Source: Okeania sp. SIO2B3 (GTDB lineage: Bacteria > Cyanobacteriota > Cyanobacteriia > Cyanobacteriales > Microcoleaceae). From it: a stretch of DNA of 64,000 nucleotides. Below, piece after piece: positions 1 through 64,000 of the stretch. The DNA lies in assembly GCF_010672525.1 (NCBI RefSeq), contig NZ_JAAHGH010000005.1:248672-312671 (forward strand), given 5' to 3'. The number at the start of each line of letters is the position of its first letter. The stretch's first letter is position 1. Both the position numbers and the translations under genes were made by a program. The notes under the pieces were generated by a model. It was not told where the DNA came from. It was given only the letters and a program-made list of their open reading frames with translations, and ran no database searches.

Positions 1-60
1 TGGGGCAATGAATTAAAATAGTAATCTATTTACTTAGGATAAAATGAGTGTATCTTGTAT
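1..60. repeat. direct repeat, end of an earlier tandem copy
   Basis: The first 60 bases match 475-534 with only a few differences (period 474 bp). At 475 the segment covers the last codons and stop of a solute-binding-protein remnant plus its 3' flank, so the window opens at the tail of another copy of the same gene end. Positions 61-218 hold a fragment of the hairpin element seen elsewhere (around 127-170) and pyrimidine-rich text. Confidence 0.8.
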
Positions 61-218
61 ATTTCATATCAGTTATTAGTACCTATGCAATCAGGAGACT
101 TGACCTGGGCGAATATTCTCTTTTTTTGATCCCCTTAACAGGGGAGCCGCATACCCACAATTTCTCGGTAAAAATACTTTTTTCCTATTCCCTGTTCCCT
201 ATTCCCTCCATACCTAAA

Positions 219-485
219 GCGGAAATTAATTGGCGTACTGCTACATCTTATGATGCGACTAAAACTATTATTAAAGCTGTAGATGAAATGATGGGGAATT
301 ATTCTCGTAAACAGTTACAAAGAATCTTATCTAATCCCAATTTTTCCCTAGAAGGAGTAACTGGAAAAATTAGATTTAGGGAGTCAGGCGATTGGCAGTT
401 TTTCGAGAAGGATAAACCACTGTTAGTTCAAGTAAAATCTAATGCTAAATCTGGAAAATATGAATTTGTAATTCTGGGGCAATGA
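219..485 (+). pseudogene. C-terminal remnant of a solute-binding protein gene
   Basis: The roughly 88 codons from 219 translate to a peptide starting AEINWRTATSYDA and ending NAKSGKYEFVILGQ. It is clearly homologous to the last part of the solute-binding protein encoded at 629-2212 (AEINWRTATSYDAAKTII and NAKSGKYEFII there). The open frame extends upstream to about 48, but that part is repeat-derived and unrelated to the family. No ribosome site precedes it. I read it as a decayed or duplicated gene end, left by tandem duplication and deletion. It keeps a clean stop codon directly after the family's natural end, which the full-length neighbour has lost. Confidence 0.75.
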
Positions 486-628
486 ATTAAAATAGTAATT
501 TATTTGCTTAGGATAAAATAGGTGTATCTTGTATCTGTAAAAAAACTTTATTCTCTACTCCCTATTCCCTATTCCTTAAAACCGATAATTTTTTTGGCTT
601 TATTTAAAATAGATATTTACCCGATAAA

Positions 629-2212
629 ATGACTCAACAAAATATTTGGCATAAATTTATTCACCGAGCCAAGCTACCCTTAGAATTGGCAGGATTATTC
701 ATTGCAGCTATTCTCCTATTCCAGGATGTAGGAGACTTAATAATTCCCTTTCTAACTCAAGATGTTCCAAAAATTAATAATAGTATTGGAGAAAAAACCA
801 TGTTTCCTTCTGGGGAAATATCCGCAGAAAAAGAATTAGGAATGAGAGAGATAAAAGAGAAAAGATTTAACAGTGCTATTTCCTATTTCCGCAAATCTCT
901 TAATTTCAAAAAAAATGACCCAGAGACAGTAATTTTTTTGAATAATTCCATCGCTCAAGCAAAAAAAGTCAATCAAAACAGAAAAATATTAGAAATAGCA
1001 GTTAGTATTCCTGCTCATGGAGAAGCTAATGTTGCAGCAGAAATTTTACGGGGAGTTGCTCAAGCTCAAAGTGAATTTAATTGTGGTTTAGCTGAAATTT
1101 CCCTAGCTATCAAAGATACTCAACATCAATTAAATTGCCAAGGTAGTCTCAATGGTAAATTTTTACAAGTCACAATTGTTGACGATAAAAATGAGCCAGA
1201 AACTGCTAAAAAAGTTGCTAAATATTTAGTCAAACAAAAAGATATTATCGCCATTATTGGTCACTACTCTAGTCCAATGACTCTCAGTGCGGGAGAAATT
1301 TATAACAAAAATAAATTAGTCGCAATTTCTCCTACTAGCACCTCAACTATCTTATCGAATTTTAGTAAGTTTGTATTTAAGATTTCTCCTAGCGATAAAC
1401 TAGCCGCTCAAGCTTTATTTGAGTATTTCGAGGAACTTGGAAAATCTCAAAAAGTAGCAGTAGCTTATGTAAAAAATAATGAATATAGTGAATCTCTGAA
1501 GCAAGAATTTGAGACATTCCTACTACCGAAAAAATTTGTGCATCAATGTTACTTGAATGATGGAAATTTTAGCACTCAAGATTGTATTGAACAGGCAAAA
1601 AATCAAGGCGCTGAAGTAATGTTATTAGTTCCGACAACTAAAACTCTGACTAATGCCATTGGAGTAATTGATAATGCTAAAGGATTAAAATTACTAGGGG
1701 GAGATTCTGTTTATAATTATCGAGTTGTAAATGATGCTGGAGAAGAAGCAAATCAGAATAATTTGACAGTTGCTATTCCTTGGCATCGTCACCCTAACTC
1801 TCAATTTAATCAAACAGCTCAAAAGTTTTGGAATGCTGAAATTAATTGGCGTACTGCTACTTCTTATGATGCAGCAAAAACTATTATTAAAGCTCTCGAT
1901 AAAAGTAATGGTAATTATTCCCGTAAAAAATTACAAAGAATTTTATCTAGTGGTGATTTTGATGTAGAAGGAGTAACAGGAAAAATTAGATTTGGGGAGT
2001 TAGGCGATCGCCAGTTTCTCGATATAGGTAAATCAGTATTAGTTCAAGTAAAACCTAATGCTAAATCTGGGAAATATGAATTTATTATCTTGGAGGAGGA
2101 GAGTAGAGGGATGGGGAGATGGGGAGATGGGGAGATGGGGAGATTCGTAAGTAGCACAATTTTTGTCTTTCATATTACTTCTTTCTTCTCAATTCTTACT
2201 TTTAACTTTTGA
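629..2212 (+). CDS. membrane-anchored branched-chain-type solute-binding protein
   Basis: 527 codons. Residues about 17-40 form one hydrophobic segment after a short basic start, so the rest probably lies in the periplasm as an anchored protein. A short TPR-like helix pair (about 70-110) precedes a Leu/Ile/Val-binding-protein fold of the ABC receptor family (about 129-485; 'AVSIPAHGEAN', 'IIGHYSSPMTLSAG', 'AISPTSTS'). Known family role: binding amino acids or other small ligands, either for ABC transport or as a sensor input. No permease or ATPase gene lies nearby, so sensing is as likely as uptake. The family domain ends near base 2095. The last about 36 residues are translated from low-complexity GGGGAGATGG and from the first copy of a 50-bp tandem repeat, so the native stop appears to be lost. 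Confidence 0.8.
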   Translation: MTQQNIWHKFIHRAKLPLELAGLFIAAILLFQDVGDLIIPFLTQDVPKINNSIGEKTMFPSGEISAEKELGMREIKEKRFNSAISYFRKSLNFKKNDPETVIFLNNSIAQAKKVNQNRKILEIAVSIPAHGEANVAAEILRGVAQAQSEFNCGLAEISLAIKDTQHQLNCQGSLNGKFLQVTIVDDKNEPETAKKVAKYLVKQKDIIAIIGHYSSPMTLSAGEIYNKNKLVAISPTSTSTILSNFSKFVFKISPSDKLAAQALFEYFEELGKSQKVAVAYVKNNEYSESLKQEFETFLLPKKFVHQCYLNDGNFSTQDCIEQAKNQGAEVMLLVPTTKTLTNAIGVIDNAKGLKLLGGDSVYNYRVVNDAGEEANQNNLTVAIPWHRHPNSQFNQTAQKFWNAEINWRTATSYDAAKTIIKALDKSNGNYSRKKLQRILSSGDFDVEGVTGKIRFGELGDRQFLDIGKSVLVQVKPNAKSGKYEFIILEEESRGMGRWGDGEMGRFVSSTIFVFHITSFFSILTFNF

Positions 2213-2385
2213 CTCTTAACTTATAACTTCCTTCCTTCTCAATTCTTACTTTTAACTTTTGACTCTTGACTTATAACTTCCTTCCTTCTCAATTCTTACT
2301 TTTAACTTTTGACTCTTGACTTATAACTTCCTTCCTTCTCAATTCTTACTTTTAACTTTTGACTTTTGACTTATAACTCTTGACT
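2186..2385. repeat. four tandem copies of a 50-bp repeat
   Basis: TTCTCAATTCTTAC recurs at 2186, 2236, 2286 and 2336, an exact 50-bp period. Each unit continues with TTTTAACTTTTGACTC and TTATAACTTCC. The array and its CTTCC-rich extension to about 2440 fill the gap between the two SBP genes. The last codons and stop of the upstream gene lie in the first unit. Confidence 0.9.
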
Positions 2386-2463
2386 TATAACTTCCTTCCC
2401 TCTTCCTTCTTCCTTCTTCCCTCTTACTTCTTACTTATAAATTAATTAAAATAGGATGCAACT

Positions 2464-4638
2464 ATGAGTATTATAAAGATTAAACTTCTTGAAACTGAAG
2501 CCCCTGGATTTCATGTAACTCTCACTGCCAACGATGGTAAATTTGATTCTATTGATGGTTTTTTACCAGCTTTACCACCAGAATTAGAATCATCATTGAG
2601 TAATTGGCAGTTAGCTTATCACCAATTAGAAAAAGTTCGTAAAATTTCTACTAGAATTAGTCCCAAAAAAACTATTTCTTTCTCCAGTTCAGAACAAAGA
2701 AAACTGGTAAAAACTCAGATTAATAAATGGCTAGATTCTGACGATAGTCGATGGCGACCAATCCGAGAAGAATTAATTTCTGTATTTAGTTCATTGCAAA
2801 ATTCTGAGTCAGAAATTCGTGTATTTCTAGATGCAAAAAATCCTAAACTACGACGACTACCTTGGCAAGAATGGGGTTTATTAGCATCTCGGTTTCCTCA
2901 AGCAGAAATTGCTATGAGAGTCAGAGGAAAAGGTGCATTAAAACCTGCTCCTAATCATGGCAAACTCAGAGTGCTTTTAGTCGTAGGAAAAAGTGCCGGG
3001 ATTAATACTGATTTAGATGTAGAAATAGTGCAAAAACTACAAGAAAAAGGAGCAGAAATTATCTGCTTAAAACAGCCCAGTAGAGAAAAATTTGCCAATA
3101 CTCTCAGAGAAGAATCAGGTTATCATATCTTTATTTTTTCTGGTCATAGTCGCAGTGAAGAAGATGGTACAATTGGCTGGATTTCTCTCAACGACAGTGA
3201 CGAATTAAGTATTGACGAATTCAAGAATTCTCTCAGATATGTAATAGATAAAGGATTACAATTAGCAATATTTAATTCCTGTGATGGTTTAGGATTAGCT
3301 AGTCAATTAGCTCAGTTAAGTTTGCCTCGTAGTATTGTCATGCGAGAACCCATATCTGATGAAGTAGCAGTCAAATTTTTAGAATATTTCTTTGAGGAAT
3401 TTACTAAAAATAAATCCTTATTTAGTTCTGTTCATACTGCTAGAGAACGTCTCGAATATTTTGAATCTGATTATCCAGGGGCAATGTGGTTACCAACAAT
3501 ATGTATTCGAGAGTCAGCATTAGATAAACCTTTAACTTGGCAACAAATTACTGGCAACTTAATCGAGACTCCCCAAACTTCATTACGGAATAAAAGAATT
3601 TTCTTATTATTAGGAACTATAAGTTTATTGATTATTGGTGGGGTAATTTTCTCGCTGATTAGTGGAGAAAAAACACCTGAACAAGATTTCGTAAATTCTC
3701 CCTGTCCGCAACAACCCATCCAAAATAAACCCCCCACAGAAAATCAAATCAAATCTGTCAGATGTTTTGCTTATATTCCTGATGTTCCTGATGGTAAATG
3801 GCTACATGGATCTAGTACAACTTGGGCGCCAATTCGCAGTAAAATTAATCCAAAAATTCAAGCAATCTTTCCAGAATTTCAGTTAAATTACAGACAACAT
3901 CCGAGTTTACCTCCTGGTTCAGGAACTGGAATTAAAATGCTATTAGAAGGTCAAATTTCTTTTGCTGAATCTTCACGACCTTTGACAGATACTGAATTGC
4001 AAATCGCCAGAAATAGAGGTTTTCAACTAAAGCAAATTCCTGTTGCTATGGATGGCATTGCTATAGTAGTTCATCCCGAACTTGATATTGAAGGTTTAAC
4101 CTTAAAACAACTCCAAGAAATCTATACTGGTAAGATTAAAAACTGGAGCGAAGTAGGAGGACCTAATATTGAAATTATTCTCTATACTCGTCCTTTGAAT
4201 AGTGGTACAACTCCTTTCTTTCAAGAAAACATTTTAGGTAACAAAGAATTTAGTGAAAATGTAGCTTTGGTTCCCACTACTACTCAAGCTTTACGAGAGG
4301 TAACTGCAAATAAAGGAGGAATTTATTTTGCCACAGCTTCAGAAATTATTCCTCAGTGTGGCGTGAAACCTTTATCAATTGCCTATCGATCGGGAGGTAC
4401 TTTTGTTCCTCCTTATAAAGGTGAATTTGTGCCACCAGAAAATTGTCCTGAACAGCGTAACCAACCAAATTTAGAAACATTTGAAAATGGAACATATCCG
4501 ATTTCGAGACGGTTATTTGTGATTGTGAAAAAAGATGGTTCTTTTGATGAAAAAGCTGGAGAAGCTTATGGAAATTTACTGTTGACAGATGAAGGGCAAA
4601 AATTAATTGAAGAAGCTGGATATAGTCCAATTCGTTAA
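2464..4638 (+). CDS. CHAT-domain protease fused to a PstS-like solute-binding domain
   Basis: 724 codons with three parts. Residues about 165-350 are a CHAT (caspase-like) domain: the likely catalytic pair is His228 in 'FSGHS' and Cys273 in 'FNSCDG', and the domain ends with the typical 'GAMWLPTICIRE'. Residues about 378-400 form a single membrane segment. Residues about 443-720 are a phosphate-binding-protein (PstS-like) fold with 'GSSTTW', 'GSGTGIKMLLEG', 'FAESSRPL' and 'LNSGTTPFFQ'. Residues 1-160 resemble nothing I can name, though they are common ahead of cyanobacterial CHAT domains. The topology predicts a cytoplasmic protease tied to a periplasmic ligand sensor. No pst transporter gene is adjacent. 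Ligand and substrate are unknown. ATG at 2464 follows a weak AGGATG stretch. Confidence 0.85.
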   Translation: MSIIKIKLLETEAPGFHVTLTANDGKFDSIDGFLPALPPELESSLSNWQLAYHQLEKVRKISTRISPKKTISFSSSEQRKLVKTQINKWLDSDDSRWRPIREELISVFSSLQNSESEIRVFLDAKNPKLRRLPWQEWGLLASRFPQAEIAMRVRGKGALKPAPNHGKLRVLLVVGKSAGINTDLDVEIVQKLQEKGAEIICLKQPSREKFANTLREESGYHIFIFSGHSRSEEDGTIGWISLNDSDELSIDEFKNSLRYVIDKGLQLAIFNSCDGLGLASQLAQLSLPRSIVMREPISDEVAVKFLEYFFEEFTKNKSLFSSVHTARERLEYFESDYPGAMWLPTICIRESALDKPLTWQQITGNLIETPQTSLRNKRIFLLLGTISLLIIGGVIFSLISGEKTPEQDFVNSPCPQQPIQNKPPTENQIKSVRCFAYIPDVPDGKWLHGSSTTWAPIRSKINPKIQAIFPEFQLNYRQHPSLPPGSGTGIKMLLEGQISFAESSRPLTDTELQIARNRGFQLKQIPVAMDGIAIVVHPELDIEGLTLKQLQEIYTGKIKNWSEVGGPNIEIILYTRPLNSGTTPFFQENILGNKEFSENVALVPTTTQALREVTANKGGIYFATASEIIPQCGVKPLSIAYRSGGTFVPPYKGEFVPPENCPEQRNQPNLETFENGTYPISRRLFVIVKKDGSFDEKAGEAYGNLLLTDEGQKLIEEAGYSPIR

Positions 4639-4942
4639 TGTTTTAAAGAAGGAAGAAGGAAGAAGGAAAAAGCAGATAGTCCAGTAGGGTGCGTTAATGA
4701 AATGTAACGCACCATCTATGGACAAAAAGAAACCAAACCATTCTTAACCCATCAGGTGCGGTGCGTTACGCTAGCGCTAACACACCCTACCAATAGCTCA
4801 ACGGACATGGTAATAAATTTAATTCCTAGAATTTTGCATAAATTTTTCGGTTGTGCCTGATAAATTAGTAAATCTTCATTTGGGAACCTTCTCTATCTAT
4901 AGATATATGGTTGCCCAATTCAGGTATCGCAGGAGAAATTAG
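4639..4942. other. intergenic, dispersed GTAGGGTGCGTTA palindromic repeat
   Basis: After a GAAGAAGG tract the gap holds two related palindromic blocks: GTAGGGTGCGTTA with TAACGCACC (4684-4713), and GTGCGTTACGCTAGCGCTAAC with ACACCCTACC (about 4760-4795, the first arm running one base beyond GTGCGTTACGCTAGCGCTAA). From about 4818 the upstream part of the duplicated unit begins. No gene seen. Confidence 0.7.
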
Positions 4943-5809
4943 ATGGAAATAGTTAAGCAGACTGAAAAAGAACTGGTTTTTCAAAATCGATTATCTTATG
5001 GTTGTGCCTTTTTATTCGCTTTTCCCTGGGTAGGAATATCGTTGCTTTTCAGTTTAGTAAAATTATCAGATATGGAAGTAATTAAAGTTTCGTGTCAACG
5101 AGTCGAACCAACTCAAGTTAATTGTCAGGTCAATAACTCAGAGTATTTAGGTTTAATCCCATATTCTTCTACTTCCTTGACTCGGGTAACAGAAGCCAAA
5201 TTGAATTCGCGGAAGAGTCAGGCTAGTGATGGTTACACTTCTTTTAATCATTTTGTGACCTTAGTAACTAAAACAGGAAAAGAAGTTGTCAGTTGGCAGA
5301 GTATTTCATCTGTCAATGATGTTAGGGGTTACCCTCAAGAAATGATTGATATGGCGACAAAAATTAACACATTTATCAATAATTCAACTGAGCCATCTCT
5401 GCTTATTCAGTACGATCTACGTTGGAAAAAGGAAAACCTGATACCTTTAGCTATCGGCATTACTTTTCTTGGAATAGGAGTTTTACTTCTGTATACACTT
5501 TTGTATCTAAAAGTCATTACACTTAACAAAAGTGAACGACTATTAACCTACAAAATCTATTCTTTATTGGGTATCAAAACCAAACATTATTCCTTTGCCC
5601 AAATCAAAGAGTTAATTCTAGACAGTTATACAGATAGCGATGGAGATAAATCCTGTAGCTTAGAGTTAGTATTACCAGCAGAAAATCAAAATCATCAGTT
5701 TAAAATTCCTTTAATATTATATGATTCTGACATTGAAAAAGTTAAAAAATTAGCTAATGTTGTTGCTAATTTTATCGATAAGCCCTATCAATATTTGTCA
5801 AATAAGTAA
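4943..5809 (+). CDS. two-pass membrane protein, tandem paralogue A
   Basis: 288 codons with AGGAGA eight bases before the ATG. Hydrophobic segments lie at about 20-40 and 167-192. Between them is a polar domain of about 120 residues ('VSCQRVEPTQVNCQV', 'FVTLVTKTGKEVVSWQ'). After the second segment comes a C-terminal domain with 'KHYSFAQIKELILDS' and 'LELVLPAENQN', which reads like a PH-like or photosystem-assembly-type membrane-associated beta fold. The two cysteines flanking 'QRVEPTQVN' are conserved in both paralogues and could pair if the loop is periplasmic. I cannot name the family. It lies inside the same-strand group of SBP genes. The function is unknown. Confidence 0.8.
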   Translation: MEIVKQTEKELVFQNRLSYGCAFLFAFPWVGISLLFSLVKLSDMEVIKVSCQRVEPTQVNCQVNNSEYLGLIPYSSTSLTRVTEAKLNSRKSQASDGYTSFNHFVTLVTKTGKEVVSWQSISSVNDVRGYPQEMIDMATKINTFINNSTEPSLLIQYDLRWKKENLIPLAIGITFLGIGVLLLYTLLYLKVITLNKSERLLTYKIYSLLGIKTKHYSFAQIKELILDSYTDSDGDKSCSLELVLPAENQNHQFKIPLILYDSDIEKVKKLANVVANFIDKPYQYLSNK

Positions 5810-6092
5810 TCATTTTTTTTGAATGCTTTGGGTTAGTTTAGTAGAATGGAAATGTCTATACATTTAAAATTTTAAGTTTTGTAAACCATACTGGTAATAT
5901 CTGTAAAATTGCCATGTTTTGTTGATGAATAATACAGTAAGGCGCTTTGATTTCTGACAATTTATTCCTAGCTAGATCGAATTTTGCATAAATTTCTCCT
6001 ATGTGCCTGATAAATTAGTAAATCTTCATTTGGAGACCTTCTCTATCTGTAGATATATGGTTGCCCAATTCAGGTATCACAGGAGAAATTAT

Positions 6093-6950
6093 ATGGAAGT
6101 AGTTCAGGAGACTGAAAAAGAAATTATTTTTCAAGATAGATCATCTTTTGGTTGTGTCTTTTTGTTCTTAGTTTTTCCCTTTGTACTAAGATCGTTGGGT
6201 TTGAGTTTATTAATTTTATCGGAGATGGGAGTAATTAAGGTTTCGTGTCAACGGGTCGAACCAACTCAAGTTAATTGTCAGGTCAATAGCTCAAAGTATT
6301 TAGGTTTAATCCAAGGTTCTTCTAATTCCTTGACTCGGGTAACAGAAGCCAAATTTAATTCCCAAAATGATAGTTATGGCAGTAATTATTTTGTGACATT
6401 GGTAACTCAAACAGGAAAAGAAGTTGTCAGTTGGCAGGGTAATTCATATACCAATGGTGTTAAGGGTTACCCTCAAGAAATGAATGAAATGGTGGAAAAA
6501 ATTAACACATTTATCAAGAATTCAACTGAACCATCTCTGCTTATTCAGTACGATATACGTTGGAAATGGAAAAACCTGATGTCTTTAGCTCTCAACATTA
6601 CCTTTATTGGAATAGCAGTTTTACTTCTAGGTAAACCTTATTATCTAAAAATCATTACACTTAACAAAAGTGAAGGACAATTAACCTACAAAATCTCTTC
6701 TTTATTGGGATTGTATACTAAAACCAAACACTATTCTTTTGCCCAAATCAAAGAATTAATTCTAGACAGTGACACAAATAGCGATGGAGATAAATTCTAT
6801 AGCTTAGAGTTAGTATTACCTGCAGAAAATCAAAATAATCAGTTAAAAGTCCCTTTAAGAAAATATTATGACATTGAAAGAAGTAAAAAAGCAGCCACAA
6901 TATTATCTGATTTTATCGAGATACCCTATCAAGACTTGTCAAATGAATAA
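6093..6950 (+). CDS. two-pass membrane protein, tandem paralogue B
   Basis: 285 codons. An in-frame ATG also exists at 6003, but 6093 is chosen because it carries AGGAGA eight bases upstream and aligns exactly with the start of paralogue A; the extra 30 codons would be translated from the duplicated 5' flank. Architecture matches A: membrane segments at about 18-42 and 167-188, the 'VSCQRVEPTQVNCQV' loop, and the C-terminal 'KHYSFAQIKELILDSD' domain. It differs mainly in the first membrane segment and loop lengths. Conservation of the shared cysteines and of the C-terminal domain suggests both copies are under selection. Function unknown. Confidence 0.8.
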   Translation: MEVVQETEKEIIFQDRSSFGCVFLFLVFPFVLRSLGLSLLILSEMGVIKVSCQRVEPTQVNCQVNSSKYLGLIQGSSNSLTRVTEAKFNSQNDSYGSNYFVTLVTQTGKEVVSWQGNSYTNGVKGYPQEMNEMVEKINTFIKNSTEPSLLIQYDIRWKWKNLMSLALNITFIGIAVLLLGKPYYLKIITLNKSEGQLTYKISSLLGLYTKTKHYSFAQIKELILDSDTNSDGDKFYSLELVLPAENQNNQLKVPLRKYYDIERSKKAATILSDFIEIPYQDLSNE

Positions 6951-7243
6951 TCATTTTTTTTGAATGCTTTGGGTGAGTTGAGTAGAATAGAAATGTCTAT
7001 ACATTTAAAATATTAAGTTTTGTAAACAATGTCGATAATATCTGTAAAATTGCCATGTTTTGTTGATGAATAATAGAGTAAGACGCTTTGAGTTCTTACT
7101 ATTTATTCCTAGCTAGATCGAATTTTGCATAATTTTCCAGAAACTAGCTGATTAATAAGTATAAAGAAAAATAGACACTTAATATATGACGTCAATTATT
7201 AGAGTGCCTATCGAAAATTATATCAATCTCAAATAGGTGAAAT

Positions 7244-7447
7244 ATGATGATGAAAATAGGCGAAATTCTAATCCGCAGACAATTAATTTCTGAAGTTCAA
7301 TTAAATCAAGTAATAGATATTCAGACTTCATGTCATCAAAAAATTGGTGAGCTTTTATTATTTCAAGGTTGGATTAGAGAAGATGATTTAGAAGCAGCTT
7401 TAAGAGAACAATATTGGCGAGAAAATGGTTATTGGATAATTGATTAA
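7244..7447 (+). CDS. small MshEN-like protein
   Basis: 67 codons. 'GEILIRRQLISEVQLNQVID' followed by 'KIGELLLFQGWIREDDLEAAL' has the two-helix pattern of the MshEN / GspE N-terminal domain (G-x-L-L-x-x-x-x-I-x-x-x-x-L). In type II secretion and type IV pilus ATPases that domain, often repeated, binds c-di-GMP or partner proteins. Here it stands alone with no ATPase. Stand-alone copies of this type are known in cyanobacteria without a settled role. Three ATG codons in a row start the frame; AGGTG lies upstream. A GAAGAAGG tract begins right after the stop. Confidence 0.65.
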   Translation: MMMKIGEILIRRQLISEVQLNQVIDIQTSCHQKIGELLLFQGWIREDDLEAALREQYWRENGYWIID

Positions 7448-7650
7448 GGAAGAAGGAAGAAGGAAGAAGGAAGAAGGAACTTATAAGTCAAAAGTTAAAA
7501 GTCAAAAGTCAAAAGTAAGAAGGAAGTTATCAGTCAAAAGTAAGAAGGAAGGAGGAAGAAGGAAGAAAGCATTTACAGGACTTACGCAAATTGACCTGTA
7601 GGGGCGAATGGCATTCGCCCTTGCTATATGTAGAGTCCCTTTTTTTATAG
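7448..7650. repeat. polypurine tract and a miniature-element remnant
   Basis: 7446-7575 is a GAAGAAGG / GTCAAAAGTAAGAAGG tract, on the mRNA strand of the gene it follows. From 7576, AGGACTTACGCAAATTGACC with a nested GGGGCGAATGGCATTCGCCC-type palindrome and TATATGTAGAGTCC matches, inverted, the element at about 34824-34890. This resembles the AGGACTTACGCA miniature elements near 26-27 kb with a REP-like palindrome inside. Confidence 0.7.
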
Positions 7651-7673
7651 AGGCAAAAACAGATTATTCATAA

Positions 7674-7702
7674 AGGCATTCTACAGGATGCCTATTTTTT
7701 TT
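7674..7702 (+). terminator. Rho-independent-type terminator
   Basis: AGGCAT and ATGCCT form a perfect 6-bp stem (7674-7679, 7688-7693) around an 8-base loop, followed by A and eight Ts. It lies 60 bp before the next gene and would end transcription from the upstream set. Confidence 0.6.
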
Positions 7703-7761
7703 GCATAAAAAGGGAGAAAAAGACTGATTAATAAATATAGTTCAATTACTATCACAGAAAA

Positions 7762-9459
7762 ATGAAAATCAACTGGCAAAAAATCAGTCTAATTCCCAGC
7801 TTAGGACTTCTGTTTTTGGGAGCTTGTACTCCAGCTAATAATTCCTCAAATACTTCAGGGTTGGAAGTCAAATTTTTAGTTGGCAGTGCTTTAGAAAAAT
7901 TCTGTAACCAAGCTGCAACTGAACTAAACCAACAACAACCAAAACTCGATAATGGTAAATCTTTTTACCTAAAATGCGAAGCGAAAGGTAGTGGAGATGT
8001 AGTCAAAGATATTGTTTCTTTATCCCAAAAACTCAAAAATGGAACCATCCAACCAGACTCCCCAAAATTTCCCACCCTAATTTCCGTAGATGGAGAAATT
8101 TATCATTCCCAACTCTTGTACCAAATTAATCAAATTTATCCCGGACAAAATTATATTCCTCAAATCACTGACGCACCTTTGTTGGCAAATAGTCCCATGG
8201 TATTCATGGCATCACAAGAAATAGCAGCAGGACTACGAAAACAACCAGATATATATCGCTCCCTGGTCAGTGCTAAAACTCACCAAGACCTAGACCCTAA
8301 TAGTCCCCAACTGCCAATACATTATGTTCACACTGCTCCCACTCGTTCCAATTCTGGTCTGCAAACCTTGGTAGCTCAGTTTGCCTCTGTTGCCAATAAA
8401 CGCCCCGAACAACTCACTGCTGCTGACGTACAACAATATCAACCCCAAGTCCAAAAAATTCAGAGCAAAGTCACTCGCTACGGGGTTTCCACCAGTTCTC
8501 TAGCTGAAGATATGGTGAAAAATGGTCCGTTTTGGGCATCCATCGCTTCTGTTTATGAGTCTTCCGTAATTGAGGCAAATACTGCTAATACTCAAACTCG
8601 CTATGAGGCAATTTATCCCAGTTCTACTTTTACTTCTAATATGAGGGCAATTTTACCAACTGCACCCTGGGTGAGCGAGGATGAACAAGAGGCAGCAGAA
8701 AAAGTCATTGAATATTTGCGATCGCCAGTCGCCCAACAAATTCTTACAGAGTTAGGTCTCAGACCAGGGATACCGGGAGTGTCTTTGGGAGCAAAATTTT
8801 CTTCCCAATACGGAGTAGACCCCAATGCTAAATATGATTCTCTGCGGACTCCCCAACCAGAAGTAGTGAATGCCATGATTAAATCTTGGCAAGAATTTGC
8901 GAAGAAACCATCTCAGGTGGTTTTGGTAGTTGACTCTTCTGGGTCTATGAGCGGTGAAAAGTTACCTGCTGTTCAGAATACTTTGCGCTACTATCTTGAG
9001 GGTTTAGGACCAAAAGAAAAAATTGCTCTGATTGATTTTGACACTGAAATTAAAGCTCCGGTTTGGGTTGATGGTACTACTGAAGGTCGCGCTCGCGGTA
9101 TGCAGTTTATTAGTAGTTTGAAAGCGGATGGTGGTACAAAACTTTATGATGCTGCTTTGAATGCCAGAAATTTATTACAAAAAAATCTCAGTTCTGATGC
9201 TATTAATGCTGTAGTTCTTTTAACTGATGGGGAAGACTCTGGTTCTCAAACTTCTCTCAAACAACTGAGCAATAATCTGAAAAACAGTGGATTTGATTCT
9301 GACAAAAGGATTGCTTTTTTTACTATTGGTTATGGGAAAAAGGGAGAATTTGATGCTGGAGTCTTGAAACAAATTGCTAGTTTAAATGGTGGTTATTATC
9401 GTCAGGGAGACCCAGAAAGTATTGTTAATTTAATGTCCGATCTACAAACAGAATTTTAA
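7762..9459 (+). CDS. lipoprotein with solute-binding and VWA domains
   Basis: 565 codons. A lipoprotein signal ends in LGAC (Cys22), so the protein should be anchored on the outer face of the cytoplasmic membrane or in the outer membrane. Residues about 35-380 form a type 2 solute-binding fold with 'APTRSNSGL', a motif also found as DPTRSNSG in the protein at 11768-12871. Residues about 385-560 are a von Willebrand A domain with a complete metal site: DSSGS at 391-395, Thr in 'DGGTKLYDA' and Asp in 'LLTDGEDSG'. VWA domains bind protein partners through the metal; joining one to an SBP suggests ligand-dependent complex formation. SBP-VWA proteins exist in cyanobacteria; their role is not established to my knowledge. 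Confidence 0.85.
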   Translation: MKINWQKISLIPSLGLLFLGACTPANNSSNTSGLEVKFLVGSALEKFCNQAATELNQQQPKLDNGKSFYLKCEAKGSGDVVKDIVSLSQKLKNGTIQPDSPKFPTLISVDGEIYHSQLLYQINQIYPGQNYIPQITDAPLLANSPMVFMASQEIAAGLRKQPDIYRSLVSAKTHQDLDPNSPQLPIHYVHTAPTRSNSGLQTLVAQFASVANKRPEQLTAADVQQYQPQVQKIQSKVTRYGVSTSSLAEDMVKNGPFWASIASVYESSVIEANTANTQTRYEAIYPSSTFTSNMRAILPTAPWVSEDEQEAAEKVIEYLRSPVAQQILTELGLRPGIPGVSLGAKFSSQYGVDPNAKYDSLRTPQPEVVNAMIKSWQEFAKKPSQVVLVVDSSGSMSGEKLPAVQNTLRYYLEGLGPKEKIALIDFDTEIKAPVWVDGTTEGRARGMQFISSLKADGGTKLYDAALNARNLLQKNLSSDAINAVVLLTDGEDSGSQTSLKQLSNNLKNSGFDSDKRIAFFTIGYGKKGEFDAGVLKQIASLNGGYYRQGDPESIVNLMSDLQTEF

Positions 9460-9866
9460 CTCACATTCGGCACCACAAAATGTAGAAACCGAAGAAGGAG
9501 TCAGGAGACAGGAGACAGGAGACAGAATTTTAGAAGAAAATCATAGCTACCTTCAACAATTAATAATTAATAATTAATAATTAATTATGACCTCTTCTTT
9601 TCAAGAATAGGATTGATTCAAAGGAAAATTTTTCTTTATTATTTCCTTCAAAGGGGAGCCTTTCCACCAAAATTTTTCGGTAATTGAGTAAGCGTTCGAG
9701 CAAGTATTTATGCTTCATTCTTTACTCGGAATTTGATGAGCGAAAAAAGTAATGCAGATGATTTTCATAGTACAAATGCCTGCCAAGCTACGATTTTTTT
9801 ATACTAATTTTAATCATAAAAATTGAAGTGCGGAATGTGGGTTTTAATTTTTATCTAGAGGTAAAT
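9460..9866. repeat. intergenic, composite hairpin element
   Basis: GGAGACAGGAGACAGGAGACAG-like text (9497-9525) lies just after the gene. At 9557-9693 is a copy of the composite element: TTCAACAATTAATAATTAAT leader, CCTCTTCTTTTCAAG hairpin, CAAAGGGGAGCC and TTTTTCGGTAA end. The rest up to 9866 shows no gene. Confidence 0.7.
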
Positions 9867-10586
9867 ATGAAATTAGTGAATCCGTTTGATTATCCTATAT
9901 CTATATTAATAGGTGGATTTTTGTTAATAACTGGTGTCCGGTTTGTGAAGTTGCCAAATTTTGTAATTTTACCTGCTACGGCAGTTGTTTCTGTGGCAAG
10001 TGCTACAGTGTTGAAATCTCAAGAACCCGATGCTGAAAAGTTGGCAAAAAAACAGTTAGAACAAGAATTAGAAGTTATTTCTGGACTGGCAAAAAATTTG
10101 GCAGAAAAAGCTGAAGTTTTGCGACAAGAAGCTAATCAATTGTTAGGTGGTGAAGCCTTTCAAATGGAATTATTAGTAACAGTTCAATCAGTTTGCGATC
10201 GCGCTATTGAACTACCACATAAAATTACAGAAATGTCTCAAAATTTACCGAAGAATGAGGCATTATTATCTGTGGAGGATTTGGAAAGACAATTATTAGA
10301 AGTTAAGAGTAAGCAAAGGTCTAATTCTGATATTACTCAACAGCATTTAAAACAATTAGCTGCGAGTTTAGAGCGAAATATTCAGTTAGCAAAAGCTGGA
10401 AAAGATACTCGACAAGCAAAAATTCTTAGTCTACATACCATGGTTCAAGATTCGGCAGGATTATTGCAAGAACTAGAGAATAAATTGCGGAATGCTAACT
10501 TAAATGATTTGGCAGAAATTCAAGAATTACGCAGTTTAAGTGATGAGTTAAATAGCTATCAAAATAATATGAAAATATTCCTTTGA
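9867..10586 (+). CDS. membrane-anchored coiled-coil protein
   Basis: 239 codons from the ATG at 9867, which has AGAGGT upstream; a longer frame from 9828 would add 13 residues of AT-rich text. Two hydrophobic stretches sit close together near the N terminus (about 10-27 and 33-50). They are followed by a long helical, Lys/Glu/Gln-rich region with heptad spacing (from about 60 to the end). I cannot place the family. It lies between the SBP-VWA gene and another SBP gene on the same strand, so it may act with them at the membrane. A GAAGAAGG tract starts two bases after the stop. Confidence 0.7.
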   Translation: MKLVNPFDYPISILIGGFLLITGVRFVKLPNFVILPATAVVSVASATVLKSQEPDAEKLAKKQLEQELEVISGLAKNLAEKAEVLRQEANQLLGGEAFQMELLVTVQSVCDRAIELPHKITEMSQNLPKNEALLSVEDLERQLLEVKSKQRSNSDITQQHLKQLAASLERNIQLAKAGKDTRQAKILSLHTMVQDSAGLLQELENKLRNANLNDLAEIQELRSLSDELNSYQNNMKIFL

Positions 10587-10885
10587 TAAGAAGGAAGAAG
10601 GAAGAAAGAAGAAGGAAGAAGGAAGAAGGAAGAAGGAAGAAGACCTTTATTGATCTAGGATAGAAGATTATACCATGTCCGGATAATTAGCGATCAAAAA
10701 ACTTATTCTCTTGCTTAAACAGTAAATCTTTCTATTTTCCCTACTCCCCTACTCCCCCGCTCCTTAAAAAAGACTTTTTCAGCAAACCCTAAGTACATTG
10801 ATTTGATTGTGTCCCTAAAAAGAATTAAGTTTGCATAAATAGTTAAATTCTTTCTGATATTTTTATAAGTACCAGAAAGAAAATT

Positions 10886-11083
10886 ATGAAAAATAAACTT
10901 GATTCTCTTTTGTTGGTAGTACTTTTCACAACAACTATGACTTTTTTACGAGAGGAGAAAATACTAATAAATAAGTTAAACGATAGTTTTTCTCAAGCTG
11001 AAATAGCTATTATTCAACAACAAAAAAATCATCAAGAGGATGAACAACCACCTGTTCCAGATAAAGATGCTGGCAGTCGTTAA
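10886..11083 (+). CDS. small exported peptide, unknown
   Basis: 65 codons beginning MKNKLDSLLLVVLFTTT, which looks like a signal peptide or anchor, then a polar tail ending 'PPVPDKDAGSR'. AGAAAG lies at a reasonable distance before the ATG. The preceding 299 bases (10587-10885) hold a purine tract, ATACCATGTCCGGATAATTAG (one base longer than ATACCATGTCCGGATAATTA), and CTACTCCCCTACTCCCC, with no gene. A polypurine tract follows the stop, as for its neighbours. I recognise no family; translation is plausible but not secure. Confidence 0.4.
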   Translation: MKNKLDSLLLVVLFTTTMTFLREEKILINKLNDSFSQAEIAIIQQQKNHQEDEQPPVPDKDAGSR

Positions 11084-11471
11084 AGTTAATCAGCAGAAGT
11101 AAGAAGTAAGAAGGAAGAAAGAAGAAGGAGAAAGAAAGAAAAAGGAGAAATAAGTCTTTAGTTATCTAGGATAAAAGGTTGATGATTGATATTCCGTTGT
11201 TTTAGATATTTCATAAGTCAAGAATTGCCATATATAGATGACAACTAGGAGTTAACGATGCCATAAGTAGCAAATAAAATATGATGAATTTTCTAACAAT
11301 ATGTACTTGACCCACCAATAAAATCCCAGAGAATAAAATTTGCTAAAAACAATAGTATTTTGACAGTAAAAAAACAGCAATATTAGAGAGCGGGTTTTGT
11401 TAACGAAGTCAGAAGTCAGAAGTTAACCCACCCCTCGCCCCTCCCCCTCCCAGGAGGGGAAGTAAAGGATT
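11084..11471. other. intergenic, purine tract and CCCACCCCTCGCCCC repeat
   Basis: GAAGAAGG-type tract to about 11160, then AT-rich unique sequence without a convincing frame. AACGAAGTCAGAAGTCAGAAG-like text (its first 20 bases from 11400) and CAACCCACCCCTCGCCCCTC-type sequence with the CCCCTCCCAGGAGGGG stem follow; the latter recurs near 24725, 28420, 48085 and 63170. Confidence 0.65.
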
Positions 11472-11589
11472 TGGGTGCATCTCATAGCAAAAATACTTTT
11501 TTCCTATATATTCCCTGTTGCCTGTTGCCTGTTGCCTGTTGCCTAAAAGCAATAAATTTTTGGCTTTATTCAAAATTGAGATGCACCCA
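11472..11589. mobile_element. 118-bp miniature inverted-repeat element with target duplication
   Basis: Perfect 13-bp terminal inverted repeats TGGGTGCATCTCA / TGAGATGCACCCA (11472-11484, 11577-11589) are flanked by the direct repeat AGGATT (11466-11471, 11590-11595), as expected from a 6-bp target duplication. The interior has GTTGCCT tandem repeats and no coding capacity. A full-length transposase would have to act in trans. Confidence 0.85.
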
Positions 11590-11767
11590 AGGATTTGAGC
11601 TTCTCTCCAAAAATATTGTGCCTTAAAAGGCAGGGTTTTAGACCCATGTTATTTTGATAAATCATCGCCCTGACTTCAAAGCTTTTGGTTAAACCCGCAC
11701 CTACAAAATTTTAACGTTTAATTAGACTTAACTATTAACTGAATTGACACTAGGAGAAGATTCAACC

Positions 11768-12871
11768 ATGACAATTACAAATCAAAAATCTATCAAAAAT
11801 AATCGCATTTTATCTGGAATACTTACTTGCATAGCTGTAGCTTTAGCTTATGCACCAATTCCAGGATTAAATCAAAAAATCATAGTAGTTAGTGGCACAG
11901 AATTTGCCGAACCACTCCAACAAATAGAAACTCAATTTGAGCAAAAATATCCCCACATAAACTTAGAATTAAAATTTCAAGGTTCCCAGGATATTATCAA
12001 CAATTACATAGACCAAAAAAACGACTTTAATCCTACAGTTTTAATCCCAACAAATGCAGCACTATTAGATGAATTAAACCAACGCTGGCAAAGTCAAAAT
12101 AATACCCAAGCATTCTATCAACAACCAACAGCGATCGCCAAAACTTTCCTAGTAGGAATTGCTTGGCCTGAACGTGGAAAAATCTTATTTCCCAATGGCA
12201 AATTTTCCTGGCAACAATTAGAAAAAGCAATGGCAGCAGGTAGCTGGCAAAAAATAGGCGGTCAACAACAATGGGGTAGTTTTGATTTCGTCACCACCGA
12301 CCCCACTCGTTCCAATAGTGGGCAAATAACCATGAATTTGTGGGCAAAGTCAAAAGGCAACAACAACTTGAATACACCCGCCGTTGAATCATTATTTAGT
12401 ACAGTCAAACGGTCAGTTTATTTGCCTCCCCGTTCCACCGATATCTTGTTACAAGAATTTATTGCTCGCGGACCTAATGATGCGGATGTAGCAACAGTTT
12501 ACGAAAGCATCGCCCTCTATCGTTGGCAACAGTCAGGTGCAGCTCAAAATAAACCTTATCAAGTTTATTATCTCAACCCCACCGTAGAAACTGTAGCGAC
12601 AGCAGCGGTCGTGCGTCGGGATGTAAATGGGGCAACTGCTAATGCTGCTGGTAAATTTATAGATTTCTTGACGCAACCAGAACAACAAAAAGTATTTGTG
12701 CAGTATGGTTTCCGTCCCACCCACGGCAATATCGATCTGCTATCTGTTGCCAATAGTCCTTGGAATCAGAATATTCCTGGTGCTCAAGTTAACCCGCAAA
12801 TTTCCACTTTACCAGCACCACAACCATCAGTTTTGGGAGAAATTCAAAAGTTGTGGCAAAGGGTGCAGTAA
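11768..12871 (+). CDS. type 2 extracellular solute-binding protein
   Basis: 367 codons from the ATG at 11768 (AGGAGA ten bases upstream); a start at 11744 would place that ribosome site inside the gene. A signal peptide or anchor spans about 15-32. The remainder is a type 2 periplasmic binding fold: 'VVSGTEFAEPLQQIE' at the mature start, 'TTDPTRSNSGQITMNLWA' in the ligand site, 'DVATVYESIAL', and C-terminal 'FVQYGFRP'. This is the family of bacterial extracellular solute-binding proteins that often pair with VWA proteins in cyanobacteria, and the protein at 7762-9459 carries a related domain. No permease genes are adjacent, so its role in uptake is open. Confidence 0.8.
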   Translation: MTITNQKSIKNNRILSGILTCIAVALAYAPIPGLNQKIIVVSGTEFAEPLQQIETQFEQKYPHINLELKFQGSQDIINNYIDQKNDFNPTVLIPTNAALLDELNQRWQSQNNTQAFYQQPTAIAKTFLVGIAWPERGKILFPNGKFSWQQLEKAMAAGSWQKIGGQQQWGSFDFVTTDPTRSNSGQITMNLWAKSKGNNNLNTPAVESLFSTVKRSVYLPPRSTDILLQEFIARGPNDADVATVYESIALYRWQQSGAAQNKPYQVYYLNPTVETVATAAVVRRDVNGATANAAGKFIDFLTQPEQQKVFVQYGFRPTHGNIDLLSVANSPWNQNIPGAQVNPQISTLPAPQPSVLGEIQKLWQRVQ

Positions 12872-13791
12872 ATAATGAATAATTAATAATGAATAATAGA
12901 CTTGTCGCTTTATAACTATAAAAAACTGGTAAACCCTTATCATGTAAGGATTTTAGCCAGTCTCATATAAAAACGTCTGGAATTATTACTGTGTCTTAAT
13001 TTGAGCGATTTTTTTCTATCTATTTAGCGACAACTCTAATAGATAATTACCTCTGATCAAAATCGAGAAAATTTTGACAGTGGTGCTTGTGATGGAACAT
13101 TTTTTTAGACCCAGTTAATTTGATATAACTTTACGACCGCTAATCAAGTGGACCTAATATTGGTGATTTATTCTCATCTGCATATCTTAAATATCACTGA
13201 GAAATACATTATATTAACACCGCTAAAAGATGTTAATTTCAGGGGGATTTAATATAACTTTACGACCGCTAATCAAGTGGACCTGATATTGGTGATTTAT
13301 TCTCATCTGCATATCTTAAATATCACTGAGAAATACATTATATTAACACCGCTAAAAAATGTTAATTTCAGGTCTTGTTGAACTGAATATTATCAATTTA
13401 ATTAATAGCAAAAACGAGTTGTTATTTGACATAGAGTGATGATAAATCAAATACGAGGAAATGTTTTTCCCACTATTTATTCACAAGAGTACCCATTCTC
13501 TTACGTCTGTTGCCGACGAGGGGTTGCACCGCTATTTCCTGCTATGTATTTAAACAACTTAGTCCATTTCGTAAATTTCAGTATATTTAACTAGCTATCA
13601 GCTTTTTGAGCTTGGATTAAAATCCCCTTTTAAACTTTAGAAAAATAATCTTGCTGACTGCTGAGTGCTAACTGCTGAGTGCTAACCACTTTTTTAATCT
13701 AGAATATTTTTTTTCTATAGCCTAAAATAGAATTACAGACAAAAAAATAAATCTCATATAAATATACATTGCGTAAGGATACTTAAGGAAA
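12872..13791. other. 920-bp intergenic space
   Basis: A weak hairpin CCTTA-TAAGG with ATTTT (12935-12954) could terminate the SBP gene. Two 121-bp direct repeats follow (separate entry). The stretch 13373-13791 is AT-rich and includes CTGCTGAGTGCTAACTGCTG-type duplicated text around 13660. I see no gene or structured RNA that I can name. Confidence 0.6.
13123..13372. repeat. pair of near-identical 121-bp direct repeats
   Basis: 13123-13243 and 13252-13372 both begin ATATAACTTTACGACCGCTA and end GATGTTAATTTCAGG or AATGTTAATTTCAGG, with only two or so differences and an 8-bp spacer. They are not coding in any frame and match none of the other repeat families in this window. Confidence 0.9.
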
Positions 13792-14367
13792 ATGTTTTTT
13801 CTAGGAATTGGATTCTTAATTCTAGGTCTAATATTAGCAATAGTAAGTGGAATATGGGGCTTAGTTCAAGCTTTTAGTGAAGGCACATTATGGGGTGTTT
13901 CTTATTTATTTATTCCTTTTGCTTTTGTCATTTTTTATCTAACAAATTGGAGTCAGAGAAAAATCAGAAAAAATTTTATCTTGATGATAATTGGTTTGAT
14001 TTTTTCTCTTGTAGGGACTGGAACATTAGGAAATCATATAACTAATAATTTTGTGGTTAATTCTGCCAATATTCCCGAAAATCCAACTATTACTACTAAC
14101 TCCGAAAATACTTCAACAAAGATAGAAACAACCGAAGTTATTTCTGACCCATTTAGAGAAGGAATAAATGCAGCAACAAAAGCAGCCGAACTTGCCCAAA
14201 CAGCTAATACTCAAACACAGTGGAATGAAGTAGCAATGACTTGGCATAACGCTTTAGTTTTAATGAAAGAAGTTCCTGAATCTCATACTCAATATGAGGT
14301 TGCCCAAAACAGAATTGATTTATATCGAAATAATCGAGAAATTGCTAAGAAAAAGGCTAACTATTAA
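13792..14367 (+). CDS. three-pass membrane protein with a cyanobacterial helical tail
   Basis: 191 codons. Hydrophobic segments at about 2-24, 33-50 and 61-80. After a Thr/Asn-rich linker, residues about 122-191 carry 'AATKAAELAQTANTQTQWNEVAMTWHNALVLMKEVP' (over several helices; the core pattern is A..A...Q-TA-T..QW..V...W..A..LMK.VP) and 'YEVAQNRIDLYRNNREIAK'. That TPR-like helical motif recurs at the ends of many cyanobacterial membrane or envelope proteins, usually with no assigned function. It is likely a protein-binding tail. A GAAGTCAGAAGTCAG tract starts right after the stop. Confidence 0.75.
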   Translation: MFFLGIGFLILGLILAIVSGIWGLVQAFSEGTLWGVSYLFIPFAFVIFYLTNWSQRKIRKNFILMIIGLIFSLVGTGTLGNHITNNFVVNSANIPENPTITTNSENTSTKIETTEVISDPFREGINAATKAAELAQTANTQTQWNEVAMTWHNALVLMKEVPESHTQYEVAQNRIDLYRNNREIAKKKANY

Positions 14368-14635
14368 CGAAGTCAGAAGTCAGAATTCAGAAGTTAGAAG
14401 TTATTTTTGGAGAGTTGTTAAAAATCCCCGTTATCAAAATATTTCACCCTAAAAGGAAGAATTTCAGACTCAATTACTTTGTTGAAGAAGGAAGAAGAAA
14501 GAAGGAAGAAAAAATGGATGGGGATAGTCTTCGACAAGCCACTTCGTGTCTACAAACCCTAACCAATTGTCAACATCGTGTAGACGGTGAGGTATTAAAC
14601 CCAAAATAAAAAGATAAATTAGGAAAAATCAGGAA

Positions 14636-16090
14636 ATGCGTAAATCTAAATTAATCTTAGCAACAATTGTCTCATTATTTTTGGTTAATGAAGTTAGTAT
14701 TAATCCTCATAGTAATGACATCAGCACATTAATTAATACAGAGACCTCCATTGCTTACGCAGGAAGAAGAGGAGGAGGAGGACGAAGAAGTAGAAGTAGA
14801 AGTAGCTCTGGAAGTTCGAGTAGAAGCAGAAGTAGTTCCCCCAGTCGCAGTAAACCAGTCCGTTCTCAGTCTCAACCTCGTAACTCAAAACCCAAACCTA
14901 CCATAAATAATATAGTCTCACCGACCAATAACACTCGCCCCACGACAAAACCAGTCCCCACTTCCGGTAGTAACTCTCAGCGCAGTGGTTCATTTTCTCA
15001 ACCTAGCAACAATACCAAACCAAACAATAATACTCGCCCCACTACCAATAACATCAACACTGGTGGACGGACTCGCAGTGGTTCATTTGCTCCAACTACA
15101 AAAAAACGTTACTCTGTGGAACCTGCTACCGGACGACGTTATTATACCCGTCCAGGAACTCAAGAACGTTATTATCAGGAAGCAGGTACAGGGAGATTTT
15201 ATTATGTAGAACCAGCAACCCAACAACGTTACTACATGAATGTTGATAATGGGGAACGTTATTTTATTGATAGTAGCACTAGACGATATTATTACGAGCA
15301 ACCTGGTACAAATCGATTTTATTATGTGCATCCAACTACGAGGGTGCGCTACTACTACCAACCTACTGTCCGCGAACGAGTTGTTTACAGCTACTACGAT
15401 GGACCCGGAACAGTTTTAACAATGTATCTCACTATACTTTTAATTGGAATTTTACTGGTATGTATTTTTTATGCTTTAATTATGGCGATCGCTCCTGCTT
15501 TTGGCGGTCGTCGAGAAGTATTGGTAGCTGAGGAAGATGAATATATAGAAGTTATTGAGGAGTCACCAGGATATGTGGAAGTTATTGAAGAAATAGTGCC
15601 AGTGGCAACTGTACCAGAAGATTTGGTTAATGATATCGTCACTGTGAGTAAGTTACAAGTGGCAATGGTTGCACCAGCAAATAATATTCAATCTGACTTA
15701 GCGAGAATGAGTGAGGAGATTGATCTTGATACTCCAGAAGGTCGAGTAGAGTTATTATTGATGTCGGCGATCGTCCTGCTGCAAACGGAGGAATATTGGA
15801 CTGATGTTGTTGCTAATTCGGAAACCGTGGAGAGTAGACAGGAAGCTGAAAGAATTTTTGAGCAGTTTTCTTTTGCTGAGAGGTGTAAGTTTGAAGTTAA
15901 TACTGTTGATGATAATGTGGAAGTCGATAGTCATATTCTTGTGACTTTATTGTTGGGAACGGAGGATGATTATCCTTTATTTAGTGAAGTTAATGATAGA
16001 GAAAGTTTCAAGCAAACTTTGAAAGAGTTAGGCAAAGTTACCCCTGATTATTTATTAGTATTTGAGTTACTTTGGACTCCAACAGCTTAA
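14636..16090 (+). CDS. RYY-decapeptide repeat protein with DUF1517 domain
   Basis: 484 codons. Residues 1-43 look like a signal peptide. 44-75 is an Arg/Gly/Ser-rich stretch and 76-155 a Pro/Asn/Thr/Ser-rich linker. Residues 161-250 are nine decapeptides in perfect register, each ending in RYY, RFYY, RYF or similar ('GRRYY', 'QERYY', 'GRFYY', 'QQRYY', 'NRFYY', 'RVRYY'). A membrane segment spans about 260-288. Residues about 330-484 match DUF1517, a family of cyanobacteria and plastids linked to thylakoid or envelope function ('LARMSEEIDLDTPEGRVELLLMSAI' over the core region). The 3' flank is AACGAAGTCAGAAGTCAGAA. The Tyr/Arg array could bind nucleic acid, polysaccharide or other aromatic partners; that is inference. 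Confidence 0.85.
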   Translation: MRKSKLILATIVSLFLVNEVSINPHSNDISTLINTETSIAYAGRRGGGGRRSRSRSSSGSSSRSRSSSPSRSKPVRSQSQPRNSKPKPTINNIVSPTNNTRPTTKPVPTSGSNSQRSGSFSQPSNNTKPNNNTRPTTNNINTGGRTRSGSFAPTTKKRYSVEPATGRRYYTRPGTQERYYQEAGTGRFYYVEPATQQRYYMNVDNGERYFIDSSTRRYYYEQPGTNRFYYVHPTTRVRYYYQPTVRERVVYSYYDGPGTVLTMYLTILLIGILLVCIFYALIMAIAPAFGGRREVLVAEEDEYIEVIEESPGYVEVIEEIVPVATVPEDLVNDIVTVSKLQVAMVAPANNIQSDLARMSEEIDLDTPEGRVELLLMSAIVLLQTEEYWTDVVANSETVESRQEAERIFEQFSFAERCKFEVNTVDDNVEVDSHILVTLLLGTEDDYPLFSEVNDRESFKQTLKELGKVTPDYLLVFELLWTPTA

Positions 16091-16261
16091 CGAAGTCAGA
16101 AGTCAGAAGTCAGAAATCAGAAATCAGAAGTGATTTTTTTAAACGGGGATTTGATATTATTCTGGTTTTTTGACAAACTCTAGACAGATTGCTATGTTAG
16201 AGAAAATACTATTGAATTCAAGGTGTATTTTTATATTCTTTCTGGTAAGGAAATACAACAG

Positions 16262-17209
16262 ATGCTTATTGCTTTTCGGAGGTTGACTCATCCCCTCAGA
16301 TTTTTATTACTGTTGCTGATATTATTAATTACAAGTTGTCAGCAAAAACCTACGGAAGTTAAAGTTTTACAAAATATTGTTTATGGAAATTATAATTATC
16401 AAAATCAGGAAAAAGCACTACTTTTAGATTTATATTTACCGGAAACAAAACCAGAGAAACCTTTACCTCTGTTAATCTACATTCATGGTGGTGGTTGGTT
16501 ACAAGGAACTAAAGAATATTGCCCCGGAAAAATTGTGGTACAGAGAAATTATGCCATGGCTTGTATTAGCTATAGATTTAGTAATGAAGCACTATTTCCT
16601 GCCCAAATTCATGATGTCAAAAAAGCAGTTCGTTGGCTACGAAAAAATGCAGATAAGTACGATATAAACCCTGATAATGTTGGTGCTTGGGGACCTTCTG
16701 CTGGGGGACATTTAAGTGCTTTATTAGGAACATCAGCAGGAGTAAAAGAATTGGAAGGAACAAATAATCCAGAAATATCTAGTGCCGTACAAGCAGTTTG
16801 TGCATGGTATCCACTTACAGATTTTACGAAAGTACCTCCCGCTTTTGAAGAACCTATTACTCCTGCTGTTGAAGAAAAGTATAAAGATAAAGAATGGTAT
16901 GGTTATACTTTAGTAACTAATAAGTTATTGGGAGGACCTGTCTCGCAAAAATTAGAATTAGCAGCACTTACTAACCCCATTAATTATATTGATGCTCAAG
17001 ATCCACCTTTTCTAATTATGCACGGAGAAAAAGATAATGTTGTACCAATGAGTCAAAGTGTTTTATTAGCAGATGCTCTATCAGAAAAAGGTGTAGAAGT
17101 TCAGTTAGAAAAAAAACCTGATTGGGGACATTATCATGGTAGAGGTGAAGCTTTTGACCCTGCTTTAATAGATATGGCAATGGTTTTTTTTGATAAACAT
17201 TTGAAATAA
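16262..17209 (+). CDS. lipoprotein alpha/beta-hydrolase (esterase family)
   Basis: 315 codons from the ATG at 16262, preferred over 16223 because it directly begins the lipoprotein signal with the lipobox LITSC (Cys26). The fold is a hormone-sensitive-lipase/BD-FAE type hydrolase: 'HGGGW' oxyanion motif at 75-79, nucleophile Ser146 in 'GPSAGGH', acid Asp258 in 'HGEKDN', and His290 or His292 in 'WGHYHG'. Family members cleave carboxylic esters, including acylated sugars and feruloyl esters. Membrane anchoring suggests action on extracytoplasmic esters. The exact substrate cannot be read from sequence. Confidence 0.85.
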   Translation: MLIAFRRLTHPLRFLLLLLILLITSCQQKPTEVKVLQNIVYGNYNYQNQEKALLLDLYLPETKPEKPLPLLIYIHGGGWLQGTKEYCPGKIVVQRNYAMACISYRFSNEALFPAQIHDVKKAVRWLRKNADKYDINPDNVGAWGPSAGGHLSALLGTSAGVKELEGTNNPEISSAVQAVCAWYPLTDFTKVPPAFEEPITPAVEEKYKDKEWYGYTLVTNKLLGGPVSQKLELAALTNPINYIDAQDPPFLIMHGEKDNVVPMSQSVLLADALSEKGVEVQLEKKPDWGHYHGRGEAFDPALIDMAMVFFDKHLK

Positions 17210-17821
17210 TGGTGTTGGTGAAGCGCGTGTATGATATTAATTTTAATTACCGAAAAATTGTGGTTTAAAGCCTCCCCCTTTTAAGGGGATAATAAATAAA
17301 AATTTTCATAATTAGTCAATCCTATCCGTTTTCAAGGAGAGGTAATAATTAATAATTAATAATTAATTATTAATTGTTGAATTAGGAGTCAGGAGTCAGG
17401 AGGGAATAAAGAAGAATAAAGAGGAATAGAAGGAGAAAGTTTTTCGGGGAGTGTAAAGGTCATAGAGTTCTATCGCGCTCTGATCAGGACATGATATCAT
17501 ACCTCAAATTACCAACGCCGAAATAATAAATAGCGTAAGCATTTCCTGCGGAATGCTGCCCAAATAGCTATGAGATGTCAGATCGGGCACAACAAGACTC
17601 TCTCCTTAAGGACAGTGTTTAAATTTAAATAGACTTTAAGGGCAAGGGAGCCAACTTTTCTAGTAAGATAATTAATAAAGCTTTTATTGTAAACTATAAA
17701 GTAATAGCTGTTAACGCAGTTCCTCCGGAGGAGGCTAGCTGAAGGGCGCAGTTCCTCCAATAGGAGGCTAGCTGACGGCTGTTTGCGCAGCAGTCCGTAG
17801 GAAATGCTTACTAAATAACTG
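17210..17821. repeat. 612-bp intergenic, composite element and GCATTTCC palindromes
   Basis: 17252-17385 is an inverted copy of the composite hairpin element (TACCGAAAAATTGTGG to the TTAATAATTAAT end). At 17539-17556 is the near-palindrome GCATTTCCTGCGGAATGC. From 17714 to 17815 are CAGTTCCTCCGGAGGAGGCT blocks and GTTTGCGCAGCAGTCC, all recurring at 19019-19120, 41041, 44350, 45507, 45668 and 49470. This last block ends about ten bases before the next gene's ATG. Confidence 0.75.
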
Positions 17822-18859
17822 ATGAACTTAAATTCTCAAACTCAAACCCGCAAAGCAGACCATCTCAGAATTTGTCTGGAATCAGATGTCCAATTTAACA
17901 ACATTACTAATGGTTTAGACCGTTACTATTTTACCCATTGTTGTTTACCAGAACTAAATCGCAACGAAATAACTACAAACACTACATTTCTGGGAAAACA
18001 ATTAGGTGCGCCATTGTTGATATCTTCGATGACAGGTGGCACTGAACAAGCAAAAATGATTAATTATCGGTTAGCCAAAGTTGCTCAAAAATATAAAATA
18101 GCAATGGGAGTAGGTTCACAACGAGTGGCGGTAGAAAATTCCCAAGTGGCGGATACTTTTGCTGTGCGCTCGCTCGCTCCGGATATTCTCCTATTTGCTA
18201 ATTTAGGGGCAGTTCAACTAAATTATGACTATGGCATAGAGCAGTGCCAACAAGCGATCGACATCTTACAAGCAGATGCTCTGATTCTTCATCTTAATCC
18301 TTTGCAAGAGTGTATTCAAACTGAAGGCGATACAAATTTTCGCGGATTATTTGACAAAATCTCAAAATTATGCTACTCATTACCAGTGCCAGTAATTGCC
18401 AAAGAGGTAGGTAATGGCATTTCCGGAACAATGGCTCAAAAATTAATAGATGGTGGAGTAGCAGCAATTGACGTAGCTGGAGCTGGGGGGACTTCTTGGG
18501 CAAAAATTGAAGGGGAACGAGCAACAGATATACGTCAGCGTAGGTTAGGAGAAACTTTTGGCAACTGGGGTATACCAACAGCAAAATGTATTACTGACAT
18601 CCGGGCCTTCAACTCAGACATTCCGCTAATTGCTTCTGGAGGTTTGCGGAATGGTGTAGATGTGGCAAAAGCGATCGCTCTGGGTGCAGACCTCAGTGGG
18701 CTAGCTTGGCCATTCCTTCAAGCTGCGGCTGAATCAGAAGAATCTCTAAATACATTAGTAGATATTTTAATAGCGGAAATTACAACAGTCCTCTTTTGCA
18801 CGGGTAATGCTAATTTATCTGAACTGAAAAAATCTGGCAGTCTAGAAAAGAGGGAGTAG
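17822..18859 (+). CDS. fni: isopentenyl-diphosphate delta-isomerase, type 2
   Basis: 345 codons, normal length. It interconverts isopentenyl and dimethylallyl diphosphate in the cytoplasm using reduced FMN and Mg, and serves carotenoid, phytol and quinone synthesis. Diagnostic motifs: 'RKADHLRI' at the N terminus, 'SSMTGGT' and 'AMGVGSQRV' lining the flavin site, 'LHLNPLQE' with the catalytic Gln, '[11 protein letters not shown]', '[10 protein letters not shown]' and '[21 protein letters not shown]'. The last residues are EKRE, and the TAG stop lies within a GGGAGTAGGGAGTAGGG repeat, so the repeat supplies the natural end. A dispersed repeat sits directly upstream. Confidence 0.95.
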
Positions 18860-19471
18860 GGAGTAGGGAGTAGGGAGTAGGCGGAAAAAATTAATGATTT
18901 ATGTATGATAATTAGTTTTACCAAAAAATGAAGTCCAAAGCCTTCCCTTTTAAGGGGATGAAAAAATATTCAATTCAGTATTTTCAAGCCTCCCACTTTA
19001 GTGGTCGGTACTGATAACTGAAGGGCGCAGTTCCTCCGGAGGAGGCTAACTGAAGGGCGCAGTTCCGACCATAGGAGGCTAACTGATAGCGTAGCTCCGA
19101 CCACAGGAGGCTAACTGAAATGACAGGACTTACGCAAAGGCACTACATATAGTAGATAAAAACTATAGCACTATGGTATATATGGCGTTTTTGTCGGAAA
19201 AATGCGTAAGTTCTGTTTGATTTTTTATTAGATGAAAACGCTATAATTACCAAAAAAGAATTTAGTCCTCATTCTGAGGAATTGAGAATAGAATTTAGTA
19301 CTATTGGTTTATGAATAAAAGGGTTTAAAGCTCTCATAAAATCTGATTTTTGGTGGTTTTTGATTAGTGGCGGTTCAGCAATGCTCTACTAATTATTCTG
19401 CCTCCTGACTCCTGAGTCCTGACTCCTTCTCCAAAAATTTATTTCCTCTATAAACTACTCCCACTGGAAAC
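18860..19471. repeat. 612-bp intergenic, several repeat families
   Basis: GGGAGTAGGG tandem (18856-18880); partial composite element (about 18916-18980); CAGTTCCTCCGGAGGAGGCT-type blocks (19019-19120); and a 91-bp element at 19124-19214 with CAGGACTTACGCA and TGCGTAAGTTCT ends, like those at 26-27 kb but without a clear target duplication. GACTCCTGAGTCCTGACTCC precedes the next gene. Confidence 0.75.
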
Positions 19472-21298
19472 ATGAAAGACTTCTTCAAATATACTTTTGC
19501 CAGCCTGATTGGCAGTTTACTGGGAATTGCTCTAATTGTCGGCTTAGGATTTGGCGGACTAATATTTCTTGTTGGCTCCATCGCGAGTAAGGCCAAAGAC
19601 ATCGGCCCACAAGTTAAAGATAAATCGATCCTAGTTTTCGACCTCGCTACGAATATTACAGACACCAGACCCATCTCCACTACCGGGGAAGCACTCCAAG
19701 AAGCTCTATCTGGGGACCAACCTGCAACTATTACTCTCCGAAAAGCAATTAATGCTCTTGATACTGCTGCCCAAGATGAAAAAATTATCGGTCTTTACAT
19801 TAAAGGAAGCAATACACCAGGAAGAACAGGACTGGCAAACCTACAAGAAATACGTCAGGCACTTCAACGGTTCGGAGAAACAGGCAAAAAAATCATTGCC
19901 TACGATGTTAACTGGACAGAGCGAGAATATTATCTAGGTTCCGTAGCAGATGAAATTGTGATTAACCCTCTTGGTGTCATAGAATTCAATGGCTTAAGTT
20001 TACAGACTATGTTCTTAAGTGGAGCGTTTGATAAATTTGGTATTGGAGTCCAAGTAACGAGAGTTGGTAAATATAAGTCCGCAGTTGAACCTTTTATCCG
20101 AGAAACAATGAGTCCGGAAAACAGGGAGCAAAATCTCCAATTGTTAGGGGACATTTGGGGTAAATACCTGCAAACAATTGCTCCGAGTCGGGGGTTAACA
20201 ATACAGCAGTTACAGGCGATCGCTAATGAGCAGGGTATTTTGATGGCGGATGCTGCGGTAGATAGTAAATTAGTAGACCGAGTTGATTATTATGATGAAG
20301 TGCTAAGTGAACTCAAAGAGTTAACGGGCAAAGAAGAAGATGACAAAACTTTCACACAAATTAGTCTCAATAACTATACAAGAGTGCCAGAAGTTGCAGA
20401 AGTTGCCAGTGGAGATGTTAATAGTAAAAATAAAATTGCTGTAGTTTACGCTGAGGGAGAAATAGTTAATGGTACGGGTACTCCCAGACAAATAGGAGGC
20501 GATCGCCTAGCTAAAGAATTGCGACGACTACGATTTGATGACAAAGTTAAGGCTGTAGTTTTGCGAGTTAATAGTCCTGGTGGAAGTGCTTCAGCATCGG
20601 AAGTTATTGGGCGAGAAGTGAAGCTGATAGGCGAGCAAAAACCTATAATTGTGTCTATGGGCAATATAGCTGCTTCTGGTGGATATTGGATTTCCATGAA
20701 TGCGGACAAAATATTTGCTGAACCTACTACTATTACAGGTTCCATTGGAGTTTTTGGTGTTTTGTTCAATATTCAAGAGCTGGGCAATGAAAATGGCATT
20801 ACTTGGGATACAGTGAAAATTGGTCAATTTGCCGATCTCAATAATAATTCTCGTCCTAAAACTGAGGAGGAGTTAGCCTTAATTCAAAATATGGTGGATT
20901 CAATTTATGAGCGTTTTATTACAGATGTAGCAACTGCTCGTAATTTACCAAAGGAGAAAGTAGCTGAAATTGCTCAAGGTAGAGTTTGGTCTGGTGTTAA
21001 TGCTCAAAAATTAGGTTTGGTAGATGAGATTACTGGAATAGAGGGTGCGATTAAGTTTGCTGCAGAAACAGCGGAATTGGGAGATAGTTGGAAAGTTGAA
21101 GAATATCCTCAGTCTCGTAGTTTGGAGCAAAGAATTTTCCGCAGTCTTTCTGGTGTGGAAGCTGAAATATCTACTTCTCCGATAGACCCACTGACAGCAG
21201 AATTTCAAAAGTTGCAGCAGGAGTTAGCTAGTTTGAGAGCGATGAACGATCCTTATGGAATTTATACTCGTTTGCCTTTTAATCTCAGAATTGATTGA
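19472..21298 (+). CDS. sppA: signal peptide peptidase SppA, 67K type
   Basis: 608 codons, the size of the double-domain SppA. An N-terminal membrane segment lies at about 8-36, with two S49 domains after it. The catalytic Ser/Lys dyad is split between domains as in the E. coli enzyme: Lys202 in 'GKYKSAVEPF' and Ser402 in 'NIAASGGYWI'. 'VNSPGGSASASEVI' and 'PTTITGSIGV' are also typical. It degrades cleaved signal peptides in the membrane; in cyanobacteria SppA homologues have also been tied to antenna breakdown and light acclimation. A GAAGAAGG tract begins at the stop codon. Confidence 0.93.
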   Translation: MKDFFKYTFASLIGSLLGIALIVGLGFGGLIFLVGSIASKAKDIGPQVKDKSILVFDLATNITDTRPISTTGEALQEALSGDQPATITLRKAINALDTAAQDEKIIGLYIKGSNTPGRTGLANLQEIRQALQRFGETGKKIIAYDVNWTEREYYLGSVADEIVINPLGVIEFNGLSLQTMFLSGAFDKFGIGVQVTRVGKYKSAVEPFIRETMSPENREQNLQLLGDIWGKYLQTIAPSRGLTIQQLQAIANEQGILMADAAVDSKLVDRVDYYDEVLSELKELTGKEEDDKTFTQISLNNYTRVPEVAEVASGDVNSKNKIAVVYAEGEIVNGTGTPRQIGGDRLAKELRRLRFDDKVKAVVLRVNSPGGSASASEVIGREVKLIGEQKPIIVSMGNIAASGGYWISMNADKIFAEPTTITGSIGVFGVLFNIQELGNENGITWDTVKIGQFADLNNNSRPKTEEELALIQNMVDSIYERFITDVATARNLPKEKVAEIAQGRVWSGVNAQKLGLVDEITGIEGAIKFAAETAELGDSWKVEEYPQSRSLEQRIFRSLSGVEAEISTSPIDPLTAEFQKLQQELASLRAMNDPYGIYTRLPFNLRID

Positions 21299-21465
21299 AG
21301 AAGGAAGAAGGAAGAAGGAAGAAGGAAGAAGGAAGAAGAGAAAATTGTTTGGGGTGAGAATCCCAAAATTATTTGATAAGTAGCACAATTTTCATATTAC
21401 TTCCTACTTTTGACTTTTGAATTATAACTTTCTTTGACTTTTGATTTATAACTTCCTTAATTTCA

Positions 21466-21939
21466 ATGCCAGAAAATCTTAATATCAGAACAGCAAACCT
21501 ATCAGAATATCATATAATTGCCGAGCATCTGTACAAAATGTGGCAAGCTCTTGGCGTACCTATTGATTCTATTGAATCTAACTGGTTAGAAATTACAAAA
21601 GAATATATTGATAATGCTAGAGAAAAACTATTTTATCAAGGTTTTATTGCTGAAGTAGATAATAAAATAGTTGGTTCAGTTAGCTGTCAAATATTTTCTG
21701 GTTTATATCCAAATATTCTCAAGGCAGAATATCGAAAATATGGTTATATTTGGGGTGTTTATGTTGAAGCAAATTATCGCCGTCAAGGAATTGCTAAAAA
21801 GTTGATGGAAGAAGCGATCGCTTACCTTAAATCTCTTAGTTGTACTAAGGCTATTCTTCATGCTTCGCCTCAAGGCAAACCTCTATATTCTCATCTTGGC
21901 TTTGATAAAAGTAATGAAATGCGGTTAGACTTGTCTTAG
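21466..21939 (+). CDS. GNAT family N-acetyltransferase
   Basis: 157 codons. Acetyl-CoA binding motif A is visible as 'WGVYVEANYRRQGIAKKLMEEA' (R-R-Q-G-I-A core at about 106-111), and motif B as 'LHASPQGKPLYSHLGF'. The acceptor cannot be told; such enzymes acetylate small amines or protein N termini. The upstream 100 bases are CTTTTGACTTTTGA-type pyrimidine repeat. Confidence 0.85.
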   Translation: MPENLNIRTANLSEYHIIAEHLYKMWQALGVPIDSIESNWLEITKEYIDNAREKLFYQGFIAEVDNKIVGSVSCQIFSGLYPNILKAEYRKYGYIWGVYVEANYRRQGIAKKLMEEAIAYLKSLSCTKAILHASPQGKPLYSHLGFDKSNEMRLDLS

Positions 21940-22232
21940 AATAATTTTTTCTTCTTCCCGATCTTTTATTTTGTGGCTTTAAGAGGTTGTCTGATAAGTC
22001 CCATTTACTACATCTAAGCCCCCGTTGGTCCCCCAATTTTGGGGGACTTTTAGAAGCAAATTGGCTCTTATTCCCCCCAAAGTTGGGGGGCTCGGGGGGC
22101 AAAATTCAGTATCAAAAAACTTTTCAGATATCCTCTAATACCATGTTCGGATAATTAACCATAAAAAACCTTCTCCCTTTAAACCTTTCTTTTCCTTCTT
22201 CCTTCTTCCCTCTTCCTTCTTCCTTCTTTAAA
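21940..22232. repeat. intergenic, CCCCCAATTTTGGGGG repeat and pyrimidine tract
   Basis: Around 22015-22105 are palindromic CCCCCAATTTTGGGGG and CCCCCCAAAGTTGGGGGG, also found inverted at about 31090-31245. ATACCATGTTCGGATAATTA follows, then a CTTCCTTCTTCCC tract that ends at the next gene's start. Confidence 0.7.
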
Positions 22233-22475
22233 ATGTCAAAAAAACAAAAGTTTCCTCATCTTGTTGGTTCAAAATGGACGGCCAATCAAAAAACTTGGGG
22301 ATGGCGACATTTCCAAGTAGTAAATCGTAAAAATCAAGGTCAATGGGTATTTGCTGAAATGGTAGCTTCCTGTGACTCTAGTGTGAGATTTTGGTTAAAT
22401 GCTAAACAACTAAAAGACCGTTCTCTTTGGAAACCTGGATGGCAATCCACACAAGAATTAGAAGCCATTGAATAA
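22233..22475 (+). CDS. TIGR02450 family Trp-rich protein
   Basis: 80 codons. 'HLVGSKWTANQKTWGWRHFQV' (core G-S-K-W-T-A...WGWRHF), 'VFAEMVASCDSSVRFWLNAKQLKDRSLWKPGW' (core C-D...FW...L.DRS.WKPGW) match the small tryptophan-rich family TIGR02450, full length. Function unknown; it is found in many marine bacteria and cyanobacteria. The stop codon merges with a TTAATAATTA repeat. Confidence 0.88.
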   Translation: MSKKQKFPHLVGSKWTANQKTWGWRHFQVVNRKNQGQWVFAEMVASCDSSVRFWLNAKQLKDRSLWKPGWQSTQELEAIE

Positions 22476-22684
22476 TTAATAATTACCTCTCCTTGAAATT
22501 CGTATTACTTCTTACTTTTGACTTTTGACTTTTGAATTATAAAGGAGAGGGTTTCAACCTTAATTATTTGGTAAGTAGCACAATTTTTGTATTTCATATT
22601 ACTTCTTACTTCTTACTTCTTACTTTTGACTTTTGACTTTTGACTTATAAAAGAGAGGCTTTCAAACTTAATTATTCGATAAAA

Positions 22685-23299
22685 ATGGATTATGAACATC
22701 TCAAAAAAGCAATTCAATTATTAACAAATGCCACCCAAAAATTAGAAGATATTGTCAGTGAAAAATCGACAAATCAAGCTAATCATCAAACAGTTGAATT
22801 TGCTCAAGAAACTATCAAAAAAGCTATGGCAGAAATCTCTGCTGCGATTAATCCTCCGATAATAAATCATATTCCAGATGAATTTTTAGCCAAAGCAAAA
22901 AGTTTAGGTATTCCCTTAGATGATGTTGAGGTTATAGTCGCTATTTCTGAACATCATCCTAGTCAGTTATTAGGTGTATTAGCAGAAATTGAAAATCGAG
23001 CTGAAAATATCAGACGTAGGCGAGAATATTTTCTCCTACGATTACCAGAAATGCCAATAGAAAAATTAGGTTCTCGACTACCAATTATCAAAGCTAGCGA
23101 TATGAATTGGCCGGAAGAACCGATTTCTCAAGAATATCGAGAGGCAATTAAAGCTAAATACAAAATTGATCGACTGATGAAAAAACGACCTTATTCTAGA
23201 GCTACAATTTTTGAAAAAATTAAACAAGCAGAGGCAATTTTTGCTGAATCTCAAGAACAGGAAAATGAGTCTGATTTAGATGAAGAAATCCCGTTTTAA
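22685..23299 (+). CDS. unknown helical protein with SSB-like acidic tail
   Basis: 204 codons from the ATG at 22685; the open frame reaches 22640 but those 15 codons are repeat text. The N-terminal third is helical and Lys/Gln-rich; the middle has 'PDEFLAKAKSLGIPLDDVEVIVAIS'-type helices (core L..A..LGI.LDDVEV), then 'EIENRAENIRRRREYFLLRLPEMP'. It ends in acidic residues followed by the tip IPF ('DLDEEIPF'). That tail closely resembles the C-terminal peptide of bacterial SSB (DDDIPF), which recruits repair and replication proteins. I recognise no catalytic domain. It may dock on SSB-binding partners or be a phage- or repair-linked adaptor; both are inference. Confidence 0.65.
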   Translation: MDYEHLKKAIQLLTNATQKLEDIVSEKSTNQANHQTVEFAQETIKKAMAEISAAINPPIINHIPDEFLAKAKSLGIPLDDVEVIVAISEHHPSQLLGVLAEIENRAENIRRRREYFLLRLPEMPIEKLGSRLPIIKASDMNWPEEPISQEYREAIKAKYKIDRLMKKRPYSRATIFEKIKQAEAIFAESQEQENESDLDEEIPF

Positions 23300-23517
23300 T
23301 TTTTATATTATCCCATAAAAAAGAGAATTTAAATGAATTTAAATAGTTAAAATACTTCATTGAAAGAGTTAACTAAAAGTTCTTAATCATTACAGATTAT
23401 TAGGCGATCGCTAAAAATTGACAGTGATAATAAGCTCTGGGGAGAATATCTTCAAAAGCATCAAGCATAGTCATATAAATCAGTACAAATCACAAGTTAA
23501 TTACACATTTTATAAGA

Positions 23518-24570
23518 ATGGAAGAGAATTCAAAAAAACTCTGTGTGGTAATTGATACTAATACATGGATACAAGATTCTAATATTTTACTAAAAACGCC
23601 TTTAGGAGGAGCATTACTTTATTGTATAAAACAAAATAATGGCTATCTTGGATTACCAGAAGTTATAGAAAATGAAGTCTTAAAACATACAATTAAATAT
23701 GGATGTGAAGCTGTTGAAAAAATTAACTCTAACTTTAAAAAAATTGAAATTATCATGGGAAAACGCTCTAATTACCAAGTACCAGACGAAAATCAAATTA
23801 AAGATGCTATAGAAAGCAGAATGAAAGAAATTGAGCCGTGGATTAAAAGAGTACCGTTTACTTTTGAACACGCTAAGTCAGCACTTCAGCGCGTAGATGA
23901 AGGAACACCACTTAATGGAGAAAAAAATCAACAATTTAAAGATTCTGCTATTTGGGAAGCAATTCTTTCTCTACTAAAATAAAATTACGAAGTTCATTTT
24001 GTAACTCAAGATCAAGGTTTTTTTGAGGACAAAAATTGTAATCGCCTGGCTAAAAATCTCTGCCAAGAATGCAAAAATTTAGGTCAAGAGTTGTTTACAT
24101 ATAAAGATTTAAAATCATGCTTAGAGATGCTTAAGTCTGACGTGCCAGAATTGGATAAAACAAGTATTATCCTGGGAATAGATGCAGAAATTATTTCTCG
24201 TTTGGATCGAGATTTCGTTTCTGAGATAGGTTTTGAAATAGTAGAATTATCTCAATATTTATCTTCATTTTCAGCATTTATTACAGAGGCTAGAAATAAA
24301 CTAGCTATAGAGTTTGAGTTAAAGTATCATTTCTCAGATTTTCAAAGTATAAAAGAAAATGAAAGACAGAATTCTATATTGATAGTTGAAGGAGAATGTA
24401 TGTATGACTATACCGAGCAAAATTTTAGCGATATTAGTCTCAGAAGAGAAACAGCAAATTGGTTAGAAGCAGATGGTTCACTAGGTAGAAGGGGTGATGT
24501 TTATCTTAGTGTATCTGCTTGCCTTTTAGGAAATGAGGAAGTTCAATATAAATTCCGGGAACCACTTTAA
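23518..24570 (+). pseudogene. PIN-like (DUF4935-type) nuclease gene with in-frame stop
   Basis: Codons 1-154 (23518-23979) begin a PIN-like domain: Asp13 in 'VIDTNTW', Glu53 in 'NEVLKH', Asp142 in 'FKDSAIWEA'. A TAA at 23980 interrupts, yet the same frame continues without a gap: 'NYEVHFVTQDQGFFEDK' follows directly and supplies the expected fourth acidic residue (Asp165 of 'FVTQD'). Translation then runs to 24570 through a C-terminal domain of about 185 residues. Thus one base change, not a frameshift, splits the gene. PIN domains cut RNA and are common toxins; with the stop, the product lacks a complete active site. Readthrough, suppression or sequencing error are alternatives. Confidence 0.8.
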
Positions 24571-24804
24571 GCAATAAATTAAACTGAGAATAAAGGTTGA
24601 AAACACAAATTTTTCGACAATAAAAGTTAACTAAAGTAGTAATATCATGTCCGGATAATTAGTGATAAAAAAACTTTCTCCTTTTCCTCCTCTTTATTCT
24701 TTCTTCCCTCCTAACTCCTGACTTCCCCTCCTGGGAGGGGTTAGGGGTGGGTTGACTCCTGACTCCTCCATCATTTATTTATAACTGTTTAACCAGACAT
24801 GATA
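24571..24804. repeat. convergent intergenic spacer with repeats
   Basis: TATCATGTCCGGATAATTAG (24645), a pyrimidine tract, the CCCCTCCTGGGAGGGG stem with GGGTGGGTTG, GACTCCTGACTCC, and CAGACATGATATTA (24796) directly before the end of the minus-strand gene. Confidence 0.65.
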
Positions 24805-25608
24805 TTAAACCTGAATATCCCACAAGCTTTCCTGATACTTCTTAACATCCTCAATAAAACGCTGAGGATAGACATTGCGAAATTTATGATGGTCTTGAGG
24901 AATAGTCTCGATCATAAAGTCAATCATTCCTTGAGGGTCGAGTTGCAAATCTTCTCCTGCAAATAGTTGCTGTGTATCGCGAACTGGCTTCTCTGGAGTG
25001 AAGTTTCGGTCGGGGTCGTACCACTGGTCGAGGGTGTCGTACATACGATCGTTAAAGCCTGTACGGAATGGGCCCGGGTTAATAGTTGCAATCTGTACTC
25101 CAGTACCTTCCATTTCCTCACGCATCAACTGCACAATGGCTTCGAGGGCGTGTTTGGACGCGCAATAGGGTGCGAGAAACGGGAAGGTGGAAAACCCCGC
25201 AATTGAAGAAGTAAAGATAATCTTTCCCTTGCCTTTTTTGACAAAATGACGGGCGAACGGCTGGATAAATTCTAGGGTGCAGAAGACATTCACCTCAAAT
25301 ACACGACGTACTCGATCGACAGGAATTTCAGCGATGGGACCCGTTTCACCAGTAGCTGCGTTGGGAGCTAAAATGTCAATCTCGTCGCCATATTTCTCAA
25401 ACACAAATTCGCGTTCCTCTTTATTCAGCAGATCCATCTTAGCGACTTCAATTTCCACACCTTCTTGCTCTGCTGCTGCCTTGAGTTCAGTAACTTGAGG
25501 CCAATTTTCACAGGTAGCAATTACCTTATGACCTTTTTTTGCTAACCCCAGCACCGTACCTTTACCGAATCCCGAACCTGCACCTGTCATTAAAATTGTC
25601 TTACTCAT
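24805..25608 (-). CDS. short-chain dehydrogenase/reductase
   Basis: 267 codons from the ATG at 25608, chosen over 25653 because AAGGAG lies just upstream and 'MSKTILMTGAGSGFGKG' then starts the Rossmann fold directly. Cofactor motif TGAGSGFG, 'APNAATG' (NNAG position), Ser in 'FTSSIAG' and 'YCASKHALE' (YxxxK) are present. Classical SDRs reduce or oxidise carbonyl or alcohol substrates with NAD(P)H. It lies 47 bp after the ABM gene and forms the end of the presumed detoxification group. A substrate such as a quinone or aldehyde is inferred from context only. Confidence 0.9.
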   Translation of the reverse strand: MSKTILMTGAGSGFGKGTVLGLAKKGHKVIATCENWPQVTELKAAAEQEGVEIEVAKMDLLNKEEREFVFEKYGDEIDILAPNAATGETGPIAEIPVDRVRRVFEVNVFCTLEFIQPFARHFVKKGKGKIIFTSSIAGFSTFPFLAPYCASKHALEAIVQLMREEMEGTGVQIATINPGPFRTGFNDRMYDTLDQWYDPDRNFTPEKPVRDTQQLFAGEDLQLDPQGMIDFMIETIPQDHHKFRNVYPQRFIEDVKKYQESLWDIQV

Positions 25609-25655
25609 AAAAAATCTCCTTTTTTGGAAAAAATACTTTGATTTATGAAACAAAC

Positions 25656-25952
25656 TTAGATGATTTGATGGCTTTTATAGACGATCGGTTCGCCATCCAA
25701 AATGTCCTTGAATTTTTCAACCGCTGAAGTAAGATGGGATGTTTTCCAATGTGCAGATTCAACATCCGTATCTTGCCATTCTTCAAAAGATAGTATGGTG
25801 TTAGGGTCTTTTTGGTCGCGATAAAATCCATATTGCAACGCTCCTGCTTCCTGACGAGTCTCTCTTGCTAGTTCTTCTAGAACCGCAACTAGCTCGTCAA
25901 ACTTTCCCTTTTGAGCTTTCAATACGGCAACAGTGTATAGTTTTTCGCTCAT
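25656..25952 (-). CDS. antibiotic biosynthesis monooxygenase (ABM) domain protein
   Basis: 98 codons, one complete ferredoxin-like ABM domain: 'YTVAVLKAQKGKFDELVAVLEELA', 'ETRQEAGALQYGFYRDQKDPNTILSFEEWQD' (core E.GALQY.F.RD...P......E.W), 'HWKTSHLTSAVEKFKDILDGEP'. YgiN-type members oxidise quinols or aromatic compounds without cofactors and typically act as dimers. Placement between the GST and SDR genes supports a role in quinone or electrophile handling. Confidence 0.88.
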   Translation of the reverse strand: MSEKLYTVAVLKAQKGKFDELVAVLEELARETRQEAGALQYGFYRDQKDPNTILSFEEWQDTDVESAHWKTSHLTSAVEKFKDILDGEPIVYKSHQII

Positions 25953-26022
25953 GGTCTTTATTTTTTGTCTCTAATTTTCTATTGGTCACTATCATTGAAG
26001 TTGATGTATCAGTTATCTTTAA

Positions 26023-26112
26023 CAGGACTTACGCAAAGGAACTATTTATAGATTATAATAACTATTGGACAATAGTTGTGAGCGCTATATATAGCGTATC
26101 TGCGTAAGTCCT
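26023..26112. mobile_element. 90-bp miniature element, copy 1 (inverted)
   Basis: Ends CAGGACTTACGCA and TGCGTAAGTCCT are inverted repeats. Exactly 90 bp, like the copies at 26942 and 27106 but in opposite orientation. Flanks CTTTAA (26017-26022) and ATTTAA (26113-26118) look like a 6-bp target duplication with one change. Its right end overlaps the stop codon of the GST gene. Internal inverted TAACTATTGGACAATAGTT gives a hairpin. Confidence 0.85.
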
Positions 26113-26815
26113 ATTTAAATCTGGCTGCATTGGCAGCTTGAGCAGTGTCAACATCACCCCGACCAAAAAACGCAGGTACGGGTTTGGGTTTTTCCAAAGC
26201 TCTTTGGGTAGCAGGTCGTTCGTCAATACGGTCAAACCAAGCTTGAAGATTGTTCAGTCCGTCTACAGAAACCTTTGCCCAGTAGTAGGATCTCGCCCAA
26301 GGATAGGTCGCAATATCGGCGATCGTAAATTCATCTCCCACCAAGAAGGTTTTACCCTCAAGCTGTTTATCCAATACTTCCAGTAACCTGCGCGACTCCT
26401 TTACATATCGCTCGATCGCAAACTCATCTCGATGTCCCTGAGGTTCGGCAATTCTTTGAAAGTACATCGCCTGTCCCATCATTGGTCCGATACCACCCAT
26501 TTGAAACATTAACCATTGGAGTGTTTGAGAGCGAGCTTTTTCATTCTGAGGGAGAAACTTTTGATATTTTTCCGCCAAATACCAGAGAATTGCACCCGAC
26601 TCAAAAACAGCAAAATCGTCATTACTCCGGTCTACGATCGTTGGAATACGTCCGTTTGGGTTGAGCTTCATGTACCAATCTGACTTTTGTTCCTTTTTAG
26701 AAAAGTCAATATAGGTCATGTCATACTCAACTTCGGCTTCTTCAAGAAAAATTACTGGCTTCCATCCGTTCATAGTAGAAGCTGTATAAAGATGAATATC
26801 TGGTTGTTTGGTCAC
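26111..26815 (-). CDS. glutathione S-transferase, nu-class (YghU/YfcG-like)
   Basis: 234 codons with a GTG start. The thioredoxin-like half has 'YTASTMNGWKPVIFLEEAEVEYD' (core NG.KPVIFLEE...YD) and 'NPNGRIPTIVD', 'VFESGAILWYLAEKY'; the helical half has 'QWLMFQMGGIGPMMGQ' and 'FTIADIATYPW'. These are marks of nu-class GSTs, which act as disulfide reductases or peroxidases toward glutathione conjugates. The stop TAG is made from one base of flanking DNA plus AG of the inserted miniature element, so the element's insertion set or shifted the C terminus ('NAARFK'). The effect is probably small because the domain is complete. Confidence 0.9.
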   Translation of the reverse strand: MTKQPDIHLYTASTMNGWKPVIFLEEAEVEYDMTYIDFSKKEQKSDWYMKLNPNGRIPTIVDRSNDDFAVFESGAILWYLAEKYQKFLPQNEKARSQTLQWLMFQMGGIGPMMGQAMYFQRIAEPQGHRDEFAIERYVKESRRLLEVLDKQLEGKTFLVGDEFTIADIATYPWARSYYWAKVSVDGLNNLQAWFDRIDERPATQRALEKPKPVPAFFGRGDVDTAQAANAARFK

Positions 26816-26941
26816 AATATTTTCTCGGTTATTCTAAATTAATAGTGCTGCTACGTGGAAGTCAAAATTCAAAATTCAAAAGTATTGATTTGTAATTGTT
26901 TTAGGATTTTGTAACTGGTCAGTTATCAAAATAATATGGGT

Positions 26942-27031
26942 AGGACGTACGCAGATACGCCATATATAGCGCTCAAAACTGTTGTCCAATAGTTACTAGA
27001 CTCTATAAATAGTGCCTTTGCGTAAGTCCTG
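26942..27031. mobile_element. 90-bp miniature element, copy 2
   Basis: Starts AGGACGTACGCAGATACG and ends GCCTTTGCGTAAGTCCTG. Flanked by ATGGGT at 26936-26941 and 27032-27037, a perfect 6-bp target duplication. It lies between the MdaB-like and GST genes. Confidence 0.9.
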
Positions 27032-27105
27032 ATGGGTATAAAACCACGCCTTTTAAGGCAAAATATTTTTGGAGCAGAGCTCAAACCCCCGTTACAAAAA
27101 TAACT

Positions 27106-27195
27106 AGGACTTACGCAGATACGCTATATATAGTACTCATAACTATTGTCCAATAGTTACTGGACTCTATACACAGTGTCTTTGTGTAAGTCCTG
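27106..27195. mobile_element. 90-bp miniature element, copy 3
   Basis: Starts AGGACTTACGCAGATACG and ends GTCTTTGTGTAAGTCCTG. Flanked by ATAACT at 27100-27105 and 27196-27201, a perfect 6-bp target duplication. Same orientation as copy 2, only 74 bp away. Between them is a separate repeat around TTTTAAGGC (27040-27095). GACTTCTGACTTCTGACTTC (27201-27230) follows. Confidence 0.9.
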
Positions 27196-27279
27196 ATAAC
27201 TTCTGACTTCTGACTTCTGACTTCTAACTTCGTTATTTCCGCCATCCTGCAATAGTGTTTTTCGAGGATAAATCAAACA

Positions 27280-27900
27280 TTAGCCAGCATTACTGACTAT
27301 AGATGCTACTTGTTGAGCGTCTGCGTTTCTAAAAGGATTAAAATCGAGAAAAACTTTAGTTAAATGAAGAATGTACCGCTCTTTATCGGACTCAAATTGA
27401 GGATTTTTAACAATGTTGTGGCAAGAAAAATGTGGTAACTCCTCTAAACCACAATATTCCTGAGATTTACGCATTGGTAGCAATATTTCTTCTGCCGATC
27501 GCCCTTCAAAAAAACTATTTGGATTCTTATTATTGAAGACTTCAACAGGTGCATTCCAGGTAGTAGAGAGCATAAACTTTTTACCTTTCATAAGTCCACC
27601 CGAACCATATTCACCACCACTAAAGGCAAAAAACTCACCATAAGCATAAACATTATCTAGGTATCGTTTTAAGGTTGATGGCATCATGAACCAGTAAACT
27701 GGGTATTGAAAGATTACTGCGTCAGCTTGTTTGAATTTAGCGATTTCTTCTGGAATTTTGTAGCCATCTTCAACAATAGTAGTCAAAATTTTATAACCAT
27801 TGCTTAAAGTTTCTACTGCAGTCTCAAAAAGACTTTGATTGTAGCTACCTTTAGCAAATTCGTTAGTTTCTTTGCCTAAAATTAAAAGCAGAGTGTTCAT
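27280..27900 (-). CDS. NAD(P)H:quinone oxidoreductase, MdaB-like flavoprotein
   Basis: 206 codons, flavodoxin-like fold of the NQO/MdaB family. 'ADAVIFQYPVYWFMMPSTLKRYLDNV' (core Q.PVYWF..P..LKRYLD.V) is the family signature for FAD and partner binding, followed by the 'GLMKGKKFMLSTTWNAP' strand. Such enzymes reduce quinones by two electrons and avoid semiquinone radicals. The gene is divergent from the HxlR regulator across a 101-bp spacer holding palindromic sites, so it is probably a direct target of that regulator. Confidence 0.9.
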   Translation of the reverse strand: MNTLLLILGKETNEFAKGSYNQSLFETAVETLSNGYKILTTIVEDGYKIPEEIAKFKQADAVIFQYPVYWFMMPSTLKRYLDNVYAYGEFFAFSGGEYGSGGLMKGKKFMLSTTWNAPVEVFNNKNPNSFFEGRSAEEILLPMRKSQEYCGLEELPHFSCHNIVKNPQFESDKERYILHLTKVFLDFNPFRNADAQQVASIVSNAG

Positions 27901-27958
27901 TAGTTGTCTTGATTGATTTGATCTTTGTCACTGCCATAATTGAAAGATACAAAATTAA

Positions 27959-27991
27959 GTTACTATAGTCAACCAGTATACTTTTAGTAAC
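27959..27991. promoter_or_regulatory. candidate HxlR operator
   Basis: Between the divergent genes are nested palindromes: GTTACTA (27959) with TAGTAAC (ending 27991), ACTATAGT (27962-27969) and AGTATACT (27975-27982), the last two 13 bp apart centre to centre. HxlR proteins such as YodB bind TACT-AGTA type dyads. Position just before the regulator's ribosome site suits autoregulation. Confidence 0.6.
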
Positions 27992-28001
27992 CAGGTGGGA
28001 A

Positions 28002-28364
28002 ATGAGTTCTAAAATTGAAATTGAAACCGACGATCTAGGTCGCAAGCGGGCAATTGAACCTTGTCTTGAACCTTGTCCAATTGAACGCGGAATGAGGCTT
28101 ATAGGTGGAAAATGGAAAGGATCTATTCTTTGGCATCTCAAGGATAAACCAGTGCGTTTTGGAGATTTAGCTCGTCAACTGGGCGGAGCAAGCAAAAAGA
28201 TGGTAACTCAAAGGCTAAGAGAGATGGAGAATGATGGTTTGGTTAAGCGTGAGGTAATTAGTACAAGACCTTTTGCTGTAACCTACGAAATTACTGATTT
28301 TGGGAAAACAACACTTTCTTTTTTAGAAGAGTTGAAACAATGGGCAGAGAAACAAAATATCTAG
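28002..28364 (+). CDS. HxlR family transcriptional regulator
   Basis: 120 codons with AGGTGG upstream. The winged-helix HxlR signature is complete: 'CPIERGMRLIGGKWKGSILW', 'FGDLARQLGGASKKMVTQRLREME', 'DGLVKREV', 'VTYEITDFGKTTL'. HxlR dimers such as YodB, CatR and HypR sense quinones, aldehydes or hypochlorite through an N-terminal cysteine. Here Cys21 and Cys25 ('EPCLEPCP') are in the corresponding place. The divergent MdaB-like, GST, ABM and SDR genes fit such a regulon. Whether it is repressor or activator cannot be told from sequence. Confidence 0.92.
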   Translation: MSSKIEIETDDLGRKRAIEPCLEPCPIERGMRLIGGKWKGSILWHLKDKPVRFGDLARQLGGASKKMVTQRLREMENDGLVKREVISTRPFAVTYEITDFGKTTLSFLEELKQWAEKQNI

Positions 28365-28898
28365 GGTTTGTGCTCAAAAGTCTTTTAGTAGGGGTAGGAG
28401 ACAGGAGGCAGGAGACAACCCACCCCTCGCCCCTCCCTGGAGGGAAAGACAGGAGAAATGGCTTGGGAGCGAGGAGGTAGGAGTAAGAATTGTAAGAATG
28501 ATTTTTCTACCCAACTATGCGCCTAAAATATTAACTTTTTGAGCATGAAGAGCTGAAAACCATGTACTGCAATTAGACCACAAAAAGGCTAAAACCTTTA
28601 TCTGTAAAGACTTTTAGATTTAATTAGCAAGCCCTAGTTAATCAGCAAGTCTTAACTATTTATGGGTATATTCTCTATTATTATTTATATAGAATCCGGT
28701 TATATAGTATATATTTATAACTATACTTCAAGTCTTCAATCTCCCCTACTCCCCTACTCCCCCCAACTATATAATAAGTGTTCAACCAGATTTGATATTA
28801 GAGGTGTAAGGAGTTGATTTTTCATACTCGACATTTCTCTGCCCAACTATTATTTATGGGCAAGTTGGTTAAAAATGCCTCGTACTTGTAGTGGCCAG
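28365..28898. repeat. 534-bp intergenic, dispersed repeats
   Basis: CAACCCACCCCTCGCCCCTC-type block near 28418. 28504-28636 is a copy of a third dispersed family (CCCAACTATGCGCCTAAAAT to AGCAAGCCCTA) that recurs at about 37365-37492 and, diverged, 38125-38239. A second ACTATTTATGGG-type text and CTACTCCCCTACTCCCC follow. No gene seen. Confidence 0.7.
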
Positions 28899-30980
28899 TT
28901 ATACTTGAAATGCTTGTTTAATACTGTTAGCTAAATTTAATTTATTTTGTTGTTCATAAAGTTCAATAGCTTGACCATAAGCTGACTCCATTGCCTGTAA
29001 GTTTTGAATCTCTCCATGATGATTTTTAATATTTAACAACACCCACCCTAAATTATGATAAGCTTCTGCATAATTTGGATTTATTTTAATTGCTTTTTCT
29101 AGGAAGGATTGAGCGAGTAACCATTGTTGTTGACGACCAAGGAAAGTGCCTAAACGATATAGAGCAATTTCATTTTGATGATTATGACTGAAATTTTTAT
29201 ATATTTGAATGGCAGCTTGATAGTTTCCCTGATGTTCATAAGCGATGCCTAAATTTAAAAATATCCAAGATTTAACATCAGTTAAATTGGTAGCTTTTTC
29301 TAGAGAAATAATAGCCTCTTGCCATTGATTTTTGCAGCCTAATTTCCAACCTTTGCATCCCCAGACAAAACTACTGTTAGGCAATTTAGTAATAAATTCT
29401 TCAATACATTCTTCAATACATTTATCTATATCTGGAGTAGTTTCACCTAGTAATTCTTGGTCTATAGCAAAAATCAAAGAAGGGTATAACCAAGAAAGCA
29501 ATTTTTGGCGATCTCTACTATTATATTTTTGGGAATTTTTTATTGCTGGACGAATAGTACCGATTGCTTCTATCCACTGTTTTTGATTGACTAAAATCCA
29601 ACCTTTTAATCCTAATGCAAAAGCAGAATTACTATCTATTTTCAAGGCACAATTGCATACTATTAATGCTTCTTTCCATCTAGATAATTTTGCTAAACTC
29701 CAAGCATAGTTAGCCTGTATCCAAGATTCTTCCGGAGATAAATTTACAGCTTTTTCTAACTGTTGAAGTGCCTGCAGCCAATTTTCTTGACGACAACTAA
29801 TTAATCCCAAAACTCCATAACCTCTACCATCATTGGGATTAATTTTAATAGCTTGATTAGCAGCCAAAATAGCTTGGCGGTCGTCAATATAAACTAATAG
29901 CATTGCCAGTTCTACAGCAGCAATACCATTATCGGGTTCTTGTAACAAACATTGTTGATAAGCTGTGACTGCTTCTGGCAAATTTCCTTGTTTTAAAATC
30001 TGTCTAGCTTGTCTTAATTGTTGAGAAATAAACTTACCTTTAAGTGCATCAATTAATTCCTCAGCACTTTGAAAACGTTCCTCTATTTCCATCTTCATTC
30101 CTGTTAAGATAATTTGTTCTATTTGAGGAGGAATTGATGGTTCTGTTTGGCGTGGATAAATCAAAGTTTCTGAACTTAATCTACCAGGTGATGCTACTGG
30201 AACTTTCCCTGTTAAAGCATGATAAATTGAAGCACAAACAGCATATAAATCTGTACTAGGATTGGGTTTACTGAAGTTAGTATATTGTTCTATTGGTGCA
30301 TATCCAGGCGTCAGCATGGAGGTCATTTTATTAGTGAGACCTGCCAAAAATTCTCTGGCGGAACCAAAATCAATGAGGATAGCTTTATCTAGGGAGTTAA
30401 TAATAATATTATCTGGTTTAATATCGCGATGTAGGAAGTTATTGGCATGAACCAATTGTAAAGCTTCGGTTATTTGAATAAAATATTTTTTGACAATATT
30501 TTCTGGCAGTTTACCTTTTTCTTGCAAAATTTTAGACAGGGGTTTACCTCTGACAAACTCCATTACTAAATAAGCTGTATTGTGAGCTTCAAACCAATTA
30601 ATGACTCTGACAATATTGGGATGGATACATTTTTGTAAATATTCTGCTTCTATCTTAAATTTTTGGATTTGTTCCTGCTTAATTTTGGCAGTAATAGAGG
30701 GAGGCCAAATAATATTTATGCCATGTCTCAGAAATTTATCTGGGCAGAGTTCTTTAATAGCAACATCGGTAAGATTTTCTAAATCAGTTGCTTTGTAAGT
30801 AATGCCAAAACCACCCTCACCTAATGTTTTTTCTATTCTATATTTACCTTGCTGGAGTAAAGTGCCACTAGGAAGTTGATATCCTACGGAATTTATATTC
30901 GTTAAAGGGGAACCACAAGCGCGACAGGTAATGGCAGTATCAGAATTTTCTGCGCCACAAACTGGGCAGTTTATAGACAT
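28899..30980 (-). CDS. Ser/Thr protein kinase with zinc ribbon and TPR tail
   Basis: 693 codons. Residues 5-22 form a zinc ribbon (Cys5, 8, 19, 22). The Hanks-type kinase domain spans about 47-310: 'GEGGFG' 54-59, Lys76 in 'AIKE', 'HRDIKPDN' with Asp186, 'DFGSA' 204-208, and 'PGYAPIEQY', the activation-segment form usual in cyanobacterial kinases. From about 318 to the end are roughly ten TPR-like helix pairs ('AVTAYQQCLLQEPDNG', 'INPNYAEAYHNLGWVLL'). No membrane segment is visible, so it should be cytoplasmic with a scaffold-like tail. It heads a minus-strand group with an FHA protein, whose domain reads phosphothreonine. Confidence 0.92.
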   Translation of the reverse strand: MSINCPVCGAENSDTAITCRACGSPLTNINSVGYQLPSGTLLQQGKYRIEKTLGEGGFGITYKATDLENLTDVAIKELCPDKFLRHGINIIWPPSITAKIKQEQIQKFKIEAEYLQKCIHPNIVRVINWFEAHNTAYLVMEFVRGKPLSKILQEKGKLPENIVKKYFIQITEALQLVHANNFLHRDIKPDNIIINSLDKAILIDFGSAREFLAGLTNKMTSMLTPGYAPIEQYTNFSKPNPSTDLYAVCASIYHALTGKVPVASPGRLSSETLIYPRQTEPSIPPQIEQIILTGMKMEIEERFQSAEELIDALKGKFISQQLRQARQILKQGNLPEAVTAYQQCLLQEPDNGIAAVELAMLLVYIDDRQAILAANQAIKINPNDGRGYGVLGLISCRQENWLQALQQLEKAVNLSPEESWIQANYAWSLAKLSRWKEALIVCNCALKIDSNSAFALGLKGWILVNQKQWIEAIGTIRPAIKNSQKYNSRDRQKLLSWLYPSLIFAIDQELLGETTPDIDKCIEECIEEFITKLPNSSFVWGCKGWKLGCKNQWQEAIISLEKATNLTDVKSWIFLNLGIAYEHQGNYQAAIQIYKNFSHNHQNEIALYRLGTFLGRQQQWLLAQSFLEKAIKINPNYAEAYHNLGWVLLNIKNHHGEIQNLQAMESAYGQAIELYEQQNKLNLANSIKQAFQV

Positions 30981-31293
30981 TTTTTTATCTTTGATTTTAC
31001 TGAAGTAAGGAAGGTTTTAACAATTAATAATTAATTATTAATTATTGTTGAAAGTTGATAGGATTGACGCAAAAGGGAAAAGTTTTTTGATACTGAATTT
31101 TGCCCCCCGAGCAAGCCAAATTTGGGGGGAACAAGAGTCAATTTGCTTGCTCTAGTCCGCCTTTATTAATCCCCCTCCCGTCCCCCTTTCTAAGGGGGAA
31201 GCCAGATGTTGCTTCGCTTTTTGTTAAATGGGGGATGCGCGGGGGCTTGGATATGGCCATTCGCCCCTACTGATTCCTGATTTCTAAATTAAA
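30981..31293. repeat. intergenic, TTAATAATT and GGGGG palindromic repeats
   Basis: AATTAATAATTAATTATTAA near 31022, then the GCCCCCCGAGC / TTTGGGGGGAAC family (31094-31245, inverted relative to 22015-22105) and GGCCATTCGCCCCTACTG (31256), half of the REP palindrome. No gene seen. Confidence 0.65.
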
Positions 31294-31971
31294 TTAAATA
31301 ATCAGAAATAATAACCGAATTTTACCTATAGCAATTTCATCTCCTGAGTTTAAAATTTCTGGTTTATTCATCCTGTATCCAAACCTAGTTTTACCTGTAG
31401 GTTTAATATAAATACCATGAGTAGAACCCATGTCTTTAATCTGCCATTGATTATTTTCAAAATAGATTTCTGCATGGGTAGAAGAAACTGTTTCATCTCC
31501 ATAAAATCCATCTAAATCAATTTCTACAGGACCAATATTAGTGTCAAATTTACCAATCAGAGCATTGTTACTATCGATAATAAATTCTGGTACGGGCGAA
31601 CCTACTTGTTTCGGAATAAGTTTAGCAATTGTTCCAGTAATCAGAGTAGGATTAGCAGAATTTGTAGGTAAAATATTTGCTTTTTCACCAGTTTCTAGAG
31701 TTGGAGGTGAGCTAGTTTGAATATTTGTATGAACTGGTGCAGTTACAGGATTATTGTTAATATTTTGATTAATATTTTGATTAATACTTTGATGAAAATT
31801 TACTGGTTGTTCATCTGTTTGTAAAACAGTTTGTGTTTCTCCCTCTTGAATACCTTTTTCTGCAGCCTCAAACAAAGTAATTGATGGTTGTATTTCTGAG
31901 CCACAAACTTCACAAAATTGATTTTTGTCTGAATTTCTATCGTAGAAACATACATTACAATTAATAGTCAT
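31294..31971 (-). CDS. FHA domain protein with zinc ribbon
   Basis: 225 codons. A zinc ribbon at Cys5, 8, 20, 23 matches the style of the neighbouring kinase's N terminus. A Gln/Asn/Thr/Pro-rich linker (about 40-125) follows. The C-terminal FHA domain (about 130-225) has 'DETVSSTHAEIYFENNQWQIKDMGSTHGIYI' (core S.THAEI, D.GSTHGIY) and the final 'LNSGDEIAIGKIRLLF'. The phosphate-contacting Ser/His are present, though the usual 'GR' turn near the start reads 'IGK'. It probably recognises a threonine phosphorylated by the adjacent kinase. Confidence 0.9.
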   Translation of the reverse strand: MTINCNVCFYDRNSDKNQFCEVCGSEIQPSITLFEAAEKGIQEGETQTVLQTDEQPVNFHQSINQNINQNINNNPVTAPVHTNIQTSSPPTLETGEKANILPTNSANPTLITGTIAKLIPKQVGSPVPEFIIDSNNALIGKFDTNIGPVEIDLDGFYGDETVSSTHAEIYFENNQWQIKDMGSTHGIYIKPTGKTRFGYRMNKPEILNSGDEIAIGKIRLLFLII

Positions 31972-32572
31972 AATCCTCTGTTTTAACTTTTTTTCTGCAA
32001 CATAATTTTTAACTTGATGTTTTTTTAGAGTAACAATCTTGAACTAACTACCTTCTTCCTTTTTGCTTCTTCATTATTTCTTATATCATGTCTCTTTGAA
32101 TAACCACTTCGGAAAAATTTAGGGAGTAGGGAGTAGGGAAGCAGGGGAAATTCGTTTGCTCCGCATTCCGCACCGAAAAAATATTCTCTCTCAAAAGAAG
32201 AACATTTTTATTATGGCTAATTAATGAGACTTGATATTACTTTAGAGAGTGCTTGTCAAATAAATATTAGCTCGTGTAACACCATCCCACAGCAAGCGGT
32301 GCGTGACAGTAAAATCGAGGATTACTCCAGAAGTGGTAAGGGTATTGTCACCTCATAATTAATAATTAATAGTTAATAATTAATAATTAGAAAATTCTGG
32401 TTTGAAGCCTCCCCTTTTAAGGGGATAAAATCAAAAATTTTCCTTTTAGTCAATCACCTTCTTTCAAGAAGGGGTAATTATTAATTATTCATTGTTCATT
32501 GTTCATTGCTGAAACACCCTACTTAATCTACCTTCTTCCTTCTTCCTTCTTGATCCTTCCTTCTTTCTTACT
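31972..32572. repeat. 601-bp intergenic, composite element
   Basis: GGGAGTAGGGAGTAGGG around 32120. A composite element in minus orientation lies at about 32347-32512, with TTAATAATTAAT on one side and TTATTCATTGTTCATTG on the other. A CTTCTTCC tract ends at the minus-strand gene's stop (it reads GAAGAAGG on that mRNA). No gene seen. Confidence 0.7.
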
Positions 32573-32956
32573 TTAAGAAAAATCTAGGGGAGGTAAGGCA
32601 CCTATTTGTGGTTCTACATCAGATAAATCTGGATAAATAAGTTGGGGAATTTCTTGATTTCCTGATTCTTTGAGACTGTTAATATTCCGATGATTAATTT
32701 GAGGTAAATCTAGAACAACATTACTATCTCTATATCCTTCTTTGATATCTTGAATCCATGTTTTGATAATTATTTGTAAGTACATATCATTAATATGACA
32801 GCTACCTTGACTTTGTAGTTCATTTCTAATTTTATTGCAGACTATTGGGGTAAAAAAACTGGCAGGCTGATTTTCATAATATTCTTCTAAGTCTAGAATA
32901 TATCTAGATATTTGATTAGTATTTTTGTTTGTGAGAGTCAAAGAATATTCTACCAT
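32573..32956 (-). CDS. conserved-looking unknown protein
   Basis: 127 codons, soluble, no signal peptide or membrane segment. The N-terminal half is compact and mixed alpha/beta ('YSLTLTNKNTNQISRYILDLEEYYENQPASFF'-like order: one strand pair, then helices); the C-terminal 40 residues are Pro/Asp-rich. I recognise no family. It lies 59 bp downstream of the lipoprotein gene on the same strand and could be co-transcribed with it and the kinase group. Confidence 0.6.
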   Translation of the reverse strand: MVEYSLTLTNKNTNQISRYILDLEEYYENQPASFFTPIVCNKIRNELQSQGSCHINDMYLQIIIKTWIQDIKEGYRDSNVVLDLPQINHRNINSLKESGNQEIPQLIYPDLSDVEPQIGALPPLDFS

Positions 32957-33015
32957 AATAATTCTAACTAATTCGTAAGCATTTCCTACGGAATGCTTAT
33001 AGCTGAATGCTTACA

Positions 33016-33912
33016 CTAATTTAGACTAACTGTATCTATATTCCATTTTTTATCTGTAGAATTCCAAACTAAAAATAACTCCAGAGATTGAGCAATACTT
33101 TCTCCCGATTTTTTTGTATATTTTACCAGAGCATTTACTGTAGCAGTGTCTGTACTTGTGCTGACCTGCTTAATATCTTGAATAGCAATATTACTAATTC
33201 CTGTCCACCAATCATAATAGGAATTATAACCATCTGGATGTAGTTGTTGATTATCTTGAAAACTTGTTGATAGTTGATTCCAAGCTTGCTCATATTTACC
33301 TTGATTAAGATTAGAATAATAATTTTTTACTGCTGCTTCACTAGAGGTTTTAGAAGTAGATTCTTGAGGTGTCGTTTCTGATTTTGGCGTTGATGAAGTT
33401 TCGTCTATATTAACTGTAGAAGGTTCTGGTGTCGCTAAATCTCCTAAACTCATTTCTAGCTTGAATTCTGTAGATTTACTAGGACTTGAAACTTGCACAA
33501 TATATTCTCCTGTTAGAGGTAGATCGATAGACATTTGTTCTCCAGAAATTGGTGAATCCCTCTGTTCAGCGATGATTAATTCTCGACGCTGTAATAGTTT
33601 AGTATCTGGGGCAAATATCCAAATACAAACATTACTGGTAATTCTATAGTTAAAATCTTTACCTGTTCGGGCATAAAATTTATAGCCAAGCTGTTTTTCA
33701 GAGTTAACAGTATCGGATATAGCGATAATATTTTCAGTTAAAGATAAAGATTTAGTGTCTGTTTTATCCAGACGAATTATTGGTTTTTGTGGGCATTCTA
33801 CAAAGGTAGGAGTGGGTGATGTGGTAGGCAAGTTTAATTGATTTTCAGTAGTAGATAAGTCACTGCATCCACAGACGATTATAACCGTCAAATATAGTAT
33901 TGATTTTTTCAT
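33016..33912 (-). CDS. lipoprotein with C-terminal NTF2-like domain
   Basis: 298 codons. Signal peptide with a lipobox-like IVCGC (Cys16). Residues about 45-160 are a beta-rich domain, like bacterial pre-peptidase C-terminal domains ('TGEYIVQVSSP'). A Thr/Ser/Pro linker (165-192) follows. Residues about 193-298 match the NTF2-like domain often found at the ends of cyanobacterial Ser/Thr kinases ('AVKNYYSNLNQGKYEQAWNQLS', 'YDWWTGISNIAIQDI', 'LVWNSTDKKWNID'). The domain being free here, next to a soluble kinase, suggests an extracytoplasmic partner. Confidence 0.8.
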   Translation of the reverse strand: MKKSILYLTVIIVCGCSDLSTTENQLNLPTTSPTPTFVECPQKPIIRLDKTDTKSLSLTENIIAISDTVNSEKQLGYKFYARTGKDFNYRITSNVCIWIFAPDTKLLQRRELIIAEQRDSPISGEQMSIDLPLTGEYIVQVSSPSKSTEFKLEMSLGDLATPEPSTVNIDETSSTPKSETTPQESTSKTSSEAAVKNYYSNLNQGKYEQAWNQLSTSFQDNQQLHPDGYNSYYDWWTGISNIAIQDIKQVSTSTDTATVNALVKYTKKSGESIAQSLELFLVWNSTDKKWNIDTVSLN

Positions 33913-34968
33913 ATAATTTTTTGGGCATAGATTGGTAAAAAATTCAGATTTGCTGTTTTGATTTAATAGGCTTAATTAGCAGTACATGATTAATTTTGAT
34001 TGGCTTACTTTATCTCAGTTAAAACATAAATTATCTAACTATTTTAGCTTTAGTTCTGCTAGATTAATTGAAACATAAATCTGGTAGATTGTAATAATTT
34101 TTGTTACCAGACACGGTAGTGGGAGCATCTTGCTCCCATGGAGCGCCGTTGTTAATCTACATATCCGGACTTACGCACGAAGCACGAAAAAGTAGCGTTT
34201 GAGATTGCTTCCCTATGGGTCGCAATGACGGAAATACCTTGTACTGCGTAATATCATGTCCGGTAGCATCGGTATTGTAAGCGTGAAGGTAAGGAAGACC
34301 GAAGTTGGAAGAAGGAAGAAGCTTTAAGAGAAGGAAAAACCTTATATGTATGGCGCTAGATATTTCCCCAACTTTATACACGCTCCAATACCAACGGACA
34401 TGATATAAGTCCTATAAAATTGGTTGGCATTTGTAGACACGGGTAGTCCTGCTCGCGTAATGCTAAATGCTAGTGCCACTACGCGGAAGTCAAAATTCAA
34501 AATTCAAAAGTATTGACTGGTAAGGCTTTTAGGATTTTGTAACTGGTTAGTTATTTCTGCCATCCTGCACTAGATGGGGATGAACAACGCCACTTTATAG
34601 GAGCAAAATACGAGTAAGGAAGCAAGATGCTCCCACTGTTTTTGTCCTTGACCAAAATAATTACAATAGACCACCATGACAATGCACCAGCATCTAGACA
34701 AGTCACTTGTCGAAGACTATCTCCATCCACTTTTCCCTTTTTCTTTCTTCCTTCTGCTATAAGATATAGCAGTAGCCATTACTATATTTGATTTATGGAA
34801 TAGCTCAAACAACGGAATCATAACTTACGCAGAGACTCTACATATAGTGCGAATGCCATTCGCCCCTACAGGTCAACTTGTGTAAGTCCTGGGAATATTA
34901 ATAATGAATCTTCTATCCTAGATAATTAAAACCTTCTTCCTCCTTCTTGCTTCTTCCTTATTTGACTT
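33913..34968. other. 1056-bp intergenic space with mobile-element copies
   Basis: Contains GGGAGCATCTTGCTCCC (34121), a CGGACTTACGCA end (34166), the 156-bp element at 34251, CACTACGCGGAAGTCAAAAT-type text (also near 26850), and a reversed miniature element at about 34824-34890 with a nested REP-like palindrome. ATGGAATAGCTCAAACAACG at 34795 closely repeats the start of the next gene (34969). A pyrimidine tract precedes that gene. No gene seen. Confidence 0.65.
34251..34406. mobile_element. 156-bp inverted-repeat element, copy A
   Basis: Ends ATATCATGTCCGGTAGCATC and CCAACGGACATGATAT are inverted repeats. The interior closely matches, inverted, the copy at 48345-48496, including a GAAGAAGG/CTTCTTCC stretch and GCGCTAGATATTTCCCCAAC. 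A third copy (37670-37829) shares only the ends. Confidence 0.8.
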
Positions 34969-37008
34969 ATGGAATATCTAAAACAACGGAATGTCAATAA
35001 TCAACCTTCTTCCTTCTTCCCTCTTCCTTCTTCCTTCAACTATGTATCAAAACTTCAGAAATATGGGTTTAGATTAATTCTGGCACTGTGCATCTGTTTA
35101 CTATCAATATTTCTATTTTCTCCCGTCCTAGCAGAAGATGCAACAAACGTAAAAGCTCCGGTAGTATTAGATGGTCGAGAGCTTATAGAAGTTGGCCCTT
35201 TGGAAAAAGTGACTGCCCAAGAGAGAGCCGCATTAATCACATCAACTCTAAAATCAGCCTTAGCTGAGAGTATTCAACGAGGAACACCACCACAGATAAA
35301 AGTAGTTCGCTCTAATCAAGAAGTGGTATTAAACATCGATAGTCGCCCCTTAGTGCAGGTGACAGAAGCGGATGTCCTCAACTTCATGTACTCAGAAATT
35401 CAAGTGCAAATGTGGCAGGAAAAACTCCAGCAGGGTTTAAATCAAAGTTGGCAGGAACGCACCCCTGCTTATACCCGTTGGGCAGTCAAAAAGCTGATAA
35501 TTGCCTTTCTGATTACTCTATTACTTCAGGGGGGACTCGTATTACTATTTCGTTACATTCAACGCCAGAAACTACAAAATCCTCACAGACGCTGGCACTC
35601 CTTACAACTATTAGGTTTAAGATTATTACAAGTGGGAGTATGGGCAACATTTATCAAGTATGGTATTCAACTATTTCCCATAACTAGAGCTTGGTTTTAT
35701 GAAGCTGTCAAACTTCTAGACACTACATTTAATTCTAGAATGTTTAAACTGGGAGAAGAAAGCATTTCCCTTAGCCAAATATTAGCGATCGCTCTAACCA
35801 TAGTCGCACTTTGGGTAGTGGTAAGTTGGTTTGTGAGTATCCTCAAATCTCGCTTCCTACCCCTCACAGAAGCTGAACGCAGTCACCAAGACACAATTGC
35901 ATTTTTTGTCCAATACGGACTGCTTTCTATCGGAGCGGTCTTAATTCTCAATGCTGGAGGGGTAGACTTTCAGTCTCTAGCTATTTTGCTTGGAGCGCTC
36001 GGAGTAGGAATTGGTTTTGGATTACAAAATATTGTCAAAGACTTTATCTGTGGGTTAATTTTAATTGTTGCTCGTCCGGTCAAAGTTGGAGAATTAGTTC
36101 AAGTAGGAGAATTTCAAGGCTTAGTCCAACGCATCGGTGCCAGAACTACTGACATTTCTAATATCGAACGCTACATTATTACCATTCCCAACTCTCGGTT
36201 TATTGAAGGGGAAGTCCTCAACTGGAACCGTAGTGGTATAACTAGGGTGAAAGCTTATGTGAAAGTTCCTTATGGAACAGATATTGATTTTGTCTACAAA
36301 GTTTTGCTTGCTTCAGCTCAAGTAGAACATCCAGATATTCTCCGTCATCCACCTCCCAAAGTGAAATTTCGGGAATATGCAGAGGATGGGTTACAGTTTC
36401 GGGTAGTGGCTTTTATCCGCGATCCTCTCAAGCAACCGAAGGTGAGAACCCACCTCTATAACCAGATAGAAAGATATTTGCGAAAGTATGGGGTAGAAGT
36501 ACCTCGCCCTCAACAAGACTTACATCTGACAGACCTCGATCCAGAAATTTACGCTTGGGTGCGGTCACAAACTCCTGTAGAATATCGACTTCAAACTCAA
36601 GAAACTCCACTCATCGAACCACCTGCTATCAAAGAAGAGTACGACTGGGAGGCGATCGCCACTGCCATGCGTGGAGCTAACGGAGTTTCTATCAAAGACC
36701 GCAAATTTCAATTTAAGAAATTTCAAAATGTCTTTTTTGGGTCGGATGCGGTAGAGTGGTTAATGATTCACGAACGAGCTACTCGGGAAGAAGCTATTTT
36801 AATGGGTCAATTAATGTTAGAAAAGGGCATAATTCATCATGTTTTAGACGAACATAATTTTAAAGATGAGCCTTTGTTTTATCGCTTTTATGACGATGAA
36901 ATTGAAAGTAATCTTAGCACTAATTCTCAGATGAAAGAGAATAGTCAACGGGAAACCGATCCAGATGCTAGAGCAATTGATTTAGCACAAAATAATTCTG
37001 ATGAATAG
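34969..37008 (+). CDS. MscS-type channel with C-terminal DEP domain
   Basis: 679 codons. A signal or anchor lies at about 33-55, further membrane segments at about 168-195, 265-295 and 312-335. The MscS pore helix and beta domain follow ('LAILLGALGVGIGFGLQNIVKDFICGLILI' core G..G.G.GFG.QN...DF..G; 'RIGARTTDISN', 'IPNSRFI'). Residues about 560-640 form a DEP domain ('GVSIKDRKFQFKKFQNVFFGSDAVEWL'-type order, 'ATREEAILMGQLMLEKGIIHHV'). MscS channels gate on membrane tension; DEP domains bind membranes or partners, so gating may be modulated. The first about 24 residues are partly encoded by a CTTCCTTCTTCC repeat; no other ATG exists. Confidence 0.88.
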   Translation: MEYLKQRNVNNQPSSFFPLPSSFNYVSKLQKYGFRLILALCICLLSIFLFSPVLAEDATNVKAPVVLDGRELIEVGPLEKVTAQERAALITSTLKSALAESIQRGTPPQIKVVRSNQEVVLNIDSRPLVQVTEADVLNFMYSEIQVQMWQEKLQQGLNQSWQERTPAYTRWAVKKLIIAFLITLLLQGGLVLLFRYIQRQKLQNPHRRWHSLQLLGLRLLQVGVWATFIKYGIQLFPITRAWFYEAVKLLDTTFNSRMFKLGEESISLSQILAIALTIVALWVVVSWFVSILKSRFLPLTEAERSHQDTIAFFVQYGLLSIGAVLILNAGGVDFQSLAILLGALGVGIGFGLQNIVKDFICGLILIVARPVKVGELVQVGEFQGLVQRIGARTTDISNIERYIITIPNSRFIEGEVLNWNRSGITRVKAYVKVPYGTDIDFVYKVLLASAQVEHPDILRHPPPKVKFREYAEDGLQFRVVAFIRDPLKQPKVRTHLYNQIERYLRKYGVEVPRPQQDLHLTDLDPEIYAWVRSQTPVEYRLQTQETPLIEPPAIKEEYDWEAIATAMRGANGVSIKDRKFQFKKFQNVFFGSDAVEWLMIHERATREEAILMGQLMLEKGIIHHVLDEHNFKDEPLFYRFYDDEIESNLSTNSQMKENSQRETDPDARAIDLAQNNSDE

Positions 37009-38236
37009 CACAATTGTAGGCACGGGTTTAGCCGAAAACCTTGATATTTCCTATGTAGGGTTTGGGTATGGAAAGTCTTTTTGCTCTTTCTAGGAGACAG
37101 GATACAGAATAAATGGGAATGAGCGAGGAGGTAAAATTCAACAATGAATAATGAATAATGAATAATGAATAATTACCTCTCCTTGAAAAGAAGAGGATTG
37201 ACTAATAATGAAAAATTTTCTTCTCTTGGTCGATTGGATATGGCTCCGAGACCTCGCCATCCCATCCTAACGGACTGCTCCGCAAACGACCGCTTATTAT
37301 CCCCTTAAAAGGGGAGGCTTTAAACCACAATTTTTCGGTAAGAATTGTAAGAATGATTTTTCTGCCCAACTATGCGCCTAAAATACTAACTTTTTGAGCG
37401 TTTTAGACGTGATACCATGCACTTTTTAAAGGCCCCAAAAAGGCACTTGTCTTTATAGATCAATGCTTTTAGATTTAATCAGCAAGCCCTATGTAGTCCT
37501 AAAAACCTGCCCTCTAAATAGGGTTTGCTGAAAAAGTCTTTTTAAGGAGTAGGGGAGTAGGGGAGTAGGGGAGAAGTAAAGATCAGAATAATTAACAATA
37601 ACTAGCGTGCTAATTATCAAAAAAGTTATTCAGTCTCTGTTAATTATAGCAATTTGAAAAAAGAATTTTATATCATGTCCGCTGGTATCGTTTGTGTAAA
37701 CCCAAAGGTGAATATCTACAGGAAATTTAAGTTTTTTTCTTGCTCTTAAGTATTCCTGACTGTTCCCTGTTCCCAGCTCCGATGTTCTCTATCCTTGCTA
37801 TACAATACCGATGCTACCGGACATGATATTACGAATAGTTTAGTCAACTAAAGTAGTTTAAGTCAGATACAAATTTACGCTTAATAGATTTTTTCATGGC
37901 AAAAAATGATAATAAAAGCTACTTATACTGACTACTGACTATTGATTATTGACTACTATAAATAGTCTAAATTTTTGTAGCAAAAATTTATAAAATTGGT
38001 ATTACTTAATAATTTAATTACAACTGAAGTATAGCATTCTTTTTTCAAATTGGCATTAGGAGAAACGAGGAATTAATTAGGAGATAGTCGGAACAATTTT
38101 CAGAGGAATTGTTATGCTATAATTCTGCCTTTTATGCTGATTTTTTGAACGTTTTCAACGTGAGACCAGGCATTTTTCTACTCTTTAAAGGCACTTGCCT
38201 TTATCTGTAAATGCTTTGAGATTTGATCTGTAAACC
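37009..38236. repeat. 1228-bp intergenic, dense repeats
   Basis: Composite element at 37137-37345 in its long form, including CTTCTCTTGGTCGATTGG and GCCATCCCATCC. Third-family copies at about 37365-37492 and 38125-38239 flank the element at 37670. GGAGTAGGGGAGTAGGGGAG near 37550. The second third-family copy ends at the stop codon of the minus-strand GT10 gene. No gene seen. Confidence 0.75.
37670..37829. mobile_element. 160-bp inverted-repeat element, copy C
   Basis: Same ends as copy A (ATATCATGTCCGCTGGTATC and GATGCTACCGGACATGATAT) with a mostly different interior. Non-coding. Confidence 0.75.
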
Positions 38237-39163
38237 CTAAATAATTTCTTTAAGTTTTTGTACTATATTTTTAACTACTTGTTTCTTTCGATTCATTTGT
38301 TTGACTTTTTCATAAGTTTTATTGAATGTTTGAATACAGAGATTCAACCGTTGATTAAATTCATCTATACTCATTTTTTCTACATATTCAAATAATTCAT
38401 TGCTATCTCTAAACTCGGTATAGTCTAAAAAACTATTTTTTTCAAAATCTTCATAAATCGTGCTATTTTTTCCCCCATAATAAATAGGAAGACAGCCACT
38501 GATGATAGCATCCCAGATTTTTTCTGTACAGTAGTAGTCAGCAATAGTATTTTCAAAACAGAGATTAAAATGATATTTTTGCAATATCTCTATTTTTCTT
38601 TCTTGCCATCTTCCTGAACGAGAATTTTCTATAACAATATTTTCTTGCCATCCTTTGCCATAAATATCAATTTTATCTAACTGATAACCCTGTAAAGCAA
38701 TTTTTTTTCTTAACTCATATAAATCTAATTCCCGTCCATTACAAATCAAGGATGTATTCCAATTACAATTTTTGATTAAAGCTGCAATCTTTTTATGTTT
38801 TTCCCTACCAAACTTTTCAACTTGATAATCTGGTATTTTACATATATTTTCTCGCCAAAAAAAGTAATAATTATTCAAATAAATATCCCCCGTGTAAATG
38901 TTCATTATATGTACATCTACTCCTTTCCAGGATACTTTGTGATTAAAATGAGTATCAAACCTTGGTTCGTGAGTCCAAACTAGGTATTTTTTAGACGAAC
39001 CATACTGAAGAATCAAAGGTTTTAATTTTTGAAAAAATCTAGCTACAAATACATCACAATCTTCTGCTTGATCGCTAAACACAATTTCATCGCCAGCAAA
39101 TTTTTCAACTTGCCGAATAAAAGGAGTATACTCCATATTATCTACTTTAAAAATTTCGATCAT
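38237..39163 (-). CDS. glycosyltransferase family 10 (fucosyltransferase-like)
   Basis: 308 codons from the ATG at 39163 (AAGAGA upstream); the longer frame would start with TTG at 39184. The GT10 donor-site signature is clear: 'FNLCFENTIADYYCTEKIWDAI' (core FEN...DY.TEK..DA) with 'SGCLPIYYGG'. GT10 enzymes transfer fucose or a related sugar from GDP-sugar to glycans. 'WTHEPRFD' near residue 70 suits the acceptor domain. It stands alone, with no polysaccharide operon in the window. Its TAG stop coincides with the edge of a dispersed repeat. Confidence 0.85.
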   Translation of the reverse strand: MIEIFKVDNMEYTPFIRQVEKFAGDEIVFSDQAEDCDVFVARFFQKLKPLILQYGSSKKYLVWTHEPRFDTHFNHKVSWKGVDVHIMNIYTGDIYLNNYYFFWRENICKIPDYQVEKFGREKHKKIAALIKNCNWNTSLICNGRELDLYELRKKIALQGYQLDKIDIYGKGWQENIVIENSRSGRWQERKIEILQKYHFNLCFENTIADYYCTEKIWDAIISGCLPIYYGGKNSTIYEDFEKNSFLDYTEFRDSNELFEYVEKMSIDEFNQRLNLCIQTFNKTYEKVKQMNRKKQVVKNIVQKLKEII

Positions 39164-39695
39164 TTCTCTTTTTTTTACCTGCAATTTTAATCTGGACGCG
39201 CTAGTATGGTGAGCAAATATTGAGTTATATAGAATCCGGTTGAATAGCGTGCAAAAAAACTATCCTGTCTATACAGGGCAAATCTTTCCCTACTCCCTAT
39301 TACCGAAAAATTGTGGTTTAAAGCCTCCCCTTTTAAGGGGATAATACAGCAGTTTTCATTTGGGTAAACCACAGTAGGGGCGAATGGCATTTGCTAACGC
39401 AAAGCTCCGAATGGCGCCCTTACAGGGTTTTGGTTGTAGCGATGTGGTTTATCAATCTGAAAAGCGCTGTAAATAAAAATTTTCATGATTAGTCAATCCT
39501 CTTCTTTTCAAGAAGAGGTAATTATTAATTATTAATTATTCATTATTCATTATTCATTATTGAACTACTCTCTCTTTCTCATAAAAATCCTTTTATATTC
39601 TGAACTCCTGACTCCTGAGGACTCCGTCGCTATTTATATGCTAAAGTAAGCTATGTCTATCAACCGTATAGCTTGCAGGATTAATCAAACAACCA
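39164..39695. repeat. intergenic, composite element interrupted by a REP
   Basis: The composite element in minus orientation spans about 39301-39565. GTAGGGGCGAATGGCATTTG (39374), a REP-like palindrome half, and unrelated text to about 39475 split it, so the element was probably interrupted by later insertion. GACTCCTGAGGACTCC follows. Confidence 0.7.
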
Positions 39696-40463
39696 ATGGC
39701 AACTGAAACTATCGTTTTATTATCAAAAAGAGAAATAGAAAAAATGCGTCGGGCAGGACGCTTGGCAGCAGAACTACTACATCATCTTGAACCTTTTGTC
39801 AAGCCTGGGGTAAGCACTCTGGAATTAGATGAAGAAGCAGAACGTTGGACGCAAGCTCATGGCGCTCGTAGCGCTCCCCTTGGTTATCATGGTTTTCCTA
39901 AGTCTATCTGTACAAGTATTAATGAGGTAGTTTGTCACGGTATTCCTAACAAAAAACAAATTTTAAAAGAGGGAGATATTATTAACATTGATGTGACTCC
40001 AATTCTTGATGGTTATCATGGGGATACTTCTAAAACTTTTTTCGTAGGTGAACCTTCTCCATTGGCTAAAAAATTAGTTGAAGTTACAGAAAAATCTATG
40101 TATTTAGGCATTGCTGAAGTTAAACCTGGAAATAAAATTGGGGATATTGGAGCTGCTATTCAAGAATATGCTGAAGCAGAAGGTTTTTCTGTAGTTAGAG
40201 ATTTTGTTGGTCATGGTGTGAGTAATATTTTCCACACTGCACCACAAATTCCTCATTATGGTACTAGAGGAAAAGGGACAAAGTTGCGGACTGGAATGGT
40301 ATTTACTATTGAACCTATGATTAATGAAGGTACCTGGGAAGCAAAGGTACTTAAGGATGGTTGGACTGCTATTACTAAGGATGGTAAATTATCTGCACAA
40401 TTTGAGCATACTGTTGCTGTTACTGAAACAGGGGTAGAAATATTAACTCAATATGAAGGCTAA
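39696..40463 (+). CDS. map: methionine aminopeptidase, type I
   Basis: 255 codons, normal for bacterial type Ia. It removes the initiator methionine from nascent proteins. Metal ligands Asp99, Asp110, His173, Glu206 and Glu237 and the substrate-site His81 are all present, in 'NIDVTPILDGYHGDTSKTF', 'VGHGVSNIFH', 'FTIEPMIN' and 'AQFEHTVAV'. Cyanobacteria often have several map genes; this one is not beside the ribosomal cluster, so it may be a paralogue. A composite repeat element starts one base after the stop. Confidence 0.95.
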   Translation: MATETIVLLSKREIEKMRRAGRLAAELLHHLEPFVKPGVSTLELDEEAERWTQAHGARSAPLGYHGFPKSICTSINEVVCHGIPNKKQILKEGDIINIDVTPILDGYHGDTSKTFFVGEPSPLAKKLVEVTEKSMYLGIAEVKPGNKIGDIGAAIQEYAEAEGFSVVRDFVGHGVSNIFHTAPQIPHYGTRGKGTKLRTGMVFTIEPMINEGTWEAKVLKDGWTAITKDGKLSAQFEHTVAVTETGVEILTQYEG

Positions 40464-41368
40464 GTTCAACAATTAATAATTAATAATTAATAATTAATAA
40501 TTAATAATTAATTATTACCTCTCCTTGAAAATGAAGAGGATTGACTAATTATGAAAATTTTTTCTTGTTTCTCCACAGCGAGTGAGAGGCTTTAAACCTT
40601 AATTATTCGGTAAATAAGAATTATTATACCATTTTGAAAAAAAAATGTTACGCATAATAAGTATGAGAAAAAGACAAATGTAGGAGGTCTCCCTTTGACA
40701 AAAAATAGAATTTATTAGCTCAAAATTGGTATTGAAACTATTCCCATACGACTTCTGAGGACTGAGGACTGACTCCTAAGAAATAGCCTAACTATTTGTA
40801 GCAAACATTTATCAAATTGGTATTAGACCTCTGGTTAAAAAGACATAGACTTTTTGCACACATTAGGGAACAGGGAAAAGGGAACAAGGAATAGATTTTC
40901 ACGGCCAAAGATTACGAAAAATAATTTTTCAGTGACTTTTACAACTCTAGCTTATCTTAAATAAAGAGCAAGTTTATTTTCTGGAGATGTCTATGAGATA
41001 AAAATTTTTCTGAACGGTTAATAACAGTTGAAGAATATTTTAGGCGTTTCCTGCGGACTGCTGCGCAAACAGCTATTAGCGGTCAATTTTGCTAATTTTT
41101 TTAATGAATGTGCTTATTTCTTAAACTTCTATACCCAGTCAAGTAAATTAGTAATCCTAAAATTTTAAAAGCGCTTAAATGTGAGTAAGTAAAAGATAAT
41201 ATTCAAGCATCTTACTTGACCAAGAGAAAAGAAAATTAAGTATTTCAAGCCTCCTGCTTTCCTAGGTCATGCTGCGCAAACAGTCGGAGGTACTGTTAAC
41301 TATTAACTGATAACTGAAATGACCATAAACTAATGGCTGAATGCTTAAAATAATAGTTTTCATCGCCC
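40464..41368. repeat. 905-bp intergenic, repeats and AT-rich sequence
   Basis: Composite element 40464-40618 starting GTTCAACAATTAATAATTAA. Then AT-rich sequence, GACTTCTGAGGACTGAGGAC, CGTTTCCTGCGGACTGCTGC (41044) and CAAGCCTCCTGCTTTCCTAG with CAGTCGGAGGTACTG (41250-41295). No convincing gene. Confidence 0.65.
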
Positions 41369-42298
41369 TCATACTGTAGGTGGAAAATCTGATAATTGGT
41401 TTATTTCAGAAAGAATAATTTCTGGTTTATCTCTATACATATGTAGTTGCCCAGTAATATAAACATATCCTCTACCTAAACCAAAGTAACGATTTTTTAA
41501 TAGTTGTAATAAAGGCTTCATTTCTTCAGTATTAGTATTTGGAATCCATAATTTTAAACGGTGGTCTTTAGTTCCATCATAAATTAAAGCACCATTATCT
41601 AACCACTTAGAAACTCCTCCTTGTAAATCATAGAAAACTGTTACATATTCTTCCGCTCTTGCTGCTGCTAAAATCTTGGGAAAATCTAATCTCACTTCTA
41701 GAACTCCAGAAGCTATTCCATAGGTACGATAATTATCTACAATAGAAGCTCTTAATGACCACCAAGGTACTAGCAAATTATAATTTCTTTTACGTTTACC
41801 TCGATTTACTTGAGGGTTCCAAACACCAAGATTATTAGCTTGAGCTTCTATTTCTGCAGCTATCATTTCTTGATGATAAAGTCTAGAATTTCCATATTTA
41901 ATAAAATAAGGACTCCAGCCTTCTCTAATTAGTTTAATATTAAAATTTTCTCCATTTTTTTTTACATAAGCTATTAAGCGACCTTGATGGTCGCGATATT
42001 TTTCTAAACAATTTTCTACAGGGTCGTCTGTATCAAATTCAAGATCGACTTGGGCAAGTTCACCGTCAGGTAATATGAAATATTTTATTGCCATTTCTGA
42101 TGCAGCTTTACCCATGTCTGTAACTGGTTTGGAATATTCAGAATAGCTTTCTTCAGCATCAACATAATCCATTCTGATAAATTCTCGTTTATCATTTAAT
42201 AAAACTTTGATTGTGTCACCATCAACTACTTTTGTAACTTGAAGATTTTGAATTGTTGTGCCTTTTTTTTTATTAGTTAAAATTTGAGATTTCATCAT
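41369..42298 (-). CDS. staphylococcal-nuclease-like protein with C-terminal extension
   Basis: 309 codons. Residues about 18-163 match the thermonuclease (SNase) fold: 'KVVDGDTIKVLL' with the calcium-site Asp, 'FIRMDYVDAEE' in place of the usual R-x-x-x-I-D-A-P-E, 'HQGRLIAYV' with the catalytic-type Arg, and 'LIREGWS' and 'NNLGVW'. Pro of the DAPE motif is Glu here. Residues about 170-305 form a second domain likely to be an OB fold ('GVLEVRLDFPKI', 'GYVYITGQLHMYRDKPEIIL'). No signal peptide, so cytoplasmic unless exported otherwise. It may cleave or only bind nucleic acid. Confidence 0.82.
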   Translation of the reverse strand: MMKSQILTNKKKGTTIQNLQVTKVVDGDTIKVLLNDKREFIRMDYVDAEESYSEYSKPVTDMGKAASEMAIKYFILPDGELAQVDLEFDTDDPVENCLEKYRDHQGRLIAYVKKNGENFNIKLIREGWSPYFIKYGNSRLYHQEMIAAEIEAQANNLGVWNPQVNRGKRKRNYNLLVPWWSLRASIVDNYRTYGIASGVLEVRLDFPKILAAARAEEYVTVFYDLQGGVSKWLDNGALIYDGTKDHRLKLWIPNTNTEEMKPLLQLLKNRYFGLGRGYVYITGQLHMYRDKPEIILSEINQLSDFPPTV

Positions 42299-42750
42299 CA
42301 GCGATCGATATTATTTTTTTGATTAACTAAAATAACATAAAATTGTACATTGAATCTGTAAAAAAGTAAATGTATAAGTTGATATTGATAGAAATAAGGA
42401 AGAAGGAAGAAGGAAGAAGGAAGAGGGAGGAGGGAGGAAGGAAGAGGGAAGAAGGAAAAAATATTGAAAAAGAAATACAAATGATCAATATAGCTGTCTA
42501 AAATGAATTTGATCAACTCTTTTTCAGGATATATTTCGAGACGCTTAACTTATGCTATAATTTTTCAGCAGTTACCAATAATAAATATCTAGAATAAATT
42601 TATTAAGTAAAAGTAAGATAAAAGATAAAAATGAGGAAGGCAGGAATGATTTTAAGCTTGTTATACAATCACATAAATCTCTGCCTTAGTCTACCAAAAT
42701 TAAATAACTAATTGCTGTCCTCAAATACATTTTAGAGCTATTTTATAGAC
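42299..42750. other. 450-bp intergenic
   Basis: GGAAGAAGGAAGAAGGAAGA tract at about 42393-42450, which reads as pyrimidine on the mRNA strand upstream of the nuclease gene. The rest is AT-rich with no gene that I can support. Confidence 0.6.
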
Positions 42751-42939
42751 TCAAAGCTCTCCTGCACCAATACGATTTCGTAAATTAATTAATTGTTCAA
42801 TAGTTGTTTGAATAGAATGAAGAGCTGTGGCATCTTCTGATGCTTGCTTTGCTATATCTAATAAATAAATTGCTTCTGACAGCTGACAATAAACTTCTTT
42901 GTTTCTAGTATTGATTTGGCTGAAGTTGAGATGATGCAT
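42751..42939 (-). CDS. small helical protein, unknown
   Basis: 62 codons with AGGGG eight bases before the ATG. Two predicted helices ('EVYCQLSEAIYLLDIAKQASEDA' and 'LHSIQTTIEQLINLRNRIG'), no signal peptide. The composition and ribosome site make it a plausible real gene, divergent from ccsA across about 220 bp. I recognise no family. Confidence 0.5.
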   Translation of the reverse strand: MHHLNFSQINTRNKEVYCQLSEAIYLLDIAKQASEDATALHSIQTTIEQLINLRNRIGAGEL

Positions 42940-43157
42940 AATTCAATACCCCTAATGGTCTACAATTTCATCATCTCCTAACTCCTGAAAAACCACATCC
43001 TTCAGCTGGTTCATCCTATTGGGTGATTATTATTTTGGATTAATATTCAATATCGATCTACAGATAGCTATACTAAAATATTTGATATTTTCTTAACCTT
43101 GCCAATAGTCGTTAGGATCGAGAATGTTAACAGAAATACATCATTGGAGAAAAATAA

Positions 43158-44213
43158 ATGGATCTAGTCAAACTCCAAAATTCATTGGACAATATCTCGT
43201 TTGCCATCTTGTTTGCCACAATGCTAATTTATTGGGTTGGTGCCACTTTTCCTAGTATCCCCTATCTCTCGGTCTTGGGTTCTACCGGAATGGCGGTCTC
43301 TAATCTTTGCATTGCAACGCTATTGGGGGCACGTTGGCTAGAAGCTGGCTATTTCCCCATTAGCAACTTGTATGAATCTCTATTTTTCCTGGCTTGGGGA
43401 CTTACTACTATTCACCTCATAGCTGAAAATATGAGTGGAAGTCGCCTGGTGGGAGTTTTTACATCTCCCTTGGCAATGGGTATTACTGCTTTTGCTGCCT
43501 TAACTTTGCCCTCGGGTATGCAGTTATCAGAACCTCTTGTGCCTGCTCTAAAATCTAATTGGTTGATGATGCACGTCAGTGTCATGATGTTAAGTTATGC
43601 AACTTTGATGGTGGGGTCTTTACTGGCGATCGCTTTTCTTATTGTTACCAGTGGCCAAAAAGTAGAACTTAGTGGCAGTTCCTTTGGCACTCGTTCTGGA
43701 AGAAATAATTATTCTGTGAAGCTCTCAAAAAATTTGCAACTTCAAACAGAGGGAGCTAGTCTGAACGAAATTGAGGAAAACTATCAATCTTCTCCTCTAT
43801 CTATAACAAATGGCCACAGTCAAACTGCCGTCTTAGAAATGGCCAGACCTACTCAAGCAGTGGAGACAGAAGTAACTCTTTCTCCTCAACGTTTGAGTAT
43901 TGCTCAAACTTTAGATAACATTAGTTATCGTATTATTGGCTTAGGATTTCCTTTGCTGACTATTGGGATTATTGCTGGAGCAGTTTGGGCTAATGAAGCT
44001 TGGGGTTCCTATTGGAGTTGGGACCCGAAGGAAACTTGGGCCTTAATTACTTGGTTGGTATTTGCTGCCTATCTCCACGCCCGTATTACTAAAGGATGGC
44101 AAGGACGACGACCTGCTATTTTGGCTGCTACTGGATTTTTTGTAGTCTGGGTATGTTATTTAGGGGTCAATCTTTTGGGTAAAGGTTTACACTCCTATGG
44201 ATGGTTTTTTTAG
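43158..44213 (+). CDS. ccsA: cytochrome c biogenesis protein CcsA (CcsB in some annotations)
   Basis: 351 codons with GGAGA before the ATG. It is the heme-handling subunit of System II, moving heme across the thylakoid or plasma membrane to the CcsB/Ccs1 partner for ligation to apocytochromes c. About eight membrane segments are visible. The tryptophan-rich WWD loop reads '[18 protein letters not shown]', with conserved His at 'MMHV' and 'LHSYG'. A hydrophilic insertion at about 172-245 between membrane segments is longer than in plastid ycf5 but common in cyanobacteria. The partner ccs1 is not in the window. Confidence 0.93.
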
Positions 44214-44737
44214 TTAAGTTTTAATGGCGTACAACATGAATTTTAAAAAAGCGGTCAGCAGTCAGCAGTAAACGTTTAGAAGGGGACTTTTACCCCTCCG
44301 CGCACCTTCCGGTTTATATAAACCGGGGGTTTAAACCAGAGCTACTAAAAGCTGTTAACGCATTTCCTCCGAAGGAGACTAGCTGTTTGCGGAGCATTCC
44401 GTCAGGAAATGCTAAAAGCTAAAAGCTAGTTAAGCATAGAAATTAATTCTTGTTGTGGGTTAATTATATTAATTATCAAGGTAAGATTAGCAAACAAAAA
44501 ATCTGAGTGGTAATGGGGATAAATCTAGGTTCAACAATTAATAATTAATAATTCATAATTCATAATTACCTCTCCTTGAAAAGAAGAGGTAAGACTCAAA
44601 GGAAAATTTTTTCTTCTCTTGGTCGATTGGATCTGGCGAGGTTTCTTCGCCATCCCATCCTACGGAATGCTCCGCAAACGACCGCTATTTCTCCTTTAAA
44701 GGAGAGGCTTTAAACCTTAATTATTCGGTAATTAAAT
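44214..44737. repeat. intergenic, palindromes and long composite element
   Basis: AGGGGACTTTTACCCCT (44281-44297) and the perfect palindrome CCGGTTTATATAAACCGG (44309-44326) could form a hairpin after ccsA but lack a T run. CATTTCCTCCGAAGGAG and GTTTGCGGAGCATTCCG (44350-44412) belong to the GCATTTCC family. The long composite element at 44529-44735 ends two bases before the next ATG. Confidence 0.75.
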
Positions 44738-45067
44738 ATGGAAACTGAAGTGACTTTACTAAATAATGATGATGTTTTGTCTACAAGTGCTAGTCTTTTA
44801 ATGTTTCAATGTACATTTCAAGTCAGTGAATATATAACGATGATTTTAGCTAGGTTGGAGTCGGAAAATTTATTTGAAGAAGGGCTAGAATGTCAATTAT
44901 TAAGACCTGGTGATTATTGGAGAAAAGGAAAAGTAAAATTTCGTTTAGAATTTTTCACAGAAACTGAAAAAGAGTTATCTGAAGCTGTCGTTCCTACTTC
45001 TCAACCCTCAGCTTACCCCATATTAACTTCTGATGAACAGCCACAGAATGTAGGAATGTGGAGTTAA
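44738..45067 (+). CDS. KGK domain protein
   Basis: 109 codons. 'LLRPGDYWRKGKVKFRLEF' (54-72) is the W-x-K-G-K core of the cyanobacterial KGK domain, preceded by the family's acidic 'NNDDVLS' start. Function unknown. The composite repeat directly abuts the ATG, so its promoter or leader must lie in or upstream of the repeat. No ribosome site better than GGTAA is visible. Confidence 0.8.
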   Translation: METEVTLLNNDDVLSTSASLLMFQCTFQVSEYITMILARLESENLFEEGLECQLLRPGDYWRKGKVKFRLEFFTETEKELSEAVVPTSQPSAYPILTSDEQPQNVGMWS

Positions 45068-45715
45068 TATTAAAGTAATTTTTTCAACAATTAATAATAG
45101 ACATAGGCTGGAAAAAGGTATAAATTTTTTTCTGGGGTAGGGAACAGGGAATAGGCAAGATACTTTGAGAAATAAAGATACGAAAAATGATTTATTTTGT
45201 GAGTTTTAAAACTCTATTTATTTACTATCAATTGGTTAAATAAAATTCTTGTTTATTTTCTACCAGATATCTAATTAATTATTAATTAGACAAAGGCAAA
45301 AGGTAACAGGGAGCAGAAAACAAATATTTTGTAGTTTAATACCAAATTCATCAGAAGTTGCATAGAAAAATATATCGAGGTTGACTGTAGATCGAGATAG
45401 ATAAGTTATTGAAGAAGGAAGAAGGAAAAAATAATTCTGTGCCACCTCACATAAAATTGGTATAACACCTAGCACCTAAAACTTAACACTTATGACATTA
45501 GAGGTAAGCATTTCCTGCGGAATGCTGCGCAAACAGCTATGAACTCTGAGTTCTCAGCTCTTATGAGAGGGTTTTAATGAATATAGACTGTTTCAGTCAG
45601 CTTTTATAGCAAGTATAAATTCTGACTAAATTAGTAAAGCTTTGATCTAAAATTAAAAGCAATAGCTGAAGTTCGCAGTTCCGACCTAGGAGGCTGGCTT
45701 ATAGCTGACGGCTGA
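45068..45715. repeat. intergenic, GCATTTCC palindromes up to the next start codon
   Basis: AT-rich text, a GAAGAAGGAAGAAGG tract (45413), GCATTTCCTGCGGAATGC with GCGCAAACAGCTAT (45507-45540), and GTTCCGACCTAGGAGGCTGG to GCTGACGGCTGAATGCTTAC (45672-45723), which runs into the methyltransferase frame. No gene seen. Confidence 0.75.
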
Positions 45716-48022
45716 ATGCTTACCATTAGAGATATTTTAGCAATGGAAAATGAACAAAATTTTCAAGAAAAACGTTGCTCAGAACTTTTACTATATCTGG
45801 CTTTAAATATAGAAGACTTCCAAATATTACCCAAAATCAAATTAGAAACAGACCTGCCTCAGACAATTATAGATGGGATAAGAAAGTATTTTTTTACTTA
45901 TCAATCTGCCTGTGAATATGCTAACCAGATATTCCTAGAAATTTACCAATCTGGTGCAATAAAAAAATACTGTAAACAAAGCAAAATAGGCAAAAAATTA
46001 CCAACCGCTTTTTATATTCATATCTCTGCTTTAGCACAACTTCATCCTTTACTACAACTCTACGAAAATTTAGCTCATCGTTTATATTTCAAAGCAACTT
46101 CTCAGCAGAAAGCTGATGCAAAAACGACCACATTAATTAAGTTTAACTTTGATAAACCCACAATTTCTTATCTCCACTATCCAGACTTCGACACCGACCC
46201 TCATCCAGCTTTAAAAACTAGCATTTCCATCAACATGAATAGTGGAAAAGTTGAGTATAGAAACTACCAAAATAGTAAAAACCCCCCTGTGCTGCATCGC
46301 AAAGAAACCTTTGTGAATACTGACTATCCCCACTACAAAAAATTTGCTAAACTGACCAGTGCTGAAGTGAAATTAGGACTGTTAGATAATACTCGTTTAA
46401 TTGGCACTCGCCAAGGATGGTTCACACACCTAAAAAATCATGGAATTGAAATTAAAGACCATCATGTAATTCAACATACTATTGAAATACCAATTCCCAA
46501 AATAGAACGCCACAAAGCAGCGATGGTTCGTAAAAAAATTTCTAAACCAGTACGTTTGGGTTTAGAAGCAAATCTCTTTACAGAAGGTACAACCTTTTTT
46601 GATTATGGTTGTGGTCACGGTGGGGATATTCAACATATTGCTCAAAAAGGTTATCAAAGTGCAGGATGGGACCCCTATTATTCGCCCAATAATAGTTGTA
46701 TTGCTGCTGATGTTGTCAATCTTGGTTATGTAATTAATGTAATTGAATCTTTAGCAGAACGTAGGGAAGCTTTGATTAAAGCTTGGGGATTGACTAAACA
46801 GGTTTTAATTGTTTCCGCTATGGTATTAATTAATGACCAGAAAACCAAGAATAAACTTGCTTATGGAGATGGCATAATTACATCTCGTAATACTTTTCAG
46901 AAATATTATGAACAAGAAGAATTAAAATCTTATATTGACCAAGTTTTAAATGTAGATTCTATCCCTATAGATTTGGGTATTTTCTTGGTATTTAAAGATG
47001 AAAAACAGGGGCAAAACTTCCGAGCATCTCGATTAAAAACTCGTTTATCTACACCTAGAATTAACTGCAAAAATCAGAAATTTGTAGATTATGAAGAACA
47101 ACTTATTCCTTTGATGAACTTTATGAGCGATCGCGGTCGTCTTCCGGTCAGAGGAGAAATTGCTGAAGAGGCAGATTTAATTGCAGAATTTGGTAGTTTT
47201 CGTCGTGCATTTCGAGTAATTTTGCAAGCTACAGATTCTGTAGAATGGGACCAGATAACTGATAAACGTCGCCAAGATTTGTTAGTATATTTAGCTTTAA
47301 CTAAATTTGGAAATCGTCCTAAGTTTTCCCAATTAGCAGAAGTAGTCAGAAATGATATTAAAGCTTTATTTGGTAGTTACACTCAAGGCTGTACATTAGC
47401 GGATTTAATGTTATTTAGTTTGGGCAATTCTGAACTTATTAGTAAATGTTGTAAAAATAGTTCTATTGGTTATAAATTTTCTAACTCTCTGTTAGTTCAT
47501 GTTTCTGCTGTAGCAAAACTCGATCCGTTATTACGGCTTTATGAAGGTTGTGCTAACCGTACAATTGGTAGATTAAATGAGGCAACTATCATTAAATTTC
47601 ATACAAAATTACCGATAATATCCTATTTGTTTTATCCCGACTTTGATACAGAAGCTCACCCAATGTTGCATAAAAGTATGCACATTGATTTACGAGATTT
47701 AAGTGTCAGTTATCAGAGCTATACAAATGAATATAATCCGCCAATTTTACACAGAAAAGATGCTTTAGTAACACCAGATTATCCAGACTATGAAAAATTT
47801 GCCAAACTAACACAGCAAGAAGAAGATAGAGGACTATTAAATAATTTTAAAAATATTCAAAACCGAATTGGTTGGCTCAAATGTTTAGAAGAAAATTGTA
47901 CAGAAATAAAAGGTCATCGTGTTTATTGGCAAACTAATGTTGACCCTTATCGCTTAAAAATATTAAAATCTGCTTATGCTACTAGGAAACGAGAAAGAAA
48001 AAAACAACTAAATCAGGAATAA
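45716..48022 (+). CDS. phosphorothioation-associated methyltransferase fused to half a paralogue
   Basis: 768 codons. Residues about 260-768 match the DNA-phosphorothioation-associated putative methyltransferase family (TIGR04096-type): 'IERHKAAMVRKKISKPVRL', SAM motif 'FFDYGCGHGGD' 294-304, 'AADVVNLGYVINVIE', 'YGDGIITSRNTFQKYYEQEEL', and a C-terminal domain with 'SYLFYPDFDTEAHP' and 'NPPILHRKDA'. Residues 3-258 are a second, diverged copy of that C-terminal domain ('SYLHYPDFDTDPHP', 'NPPVLHRKET', 'GTRQGWFTHL'). Homology with 498-745 begins almost at residue 3. ATG 45716 lies inside a dispersed repeat; ATG 45743 is an alternative. No dnd genes lie in the window, so the methyltransferase is an orphan here. 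Confidence 0.85.
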   Translation: MLTIRDILAMENEQNFQEKRCSELLLYLALNIEDFQILPKIKLETDLPQTIIDGIRKYFFTYQSACEYANQIFLEIYQSGAIKKYCKQSKIGKKLPTAFYIHISALAQLHPLLQLYENLAHRLYFKATSQQKADAKTTTLIKFNFDKPTISYLHYPDFDTDPHPALKTSISINMNSGKVEYRNYQNSKNPPVLHRKETFVNTDYPHYKKFAKLTSAEVKLGLLDNTRLIGTRQGWFTHLKNHGIEIKDHHVIQHTIEIPIPKIERHKAAMVRKKISKPVRLGLEANLFTEGTTFFDYGCGHGGDIQHIAQKGYQSAGWDPYYSPNNSCIAADVVNLGYVINVIESLAERREALIKAWGLTKQVLIVSAMVLINDQKTKNKLAYGDGIITSRNTFQKYYEQEELKSYIDQVLNVDSIPIDLGIFLVFKDEKQGQNFRASRLKTRLSTPRINCKNQKFVDYEEQLIPLMNFMSDRGRLPVRGEIAEEADLIAEFGSFRRAFRVILQATDSVEWDQITDKRRQDLLVYLALTKFGNRPKFSQLAEVVRNDIKALFGSYTQGCTLADLMLFSLGNSELISKCCKNSSIGYKFSNSLLVHVSAVAKLDPLLRLYEGCANRTIGRLNEATIIKFHTKLPIISYLFYPDFDTEAHPMLHKSMHIDLRDLSVSYQSYTNEYNPPILHRKDALVTPDYPDYEKFAKLTQQEEDRGLLNNFKNIQNRIGWLKCLEENCTEIKGHRVYWQTNVDPYRLKILKSAYATRKRERKKQLNQE

Positions 48023-48875
48023 ATCAGCTATTGATTGAAGATGTTCTAGGTGTTGTTGAATTTAATCTTAATTCTTTAGGAGTCAACCCACCCCTAACCG
48101 CTCCCAGGAGTGGAGTCAGGAGGGCAGAAATAAGAAGAAAGAGTAGTAAAAGAGAAAGTTTTTTGTTCATACTCTTTCCGGAGATGATATCATAACAATT
48201 TTATAAATGTTTGCTACAATATAGGTAGGGTACTTCTTAGGAGTCAGGAGTCAGAATGAATAGATTTAATAACAGTTTTTAGGTCGTAAATTCTCTTTTT
48301 TGTCAAAGGGACATTTCCTGCAAAATCTTTTTATTGCACTTATTATATCATGTCCGTTGGTATCGGAGCGTGTATAAAGTTGGGGAAATATCTAGCGCCA
48401 TTAATGGTTTTTCCTTCTCTTAAAGCTTCTTCCTTCTTCCAACTTCGGTCTTCCTTACCTTCACGCTTACAATACCGATGCTACCGGACATGATATTATT
48501 CGTAAAATTCTTTTTTCAAATTGGTATCATACCTCAAGTCACCAACGCGAGATGTTCTATAGTGTTTCTCAAGTTCTTGAGGTACAGTTTTTTTCTTCTT
48601 TTCTATTTGCTGTTTCCCGAATTACTACTTCTTACTCCCTCTTCCCTATTCTCTATTCCCTAAAACAAACGAATGCGCGTACCTCACGCTTCTTGGGAAT
48701 TGCTATATAGTTTACATCACTTTTGAGGAAGCGTGAGGTCCAGTTATCAGACTATTTATTCTTATGTTCCCTGTTCCCAGATCCGGTGTTCCCTAGAGCA
48801 ATAAAACTTTGTACCTCATCAACTTAATAACTGCTGTAAAATAGTCAAGAATAAGTCAACTATCATCATAAATCA
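48023..48875. other. 853-bp intergenic with element copy and palindromes
   Basis: CAACCCACCCCTAACCGCTC with CCCAGGAGTGG (48085); element at 48345-48496; ATCATACCTCAAGTCACCAA (48527, also near 17495); and an 11-bp perfect inverted repeat CCTCACGCTTC / GAAGCGTGAGG (48682-48692, 48728-48738), perhaps the ends of another tiny element. No gene seen. Confidence 0.65.
48345..48496. mobile_element. 152-bp inverted-repeat element, copy B
   Basis: Inverted copy of the element at 34251-34406. Ends ATATCATGTCCGTTGGTATC and GATGCTACCGGACATGATAT; the internal CTTCTTCCTTCTTCC lies at the matching place. Flanks TATT on both sides may be a short target duplication. Confidence 0.8.
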
Positions 48876-49451
48876 ATGAATAAATTATTTGAAAAAATAA
48901 ATACCCAAGTAACGATTTTAGGAAGTCTTATTGCTATCCTTTGGATTGTACAAATTATTAATTATGAACTTTTAGCAGGAACATTGAACTATTATGGTGG
49001 AATTCATCCTCAAAGTTCTACAGGACTTACGAGTATTTTTTTTGCTCCATTTTTGCATGGCAGTTATGGTCACTTAGCAGCTAATATTCCCCCATTAATT
49101 ATTCTCGGTTGGTTAATCATGTTACGGGGAGTTCGTGATTTTTTCTTTGTGAGTATCGTTACTATAATAGTTAGTGGTTTAGGTATTTGGTATTTCGGTG
49201 CCCCTAATTCTATTCATATTGGTGCAAGTGGATTAATTTTTGGTTATTTTGGGTTTTTGCTACTCCGAAGTTTATTTGACTTCAGTGTTTTATCAGTAAT
49301 ATTCGCCTTAACTGCTGGTTTTCTTTACAGTGGTTTAATCTGGGGTATTTTGCCTTCCGATCCTAATGTCTCTTGGGAAGCACACTTATTTGGTTTTCTG
49401 GGTGGGATATTAGCAGCTCAACTTTTGGGTAAACGTAAAAAAAATAGTTAA
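48876..49451 (+). CDS. rhomboid family intramembrane serine protease
   Basis: 191 codons, about six membrane segments. Catalytic dyad Ser118 in 'IGASGLIFGY' and His170 in 'WEAHLFGFLGG'; the oxyanion-side His66 and Asn70 are in 'GHLAAN'. Rhomboids cut membrane-spanning helices of other proteins. The six-segment, short-tail form is the basic bacterial type. No substrate is evident from neighbours. Confidence 0.9.
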   Translation: MNKLFEKINTQVTILGSLIAILWIVQIINYELLAGTLNYYGGIHPQSSTGLTSIFFAPFLHGSYGHLAANIPPLIILGWLIMLRGVRDFFFVSIVTIIVSGLGIWYFGAPNSIHIGASGLIFGYFGFLLLRSLFDFSVLSVIFALTAGFLYSGLIWGILPSDPNVSWEAHLFGFLGGILAAQLLGKRKKNS

Positions 49452-49815
49452 AGTAGAATTGAGCTGATAGCTGACAGCTAATAGCTGTTTGCGCAGCAGT
49501 CCGCAGGAAATGCTTACAAAAATATTAGCGATGCAACTGACAGTTCTGGTTTTTTTTCATCACTAATTATCCAGACATGACAGTTTTTTCCACTCCCCTA
49601 CTCCCCTACTCCCTTACCGAATAATTAAGATAACAATCCTCTCCTTTAAAGGAGAAACAAGCGGTCGATCTTCGCAGCTTCCCGAAGGGTGGGATGCTGA
49701 GGAAACCTAACTATATCCAATCGACCAAGAGAAGAAAAAATTTTCCCTACCACGTTAATCCTATCCGTTTTCAAGGAGAGGTAATTGTTAATTATTAATT
49801 ATTAATTATTAATTA
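49452..49815. repeat. intergenic, GCATTTCC family and long composite element
   Basis: GTTTGCGCAGCAGTCCGCAG with GAAATGCTTAC (49487-49517), CTCCCCTACTCCCCTACTCC, and the long composite element in minus orientation (49614-49826), which overlaps the stop codon of the PEP-CTERM gene. Confidence 0.75.
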
Positions 49816-50142
49816 TTAATTGTTGAATCCCCTACTTTTACTCCACAGACCTAATCCTAACACAAAAAATAACCCGCTAATTACAGCAGGTTCTGGTGTT
49901 CCTGCATAATCTTTAACTTTATCTATGAGGTTACAGTCGATAGTAGAATTTTGAGAATCTTCAGATGTTTGAGTTAAAAATTGCGATAAACTAGAACTCC
50001 CAGAAGAATTACTATTGGTAGCTAAATTACGATTATTATCGTCATAATTTATGACAAAAGCTTCTACAGGAAGCTTGGAAGAAAATCCTAAACTCATAAT
50101 TAAGCTAACCACAACTACTTGTAAAAATTGATTAATTTTCAT
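49816..50142 (-). CDS. small PEP-CTERM protein
   Basis: 108 codons. Signal peptide at about 1-28, a low-complexity Asn/Ser/Thr-rich body, and a C-terminal sorting signal: 'TPEPAVISGLFFVLGLGLW' (PEP, then a membrane helix) with basic 'SKSRG'. PEP-CTERM proteins are processed by exosortase and are usually linked to extracellular polysaccharide. Two Cys residues are few for this class. The last residues FNN and the TAA are encoded by a TTCAACAATTAAT repeat. Confidence 0.8.
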   Translation of the reverse strand: MKINQFLQVVVVSLIMSLGFSSKLPVEAFVINYDDNNRNLATNSNSSGSSSLSQFLTQTSEDSQNSTIDCNLIDKVKDYAGTPEPAVISGLFFVLGLGLWSKSRGFNN

Positions 50143-50201
50143 TTATTGATACTCCAAAGAAAGTCAAAAATCGTAGGGGCGAATGCCATTTGCCCTCAAA
50201 G

Positions 50202-51263
50202 TCAAAAGTAAGAAAAAGATGAAATTGCTGGTAAAAATTCCCAAATCCAATTGCTAACTAACCACAACATATAACCCAAAACCAACACAGTATAAATAAT
50301 ACTAAGAGGAGCATAAATAGCTAAAATGGCTTGGTCAGATGTTTTTTCAGGCGAAGGTTGACGGCGCAATAAATCGAAATAAAATTCAAGCGATCGCCTC
50401 CTCAAATTATTAATTCCTGTCATGGCTACCAACAAGTAATAACCATCAAAAGCATTTAATGGATTGAGATTTAATACCACTGTTACCAGAGCAGCACTCA
50501 TCAATAAATAACTATTTTGCTGCATCAAACTCTGGGGAGGAGAAGCTAATAATAACCACAAAGCTAACGCCCAAATAACTATTTGAACTATTACCCCCGC
50601 AGCTACAACTAAAACTCTTTGTTTCCGTTTAACCAAAGAATATTGGTCGGAAGTATTGGTGTACATTCCCGGCATAAAACACATAAATAATAAACCAATT
50701 TCCGGTACAACACCCCCGAAATGTTTCAGAGTAAAAGCATGACCTAATTCATGGAGAAAAATTACTAACATAGTGGCAAAGCCTAACTTTAATAAATTAG
50801 TAGGAGCTGTAGTAAAATCTCCCCAAACTTGTTGATGAGCAGAAACAATATCTGTGGCATAAGCTAACCACAAAAAAACTGTTTGACCGAGGAAAAAACA
50901 GAGGAAAAAACCAAAAGCTCTAGTCCAAATCCAACGAAGTTTTTCTATATTTTCTGTTAACCATTCATCAGGCTTGAACAGAGGTATTTTGAAAAATAAT
51001 ATTTGCGCCAAAGAGAAATTTTTCGGCGGTGGTTCCGTACCTGACAACATACCTGTTGCTGCCAATTTTTGCAATAGTTGTTGAATATCTTGGATAGTTA
51101 AATCGTATTTATTAGCAATGGCAGGTATTGGTCTTTTTCCTAAAAGATAAATGACATTTTTATCAATATTATCTACTTGGAGAAAAGTCGGATATTCAGG
51201 ATTGCGTAATATCCAATAACCATCTGGATGTTGAATCCAATGCACCTCTGATTTTAGTTGCAT
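50202..51263 (-). CDS. M50 family membrane metallopeptidase with PqqD-like domain
   Basis: 353 codons. Residues about 1-75 form a PqqD-like winged domain ('IQHPDGYWILRNPEYPTFLQV', one long beta pair then helices). Six or so membrane segments follow, with the zinc motif HELGH at 171-175 and the third-ligand region 'LNPLNAFDGYYLL'. The NPDG/NAFDG form belongs to the subgroup often encoded beside HlyD-like export proteins; PqqD-like domains bind peptides in RiPP pathways. That hints at peptide processing or export, but no precursor or transporter is seen except the small PEP-CTERM gene 59 bp downstream. The final 'SYF' and TGA come from a CTTACTTTTGAC repeat. Confidence 0.82.
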   Translation of the reverse strand: MQLKSEVHWIQHPDGYWILRNPEYPTFLQVDNIDKNVIYLLGKRPIPAIANKYDLTIQDIQQLLQKLAATGMLSGTEPPPKNFSLAQILFFKIPLFKPDEWLTENIEKLRWIWTRAFGFFLCFFLGQTVFLWLAYATDIVSAHQQVWGDFTTAPTNLLKLGFATMLVIFLHELGHAFTLKHFGGVVPEIGLLFMCFMPGMYTNTSDQYSLVKRKQRVLVVAAGVIVQIVIWALALWLLLASPPQSLMQQNSYLLMSAALVTVVLNLNPLNAFDGYYLLVAMTGINNLRRRSLEFYFDLLRRQPSPEKTSDQAILAIYAPLSIIYTVLVLGYMLWLVSNWIWEFLPAISSFSYF

Positions 51264-51786
51264 AAATAAATTTATTAAATCGAGAAAATACTTGCTCTTC
51301 AGCAGTTTTGTACAGTAAAAAACCGTGAAGATACTGATGTATTTGTGAACAATTAATTAGTGAACAAGCGTAGGTTTGGTTGAGGAAAGTAACCCAACAA
51401 CAATCAATTCCAGTAGGGTGCTTTATACAGCTTAGATTTTAGCTGTAAAAGATATTTAAAAATCCGTCCTAACACCCCATTTTAATTGTGTCAATCTATT
51501 AGAGTTTAGAGGTTGTTCATAGATAGATATAAAATTTTTTGTCTATTATGGCATAGTTTTTTGTGCTTGTTGTCGATTTTCGACAAAACCTCAAAAATTT
51601 ATCTGTCGAATTTAATCTGGTCTAACTGAAATAGTTTGCAATATATGACTTTCAGCAGTAATTTTTTTTTTAATTCAATCAATATTGTCGATTTTCGACA
51701 ACTTTTTTTCTGACCTATGTTATGTTTAGTTATTAAGTAATTAGTAATTTTAGTTATTAGCTGTTTTTCTAGTTAAGAGCTTTTCT
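51264..51786. other. 523-bp divergent intergenic region
   Basis: AT-rich space between the M50 gene and the giant coiled-coil gene. Apart from the two 17-bp palindromes (separate entry) I see no gene, RNA or element. The + gene's start codon lies at its right end without a clear ribosome site. Confidence 0.6.
51570..51701. promoter_or_regulatory. two identical 17-bp palindromes
   Basis: TTGTCGATTTTCGACAA occurs at 51570-51586 and 51685-51701, exactly 115 bp apart; a half-like TGTCGAA lies between (51602). They sit in a divergent promoter region, 86 bp before the giant gene, so an operator for a dimeric regulator is more likely than a terminator, although the second is followed by CTTTTTTTC. 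Confidence 0.55.
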
Positions 51787-54700
51787 GTGGAATGTTTTGC
51801 TAGCCCCAAAGGTTTACAAAATCTGCAATCTCAACTAGCAGGAATTGAGCAAAACATCGGCAACATTGAGTCTGATATTACTGCCAATGAGCAAAAAGTA
51901 GAACAGCTAGATGCCCAACTACTGAAAGAAAACTCAGATAAAATATATCTCCAAGAGACTTTAGCAGAAATAGACCAACGTATTGTGGATAAAGAGTTAG
52001 AAATCTCAGACAAATATGAAGAAATTCAACTGACGGAAAAATACGCCCGCCATGTTAACGCCGAAGTCGATCGCCTAGAAAACCGCCTCGACTTAATTAA
52101 CCGAGCAGATGCTCTCGAAACTGAATATCAAAACCAACAAGATAACTGGCAAAATGCCTTAGATAACCAAATAGCATCTACCGAAGAATTGTTGGCAACT
52201 CGCACAGCAGGAGAAAACCAACGGGAACAATTACTATCGTTGCAATCTCAGCTAGCAGATACTCAAACTCAACTTGCCACAGCTCAACAGCAACAAGCGC
52301 AACTCACAACCGAGGTAGAAACCGCCCAAGAAGACTTACAGTTTACTCAACTGCAACTAGGCAACCAGCAAATACAGTTACAAAGCTTACAAAGTCAAGA
52401 CCAACCATTGCGCAGCGCCGAAGCTTATTACTACAACCAAGCTCAACAACATCGGCAGCAGATTTGGTATTCCAATGGTAGCCAGTTTGTGTATAATGCC
52501 GAACAAGCAGCAGCATATCGCGCTAACATGGAGCAAGCAGCGCGGATGGCACAGCAGCGCAACGACCTCTGGCCACAGATAGAGGAAACGGAGAATAGAA
52601 TTGAGGAGCTGAACGAGGCGATCGCTACTCAAACAGCAAATATTGCTAGTAAGCAACAGGAGTTGGCAGAAGTCACTCCAGAGGTGGCTAACTTAACTGC
52701 CAAGGCAGCAGAAATCGAAATTCAAATCCCCCCTCTAGTTGCTGCTCTAGAACCTCTGCAACAGGCAGAAAACGCCAAATTAGCAGACTTCCAAAATGCT
52801 GTTGAGCAAACAGAAACCGCATCCGTAGAATTAGCTCAAACCACCAAAGAGCAGGCAACCGCCTTGAATCATCTGATTAGCTTTGGCGTTTTAGGTACCG
52901 AATCTGATGTCGATTTCTTCCCTACTCAAGTGGAGGCAAAAGTTAATGAATTTATTCAACAGTTGCAAAACCGCAGTAATGACTTAGGCTCCCAAGCTGA
53001 TACTCTAGGAAATTTGATAGCAGACTGGCAAAGCGAGTTAGATAATACCACAGATACAGTCAGTCGTCAAGCGTTAACCGATTTGATTACCAAAACTATT
53101 GGCCAACAGAATCATCTATTGCAACGTCAACAGGAAAATCAGGAAATAGTAACGGCATTGAGCGATCGCCTGACGGCAGCTACAGCATCTCTAGAAAATC
53201 TCCGACAACAGCAGGAGTTGGAAATTCGGGAACAACTCAATAGTAATGATGAACGGTTAGAGGCGCTTAACCGTCAATTGGAAACTGAGACGGCAGCAGA
53301 AAAAGCGGTTAATGAGGATACGGTGTTAGCTTATGCTCAACTCAATGACCAAGTGCGGGCAGATTTGACGGCAAGTGCGACTCAGTGGGTGAGTCAATTG
53401 CAAGAAGGGCATCAGCAAACTAAGGAAATTGGGGAAGGTCAGCAAAATTTGTCTCAGTCTGTTGATGAGTTGATTGAGTATATAGAGGATAATTTGGCTG
53501 ATGTTGATGGGGAGCGCGACCGGAATTTGGCAGATTTGCGAGATGCCATTACGACCTTGGGTGTTGTTGCGCCCCGTCGGGATGAGTTTGCAGTAGGGGA
53601 AACTCACCTGAAGCAAGAGATTGAGAAGCTGAAACAGTTGATAGAAAACGATGCCAAGTTGTGGGAGGAAATTGCTCCCATTGCCCAACGTTTTGGGGTT
53701 GAGTCTCAAGAATTGGCAGAATATCAGCAGCAGTATGAAGCTAAAAAACAACAGGATGAGGCAACAGCGCAACAGTACGAACAACAGCGACAGCAACATC
53801 AGAATAATGCCAACCATTGGCAATCTCAGATTCAGACCTGGGGTGTGGTAGGGCATCGGCGTCAGAACCGGAAGACTGTACCAGTTTACGGGTGGATTCA
53901 TAATCCTACTGCTGAGGCCAACTATAATAATGAACTAGGCGCCGCCGAAGAAGCAGCTCAAAACCGTGATGCTGCTTTGAAATTACCCACAGCTCTAGCA
54001 TACCGCGAGGAATTTGTCAATAATGCTACCAACAATGGTACAGCTATCGAACTATTGCAAGCTGAAACCGAAGAGAAAAGTAACGAATACAGCTCCCTAC
54101 TAGCACAAGTGAAGGCAGAAGAAGCACAAAACAACGCTCAAGCTTCTGCTGCTATAGCTCAAGCTGACTGGTACGAACAACGAGCAGCAGAACACTGGGA
54201 ACGCAGTCGTAAAAATGGTCCGACTTGGACTGAGACTCGCGTAACTTGGAAACGTAAGTGGTATGGTAAGAAGAAAAAGCATTGGGTAACTATCACCCAC
54301 GTCGATCATCACTGGATAGTCTGGGATACCTACACCAAATATGCTGAACAACTGCGACAACAAGCGGTAAGTCAGTTAATAGAGACCGACAACCAATCCC
54401 AACAACAGGAGCGCTTACAACCTCTAGCAGAACAGTGGGCAAATGCTCGTAACGCTGCTAGTGCTGCGGAAACTCCTATCGATAGCAGCCGTAATTTAGC
54501 GGACTCACTCGCAGCTACCAGGGAACAAATTCCGGTGGCAGAAGAACAATTGCAAGAACTAGAGGAACTGTTGCCAGATATAAAAGAAATGTTGGCAGAA
54601 GCTCAGAAAGAAGCTGACGAATACAATGCCAAAGTATTAGCTGAGTGGCAAGAACATGACGAAAACGCGACGGAATATATCAATACCATTGAAGATATAT

Positions 54701-57690
54701 TAGAACGTCGTGGCGACCTCAATAAACAATCCCAGGAATTGCAAAATAAACTTGCCGATACGGAAAAATGGGTGGAACAACAAACCGTCGCCTTGGATAC
54801 CGAAACCGAGCAAGTCGATAATTTGCGTCAACAGTTGATAGCTGATGGGGAGGCGTTGGCAGAAAAAATTGCCGTGGCAACGGGTAGCGAATTAACGGAG
54901 TTGCAGACAAAACAAGCACAACTCCAGGAAGCTTTGGGACTCATTGAAAATAAAGCAGTGGTATTGCGACAACAGCAAACAGCTTTCAGCCAAAAACGCA
55001 CCTTGCTGACCGCAGAAAACGAAGTAATTCTGGCAGAACAACGACTATTAGATGCCTACCTGACAACTCCGGAGAGCAACTTTGAGGCATTGCAGCAACA
55101 GCTAGCAGATGCTCGTGCTGCCTTAGCGGAAGCCCAACGTTTAGCAGAACAAGCGGAAGCCAGCAGTCAGGCATTAACCGCTCCGTTACAGGAACTCCAA
55201 GCAGACCTCCTGGCACAAAACGACGAACATTTGCAAGCTGCTAAGGCACGACAGCAGATACTCAAGGATTTGTTGGAGGCAACAGAACTGAATGCCAACT
55301 ACACTTTGGAAGCTGCCCAGAAACAGCAAGAAGTGAACGATTTAGAATTCCAAATATTGCAACGGTTGCAGTCAGCCACTATTGCGGGTAACGAAGAAGC
55401 CCAACATTTATTAGATGTAGCCACTCAAAACGATATGGCAACGGCGGCAGAAATCTATTACCGGGATTACACCGACTTAGCTGGTGATAAGCGCAGTAGT
55501 TCTGCCGGAGGGGTGGGAACAGCTGAAGACCGGATATTAGCGGATAAGTATTATCAGGAGATGCAAAACCATCGCCAGTTGCAGCGACTAGCTCAAGAGC
55601 AAGCAGACCATTTCGGAGAGATTCGCCAAACTGCTGAAGCACAATTAGAGGTATTGCAACAGCAACAGGAAGCTGCTGCCCAGACGTTGCAAGAGGTTAA
55701 CGACCAGATTAATGAAACCCAGGAACAACAGGAAGCCAAGGAGCAGGAGTTGGCTGTTGCTCAGGCTCGTTTAGATGGTATTTCTCGGATACGGGAGCAA
55801 ACAGAACAAACTTTTGTGCAGTTGGTGAGTTTGGAACGGTTGAATCTGGCTCAAGCACAGTTGGAGCAGGAGATTGCGTTGCAGCGGCAGTCAGATATTG
55901 ATGAGGAAGTGGCGCAGCGCTTGGAACGAGAGGAGATTGAGTTGGAGCGTCAGCGTTTAGAGGCGCGGGCGAAGTTGGAGCAGTTGGAGCAGTTGCAAGC
56001 TGAGGAAGAGTTGCGGCAAGCGGTGAATGAGGTGCGGGCCGATGTTGGTTTGGATGCTGTGGCGGGTGGTAGTAATTCGGCTCAGTTGCAGTCGGATATG
56101 GCGGCGTTGTTGGGGCAGTTGCAGAATTTGGAGCAGCAACAGCCGGATTTACCTGATGATGTGAAGGCTTTGTTGGCTGATGCGAGGGGCGATATTAATC
56201 TGGCGTTGCAAGGGGAAGAAGCTGAGAATATTCAGGAGAATTTGCTGAAGACTGCGGCTGGGTTAGTGGGGCAGATTCAGAATTATCAGACTGAAATTGC
56301 TAAGTTAGACTCAGAGGAACTTTGGGATAATCAGTTGTTGGCAAAAGCGGAAAATGATTTGCAAACTGCGTCTCGCGAAATGGTTGAGGAGTTGCAGCGA
56401 TCGCAAGCTTTATCTGGGGAACGGGAGATTATTAATCCTCTGTACATTGAGACCTTGACCAAAGTTGCCTATGCAGAGCAGGCGGTGGATATTTCCCAAG
56501 ATTTAGCCAAGCAGTCCAAAGATTTGCTCGGTCAAATCCTCGAACAACGAAAAGAAGAACGAAAAGCTCGTAAGAAGGCGTTCTGGAATGAGTTGTTAAG
56601 TACAGTAACATTGGTGGTTAGTATTGTTGCTGCGGCCCTTACACTTGGAGCAAGCCTCGCCGTTAGCGCGGCCACAATAACTTCCATGAAGTCGATCGCA
56701 GCTACCTTACGAACCATCGTTACTGTGCTGAATGTAGTACAATCTGCCTATAACGGAGATTGGTCAGGAGCTATATTTAACTCCCTAATAACAGCAGTTG
56801 GTTTCAGTAGCATACCAGGAAAGGATACGCTTATCAAAGTTACTCAGGGAGCTTATGGTGCATACCAGGCTTCTGAATCAGGTGATGATATTTTGGCATT
56901 CCTGAAAGTGGTAGGTACTATTGCAAGCGTGGCACTTCAAAACCTTGAAAACCTTGAGATTATAGGAAAAAGGGATTGGCAGTATCAGTTGCTTAACTCT
57001 TTGCAAAATGTTCCCATAATGGTTCACACTGGAATTCAAGCAATAGAGAATGATGATTGGTTATCAGCAACAAGCAACTTGTTCAACGCTTTAACTACTT
57101 TGGGTCAGAATATCGGATACACTCTAGCAGACAAATTAACAGAAAGCGTTGTTGGGTTCTTTCATGATGCAGAGCTAGTTGGCAATCTGGGTATTGCTTT
57201 AGTTGGTGTCATTGAAGAAGATAGTTTAATTGGTATCCTCTCTGGAATAAACAGTGGTTTGAATGCTGTAAACATCTATAAGCAAAAGAATGAATCTTTA
57301 GCAAAAGAGCTTGGACTAGATAGTGAACCGTTTTGGTATGAACAACTACCAAATTGTCCTAACACTCATGGGGAAGCTCAGGCACTCGCTGAGCAGAATT
57401 CCGGTTGGAAACCAGATGGAGCTACTGGACAAGTACTCCAATTTTTCCATCCAGGAGCTGCAAGTAGTTTTCGCCATGAAGCAGGCCAGCAGTGTACCTA
57501 TACAACAAGTGGAAAACTTATTAAAAGTGGGCCGGGAGCAGGAACGCCAGATTACATTGCACCCAATGGTTTGTTGGGCAAAATAGGACACTTTACAGTT
57601 GATGTTTTACCATGGTTTTTCCTAAGTACGGAGATTTATAATAGTTTGCGGCCTCCTAATCAGGGAACACCGCCGATTGAAACTGAATAA
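51787..57690 (+). CDS. giant coiled-coil protein with pre-toxin-like C terminus
   Basis: 1967 codons from GTG at 51787; an in-frame stop lies at 51751, there is no good ribosome site and no signal peptide, and coiled coil starts at once, so a 5' truncation is possible. Residues about 1-1590 are mostly Gln/Glu/Ala/Leu-rich coiled coil, broken by two basic, Trp/Tyr-rich segments (about 683-715 'GHRRQNRKTVPVYGWIHNP'; about 808-850 'KWYGKKKKHWVTITHVDHHW'). A hydrophobic stretch (about 1603-1635) and an Ala/Gly-rich region follow, like pre-toxin linkers of large bacterial surface toxins. Near the end 'QQCTYTTSGKLIKSGPGAGT' (1901-1920) is a module I associate with C-terminal parts of big secreted proteins. 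No nuclease or other toxin motif is recognised. Confidence 0.75.
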   Translation: MECFASPKGLQNLQSQLAGIEQNIGNIESDITANEQKVEQLDAQLLKENSDKIYLQETLAEIDQRIVDKELEISDKYEEIQLTEKYARHVNAEVDRLENRLDLINRADALETEYQNQQDNWQNALDNQIASTEELLATRTAGENQREQLLSLQSQLADTQTQLATAQQQQAQLTTEVETAQEDLQFTQLQLGNQQIQLQSLQSQDQPLRSAEAYYYNQAQQHRQQIWYSNGSQFVYNAEQAAAYRANMEQAARMAQQRNDLWPQIEETENRIEELNEAIATQTANIASKQQELAEVTPEVANLTAKAAEIEIQIPPLVAALEPLQQAENAKLADFQNAVEQTETASVELAQTTKEQATALNHLISFGVLGTESDVDFFPTQVEAKVNEFIQQLQNRSNDLGSQADTLGNLIADWQSELDNTTDTVSRQALTDLITKTIGQQNHLLQRQQENQEIVTALSDRLTAATASLENLRQQQELEIREQLNSNDERLEALNRQLETETAAEKAVNEDTVLAYAQLNDQVRADLTASATQWVSQLQEGHQQTKEIGEGQQNLSQSVDELIEYIEDNLADVDGERDRNLADLRDAITTLGVVAPRRDEFAVGETHLKQEIEKLKQLIENDAKLWEEIAPIAQRFGVESQELAEYQQQYEAKKQQDEATAQQYEQQRQQHQNNANHWQSQIQTWGVVGHRRQNRKTVPVYGWIHNPTAEANYNNELGAAEEAAQNRDAALKLPTALAYREEFVNNATNNGTAIELLQAETEEKSNEYSSLLAQVKAEEAQNNAQASAAIAQADWYEQRAAEHWERSRKNGPTWTETRVTWKRKWYGKKKKHWVTITHVDHHWIVWDTYTKYAEQLRQQAVSQLIETDNQSQQQERLQPLAEQWANARNAASAAETPIDSSRNLADSLAATREQIPVAEEQLQELEELLPDIKEMLAEAQKEADEYNAKVLAEWQEHDENATEYINTIEDILERRGDLNKQSQELQNKLADTEKWVEQQTVALDTETEQVDNLRQQLIADGEALAEKIAVATGSELTELQTKQAQLQEALGLIENKAVVLRQQQTAFSQKRTLLTAENEVILAEQRLLDAYLTTPESNFEALQQQLADARAALAEAQRLAEQAEASSQALTAPLQELQADLLAQNDEHLQAAKARQQILKDLLEATELNANYTLEAAQKQQEVNDLEFQILQRLQSATIAGNEEAQHLLDVATQNDMATAAEIYYRDYTDLAGDKRSSSAGGVGTAEDRILADKYYQEMQNHRQLQRLAQEQADHFGEIRQTAEAQLEVLQQQQEAAAQTLQEVNDQINETQEQQEAKEQELAVAQARLDGISRIREQTEQTFVQLVSLERLNLAQAQLEQEIALQRQSDIDEEVAQRLEREEIELERQRLEARAKLEQLEQLQAEEELRQAVNEVRADVGLDAVAGGSNSAQLQSDMAALLGQLQNLEQQQPDLPDDVKALLADARGDINLALQGEEAENIQENLLKTAAGLVGQIQNYQTEIAKLDSEELWDNQLLAKAENDLQTASREMVEELQRSQALSGEREIINPLYIETLTKVAYAEQAVDISQDLAKQSKDLLGQILEQRKEERKARKKAFWNELLSTVTLVVSIVAAALTLGASLAVSAATITSMKSIAATLRTIVTVLNVVQSAYNGDWSGAIFNSLITAVGFSSIPGKDTLIKVTQGAYGAYQASESGDDILAFLKVVGTIASVALQNLENLEIIGKRDWQYQLLNSLQNVPIMVHTGIQAIENDDWLSATSNLFNALTTLGQNIGYTLADKLTESVVGFFHDAELVGNLGIALVGVIEEDSLIGILSGINSGLNAVNIYKQKNESLAKELGLDSEPFWYEQLPNCPNTHGEAQALAEQNSGWKPDGATGQVLQFFHPGAASSFRHEAGQQCTYTTSGKLIKSGPGAGTPDYIAPNGLLGKIGHFTVDVLPWFFLSTEIYNSLRPPNQGTPPIETE

Positions 57691-59067
57691 AAAACAAAGC
57701 GGTCGCCTTTTTCCTCCAAAAAGAGCGATCACCTACCTAACATACCTGGTAGGGGCGAATGGCATTCGCCCGCACAGATACCAATTATTCCCTCAAAATA
57801 TGGAATAAGCGATCGCTCCTTTGCCCCAAAAACTACCCCAAAACCGCGACCAACATAACAATCATTGCTTACCCAATATACCTGGTCTGGGCGAATGCCA
57901 TTCGCCCCTACGGATACCAATCATTGCACAGAAATATACAATAGCGATCGCCCCTAAACCATTCCTCAAAACCAACCAACCACAAAAAAACATGACAAAC
58001 ACAACAACCATCGCCTAAACCTACACCCAAAGACAAGGAACCCTAGAGGACGTAGCAGCGATCGCCTGAAATGTGTAGGGGCGAATGGCATTCGCCCGCA
58101 CAGATACCAATTATCCCCTCAAAATATACAAACAGCCATGGCCCCAGACCAAAAGTCAACCAACCACAAAAAAAACCATGACAAACACAACAATCATTGC
58201 CCCAATCTACACCCAAAGACAAGGAACCCTAGAGGACGTAGCAGCGATCGCCTGAAATGTGTAGGGGCGAATGGCATTCGCCCGCACAGATACCAATTAT
58301 CCCCTCAAAATATACAAACAGCCATGGCCTCAGACCAAAAATCAACCAACCACAAAAAAACATGACAAACACAACAATTATTGGCCCTACCTATACCCAA
58401 AGACAAGGAACCCTAGAGGACGTAACAGCGATCGCCTGAAATGTGTAGGGGCGAATGGCATTCGCCCGCACAGATACCAATCATTCCCTCAAAATATGAA
58501 ATAGGCGATCGCGACTTTCTCCCAAACCAACCCTAAAACTATGACCAACATCACAATCATTGTTTACCCAATACATCTGGTCTGGGCGAATGCCATTCGC
58601 CCCTACGGATATTATTTCCTCAAAATATGGAATCGGCGATGGCGACTGGTCCCCCAAGCCCACCCTAATACTATGAACAACATCACAATTATTTTTTACC
58701 CAATACATCTGGTCTGGGCGAATGCCATTCGCCCCTACGGATATTATTCCCTCAAAATATGGAATCGGCGATGGCGACTGGTCCCCCAAGCCCACCCTAA
58801 TACTATGAACAACATCACAATTATTTTTTACCCAATACATCTGGTCTGGGCGAATGCCATTCGCCCCTACGGATATTATTTCCTCAAAATATACAAAGAG
58901 CGATCTCTCCTTTCTCCCAAACCCACTCTAAAACTATGACCAACATCACAATTATTTTTTACCCAATACATCTGGTCTGGGCGAATGCCATTCGCCCCTA
59001 CGGATACCAATCGTTCCAGTCAAACAAAAATCTGATAAAATGGGAAAAAACAAGAAATATCAACCTT
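57691..59067. repeat. REP array with acetyltransferase 5'-end fragments
   Basis: REP palindromes built on GGGGCGAATGGCATTCGCCC lie near 57751, 57889, 58076, 58261, 58445, 58583, 58716, 58848 and 58978. Type I units (starts 57992, 58178, 58362; period about 185) each carry ATGACAAACACAACAA, ACACCCAAAGACAAGG and CTAGAGGACGTAGCAGCGAT, the first 23 or so codons of the gene at 62074, then a stop. Type II units (58541, 58673, 58805, 58936; period 132) start ATGAACAACATCACAATTAT. The type II run happens to be open for 132 codons, but it is a translation of the repeat. Confidence 0.9.
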
Positions 59068-59628
59068 ATGTCTTACGATCATAACAAACATCATCGGCGA
59101 TCGCTTCGCCTCAGAGGTTATGACTATTCACAAGCTGGAGCCTATTTTCTCACTATTTGCACTTACAACCGTCAGACTCTATTTGGAGAAATTATTGACG
59201 GTAAAATGCAGTTAAATCAACTAGGTGAGGTAGTTGCTGAAGAATGGGAGCGATCGGCACAAATACGCCAAGAAATAGAATTAGACTATTCGGTAATTAT
59301 GCCAAATCATTTACATGGCATCGCTATCATTCATAATGTAGAGTCAAATGACCGTGTAGGGGCAAACGGCCGTTCGCCCCTACGGATGAAACCTCGCTCA
59401 ATATCGTCATTAATGACAGGATTCAAATCTGTTGTCACTAGACGTATTAATCGCATTCGCTATCATGGCGAACAATTAACTACATCTGCTCCGGTGTGGC
59501 AACGCAATTATTACGAGCATATTATTAGAAGTGAAACATCATTAAATCAACTCAGACAATACATAATAGAAAATCCTTTAAAATGGAAAATCGATCAATT
59601 ACATCCTAATAATCCTTCAAAATGGTGA
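59068..59628 (+). CDS. REP-associated tyrosine transposase (RAYT)
   Basis: 186 codons from the ATG at 59068; the frame is open to 58936 only through a type II repeat. Y1-transposase family: 'RLRGYDYSQAGAYFLTICTYNR' (core YDYS.AGAYF.TICT), the HUH pair in 'MPNHLHGIAII', and the catalytic Tyr probably in 'LRQYIIENPLKW'. RAYTs bind and process REP hairpins as single strands; here REPs lie on both sides. A REP variant, GTAGGGGCAAAC and GTTCGCCCCTAC around GGCC, lies inside the gene at 59356-59383 and reads in frame as 'VGANGRSPL'. The conserved motifs on both sides are intact, so the gene may still be active. Confidence 0.9.
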   Translation: MSYDHNKHHRRSLRLRGYDYSQAGAYFLTICTYNRQTLFGEIIDGKMQLNQLGEVVAEEWERSAQIRQEIELDYSVIMPNHLHGIAIIHNVESNDRVGANGRSPLRMKPRSISSLMTGFKSVVTRRINRIRYHGEQLTTSAPVWQRNYYEHIIRSETSLNQLRQYIIENPLKWKIDQLHPNNPSKW

Positions 59629-60191
59629 TCACAATAACTACAAATATCGTCTACCAAATAACCATGTAGGGGCGAATGGCATTCGCCCCCATAGATACCA
59701 ATCATTCCACAGAAATATGCAACAAGCGATCGCTCCCTCCCCCAAAACCAACCAACCACAAAAAAACCATGACAAACACAACAACCATCGCCCCAACCTA
59801 CACCCAAAGACAATCAACCCTAGAGGACGTAACAGCGATCGCATGAACCATGTAGGGACGAATGGCATTCGCCCCCATAGATACCAATCATCCCACAGAA
59901 AGATGCGACAAGCGATCGCTCCTCCCCCTCCCCCCAAAACTAACCAACCCTAGACGACGTAGTAGCGTTCGCCCCCTTTCAGTTATCAGTCATCAGTTAT
60001 CAGTTATCGGTATCTTTAGGTTCTGGAGGCTGGAAATACTGAAGTTTATTTTTCCATATTCCTAGAATAATTAGTTATTAACTGTTCTACCCAAACGATC
60101 GCTCTTTTATATAGCAACCTGTTGCAATCTCAATCAATTTTCTGCTATAATTCCATGAACAGTCTCAAATATTAACAGGAGATGCCGCCTT
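59629..60191. repeat. REPs and further gene-start fragments
   Basis: REPs near 59667 and 59851; a fourth acetyltransferase 5' fragment (ATG 59769, CTAGAGGACGTAACAGCGAT) and a shorter one near 59945. CAGTTATCAGTCATCAGTTA follows. AGGAG at 60176-60181 serves the next gene. Another REP lies at 60777, after that gene. Confidence 0.85.
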
Positions 60192-60746
60192 ATGTCTCTA
60201 ACAGTTGAAGACCTAGAAAAAATCCAAACACAACTAACAGAAGCACATTTAGACTACCGCACCGAATTAGTTGACGGTCAAATTATCATCATGGGATTAT
60301 CAGACTATGTTTCCGAAGAAATTATCGCTCGAATAATCACCTTTCTCAATATGTGGGTACTCCCACGCAAATTAGGACGAGTCACAGGTTCTTCCGCAGG
60401 TTTTCGTCTCCCAGACGGCAACTTACGCGGTCCCGATGTATCCTTTGTTCCCGCTGCCAAGATGCGTCAAGCTCCCCGTGCTTTTGCTGAAATTGTTCCC
60501 GACTTAACTATCGAAGTCAGGTCAGCATTGGATAACATTAAACCTCTAGCCGAAAAACTGCAAAGATTTATCGAGTTAGGCTCTCAGGTGAGTATTTTAG
60601 TAGACCCCAAAAACTTGACTGTAACCGTATATCGCGCTACTGGGGAAGCAATAGTTTTAACCAATGAAGACACATTGACTATTCCCGAATTATTACCCGG
60701 TTGGGAACTGCCCATATCAGAAATTTGGCCGCCAGTCTTTGAGTAA
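60192..60746 (+). CDS. Uma2 family (DUF820) restriction-endonuclease-like protein
   Basis: 184 codons, full length. 'RTELVDGQIIIMG' near the start, 'GSSAGFRLPDGNLRGPDVSFV' (Asp-containing catalytic core), 'PDLTIEVRSALDN' (E-x-R/K position; family usually E-V-x-S) and 'FIELGSQVSILVDP' with the C-terminal 'LLPGWELPISEIW' are family marks. The fold is PD-(D/E)XK-like. The family is greatly expanded in cyanobacteria; biological role unknown. AGGAG lies 11 bases upstream. Confidence 0.9.
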   Translation: MSLTVEDLEKIQTQLTEAHLDYRTELVDGQIIIMGLSDYVSEEIIARIITFLNMWVLPRKLGRVTGSSAGFRLPDGNLRGPDVSFVPAAKMRQAPRAFAEIVPDLTIEVRSALDNIKPLAEKLQRFIELGSQVSILVDPKNLTVTVYRATGEAIVLTNEDTLTIPELLPGWELPISEIWPPVFE

Positions 60747-60958
60747 AAAGGAGCGATTCCCTTCTCAAAAACCATGTAGGGGCGGATACCATTCGCCCCC
60801 ATAGATACCAAGGGTTCCAAAGAAATATGGAATAGGCGACAGCTCTTTTGTGATCACTGATAACTGAAATGGAAAAGAGCGATCGCCCCACCAACAACCT
60901 TGATAAAATGCTAAAATATGTTGTAAAATATTGACAATTTGTCAACTAGAGTCAGCTA

Positions 60959-61519
60959 ATGGAAAGCATAATCATTACTCTACCAGACTCTCAGCGAGTC
61001 TATATTGAAGAGCAAATACAACTCGGCGGTTATAGCAACGCCAGCGAGTATTTTAATAACTTAGTCCTGCAAGAGCAAAAACGCCAAGCCAAAGAACGAC
61101 TGGAAACCATGTTAATAGAGGGTATAGAGTCAGGCTCCGCCGAACCAATGACCGCAAAAGACTGGGAGGAAATTCGTCGAACAGTGGGAAAACTAGAGCG
61201 CCACCCTCAACTCAAAGAAATAATTGCTAAAACTCGTTTGGGATTAGAAAATATTTACGGCGAACGATTAGAAAAGTTAGTTCTGTTTGGCTCCCAAGCA
61301 AGAGGTGATGCCAGACAAGACTCAGATATAGACCTTCTCATCGTTCTCAAAAATCCTTTTGACTACTCCCAAGAAAGCGATCGTATTAGTTATTTGATTG
61401 CTGATATCTGCTTAGAACATACCGTCGTTATTAACAGTGTATTTGCGACACTTCAAAAGTATCAAGAATATGATGGCGGTTTATTTCGCAATATTCGGCA
61501 AGAGGGAATTCCGGTATGA
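60959..61519 (+). CDS. ParD-like antitoxin fused to MNT nucleotidyltransferase
   Basis: 186 codons. Residues 1-74 are a ParD-type antitoxin: ribbon-helix-helix 'IITLPDSQRVYIEEQIQLGG' and 'YSNASEYFNNLV', with the ParD tail 'IEGIESGSAEPMTAKDWEEI'. Residues about 82-186 are a minimal nucleotidyltransferase: 'LVLFGSQARGDARQDSDIDL' with GS at 111-112 and Asp123, Asp125. MNT enzymes are antitoxins of HEPN toxins, adding AMP to the toxin. The next gene is HEPN and overlaps by four bases. No parE is seen. The ParD part would supply DNA binding and so autoregulation, which MNT-HEPN pairs usually lack. Confidence 0.88.
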   Translation: MESIIITLPDSQRVYIEEQIQLGGYSNASEYFNNLVLQEQKRQAKERLETMLIEGIESGSAEPMTAKDWEEIRRTVGKLERHPQLKEIIAKTRLGLENIYGERLEKLVLFGSQARGDARQDSDIDLLIVLKNPFDYSQESDRISYLIADICLEHTVVINSVFATLQKYQEYDGGLFRNIRQEGIPV

Positions 61520-61911
61520 CCCCCAAGCAGCAAAAACTACTAGAAAAAGCTGACCAAACGTTGCAAGCAGCACGAGTTTTAAAAGACCAAGGATTTTTTG
61601 ATTCTGCTACTTCTCGTGGTTACTATGGGATGTTTTACATTGCAACCGCATTTTTAGAAGGAGAAAAGTTATCTTATTCTCGCCACTCTGCAATTATTGC
61701 TAGTTTTGGTCAAAATTTTGCCAGACCGAAGCGGGTGCCAATAGAATTTCATCGTTATCTAATTGACGCTCAAAACATTCGATTAAAAGCAGATTATGAT
61801 GTAAATGCACAAATCACACAAACAGAAGCATCCCAGACAATAGATCGTGCTGAAGAAATGCTTAACTTTGCCTTAGCAAATATTGATTCTCTTCCTCCTT
61901 CTTCTCCATAA
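61516..61911 (+). CDS. HEPN domain toxin
   Basis: 131 codons, ATGA overlap with the upstream antitoxin gene. HEPN fold of the MNT-linked kind: 'FFDSATSRGYYGMFYIATAFL', 'YSRHSAIIASFGQNF', 'RLKADYDV', and a C-terminal helix. The Rx4-6H ribonuclease motif is not obvious; in this subfamily it may be lost or placed differently. Such proteins are often toxins silenced by AMPylation by the MNT partner. Confidence 0.88.
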   Translation: MTPKQQKLLEKADQTLQAARVLKDQGFFDSATSRGYYGMFYIATAFLEGEKLSYSRHSAIIASFGQNFARPKRVPIEFHRYLIDAQNIRLKADYDVNAQITQTEASQTIDRAEEMLNFALANIDSLPPSSP

Positions 61912-61980
61912 GCGATCGCTCCCAAAAACTCAAAACCCAAATAGAAATTTGCACAATGGATTTTTCTGCAACGTCCGTGC

Positions 61981-62046
61981 AGAGGGCATAACCGTATGAC
62001 TCCAGAACAACAAATACTATTGTTAAAATTTACATTCCCCAATTAA
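61981..62046 (+). pseudogene. remnant of a second HEPN gene start
   Basis: AGAGGGCATAACCGTATGAC at 61981 matches AGAGGGAATTCCGGTATGAC at 61501 in 16 of 20 bases, and the 16 codons from 61996 (MTPEQQILLLK) recall the HEPN start MTPKQQKLLEK. It stops at once. Probably the debris of a duplicated ParD-MNT/HEPN end. Confidence 0.6.
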
Positions 62047-62073
62047 ACTCAAACCAACCACAAACAAAAAACC

Positions 62074-62733
62074 ATGACAAACCCAACAACCATTGCCCAA
62101 AACTACACCCAAAGACTAGCCACCCTAGAGGACGTACCCACCATCGCCCCCCTGTGGAAAGCCCTTGTCCACAGTCGCGAACACCTAGACCCCGCCATGC
62201 AAGTCAAACCAGACTTTGACTTCACCGAATACGTCACCTTCCAAATAACCAAACCCCACTCCTACTGCTTCCTCCTGGAATACCATCAAGACAACCAAAC
62301 CACCATTGTCGGTTGCCTATTCGTCTACTTCTACGACGAAAACCCACCATCATACCTGGACGAACAATACCGACCCCAACACGAACTAGAAAACCCCTTT
62401 ATCCCCCGCAGAGTCGGTTCCATATTAGGAATGTACCTAGACCCAGAACACCGAGACCCCAAAGCCATTCAAATGTTAGCAAAGGCAGGGATAGACAAAG
62501 CGGAGGAAATGAAAGTAACGGACATCGACCTATTAGTATGTGCTGAACAGACCGGAATGCAGGCCCTGTTGAAAAAATGGGGATTCAAACAACAAGCGTT
62601 TCAGTTTTGCAAACATTATAACATTGATGCTCAAGAGGAATTACCAGACTTGCACCAACCTTTGCCAGAATTGGAACCTTTGGAATCTCCTCTAACCCCT
62701 CTTGGGAAGGGGGGACTGATGGATGCGGTATGA
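62074..62733 (+). CDS. GNAT family acetyltransferase, source of the 5'-end repeats
   Basis: 219 codons. The GNAT core has 'QRLATLEDVPTIAPLWKAL' at the start, 'VGCLFVYFYDE', 'GSILGMYLDPEHRDPKAIQMLAKAGIDKAEEM' (motif A region, P-E-H-R replacing the usual Q/R-x-x-G) and 'ALLKKWGFKQQAFQF'. Acceptor unknown. The first about 23 codons plus some 20 upstream bases are what the 57.9-59.8 kb array repeats. Its last 15 or so residues ('SPLTPLGKGGLMDAV') derive from a CCCCTCTTGGGAAGGGGG repeat. Confidence 0.85.
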   Translation: MTNPTTIAQNYTQRLATLEDVPTIAPLWKALVHSREHLDPAMQVKPDFDFTEYVTFQITKPHSYCFLLEYHQDNQTTIVGCLFVYFYDENPPSYLDEQYRPQHELENPFIPRRVGSILGMYLDPEHRDPKAIQMLAKAGIDKAEEMKVTDIDLLVCAEQTGMQALLKKWGFKQQAFQFCKHYNIDAQEELPDLHQPLPELEPLESPLTPLGKGGLMDAV

Positions 62734-62879
62734 GTTAGCTGGGTACGCTTAATGGTAAATTTTCTCTCAAGTACAACTATAATCGAAGCGTTCGTTTTCT
62801 CCTCCTTAAACGGTAACAAAGACTAAGCGATCGCCAATGAAAGAGTTACCTAAAAAGTAGAGTTTTTACTAATTTATTA

Positions 62880-63062
62880 ATGTCTTACAGCCAATTTACA
62901 ATCGAACAAATCAAATCATATTTTGGCATTTCACTCTCAGAAAAAAACGGTATATTTGCCAAAATTTCAGAATCACAATACAGCCTATTTTTATCGGAAA
63001 CTCTGGACTATAATATTCCATTAGCTCTGGCGATTAATTCAGAAAAGTCTCGTTCTGAATAG
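62880..63062 (+). pseudogene. truncated cyanobacterial unknown, N-terminal piece
   Basis: 60 codons: 'MSYSQFTIEQIKSYFGI' and 'IPLALAINSEKSRSE'. I recognise this as the start of a longer cyanobacterial family of nuclease-like unknowns that normally runs on past 'EKARSEFIIAP'. Here two stops follow 'SRSE'; downstream text in another frame (SPEGLPIFQQN) is unrelated. Probably a gene cut by deletion. Confidence 0.6.
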
Positions 63063-63326
63063 TAAAAGTAATATTGTTTTATCACCAGAAGGTCTACCTA
63101 TTTTTCAACAAAATTCCCTCAATTAAATACATATTATAATTCAGGAGTCAGGAGTCAGAAGTTAGGAGTCAACCCACCCCTCGCCCCTCCCCCTCCCAGG
63201 AGGGGAAGTCAGGAGCCATATGAGGTAGCAAGATGCTCCCACTGCCATTTTCCTTGACCAAAATAACTACAATAGACTACCATTACAATGCACCACTACC
63301 AGAAATTTATTTGAGAAATTGAAAAA
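63063..63326. repeat. intergenic, CCCACCCCTCGCCCC repeat
   Basis: GGAGTCAGGAGTCAGAAG, CAACCCACCCCTCGCCCCTC with CCCCTCCCAGGAGGGG, and CCTTGACCAAAATAA with ACAATAGAC (63250-63280; also near 34655). No gene seen. Confidence 0.7.
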
Positions 63327-63824
63327 ATGCAGATATCATCTCCTATCGATCAACTCACTGAAAAAGCAAAACAGGTACTCAATGAAATTACCTATCTGAC
63401 CTTAGCAACAGTAGATAAATCAGGACACCCTTGGAACTCACCTGTCTATTGCGGCTTTGATGAAGATTACACATTTTATTGGTCATCATGGATAGAAAAT
63501 CAGCACTCTCAAAATATTATTAATAATGGGCAGGTTTTTGCAGTTGTTTATGATTCAACAGCATTGAGTGGAGAGGGATTTGGTGTTTATTTCAAAGGTA
63601 TAGCTGAAGTTATTGAAGCAGAAAACAAAATATTCAATAAAGCTATTGATAGTATCTACACGAAAAATGGTAAACCAAAAAGAGACAAAAAATATTTTCT
63701 TAACTCAGGACCACGACGTTTATTTCGGCTTATGCCAACAACTATTTGGGTTAATGTGAAAGAACCTTATGAGGATTATTTTCTTGATAAAAGAGTAGAT
63801 ATTACTCAAGAAATAAAACAATAA
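63327..63824 (+). CDS. pyridoxamine 5'-phosphate oxidase-fold protein
   Basis: 165 codons, split-barrel flavin-binding fold. 'LATVDKSGHPWNSPVYCGFD' is the first FMN-binding strand pair; 'FYWSSWIENQHSQNI' and 'FAVVYDS' follow, then 'RRLFRLMPTTIWVNV' closes the barrel. Members bind FMN or F420 and reduce or oxidise small molecules; true PNPOx activity is not implied. Confidence 0.87.
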   Translation: MQISSPIDQLTEKAKQVLNEITYLTLATVDKSGHPWNSPVYCGFDEDYTFYWSSWIENQHSQNIINNGQVFAVVYDSTALSGEGFGVYFKGIAEVIEAENKIFNKAIDSIYTKNGKPKRDKKYFLNSGPRRLFRLMPTTIWVNVKEPYEDYFLDKRVDITQEIKQ

Positions 63825-63826
63825 AA

Positions 63827-63850
63827 AAAAGCCCATGTTGCGGGTTTATT
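63827..63850 (+). terminator. weak Rho-independent-type terminator
   Basis: AAAGCCC and GGGTTT pair around ATGTTGC, next to T-rich text, just after the PPOX gene. The T run is poor. 63851-64000 shows nothing else. Confidence 0.4.
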
Positions 63851-64000
63851 GTAAATCTTAAAAAAAGGCATTAATATGAAACTTAACTAACTATGCCAAT
63901 ATCTATAATTTTTTTCACCATTATGTCAGCAATTCTTAGTAGTGAAATTTACAGGAAATAATCACAATTTCTTCATCAGAAACACTATAAACTAAGCGAT

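Follow-up and report, generated by a model that had tools for sequence, protein, structure and literature searches.

Two adjoining gene modules in the cyanobacterium Okeania sp. SIO2B3: a probable EACC2-type caspase-like sensor cassette and a conserved, transporter-less SBP-VWA gene set

Seven genes of the marine cyanobacterium Okeania sp. SIO2B3, lying within 12 kb of a 64,000-nucleotide stretch of DNA referred to here as the window, had been read by a first-pass annotation as a possible protease network under periplasmic control, of which no description was known. Comparison across cyanobacterial loci makes it very probable that the neighbourhood consists of two gene modules placed side by side and not of one system: module A (window positions 629-4638, extending upstream beyond the window), which pairs CHAT proteases with solute-binding domains, and module B (4943-12871), centred on a solute-binding protein (SBP) that carries a VWA domain. 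A sensor-linked caspase-like protease cassette has already been proposed in print (PMC8195603); the claim of novelty falls for this arrangement of sensor, caspase, sigma factor and DUF1822, proposed in 2021, and holds for module B, an apparently new, widely conserved and unnamed set of solute-binding surface proteins with no obvious transporter, of which no description was found in the literature searched, a literature thin on subscription papers. The full account, in which the modules adjoin and each would work by its own mechanism, is one that we moderately favour.

All seven open reading frames (ORFs) are present where they had been annotated, on the + strand, and their positions and Pfam domains bear out the described layout. 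As the annotation had said, transporter genes are missing: 0/7 ORFs match a permease or transport ATPase family in Pfam. Chance ORFs were ruled out, the SBP-VWA family being 50-98% identical across genomes. The features are listed below; transmembrane (TM) calls come from hydropathy only.

48..485, + strand: duplicated C-terminal tail (145 aa) of an upstream CHAT / TPR-like / Peripla_BP_6 gene, a tandem partial duplication
629..2212, + strand: anchored protein with a TPR-like stretch and Peripla_BP_6 (79 bits, Pfam), without CHAT
2464..4638, + strand: N-terminal constant region, CHAT, one TM segment and PstS-like domain (Pfam, hydropathy)
4943..5809, + strand: TP1, two-pass membrane protein, accessory; two hydrophobic segments (hydropathy)
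6003..6950, + strand: TP2, TP1 paralogue, two hydrophobic segments; the in-frame Met that lines up with TP1, ~6093, is the likely start
7762..9459, + strand: SBP-VWA lipoprotein, core gene; SBP_bac_8 and VWA (Pfam)
9828..10586, + strand: membrane hairpin and helical bundle protein, core gene (predicted structure, hydropathy); likely start Met ~9867
10588..10642, + strand: 7-bp tandem repeat array between module B genes
11744..12871, + strand: membrane-anchored SBP (SBP_bac_11, Pfam), core gene; likely start ~11768

The protein encoded at 2464-4638 combines a CHAT domain at residues 175-331 (PF12770, 39.8 bits, above cut-off), a single hydrophobic segment at 381-399 by hydropathy only, and a PBP_like_2 match at residues 465-710 (123.9 bits). 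The catalytic residues His228 and Cys273 are invariant in 25/25 CHAT-PstS proteins, and CHAT proteins with extracytoplasmic sensors form a recurrent family. The closest solved chain to the PstS-like domain by sequence is Sll0540 (9l8j). Against the PstS family (TIGR02136) the domain scores 157.5 bits, below the curated cut-off of 206.6; it differs from PstS in its fusion to CHAT-TM, and neither PstC, PstA nor PstB turned up in a scan of ten window ORFs between 48 and 16090. Three further genes lie upstream of the window on the same strand: one sigma-like, one for DUF1822, and a second CHAT gene that also encodes a TPR-like stretch and Peripla_BP_6. The protein at 629-2212 is the companion of this second CHAT gene; companions of the same kind occur in loci L092 and L108, and a like one on a Planktothrix plasmid (L211), by annotation and Pfam. 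A 300-nt stretch is present in three copies, 97-100% identical (L009:17713-19187), the last of which falls inside the window.

EACC2-caspase systems were proposed by Kaur et al. (2021, eLife, PMC8195603), who describe, in the parts of the paper that deal with them, an arrangement of sensor, caspase, sigma factor and DUF1822, with a constant alpha+beta EACC2 N-terminus, a caspase-like domain next to it, and a highly variable C-terminus that is often a TM segment with an extracellular sensor. Module A is probably a system of this type, fitted with PstS-like and Peripla_BP_6 sensors, an assignment that rests on architecture and neighbours because none of the libraries searched models the EACC2 domain itself; in the family, CHAT follows a stretch of about 100 residues, which may be the constant N-terminus. 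Shared with EACC2-caspases are the caspase-like domain with its His and Cys (PF12770, 25/25), the variable C-terminus (PstS-like or Peripla_BP_6 here; CHASE2, WD-repeat or pentapeptide in the annotation of plasmid CHAT relatives) and the sigma factor and DUF1822 neighbours. Both neighbours lie upstream on the same strand in 18/28 CHAT-sensor loci, including L109, where both fall in one ORF and the sigma part is weak; DUF1822 alone is found upstream in 2/28 (one cut, one partial), and neither in 8/28, which counts against the EACC2-type reading. DUF1822 likewise sits beside CHAT in three plasmid loci where the C-terminus is CHASE2 or of another kind. In Okeania sp. SIO2B3 itself, DUF1822 scores 230 bits (Pfam); the sigma-like protein has only HTH matches, below Pfam cut-offs, and owes its label to similarity to a relative's gene annotated as sigma-70. 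Two differences set module A apart: PstS-like and Peripla_BP_6 C-termini are unnamed in section 9 of PMC8195603, which refers to 'several small-molecule-binding domains', and several such genes stand here in tandem, beside module B.

Other known systems resemble these proteins less. HetF (NCBIfam NF045509) shows a weak likeness in the CHAT region, 23.8 and 29.8 bits against a cut-off of 1200, and to our knowledge lacks a solute-binding domain. A defence island was judged unlikely, PADLOC giving only a weak SAVED_CHAT match (17.2 bits, E 4.7e-4), located in the CHAT region, and nothing for the module B proteins submitted.

From the observed domains and catalytic residues of module A, we infer topology, ligands and the direction of signalling. 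An extracytoplasmic PstS-like or Peripla_BP_6 domain would be joined via one TM helix to a cytosolic CHAT cysteine protease; the presence or absence of ligand would alter the protease, which may cleave itself or its operon partners and so control the sigma-like factor. This scheme follows in outline that of Kaur et al. (2021, PMC8195603), where stimulus-driven autopeptidase activation is likewise a proposal.

Module B is defined by its three core genes, which encode the SBP-VWA lipoprotein, the helical protein and the anchored SBP. In 67 of 80 cyanobacterial SBP-VWA loci, taken from 145 relatives, all three are present in that order on one strand, and the stretch from SBP-VWA to SBP keeps its gene order in most loci examined; the helical gene occurs in 73/80 and the SBP in 71/80, all on one strand. 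A second, overlapping set, which shares several genomes with the first and is not summed with it, has all three in 26/32 loci. The helical and SBP genes are fused in L207. In a rearranged genome from another order (L212), the SBP and SBP-VWA genes are arranged head-to-head. Counted against a unit is SBP-VWA without partners in L141, L147 (Moorena), L217 and L218, and counted against a single transcript is the spacing of the core genes, which are 0.4 and 1.2 kb apart in the window; the 1.16-kb gap before the anchored SBP holds no long open frame in six frames. Two plasmid records outside cyanobacteria hold SBP-VWA relatives. The full triad is not claimed there, because the helical-looking neighbours in Miltoncostaea and Thiodictyon have no detectable homology (hhalign probability 3% and 0.1%, respectively); BLASTP gives a weak match to the SBP of Thiodictyon (E 0.008).

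The metal-ion-dependent adhesion-site (MIDAS) motif of VWA domains has the form DxSxS...T...D. It is kept in SBP-VWA, with D391 in 34/35 rows, S393 in 35/35, S395 in 35/35, T459 in 34/35 and D489 in 35/35, as expected of a metal-ion-dependent VWA domain; the lipobox Cys is present in 29/29 rows that reach it, 6/35 falling short. The VWA fold is shared with an inter-alpha-trypsin inhibitor heavy chain (9c4f_I, 30% identity over 176 residues), which has other partner domains in another organism, and no common function is implied. The helical protein matches no named fold (Foldseek best E 0.11) and no Pfam or NCBIfam family, and the anchored SBP has no solved relative by sequence at E 0.1. TP1 and TP2 are 71% identical and belong to a two-pass family with two invariant Cys, found in 16/80 SBP-VWA loci and, by iterated profile, in 0/19 CHAT loci (L109-L127); a single-sequence search gave one partial 36-bit match in L110.

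Modules A and B adjoin in 4/80 loci (Okeania, a Trichodesmium-group genome, Lyngbya aestuarii and Gomphosphaeria), and a related CHAT gene is absent near the remaining 76 (at least 8 kb upstream was covered in 53 of the 80, and less than 2 kb in 10). Among the matches listed, most CHAT-PstS genes lie away from SBP-VWA, and copies of either module are mostly found apart from the other. The annotation had held that scattered homologues would speak against it: scatter is what is seen for the joint neighbourhood, but not for the SBP-VWA unit. It had also named co-occurrence beyond chance as a point that would support it, and this was found, CHAT-PstS and SBP-VWA sharing 16 genomes against 4.6 expected among the matches listed; within the same matches, the genus-level figures are 10 against 4.5 (p 0.003; totals counted by hand) and, for the 86 listed genomes of at least 7 Mb (56 others left out), 5 against 2.0 by genus (p 0.016). 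The CHAT-PstS list comprises at least 26 genomes, read by hand with the best two candidates per genome scored; CHAT-only and PBP-only matches were left out, and fragmentary or split copies were kept for CHAT-PstS (e.g., G369, G047) and SBP-VWA (e.g., G010, G066, G175, G211, G262, G306, G369).

This co-occurrence, above expectation at all three levels among the matches listed, favours one integrated system in which the CHAT-sensor proteases would act on or together with the SBP-VWA complex; the linked loci themselves also favour it. CHAT lies upstream on the same strand in 4/4 of them, with none downstream or opposite in the DNA examined, and in Lyngbya aestuarii (L138) the CHAT gene and SBP-VWA are separated by 112 bp. 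Linkage needs at least three gains or losses on a quick SBP-VWA tree, where Gomphosphaeria stands apart from the others; the count was made against all other rows and without Okeania L128, whose contig is too short to show CHAT linkage. A simple Poisson estimate gives 0.027 or 0.002 for two or three independent linkages, at an assumed density of roughly one related CHAT gene per Mb, hand-counted in the Okeania sp. SIO2B3 genome only. An integrated system is nonetheless unlikely: 76/80 loci have no CHAT in the DNA examined, Moorena bouillonii carries both modules on one 8.3-Mb contig but megabases apart, and a Trichodesmium MAG (L130) has module B with no CHAT within 10 kb upstream. In addition, L089 and L091 keep an intact module B although their CHAT-PstS is broken or largely deleted; L124 has broken copies of both. 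Of the annotated protease network, the recurrent CHAT-sensor family, the conserved SBP-VWA neighbourhood and the co-occurrence of CHAT-PstS with SBP-VWA find support, but the single system is not supported. G306 was set aside as a further linkage lineage, its CHAT-PstS and broken triad, 10.5 kb apart (L107), being too decayed to count.

With the two modules taken separately, the sequences of module B tentatively suggest, at nearly even confidence, a non-transport sensing complex. The gene order, MIDAS residues and fusions are observed, and from them we infer the contacts. The SBP-VWA lipoprotein, the membrane hairpin helical protein and the anchored SBP would form a complex at the membrane surface, with the two-pass protein and an HtpX-like protease as optional partners; its two transporter-less SBPs would report on a periplasmic solute, and the VWA MIDAS would make a ligand-dependent contact with the membrane partners. 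Alternatively, module B could be an uptake accessory: its SBPs would carry cargo to a distant importer, and VWA would serve for docking. The SBP domain of the SBP-VWA model (pLDDT 87) superposes full-length on transport SBPs, including those for thiamine (2qry, Z 26.8) and sulfate (5um2, Z 26.6), although structure searches test fold and not function. A same-strand gene that looks like a secondary transporter also lies ~0.4 kb upstream in L159, L172, L177 and L198, and an ABC-ATPase-like gene occurs in 8/80 loci at varied distance and strand (both read by eye). Such a role is improbable, since the seven ORFs include no permease or ATPase of the kind found in ABC importer operons (0/7), neither gene holds a fixed place across the 80 loci (by eye), and the fusion partners seen are a membrane protease and a helical protein, not transporters.

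The membrane protease is an HtpX-like M48 protein found in 3/80 SBP-VWA loci and SBP-fused in two. HtpX-SBP fusions are seen in L138, L166 and L101, all with the HExxH motif (HEISH or HELSH), and PF01435 scores 112.8 bits in L138. The fused relatives share HExxH and SRxRExAAD motifs with HtpX and differ by the attached SBP; the best score against the HtpX equivalog, 298.1 bits (L138 only), is below the NCBIfam cut-off of 369. A periplasm-protease link exists, though partly by way of HtpX, which is absent from the window (no match at E 0.001). These fusions, and the two invariant Cys of the two-pass family, would suit metal- or anion-handling or envelope quality control, with VWA binding clients that are misfolded or unmetallated and HtpX degrading them. 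HtpX is rare, however (3/80), and no chaperone or chelatase appears among the recurrent neighbour clusters (by eye, 80 loci), which leaves that role doubtful. That the sensing complex is tied to HtpX is possible, at less than even confidence, from the fused sequences; where HtpX is present, the VWA contact might tune membrane proteolysis. The most extended version is speculative and rather unlikely as a whole: an undescribed, phylum-wide cyanobacterial sensing complex of two transporter-less SBPs, a metal-dependent VWA clamp and a membrane helical readout, with covalently attached HtpX in some lineages, plugged into caspase-like receptor-proteases in a few marine or mat-forming ones. If true, cyanobacteria would couple periplasmic nutrient sensing straight to proteolysis without histidine kinases or transporters: module A by placing a solute-binding domain on its caspase-like protease, module B by tying binding proteins that lack a transporter to a membrane protease. 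From the HtpX-SBP fusions and the fixed three-gene order follow interaction predictions that can be tested in Nostoc, Anabaena, Microcystis and other genera.

The counts of module B HtpX leave out weak M48 matches in CHAT loci L117 and L118 and a weak 32-bit HtpX match that lies 8 kb away from SBP-VWA in L156. The contig end breaks the HtpX match of L133, and an HtpX tail was read by eye from the sequence of L181.

The neighbourhood is read here as two modules, joined repeatedly but not generally. The seven open reading frames described in the first-pass annotation are all intact, lie on the plus strand and carry the domains stated there (Pfam); none matches permease or transport ATPase families in Pfam, in agreement with its remark that transporter genes are absent. 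The features are:

48–485: last copy of two 145-aa tail ORFs left by duplication of the 3′ end of an upstream CHAT gene
629–4638, plus strand: module A, a cassette of sigma-like, DUF1822 and CHAT-TM-sensor genes that also takes in DNA 5′ of the window
2464–4638, plus strand: CHAT-PstS gene of module A
4943–5809, plus strand: two-pass membrane protein TP1
6003–6950, plus strand: two-pass membrane protein TP2, paralogue of TP1
7762–9459, plus strand: solute-binding protein (SBP)-VWA lipoprotein, module B
9828–10586, plus strand: helical membrane protein, module B
11744–12871, plus strand: anchored SBP, module B
13118–13372: 129-bp duplication

The SBP-VWA, helical membrane protein and SBP genes of module B form a conserved unit. 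Among 80 SBP-VWA loci kept from 145 relatives, the helical gene follows downstream on the same strand in 73, the SBP in 71 and both in 67. The remaining 13 lack the helical gene, the SBP or both, and the DNA of four of them (L133, L173, L183 and L204) stops within 2.4 kb. The SBP alone is missing in L137, L139 and L197, and the helical gene alone in L164, L165, L168 and L175, its place being taken by a two-pass gene in the first three; two Moorena loci (L141 and L147) have SBP-VWA on its own. Two additional sets, in which several loci come from genomes already among the 80, gave the full triad in 26 of 32 loci and in four of eight loci chiefly from other orders, where two had SBP-VWA alone, one was not judgeable and one (L212) was rearranged. 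The SBP of L212 stands head-to-head with SBP-VWA and the helical gene and is transcribed divergently, the linkage having survived the rearrangement. SBP-VWA was detected in 68/388 genomes sampled from the order (E 1e-60, fragments included) and 21/292 sampled from the phylum (E 1e-40). Two non-cyanobacterial plasmid records carry relatives with 27 and 34% identity, and the homology of their neighbours to module B genes is weak or undetected. The window SBP-VWA protein is 96–98% identical to those of Okeania MAGs L128, L129 and L131. PADLOC returned no match for the module B proteins submitted, and no description of the module was found in print, in a search that covered few subscription papers.

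The predicted structure of the SBP-VWA protein (pLDDT 87) contains a full SBP fold of the type found in receptors for thiamine, sulfate, iron and polyamines (Z 22–27 over about 270–300 residues), followed by a VWA domain resembling inter-alpha-inhibitor heavy chains (Z ~23 over 176–181 residues). The helical protein model (pLDDT 77), a membrane hairpin and helical bundle, had no significant match in the structure search. The two-pass proteins of the window are not bystanders. Their family, with two Cys invariant in 16 rows, occurs in 16/80 loci: in 13 the gene lies 3′ of SBP-VWA and precedes either the SBP or the end of the contig, in two (both Okeania) it is upstream of SBP-VWA, and in one it comes past the SBP. 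A search of the genome with TP1 matched only the two window genes. Iterated profiles found the family in none of 19 CHAT loci (L109–L127); a single-sequence search gave one partial match in L110 (36 bits). Three of the 80 loci, from Lyngbya aestuarii (L138), Microcystis wesenbergii (L166) and Coleofasciculus (L133, where the end of the contig breaks the match), include an HtpX-like M48 protease in the unit, as does L101 outside the 80; the protease shares one frame with the SBP in L138, L166 and L101, with its zinc motif intact. In L181, a two-pass protein is joined to an SBP and an HtpX-tail-like stretch, the latter read by eye with a weak profile match; judged from sequence, this fusion looks like what is left of a gene order VWA, helical, two-pass, HtpX, SBP. 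In L207 (Gloeobacterales), the helical protein and SBP share one frame. Such fusions and the gene order suggest that module B may be a surface complex; its two transporter-less SBPs and its MIDAS-bearing VWA would report solute to the membrane protein, a signal that may reach HtpX in some lineages. Two kinds of neighbour, both identified by eye, bear on the alternative that module B serves transport: a secondary-transporter-like gene, co-oriented with SBP-VWA and ~0.4 kb 5′ of it, in four related genomes of Leptolyngbya type (L159, L172, L177 and L198), and an ABC-ATPase-like gene in 8/80 loci, at varying distance and strand. ORF clustering across the 80 loci revealed no further family at a fixed place across distant relatives.

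The CHAT genes of module A belong to a cyanobacterial group in which the N-terminal part of the protein is constant and the C-terminus varies. By hydropathy, a single hydrophobic segment separates the CHAT and PstS-like domains of the window protein, so the two are predicted on opposite sides of the membrane. Sll0540 is the nearest solved structure to the PstS-like domain, whose score stays under the curated cut-off for PstS. All 25 of 25 CHAT-PstS proteins share the catalytic His and Cys without variation, and both residues are present in 5/5 CHAT-Peripla_BP_6 proteins checked. The DNA 5′ of the window carries, on the same strand, a sigma-like gene, DUF1822 (Pfam, 230 bits) and another CHAT gene, which encodes 872 aa with Peripla_BP_6 and a TPR-like stretch that scores below the Pfam cut-off. 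The 3′ end of this gene underwent tandem partial duplication twice (97–100% identity; L009:17713–19187, contig C195), an event that is recent and local. Tandem CHAT-sensor genes also occur in L123 and L127. The 10.0-Mb genome has 43 CHAT matches, 42 above the Pfam cut-off, and several sit in open frames of >3000 aa.

Of the 28 CHAT-PstS or CHAT-Peripla_BP_6 loci listed, 18 have sigma-like and DUF1822 sequence 5′ on the same strand, including L109, where both share one ORF and the sigma part is weak. DUF1822 stands alone in two (one cut, one partial), and eight have neither upstream, some close to contig ends; one of these, L120, has the pair ~5 kb downstream. DUF1822-CHAT pairing also occurs in three plasmid loci where the C-terminus is CHASE2 or of another type. 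Kaur et al. 2021 (PMC8195603) describe such proteins as EACC2-caspases with variable sensors, and state that DUF1822 and an ECF sigma factor accompany most EACC2-caspase neighbourhoods without a TRADD-N gene. Module A probably belongs to this proposed kind, as a new member or variant. Of the kind's five features, which include the EACC2 domain and activation, the three compared here all match. PADLOC gave module A a weak CHAT match only. In module A, a caspase-like protease would form the cytosolic part of a solute receptor; its targets would be the protease itself, or DUF1822 and the sigma-like protein. On Planktothrix pseudagardhii plasmid p1 (L211, 773–7552), PspA/IM30 (annotation), stand-alone Peripla_BP_6, sigma factor, DUF1822 and CHAT-Peripla_BP_6 genes are consecutive, and module A can thus be plasmid-borne. 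Nostoc sp. HK-01 plasmid5 (L210, 5098–10034) has a small CHAT protein, with an additional match to the sigma-like profile at 113 bits, followed by a sigma-like, DUF1822 and CHAT-SBP cassette.

The first-pass annotation had offered a periplasmic-sensor-controlled protease network as a hypothesis for this neighbourhood, and co-occurrence of CHAT-SBP and SBP-VWA genes beyond chance, the check it named, was found: both occur in 16 genomes where 4.6 are expected (p 2e-7), in 10 genera (4.5 expected, p 0.003) and, within the listed genomes of at least 7 Mb, in 5 genera (2.0 expected, p 0.016), from genome lists read by hand. That modules A and B are one system also draws on four of the 80 loci (Okeania L129 and L131, Lyngbya L138, Gomphosphaeria L180) with a related CHAT gene nearby, always 5′ and on the same strand, the nearest gene or fragment being 112 bp to 6.5 kb away; none was found 3′ or on the opposite strand in the flanking DNA of the 80. 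The arrangement recurs in the genome studied here and in G281, whose genus code is that of a Trichodesmium MAG, and requires at least three gains or losses on a quick SBP-VWA tree. However, 76/80 loci have no related CHAT gene in the flanking DNA examined (at least 8 kb upstream in 53/80, <2 kb in 10), and in Moorena bouillonii megabases separate the two within a single contig. L089 and L091 have an intact triad with CHAT-PstS broken or mostly deleted, whereas L124 has both broken, and in the Trichodesmium MAG L130 the triad persists with no CHAT gene within 10 kb upstream. Okeania carries a second SBP-VWA/helical/SBP copy (L026, on contig C77 of the genome studied here; also L156, L160 and L167); L156, L160 and L167 sit on a separate branch of the SBP-VWA tree, and the flanking DNA examined around these copies yielded no related CHAT gene.

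Two genes follow the SBP at 13792–16090, one for a protein of 191 aa that has three hydrophobic segments and one for a DUF1517 protein; they keep their position in Okeania relatives L129 and L131. Many tandem arrays occupy intergenic spacers in window 1–22000 (e.g. 2173–2440, 10588–10642, 13118–13372), with period 7 or 14 in 18/28 rows.
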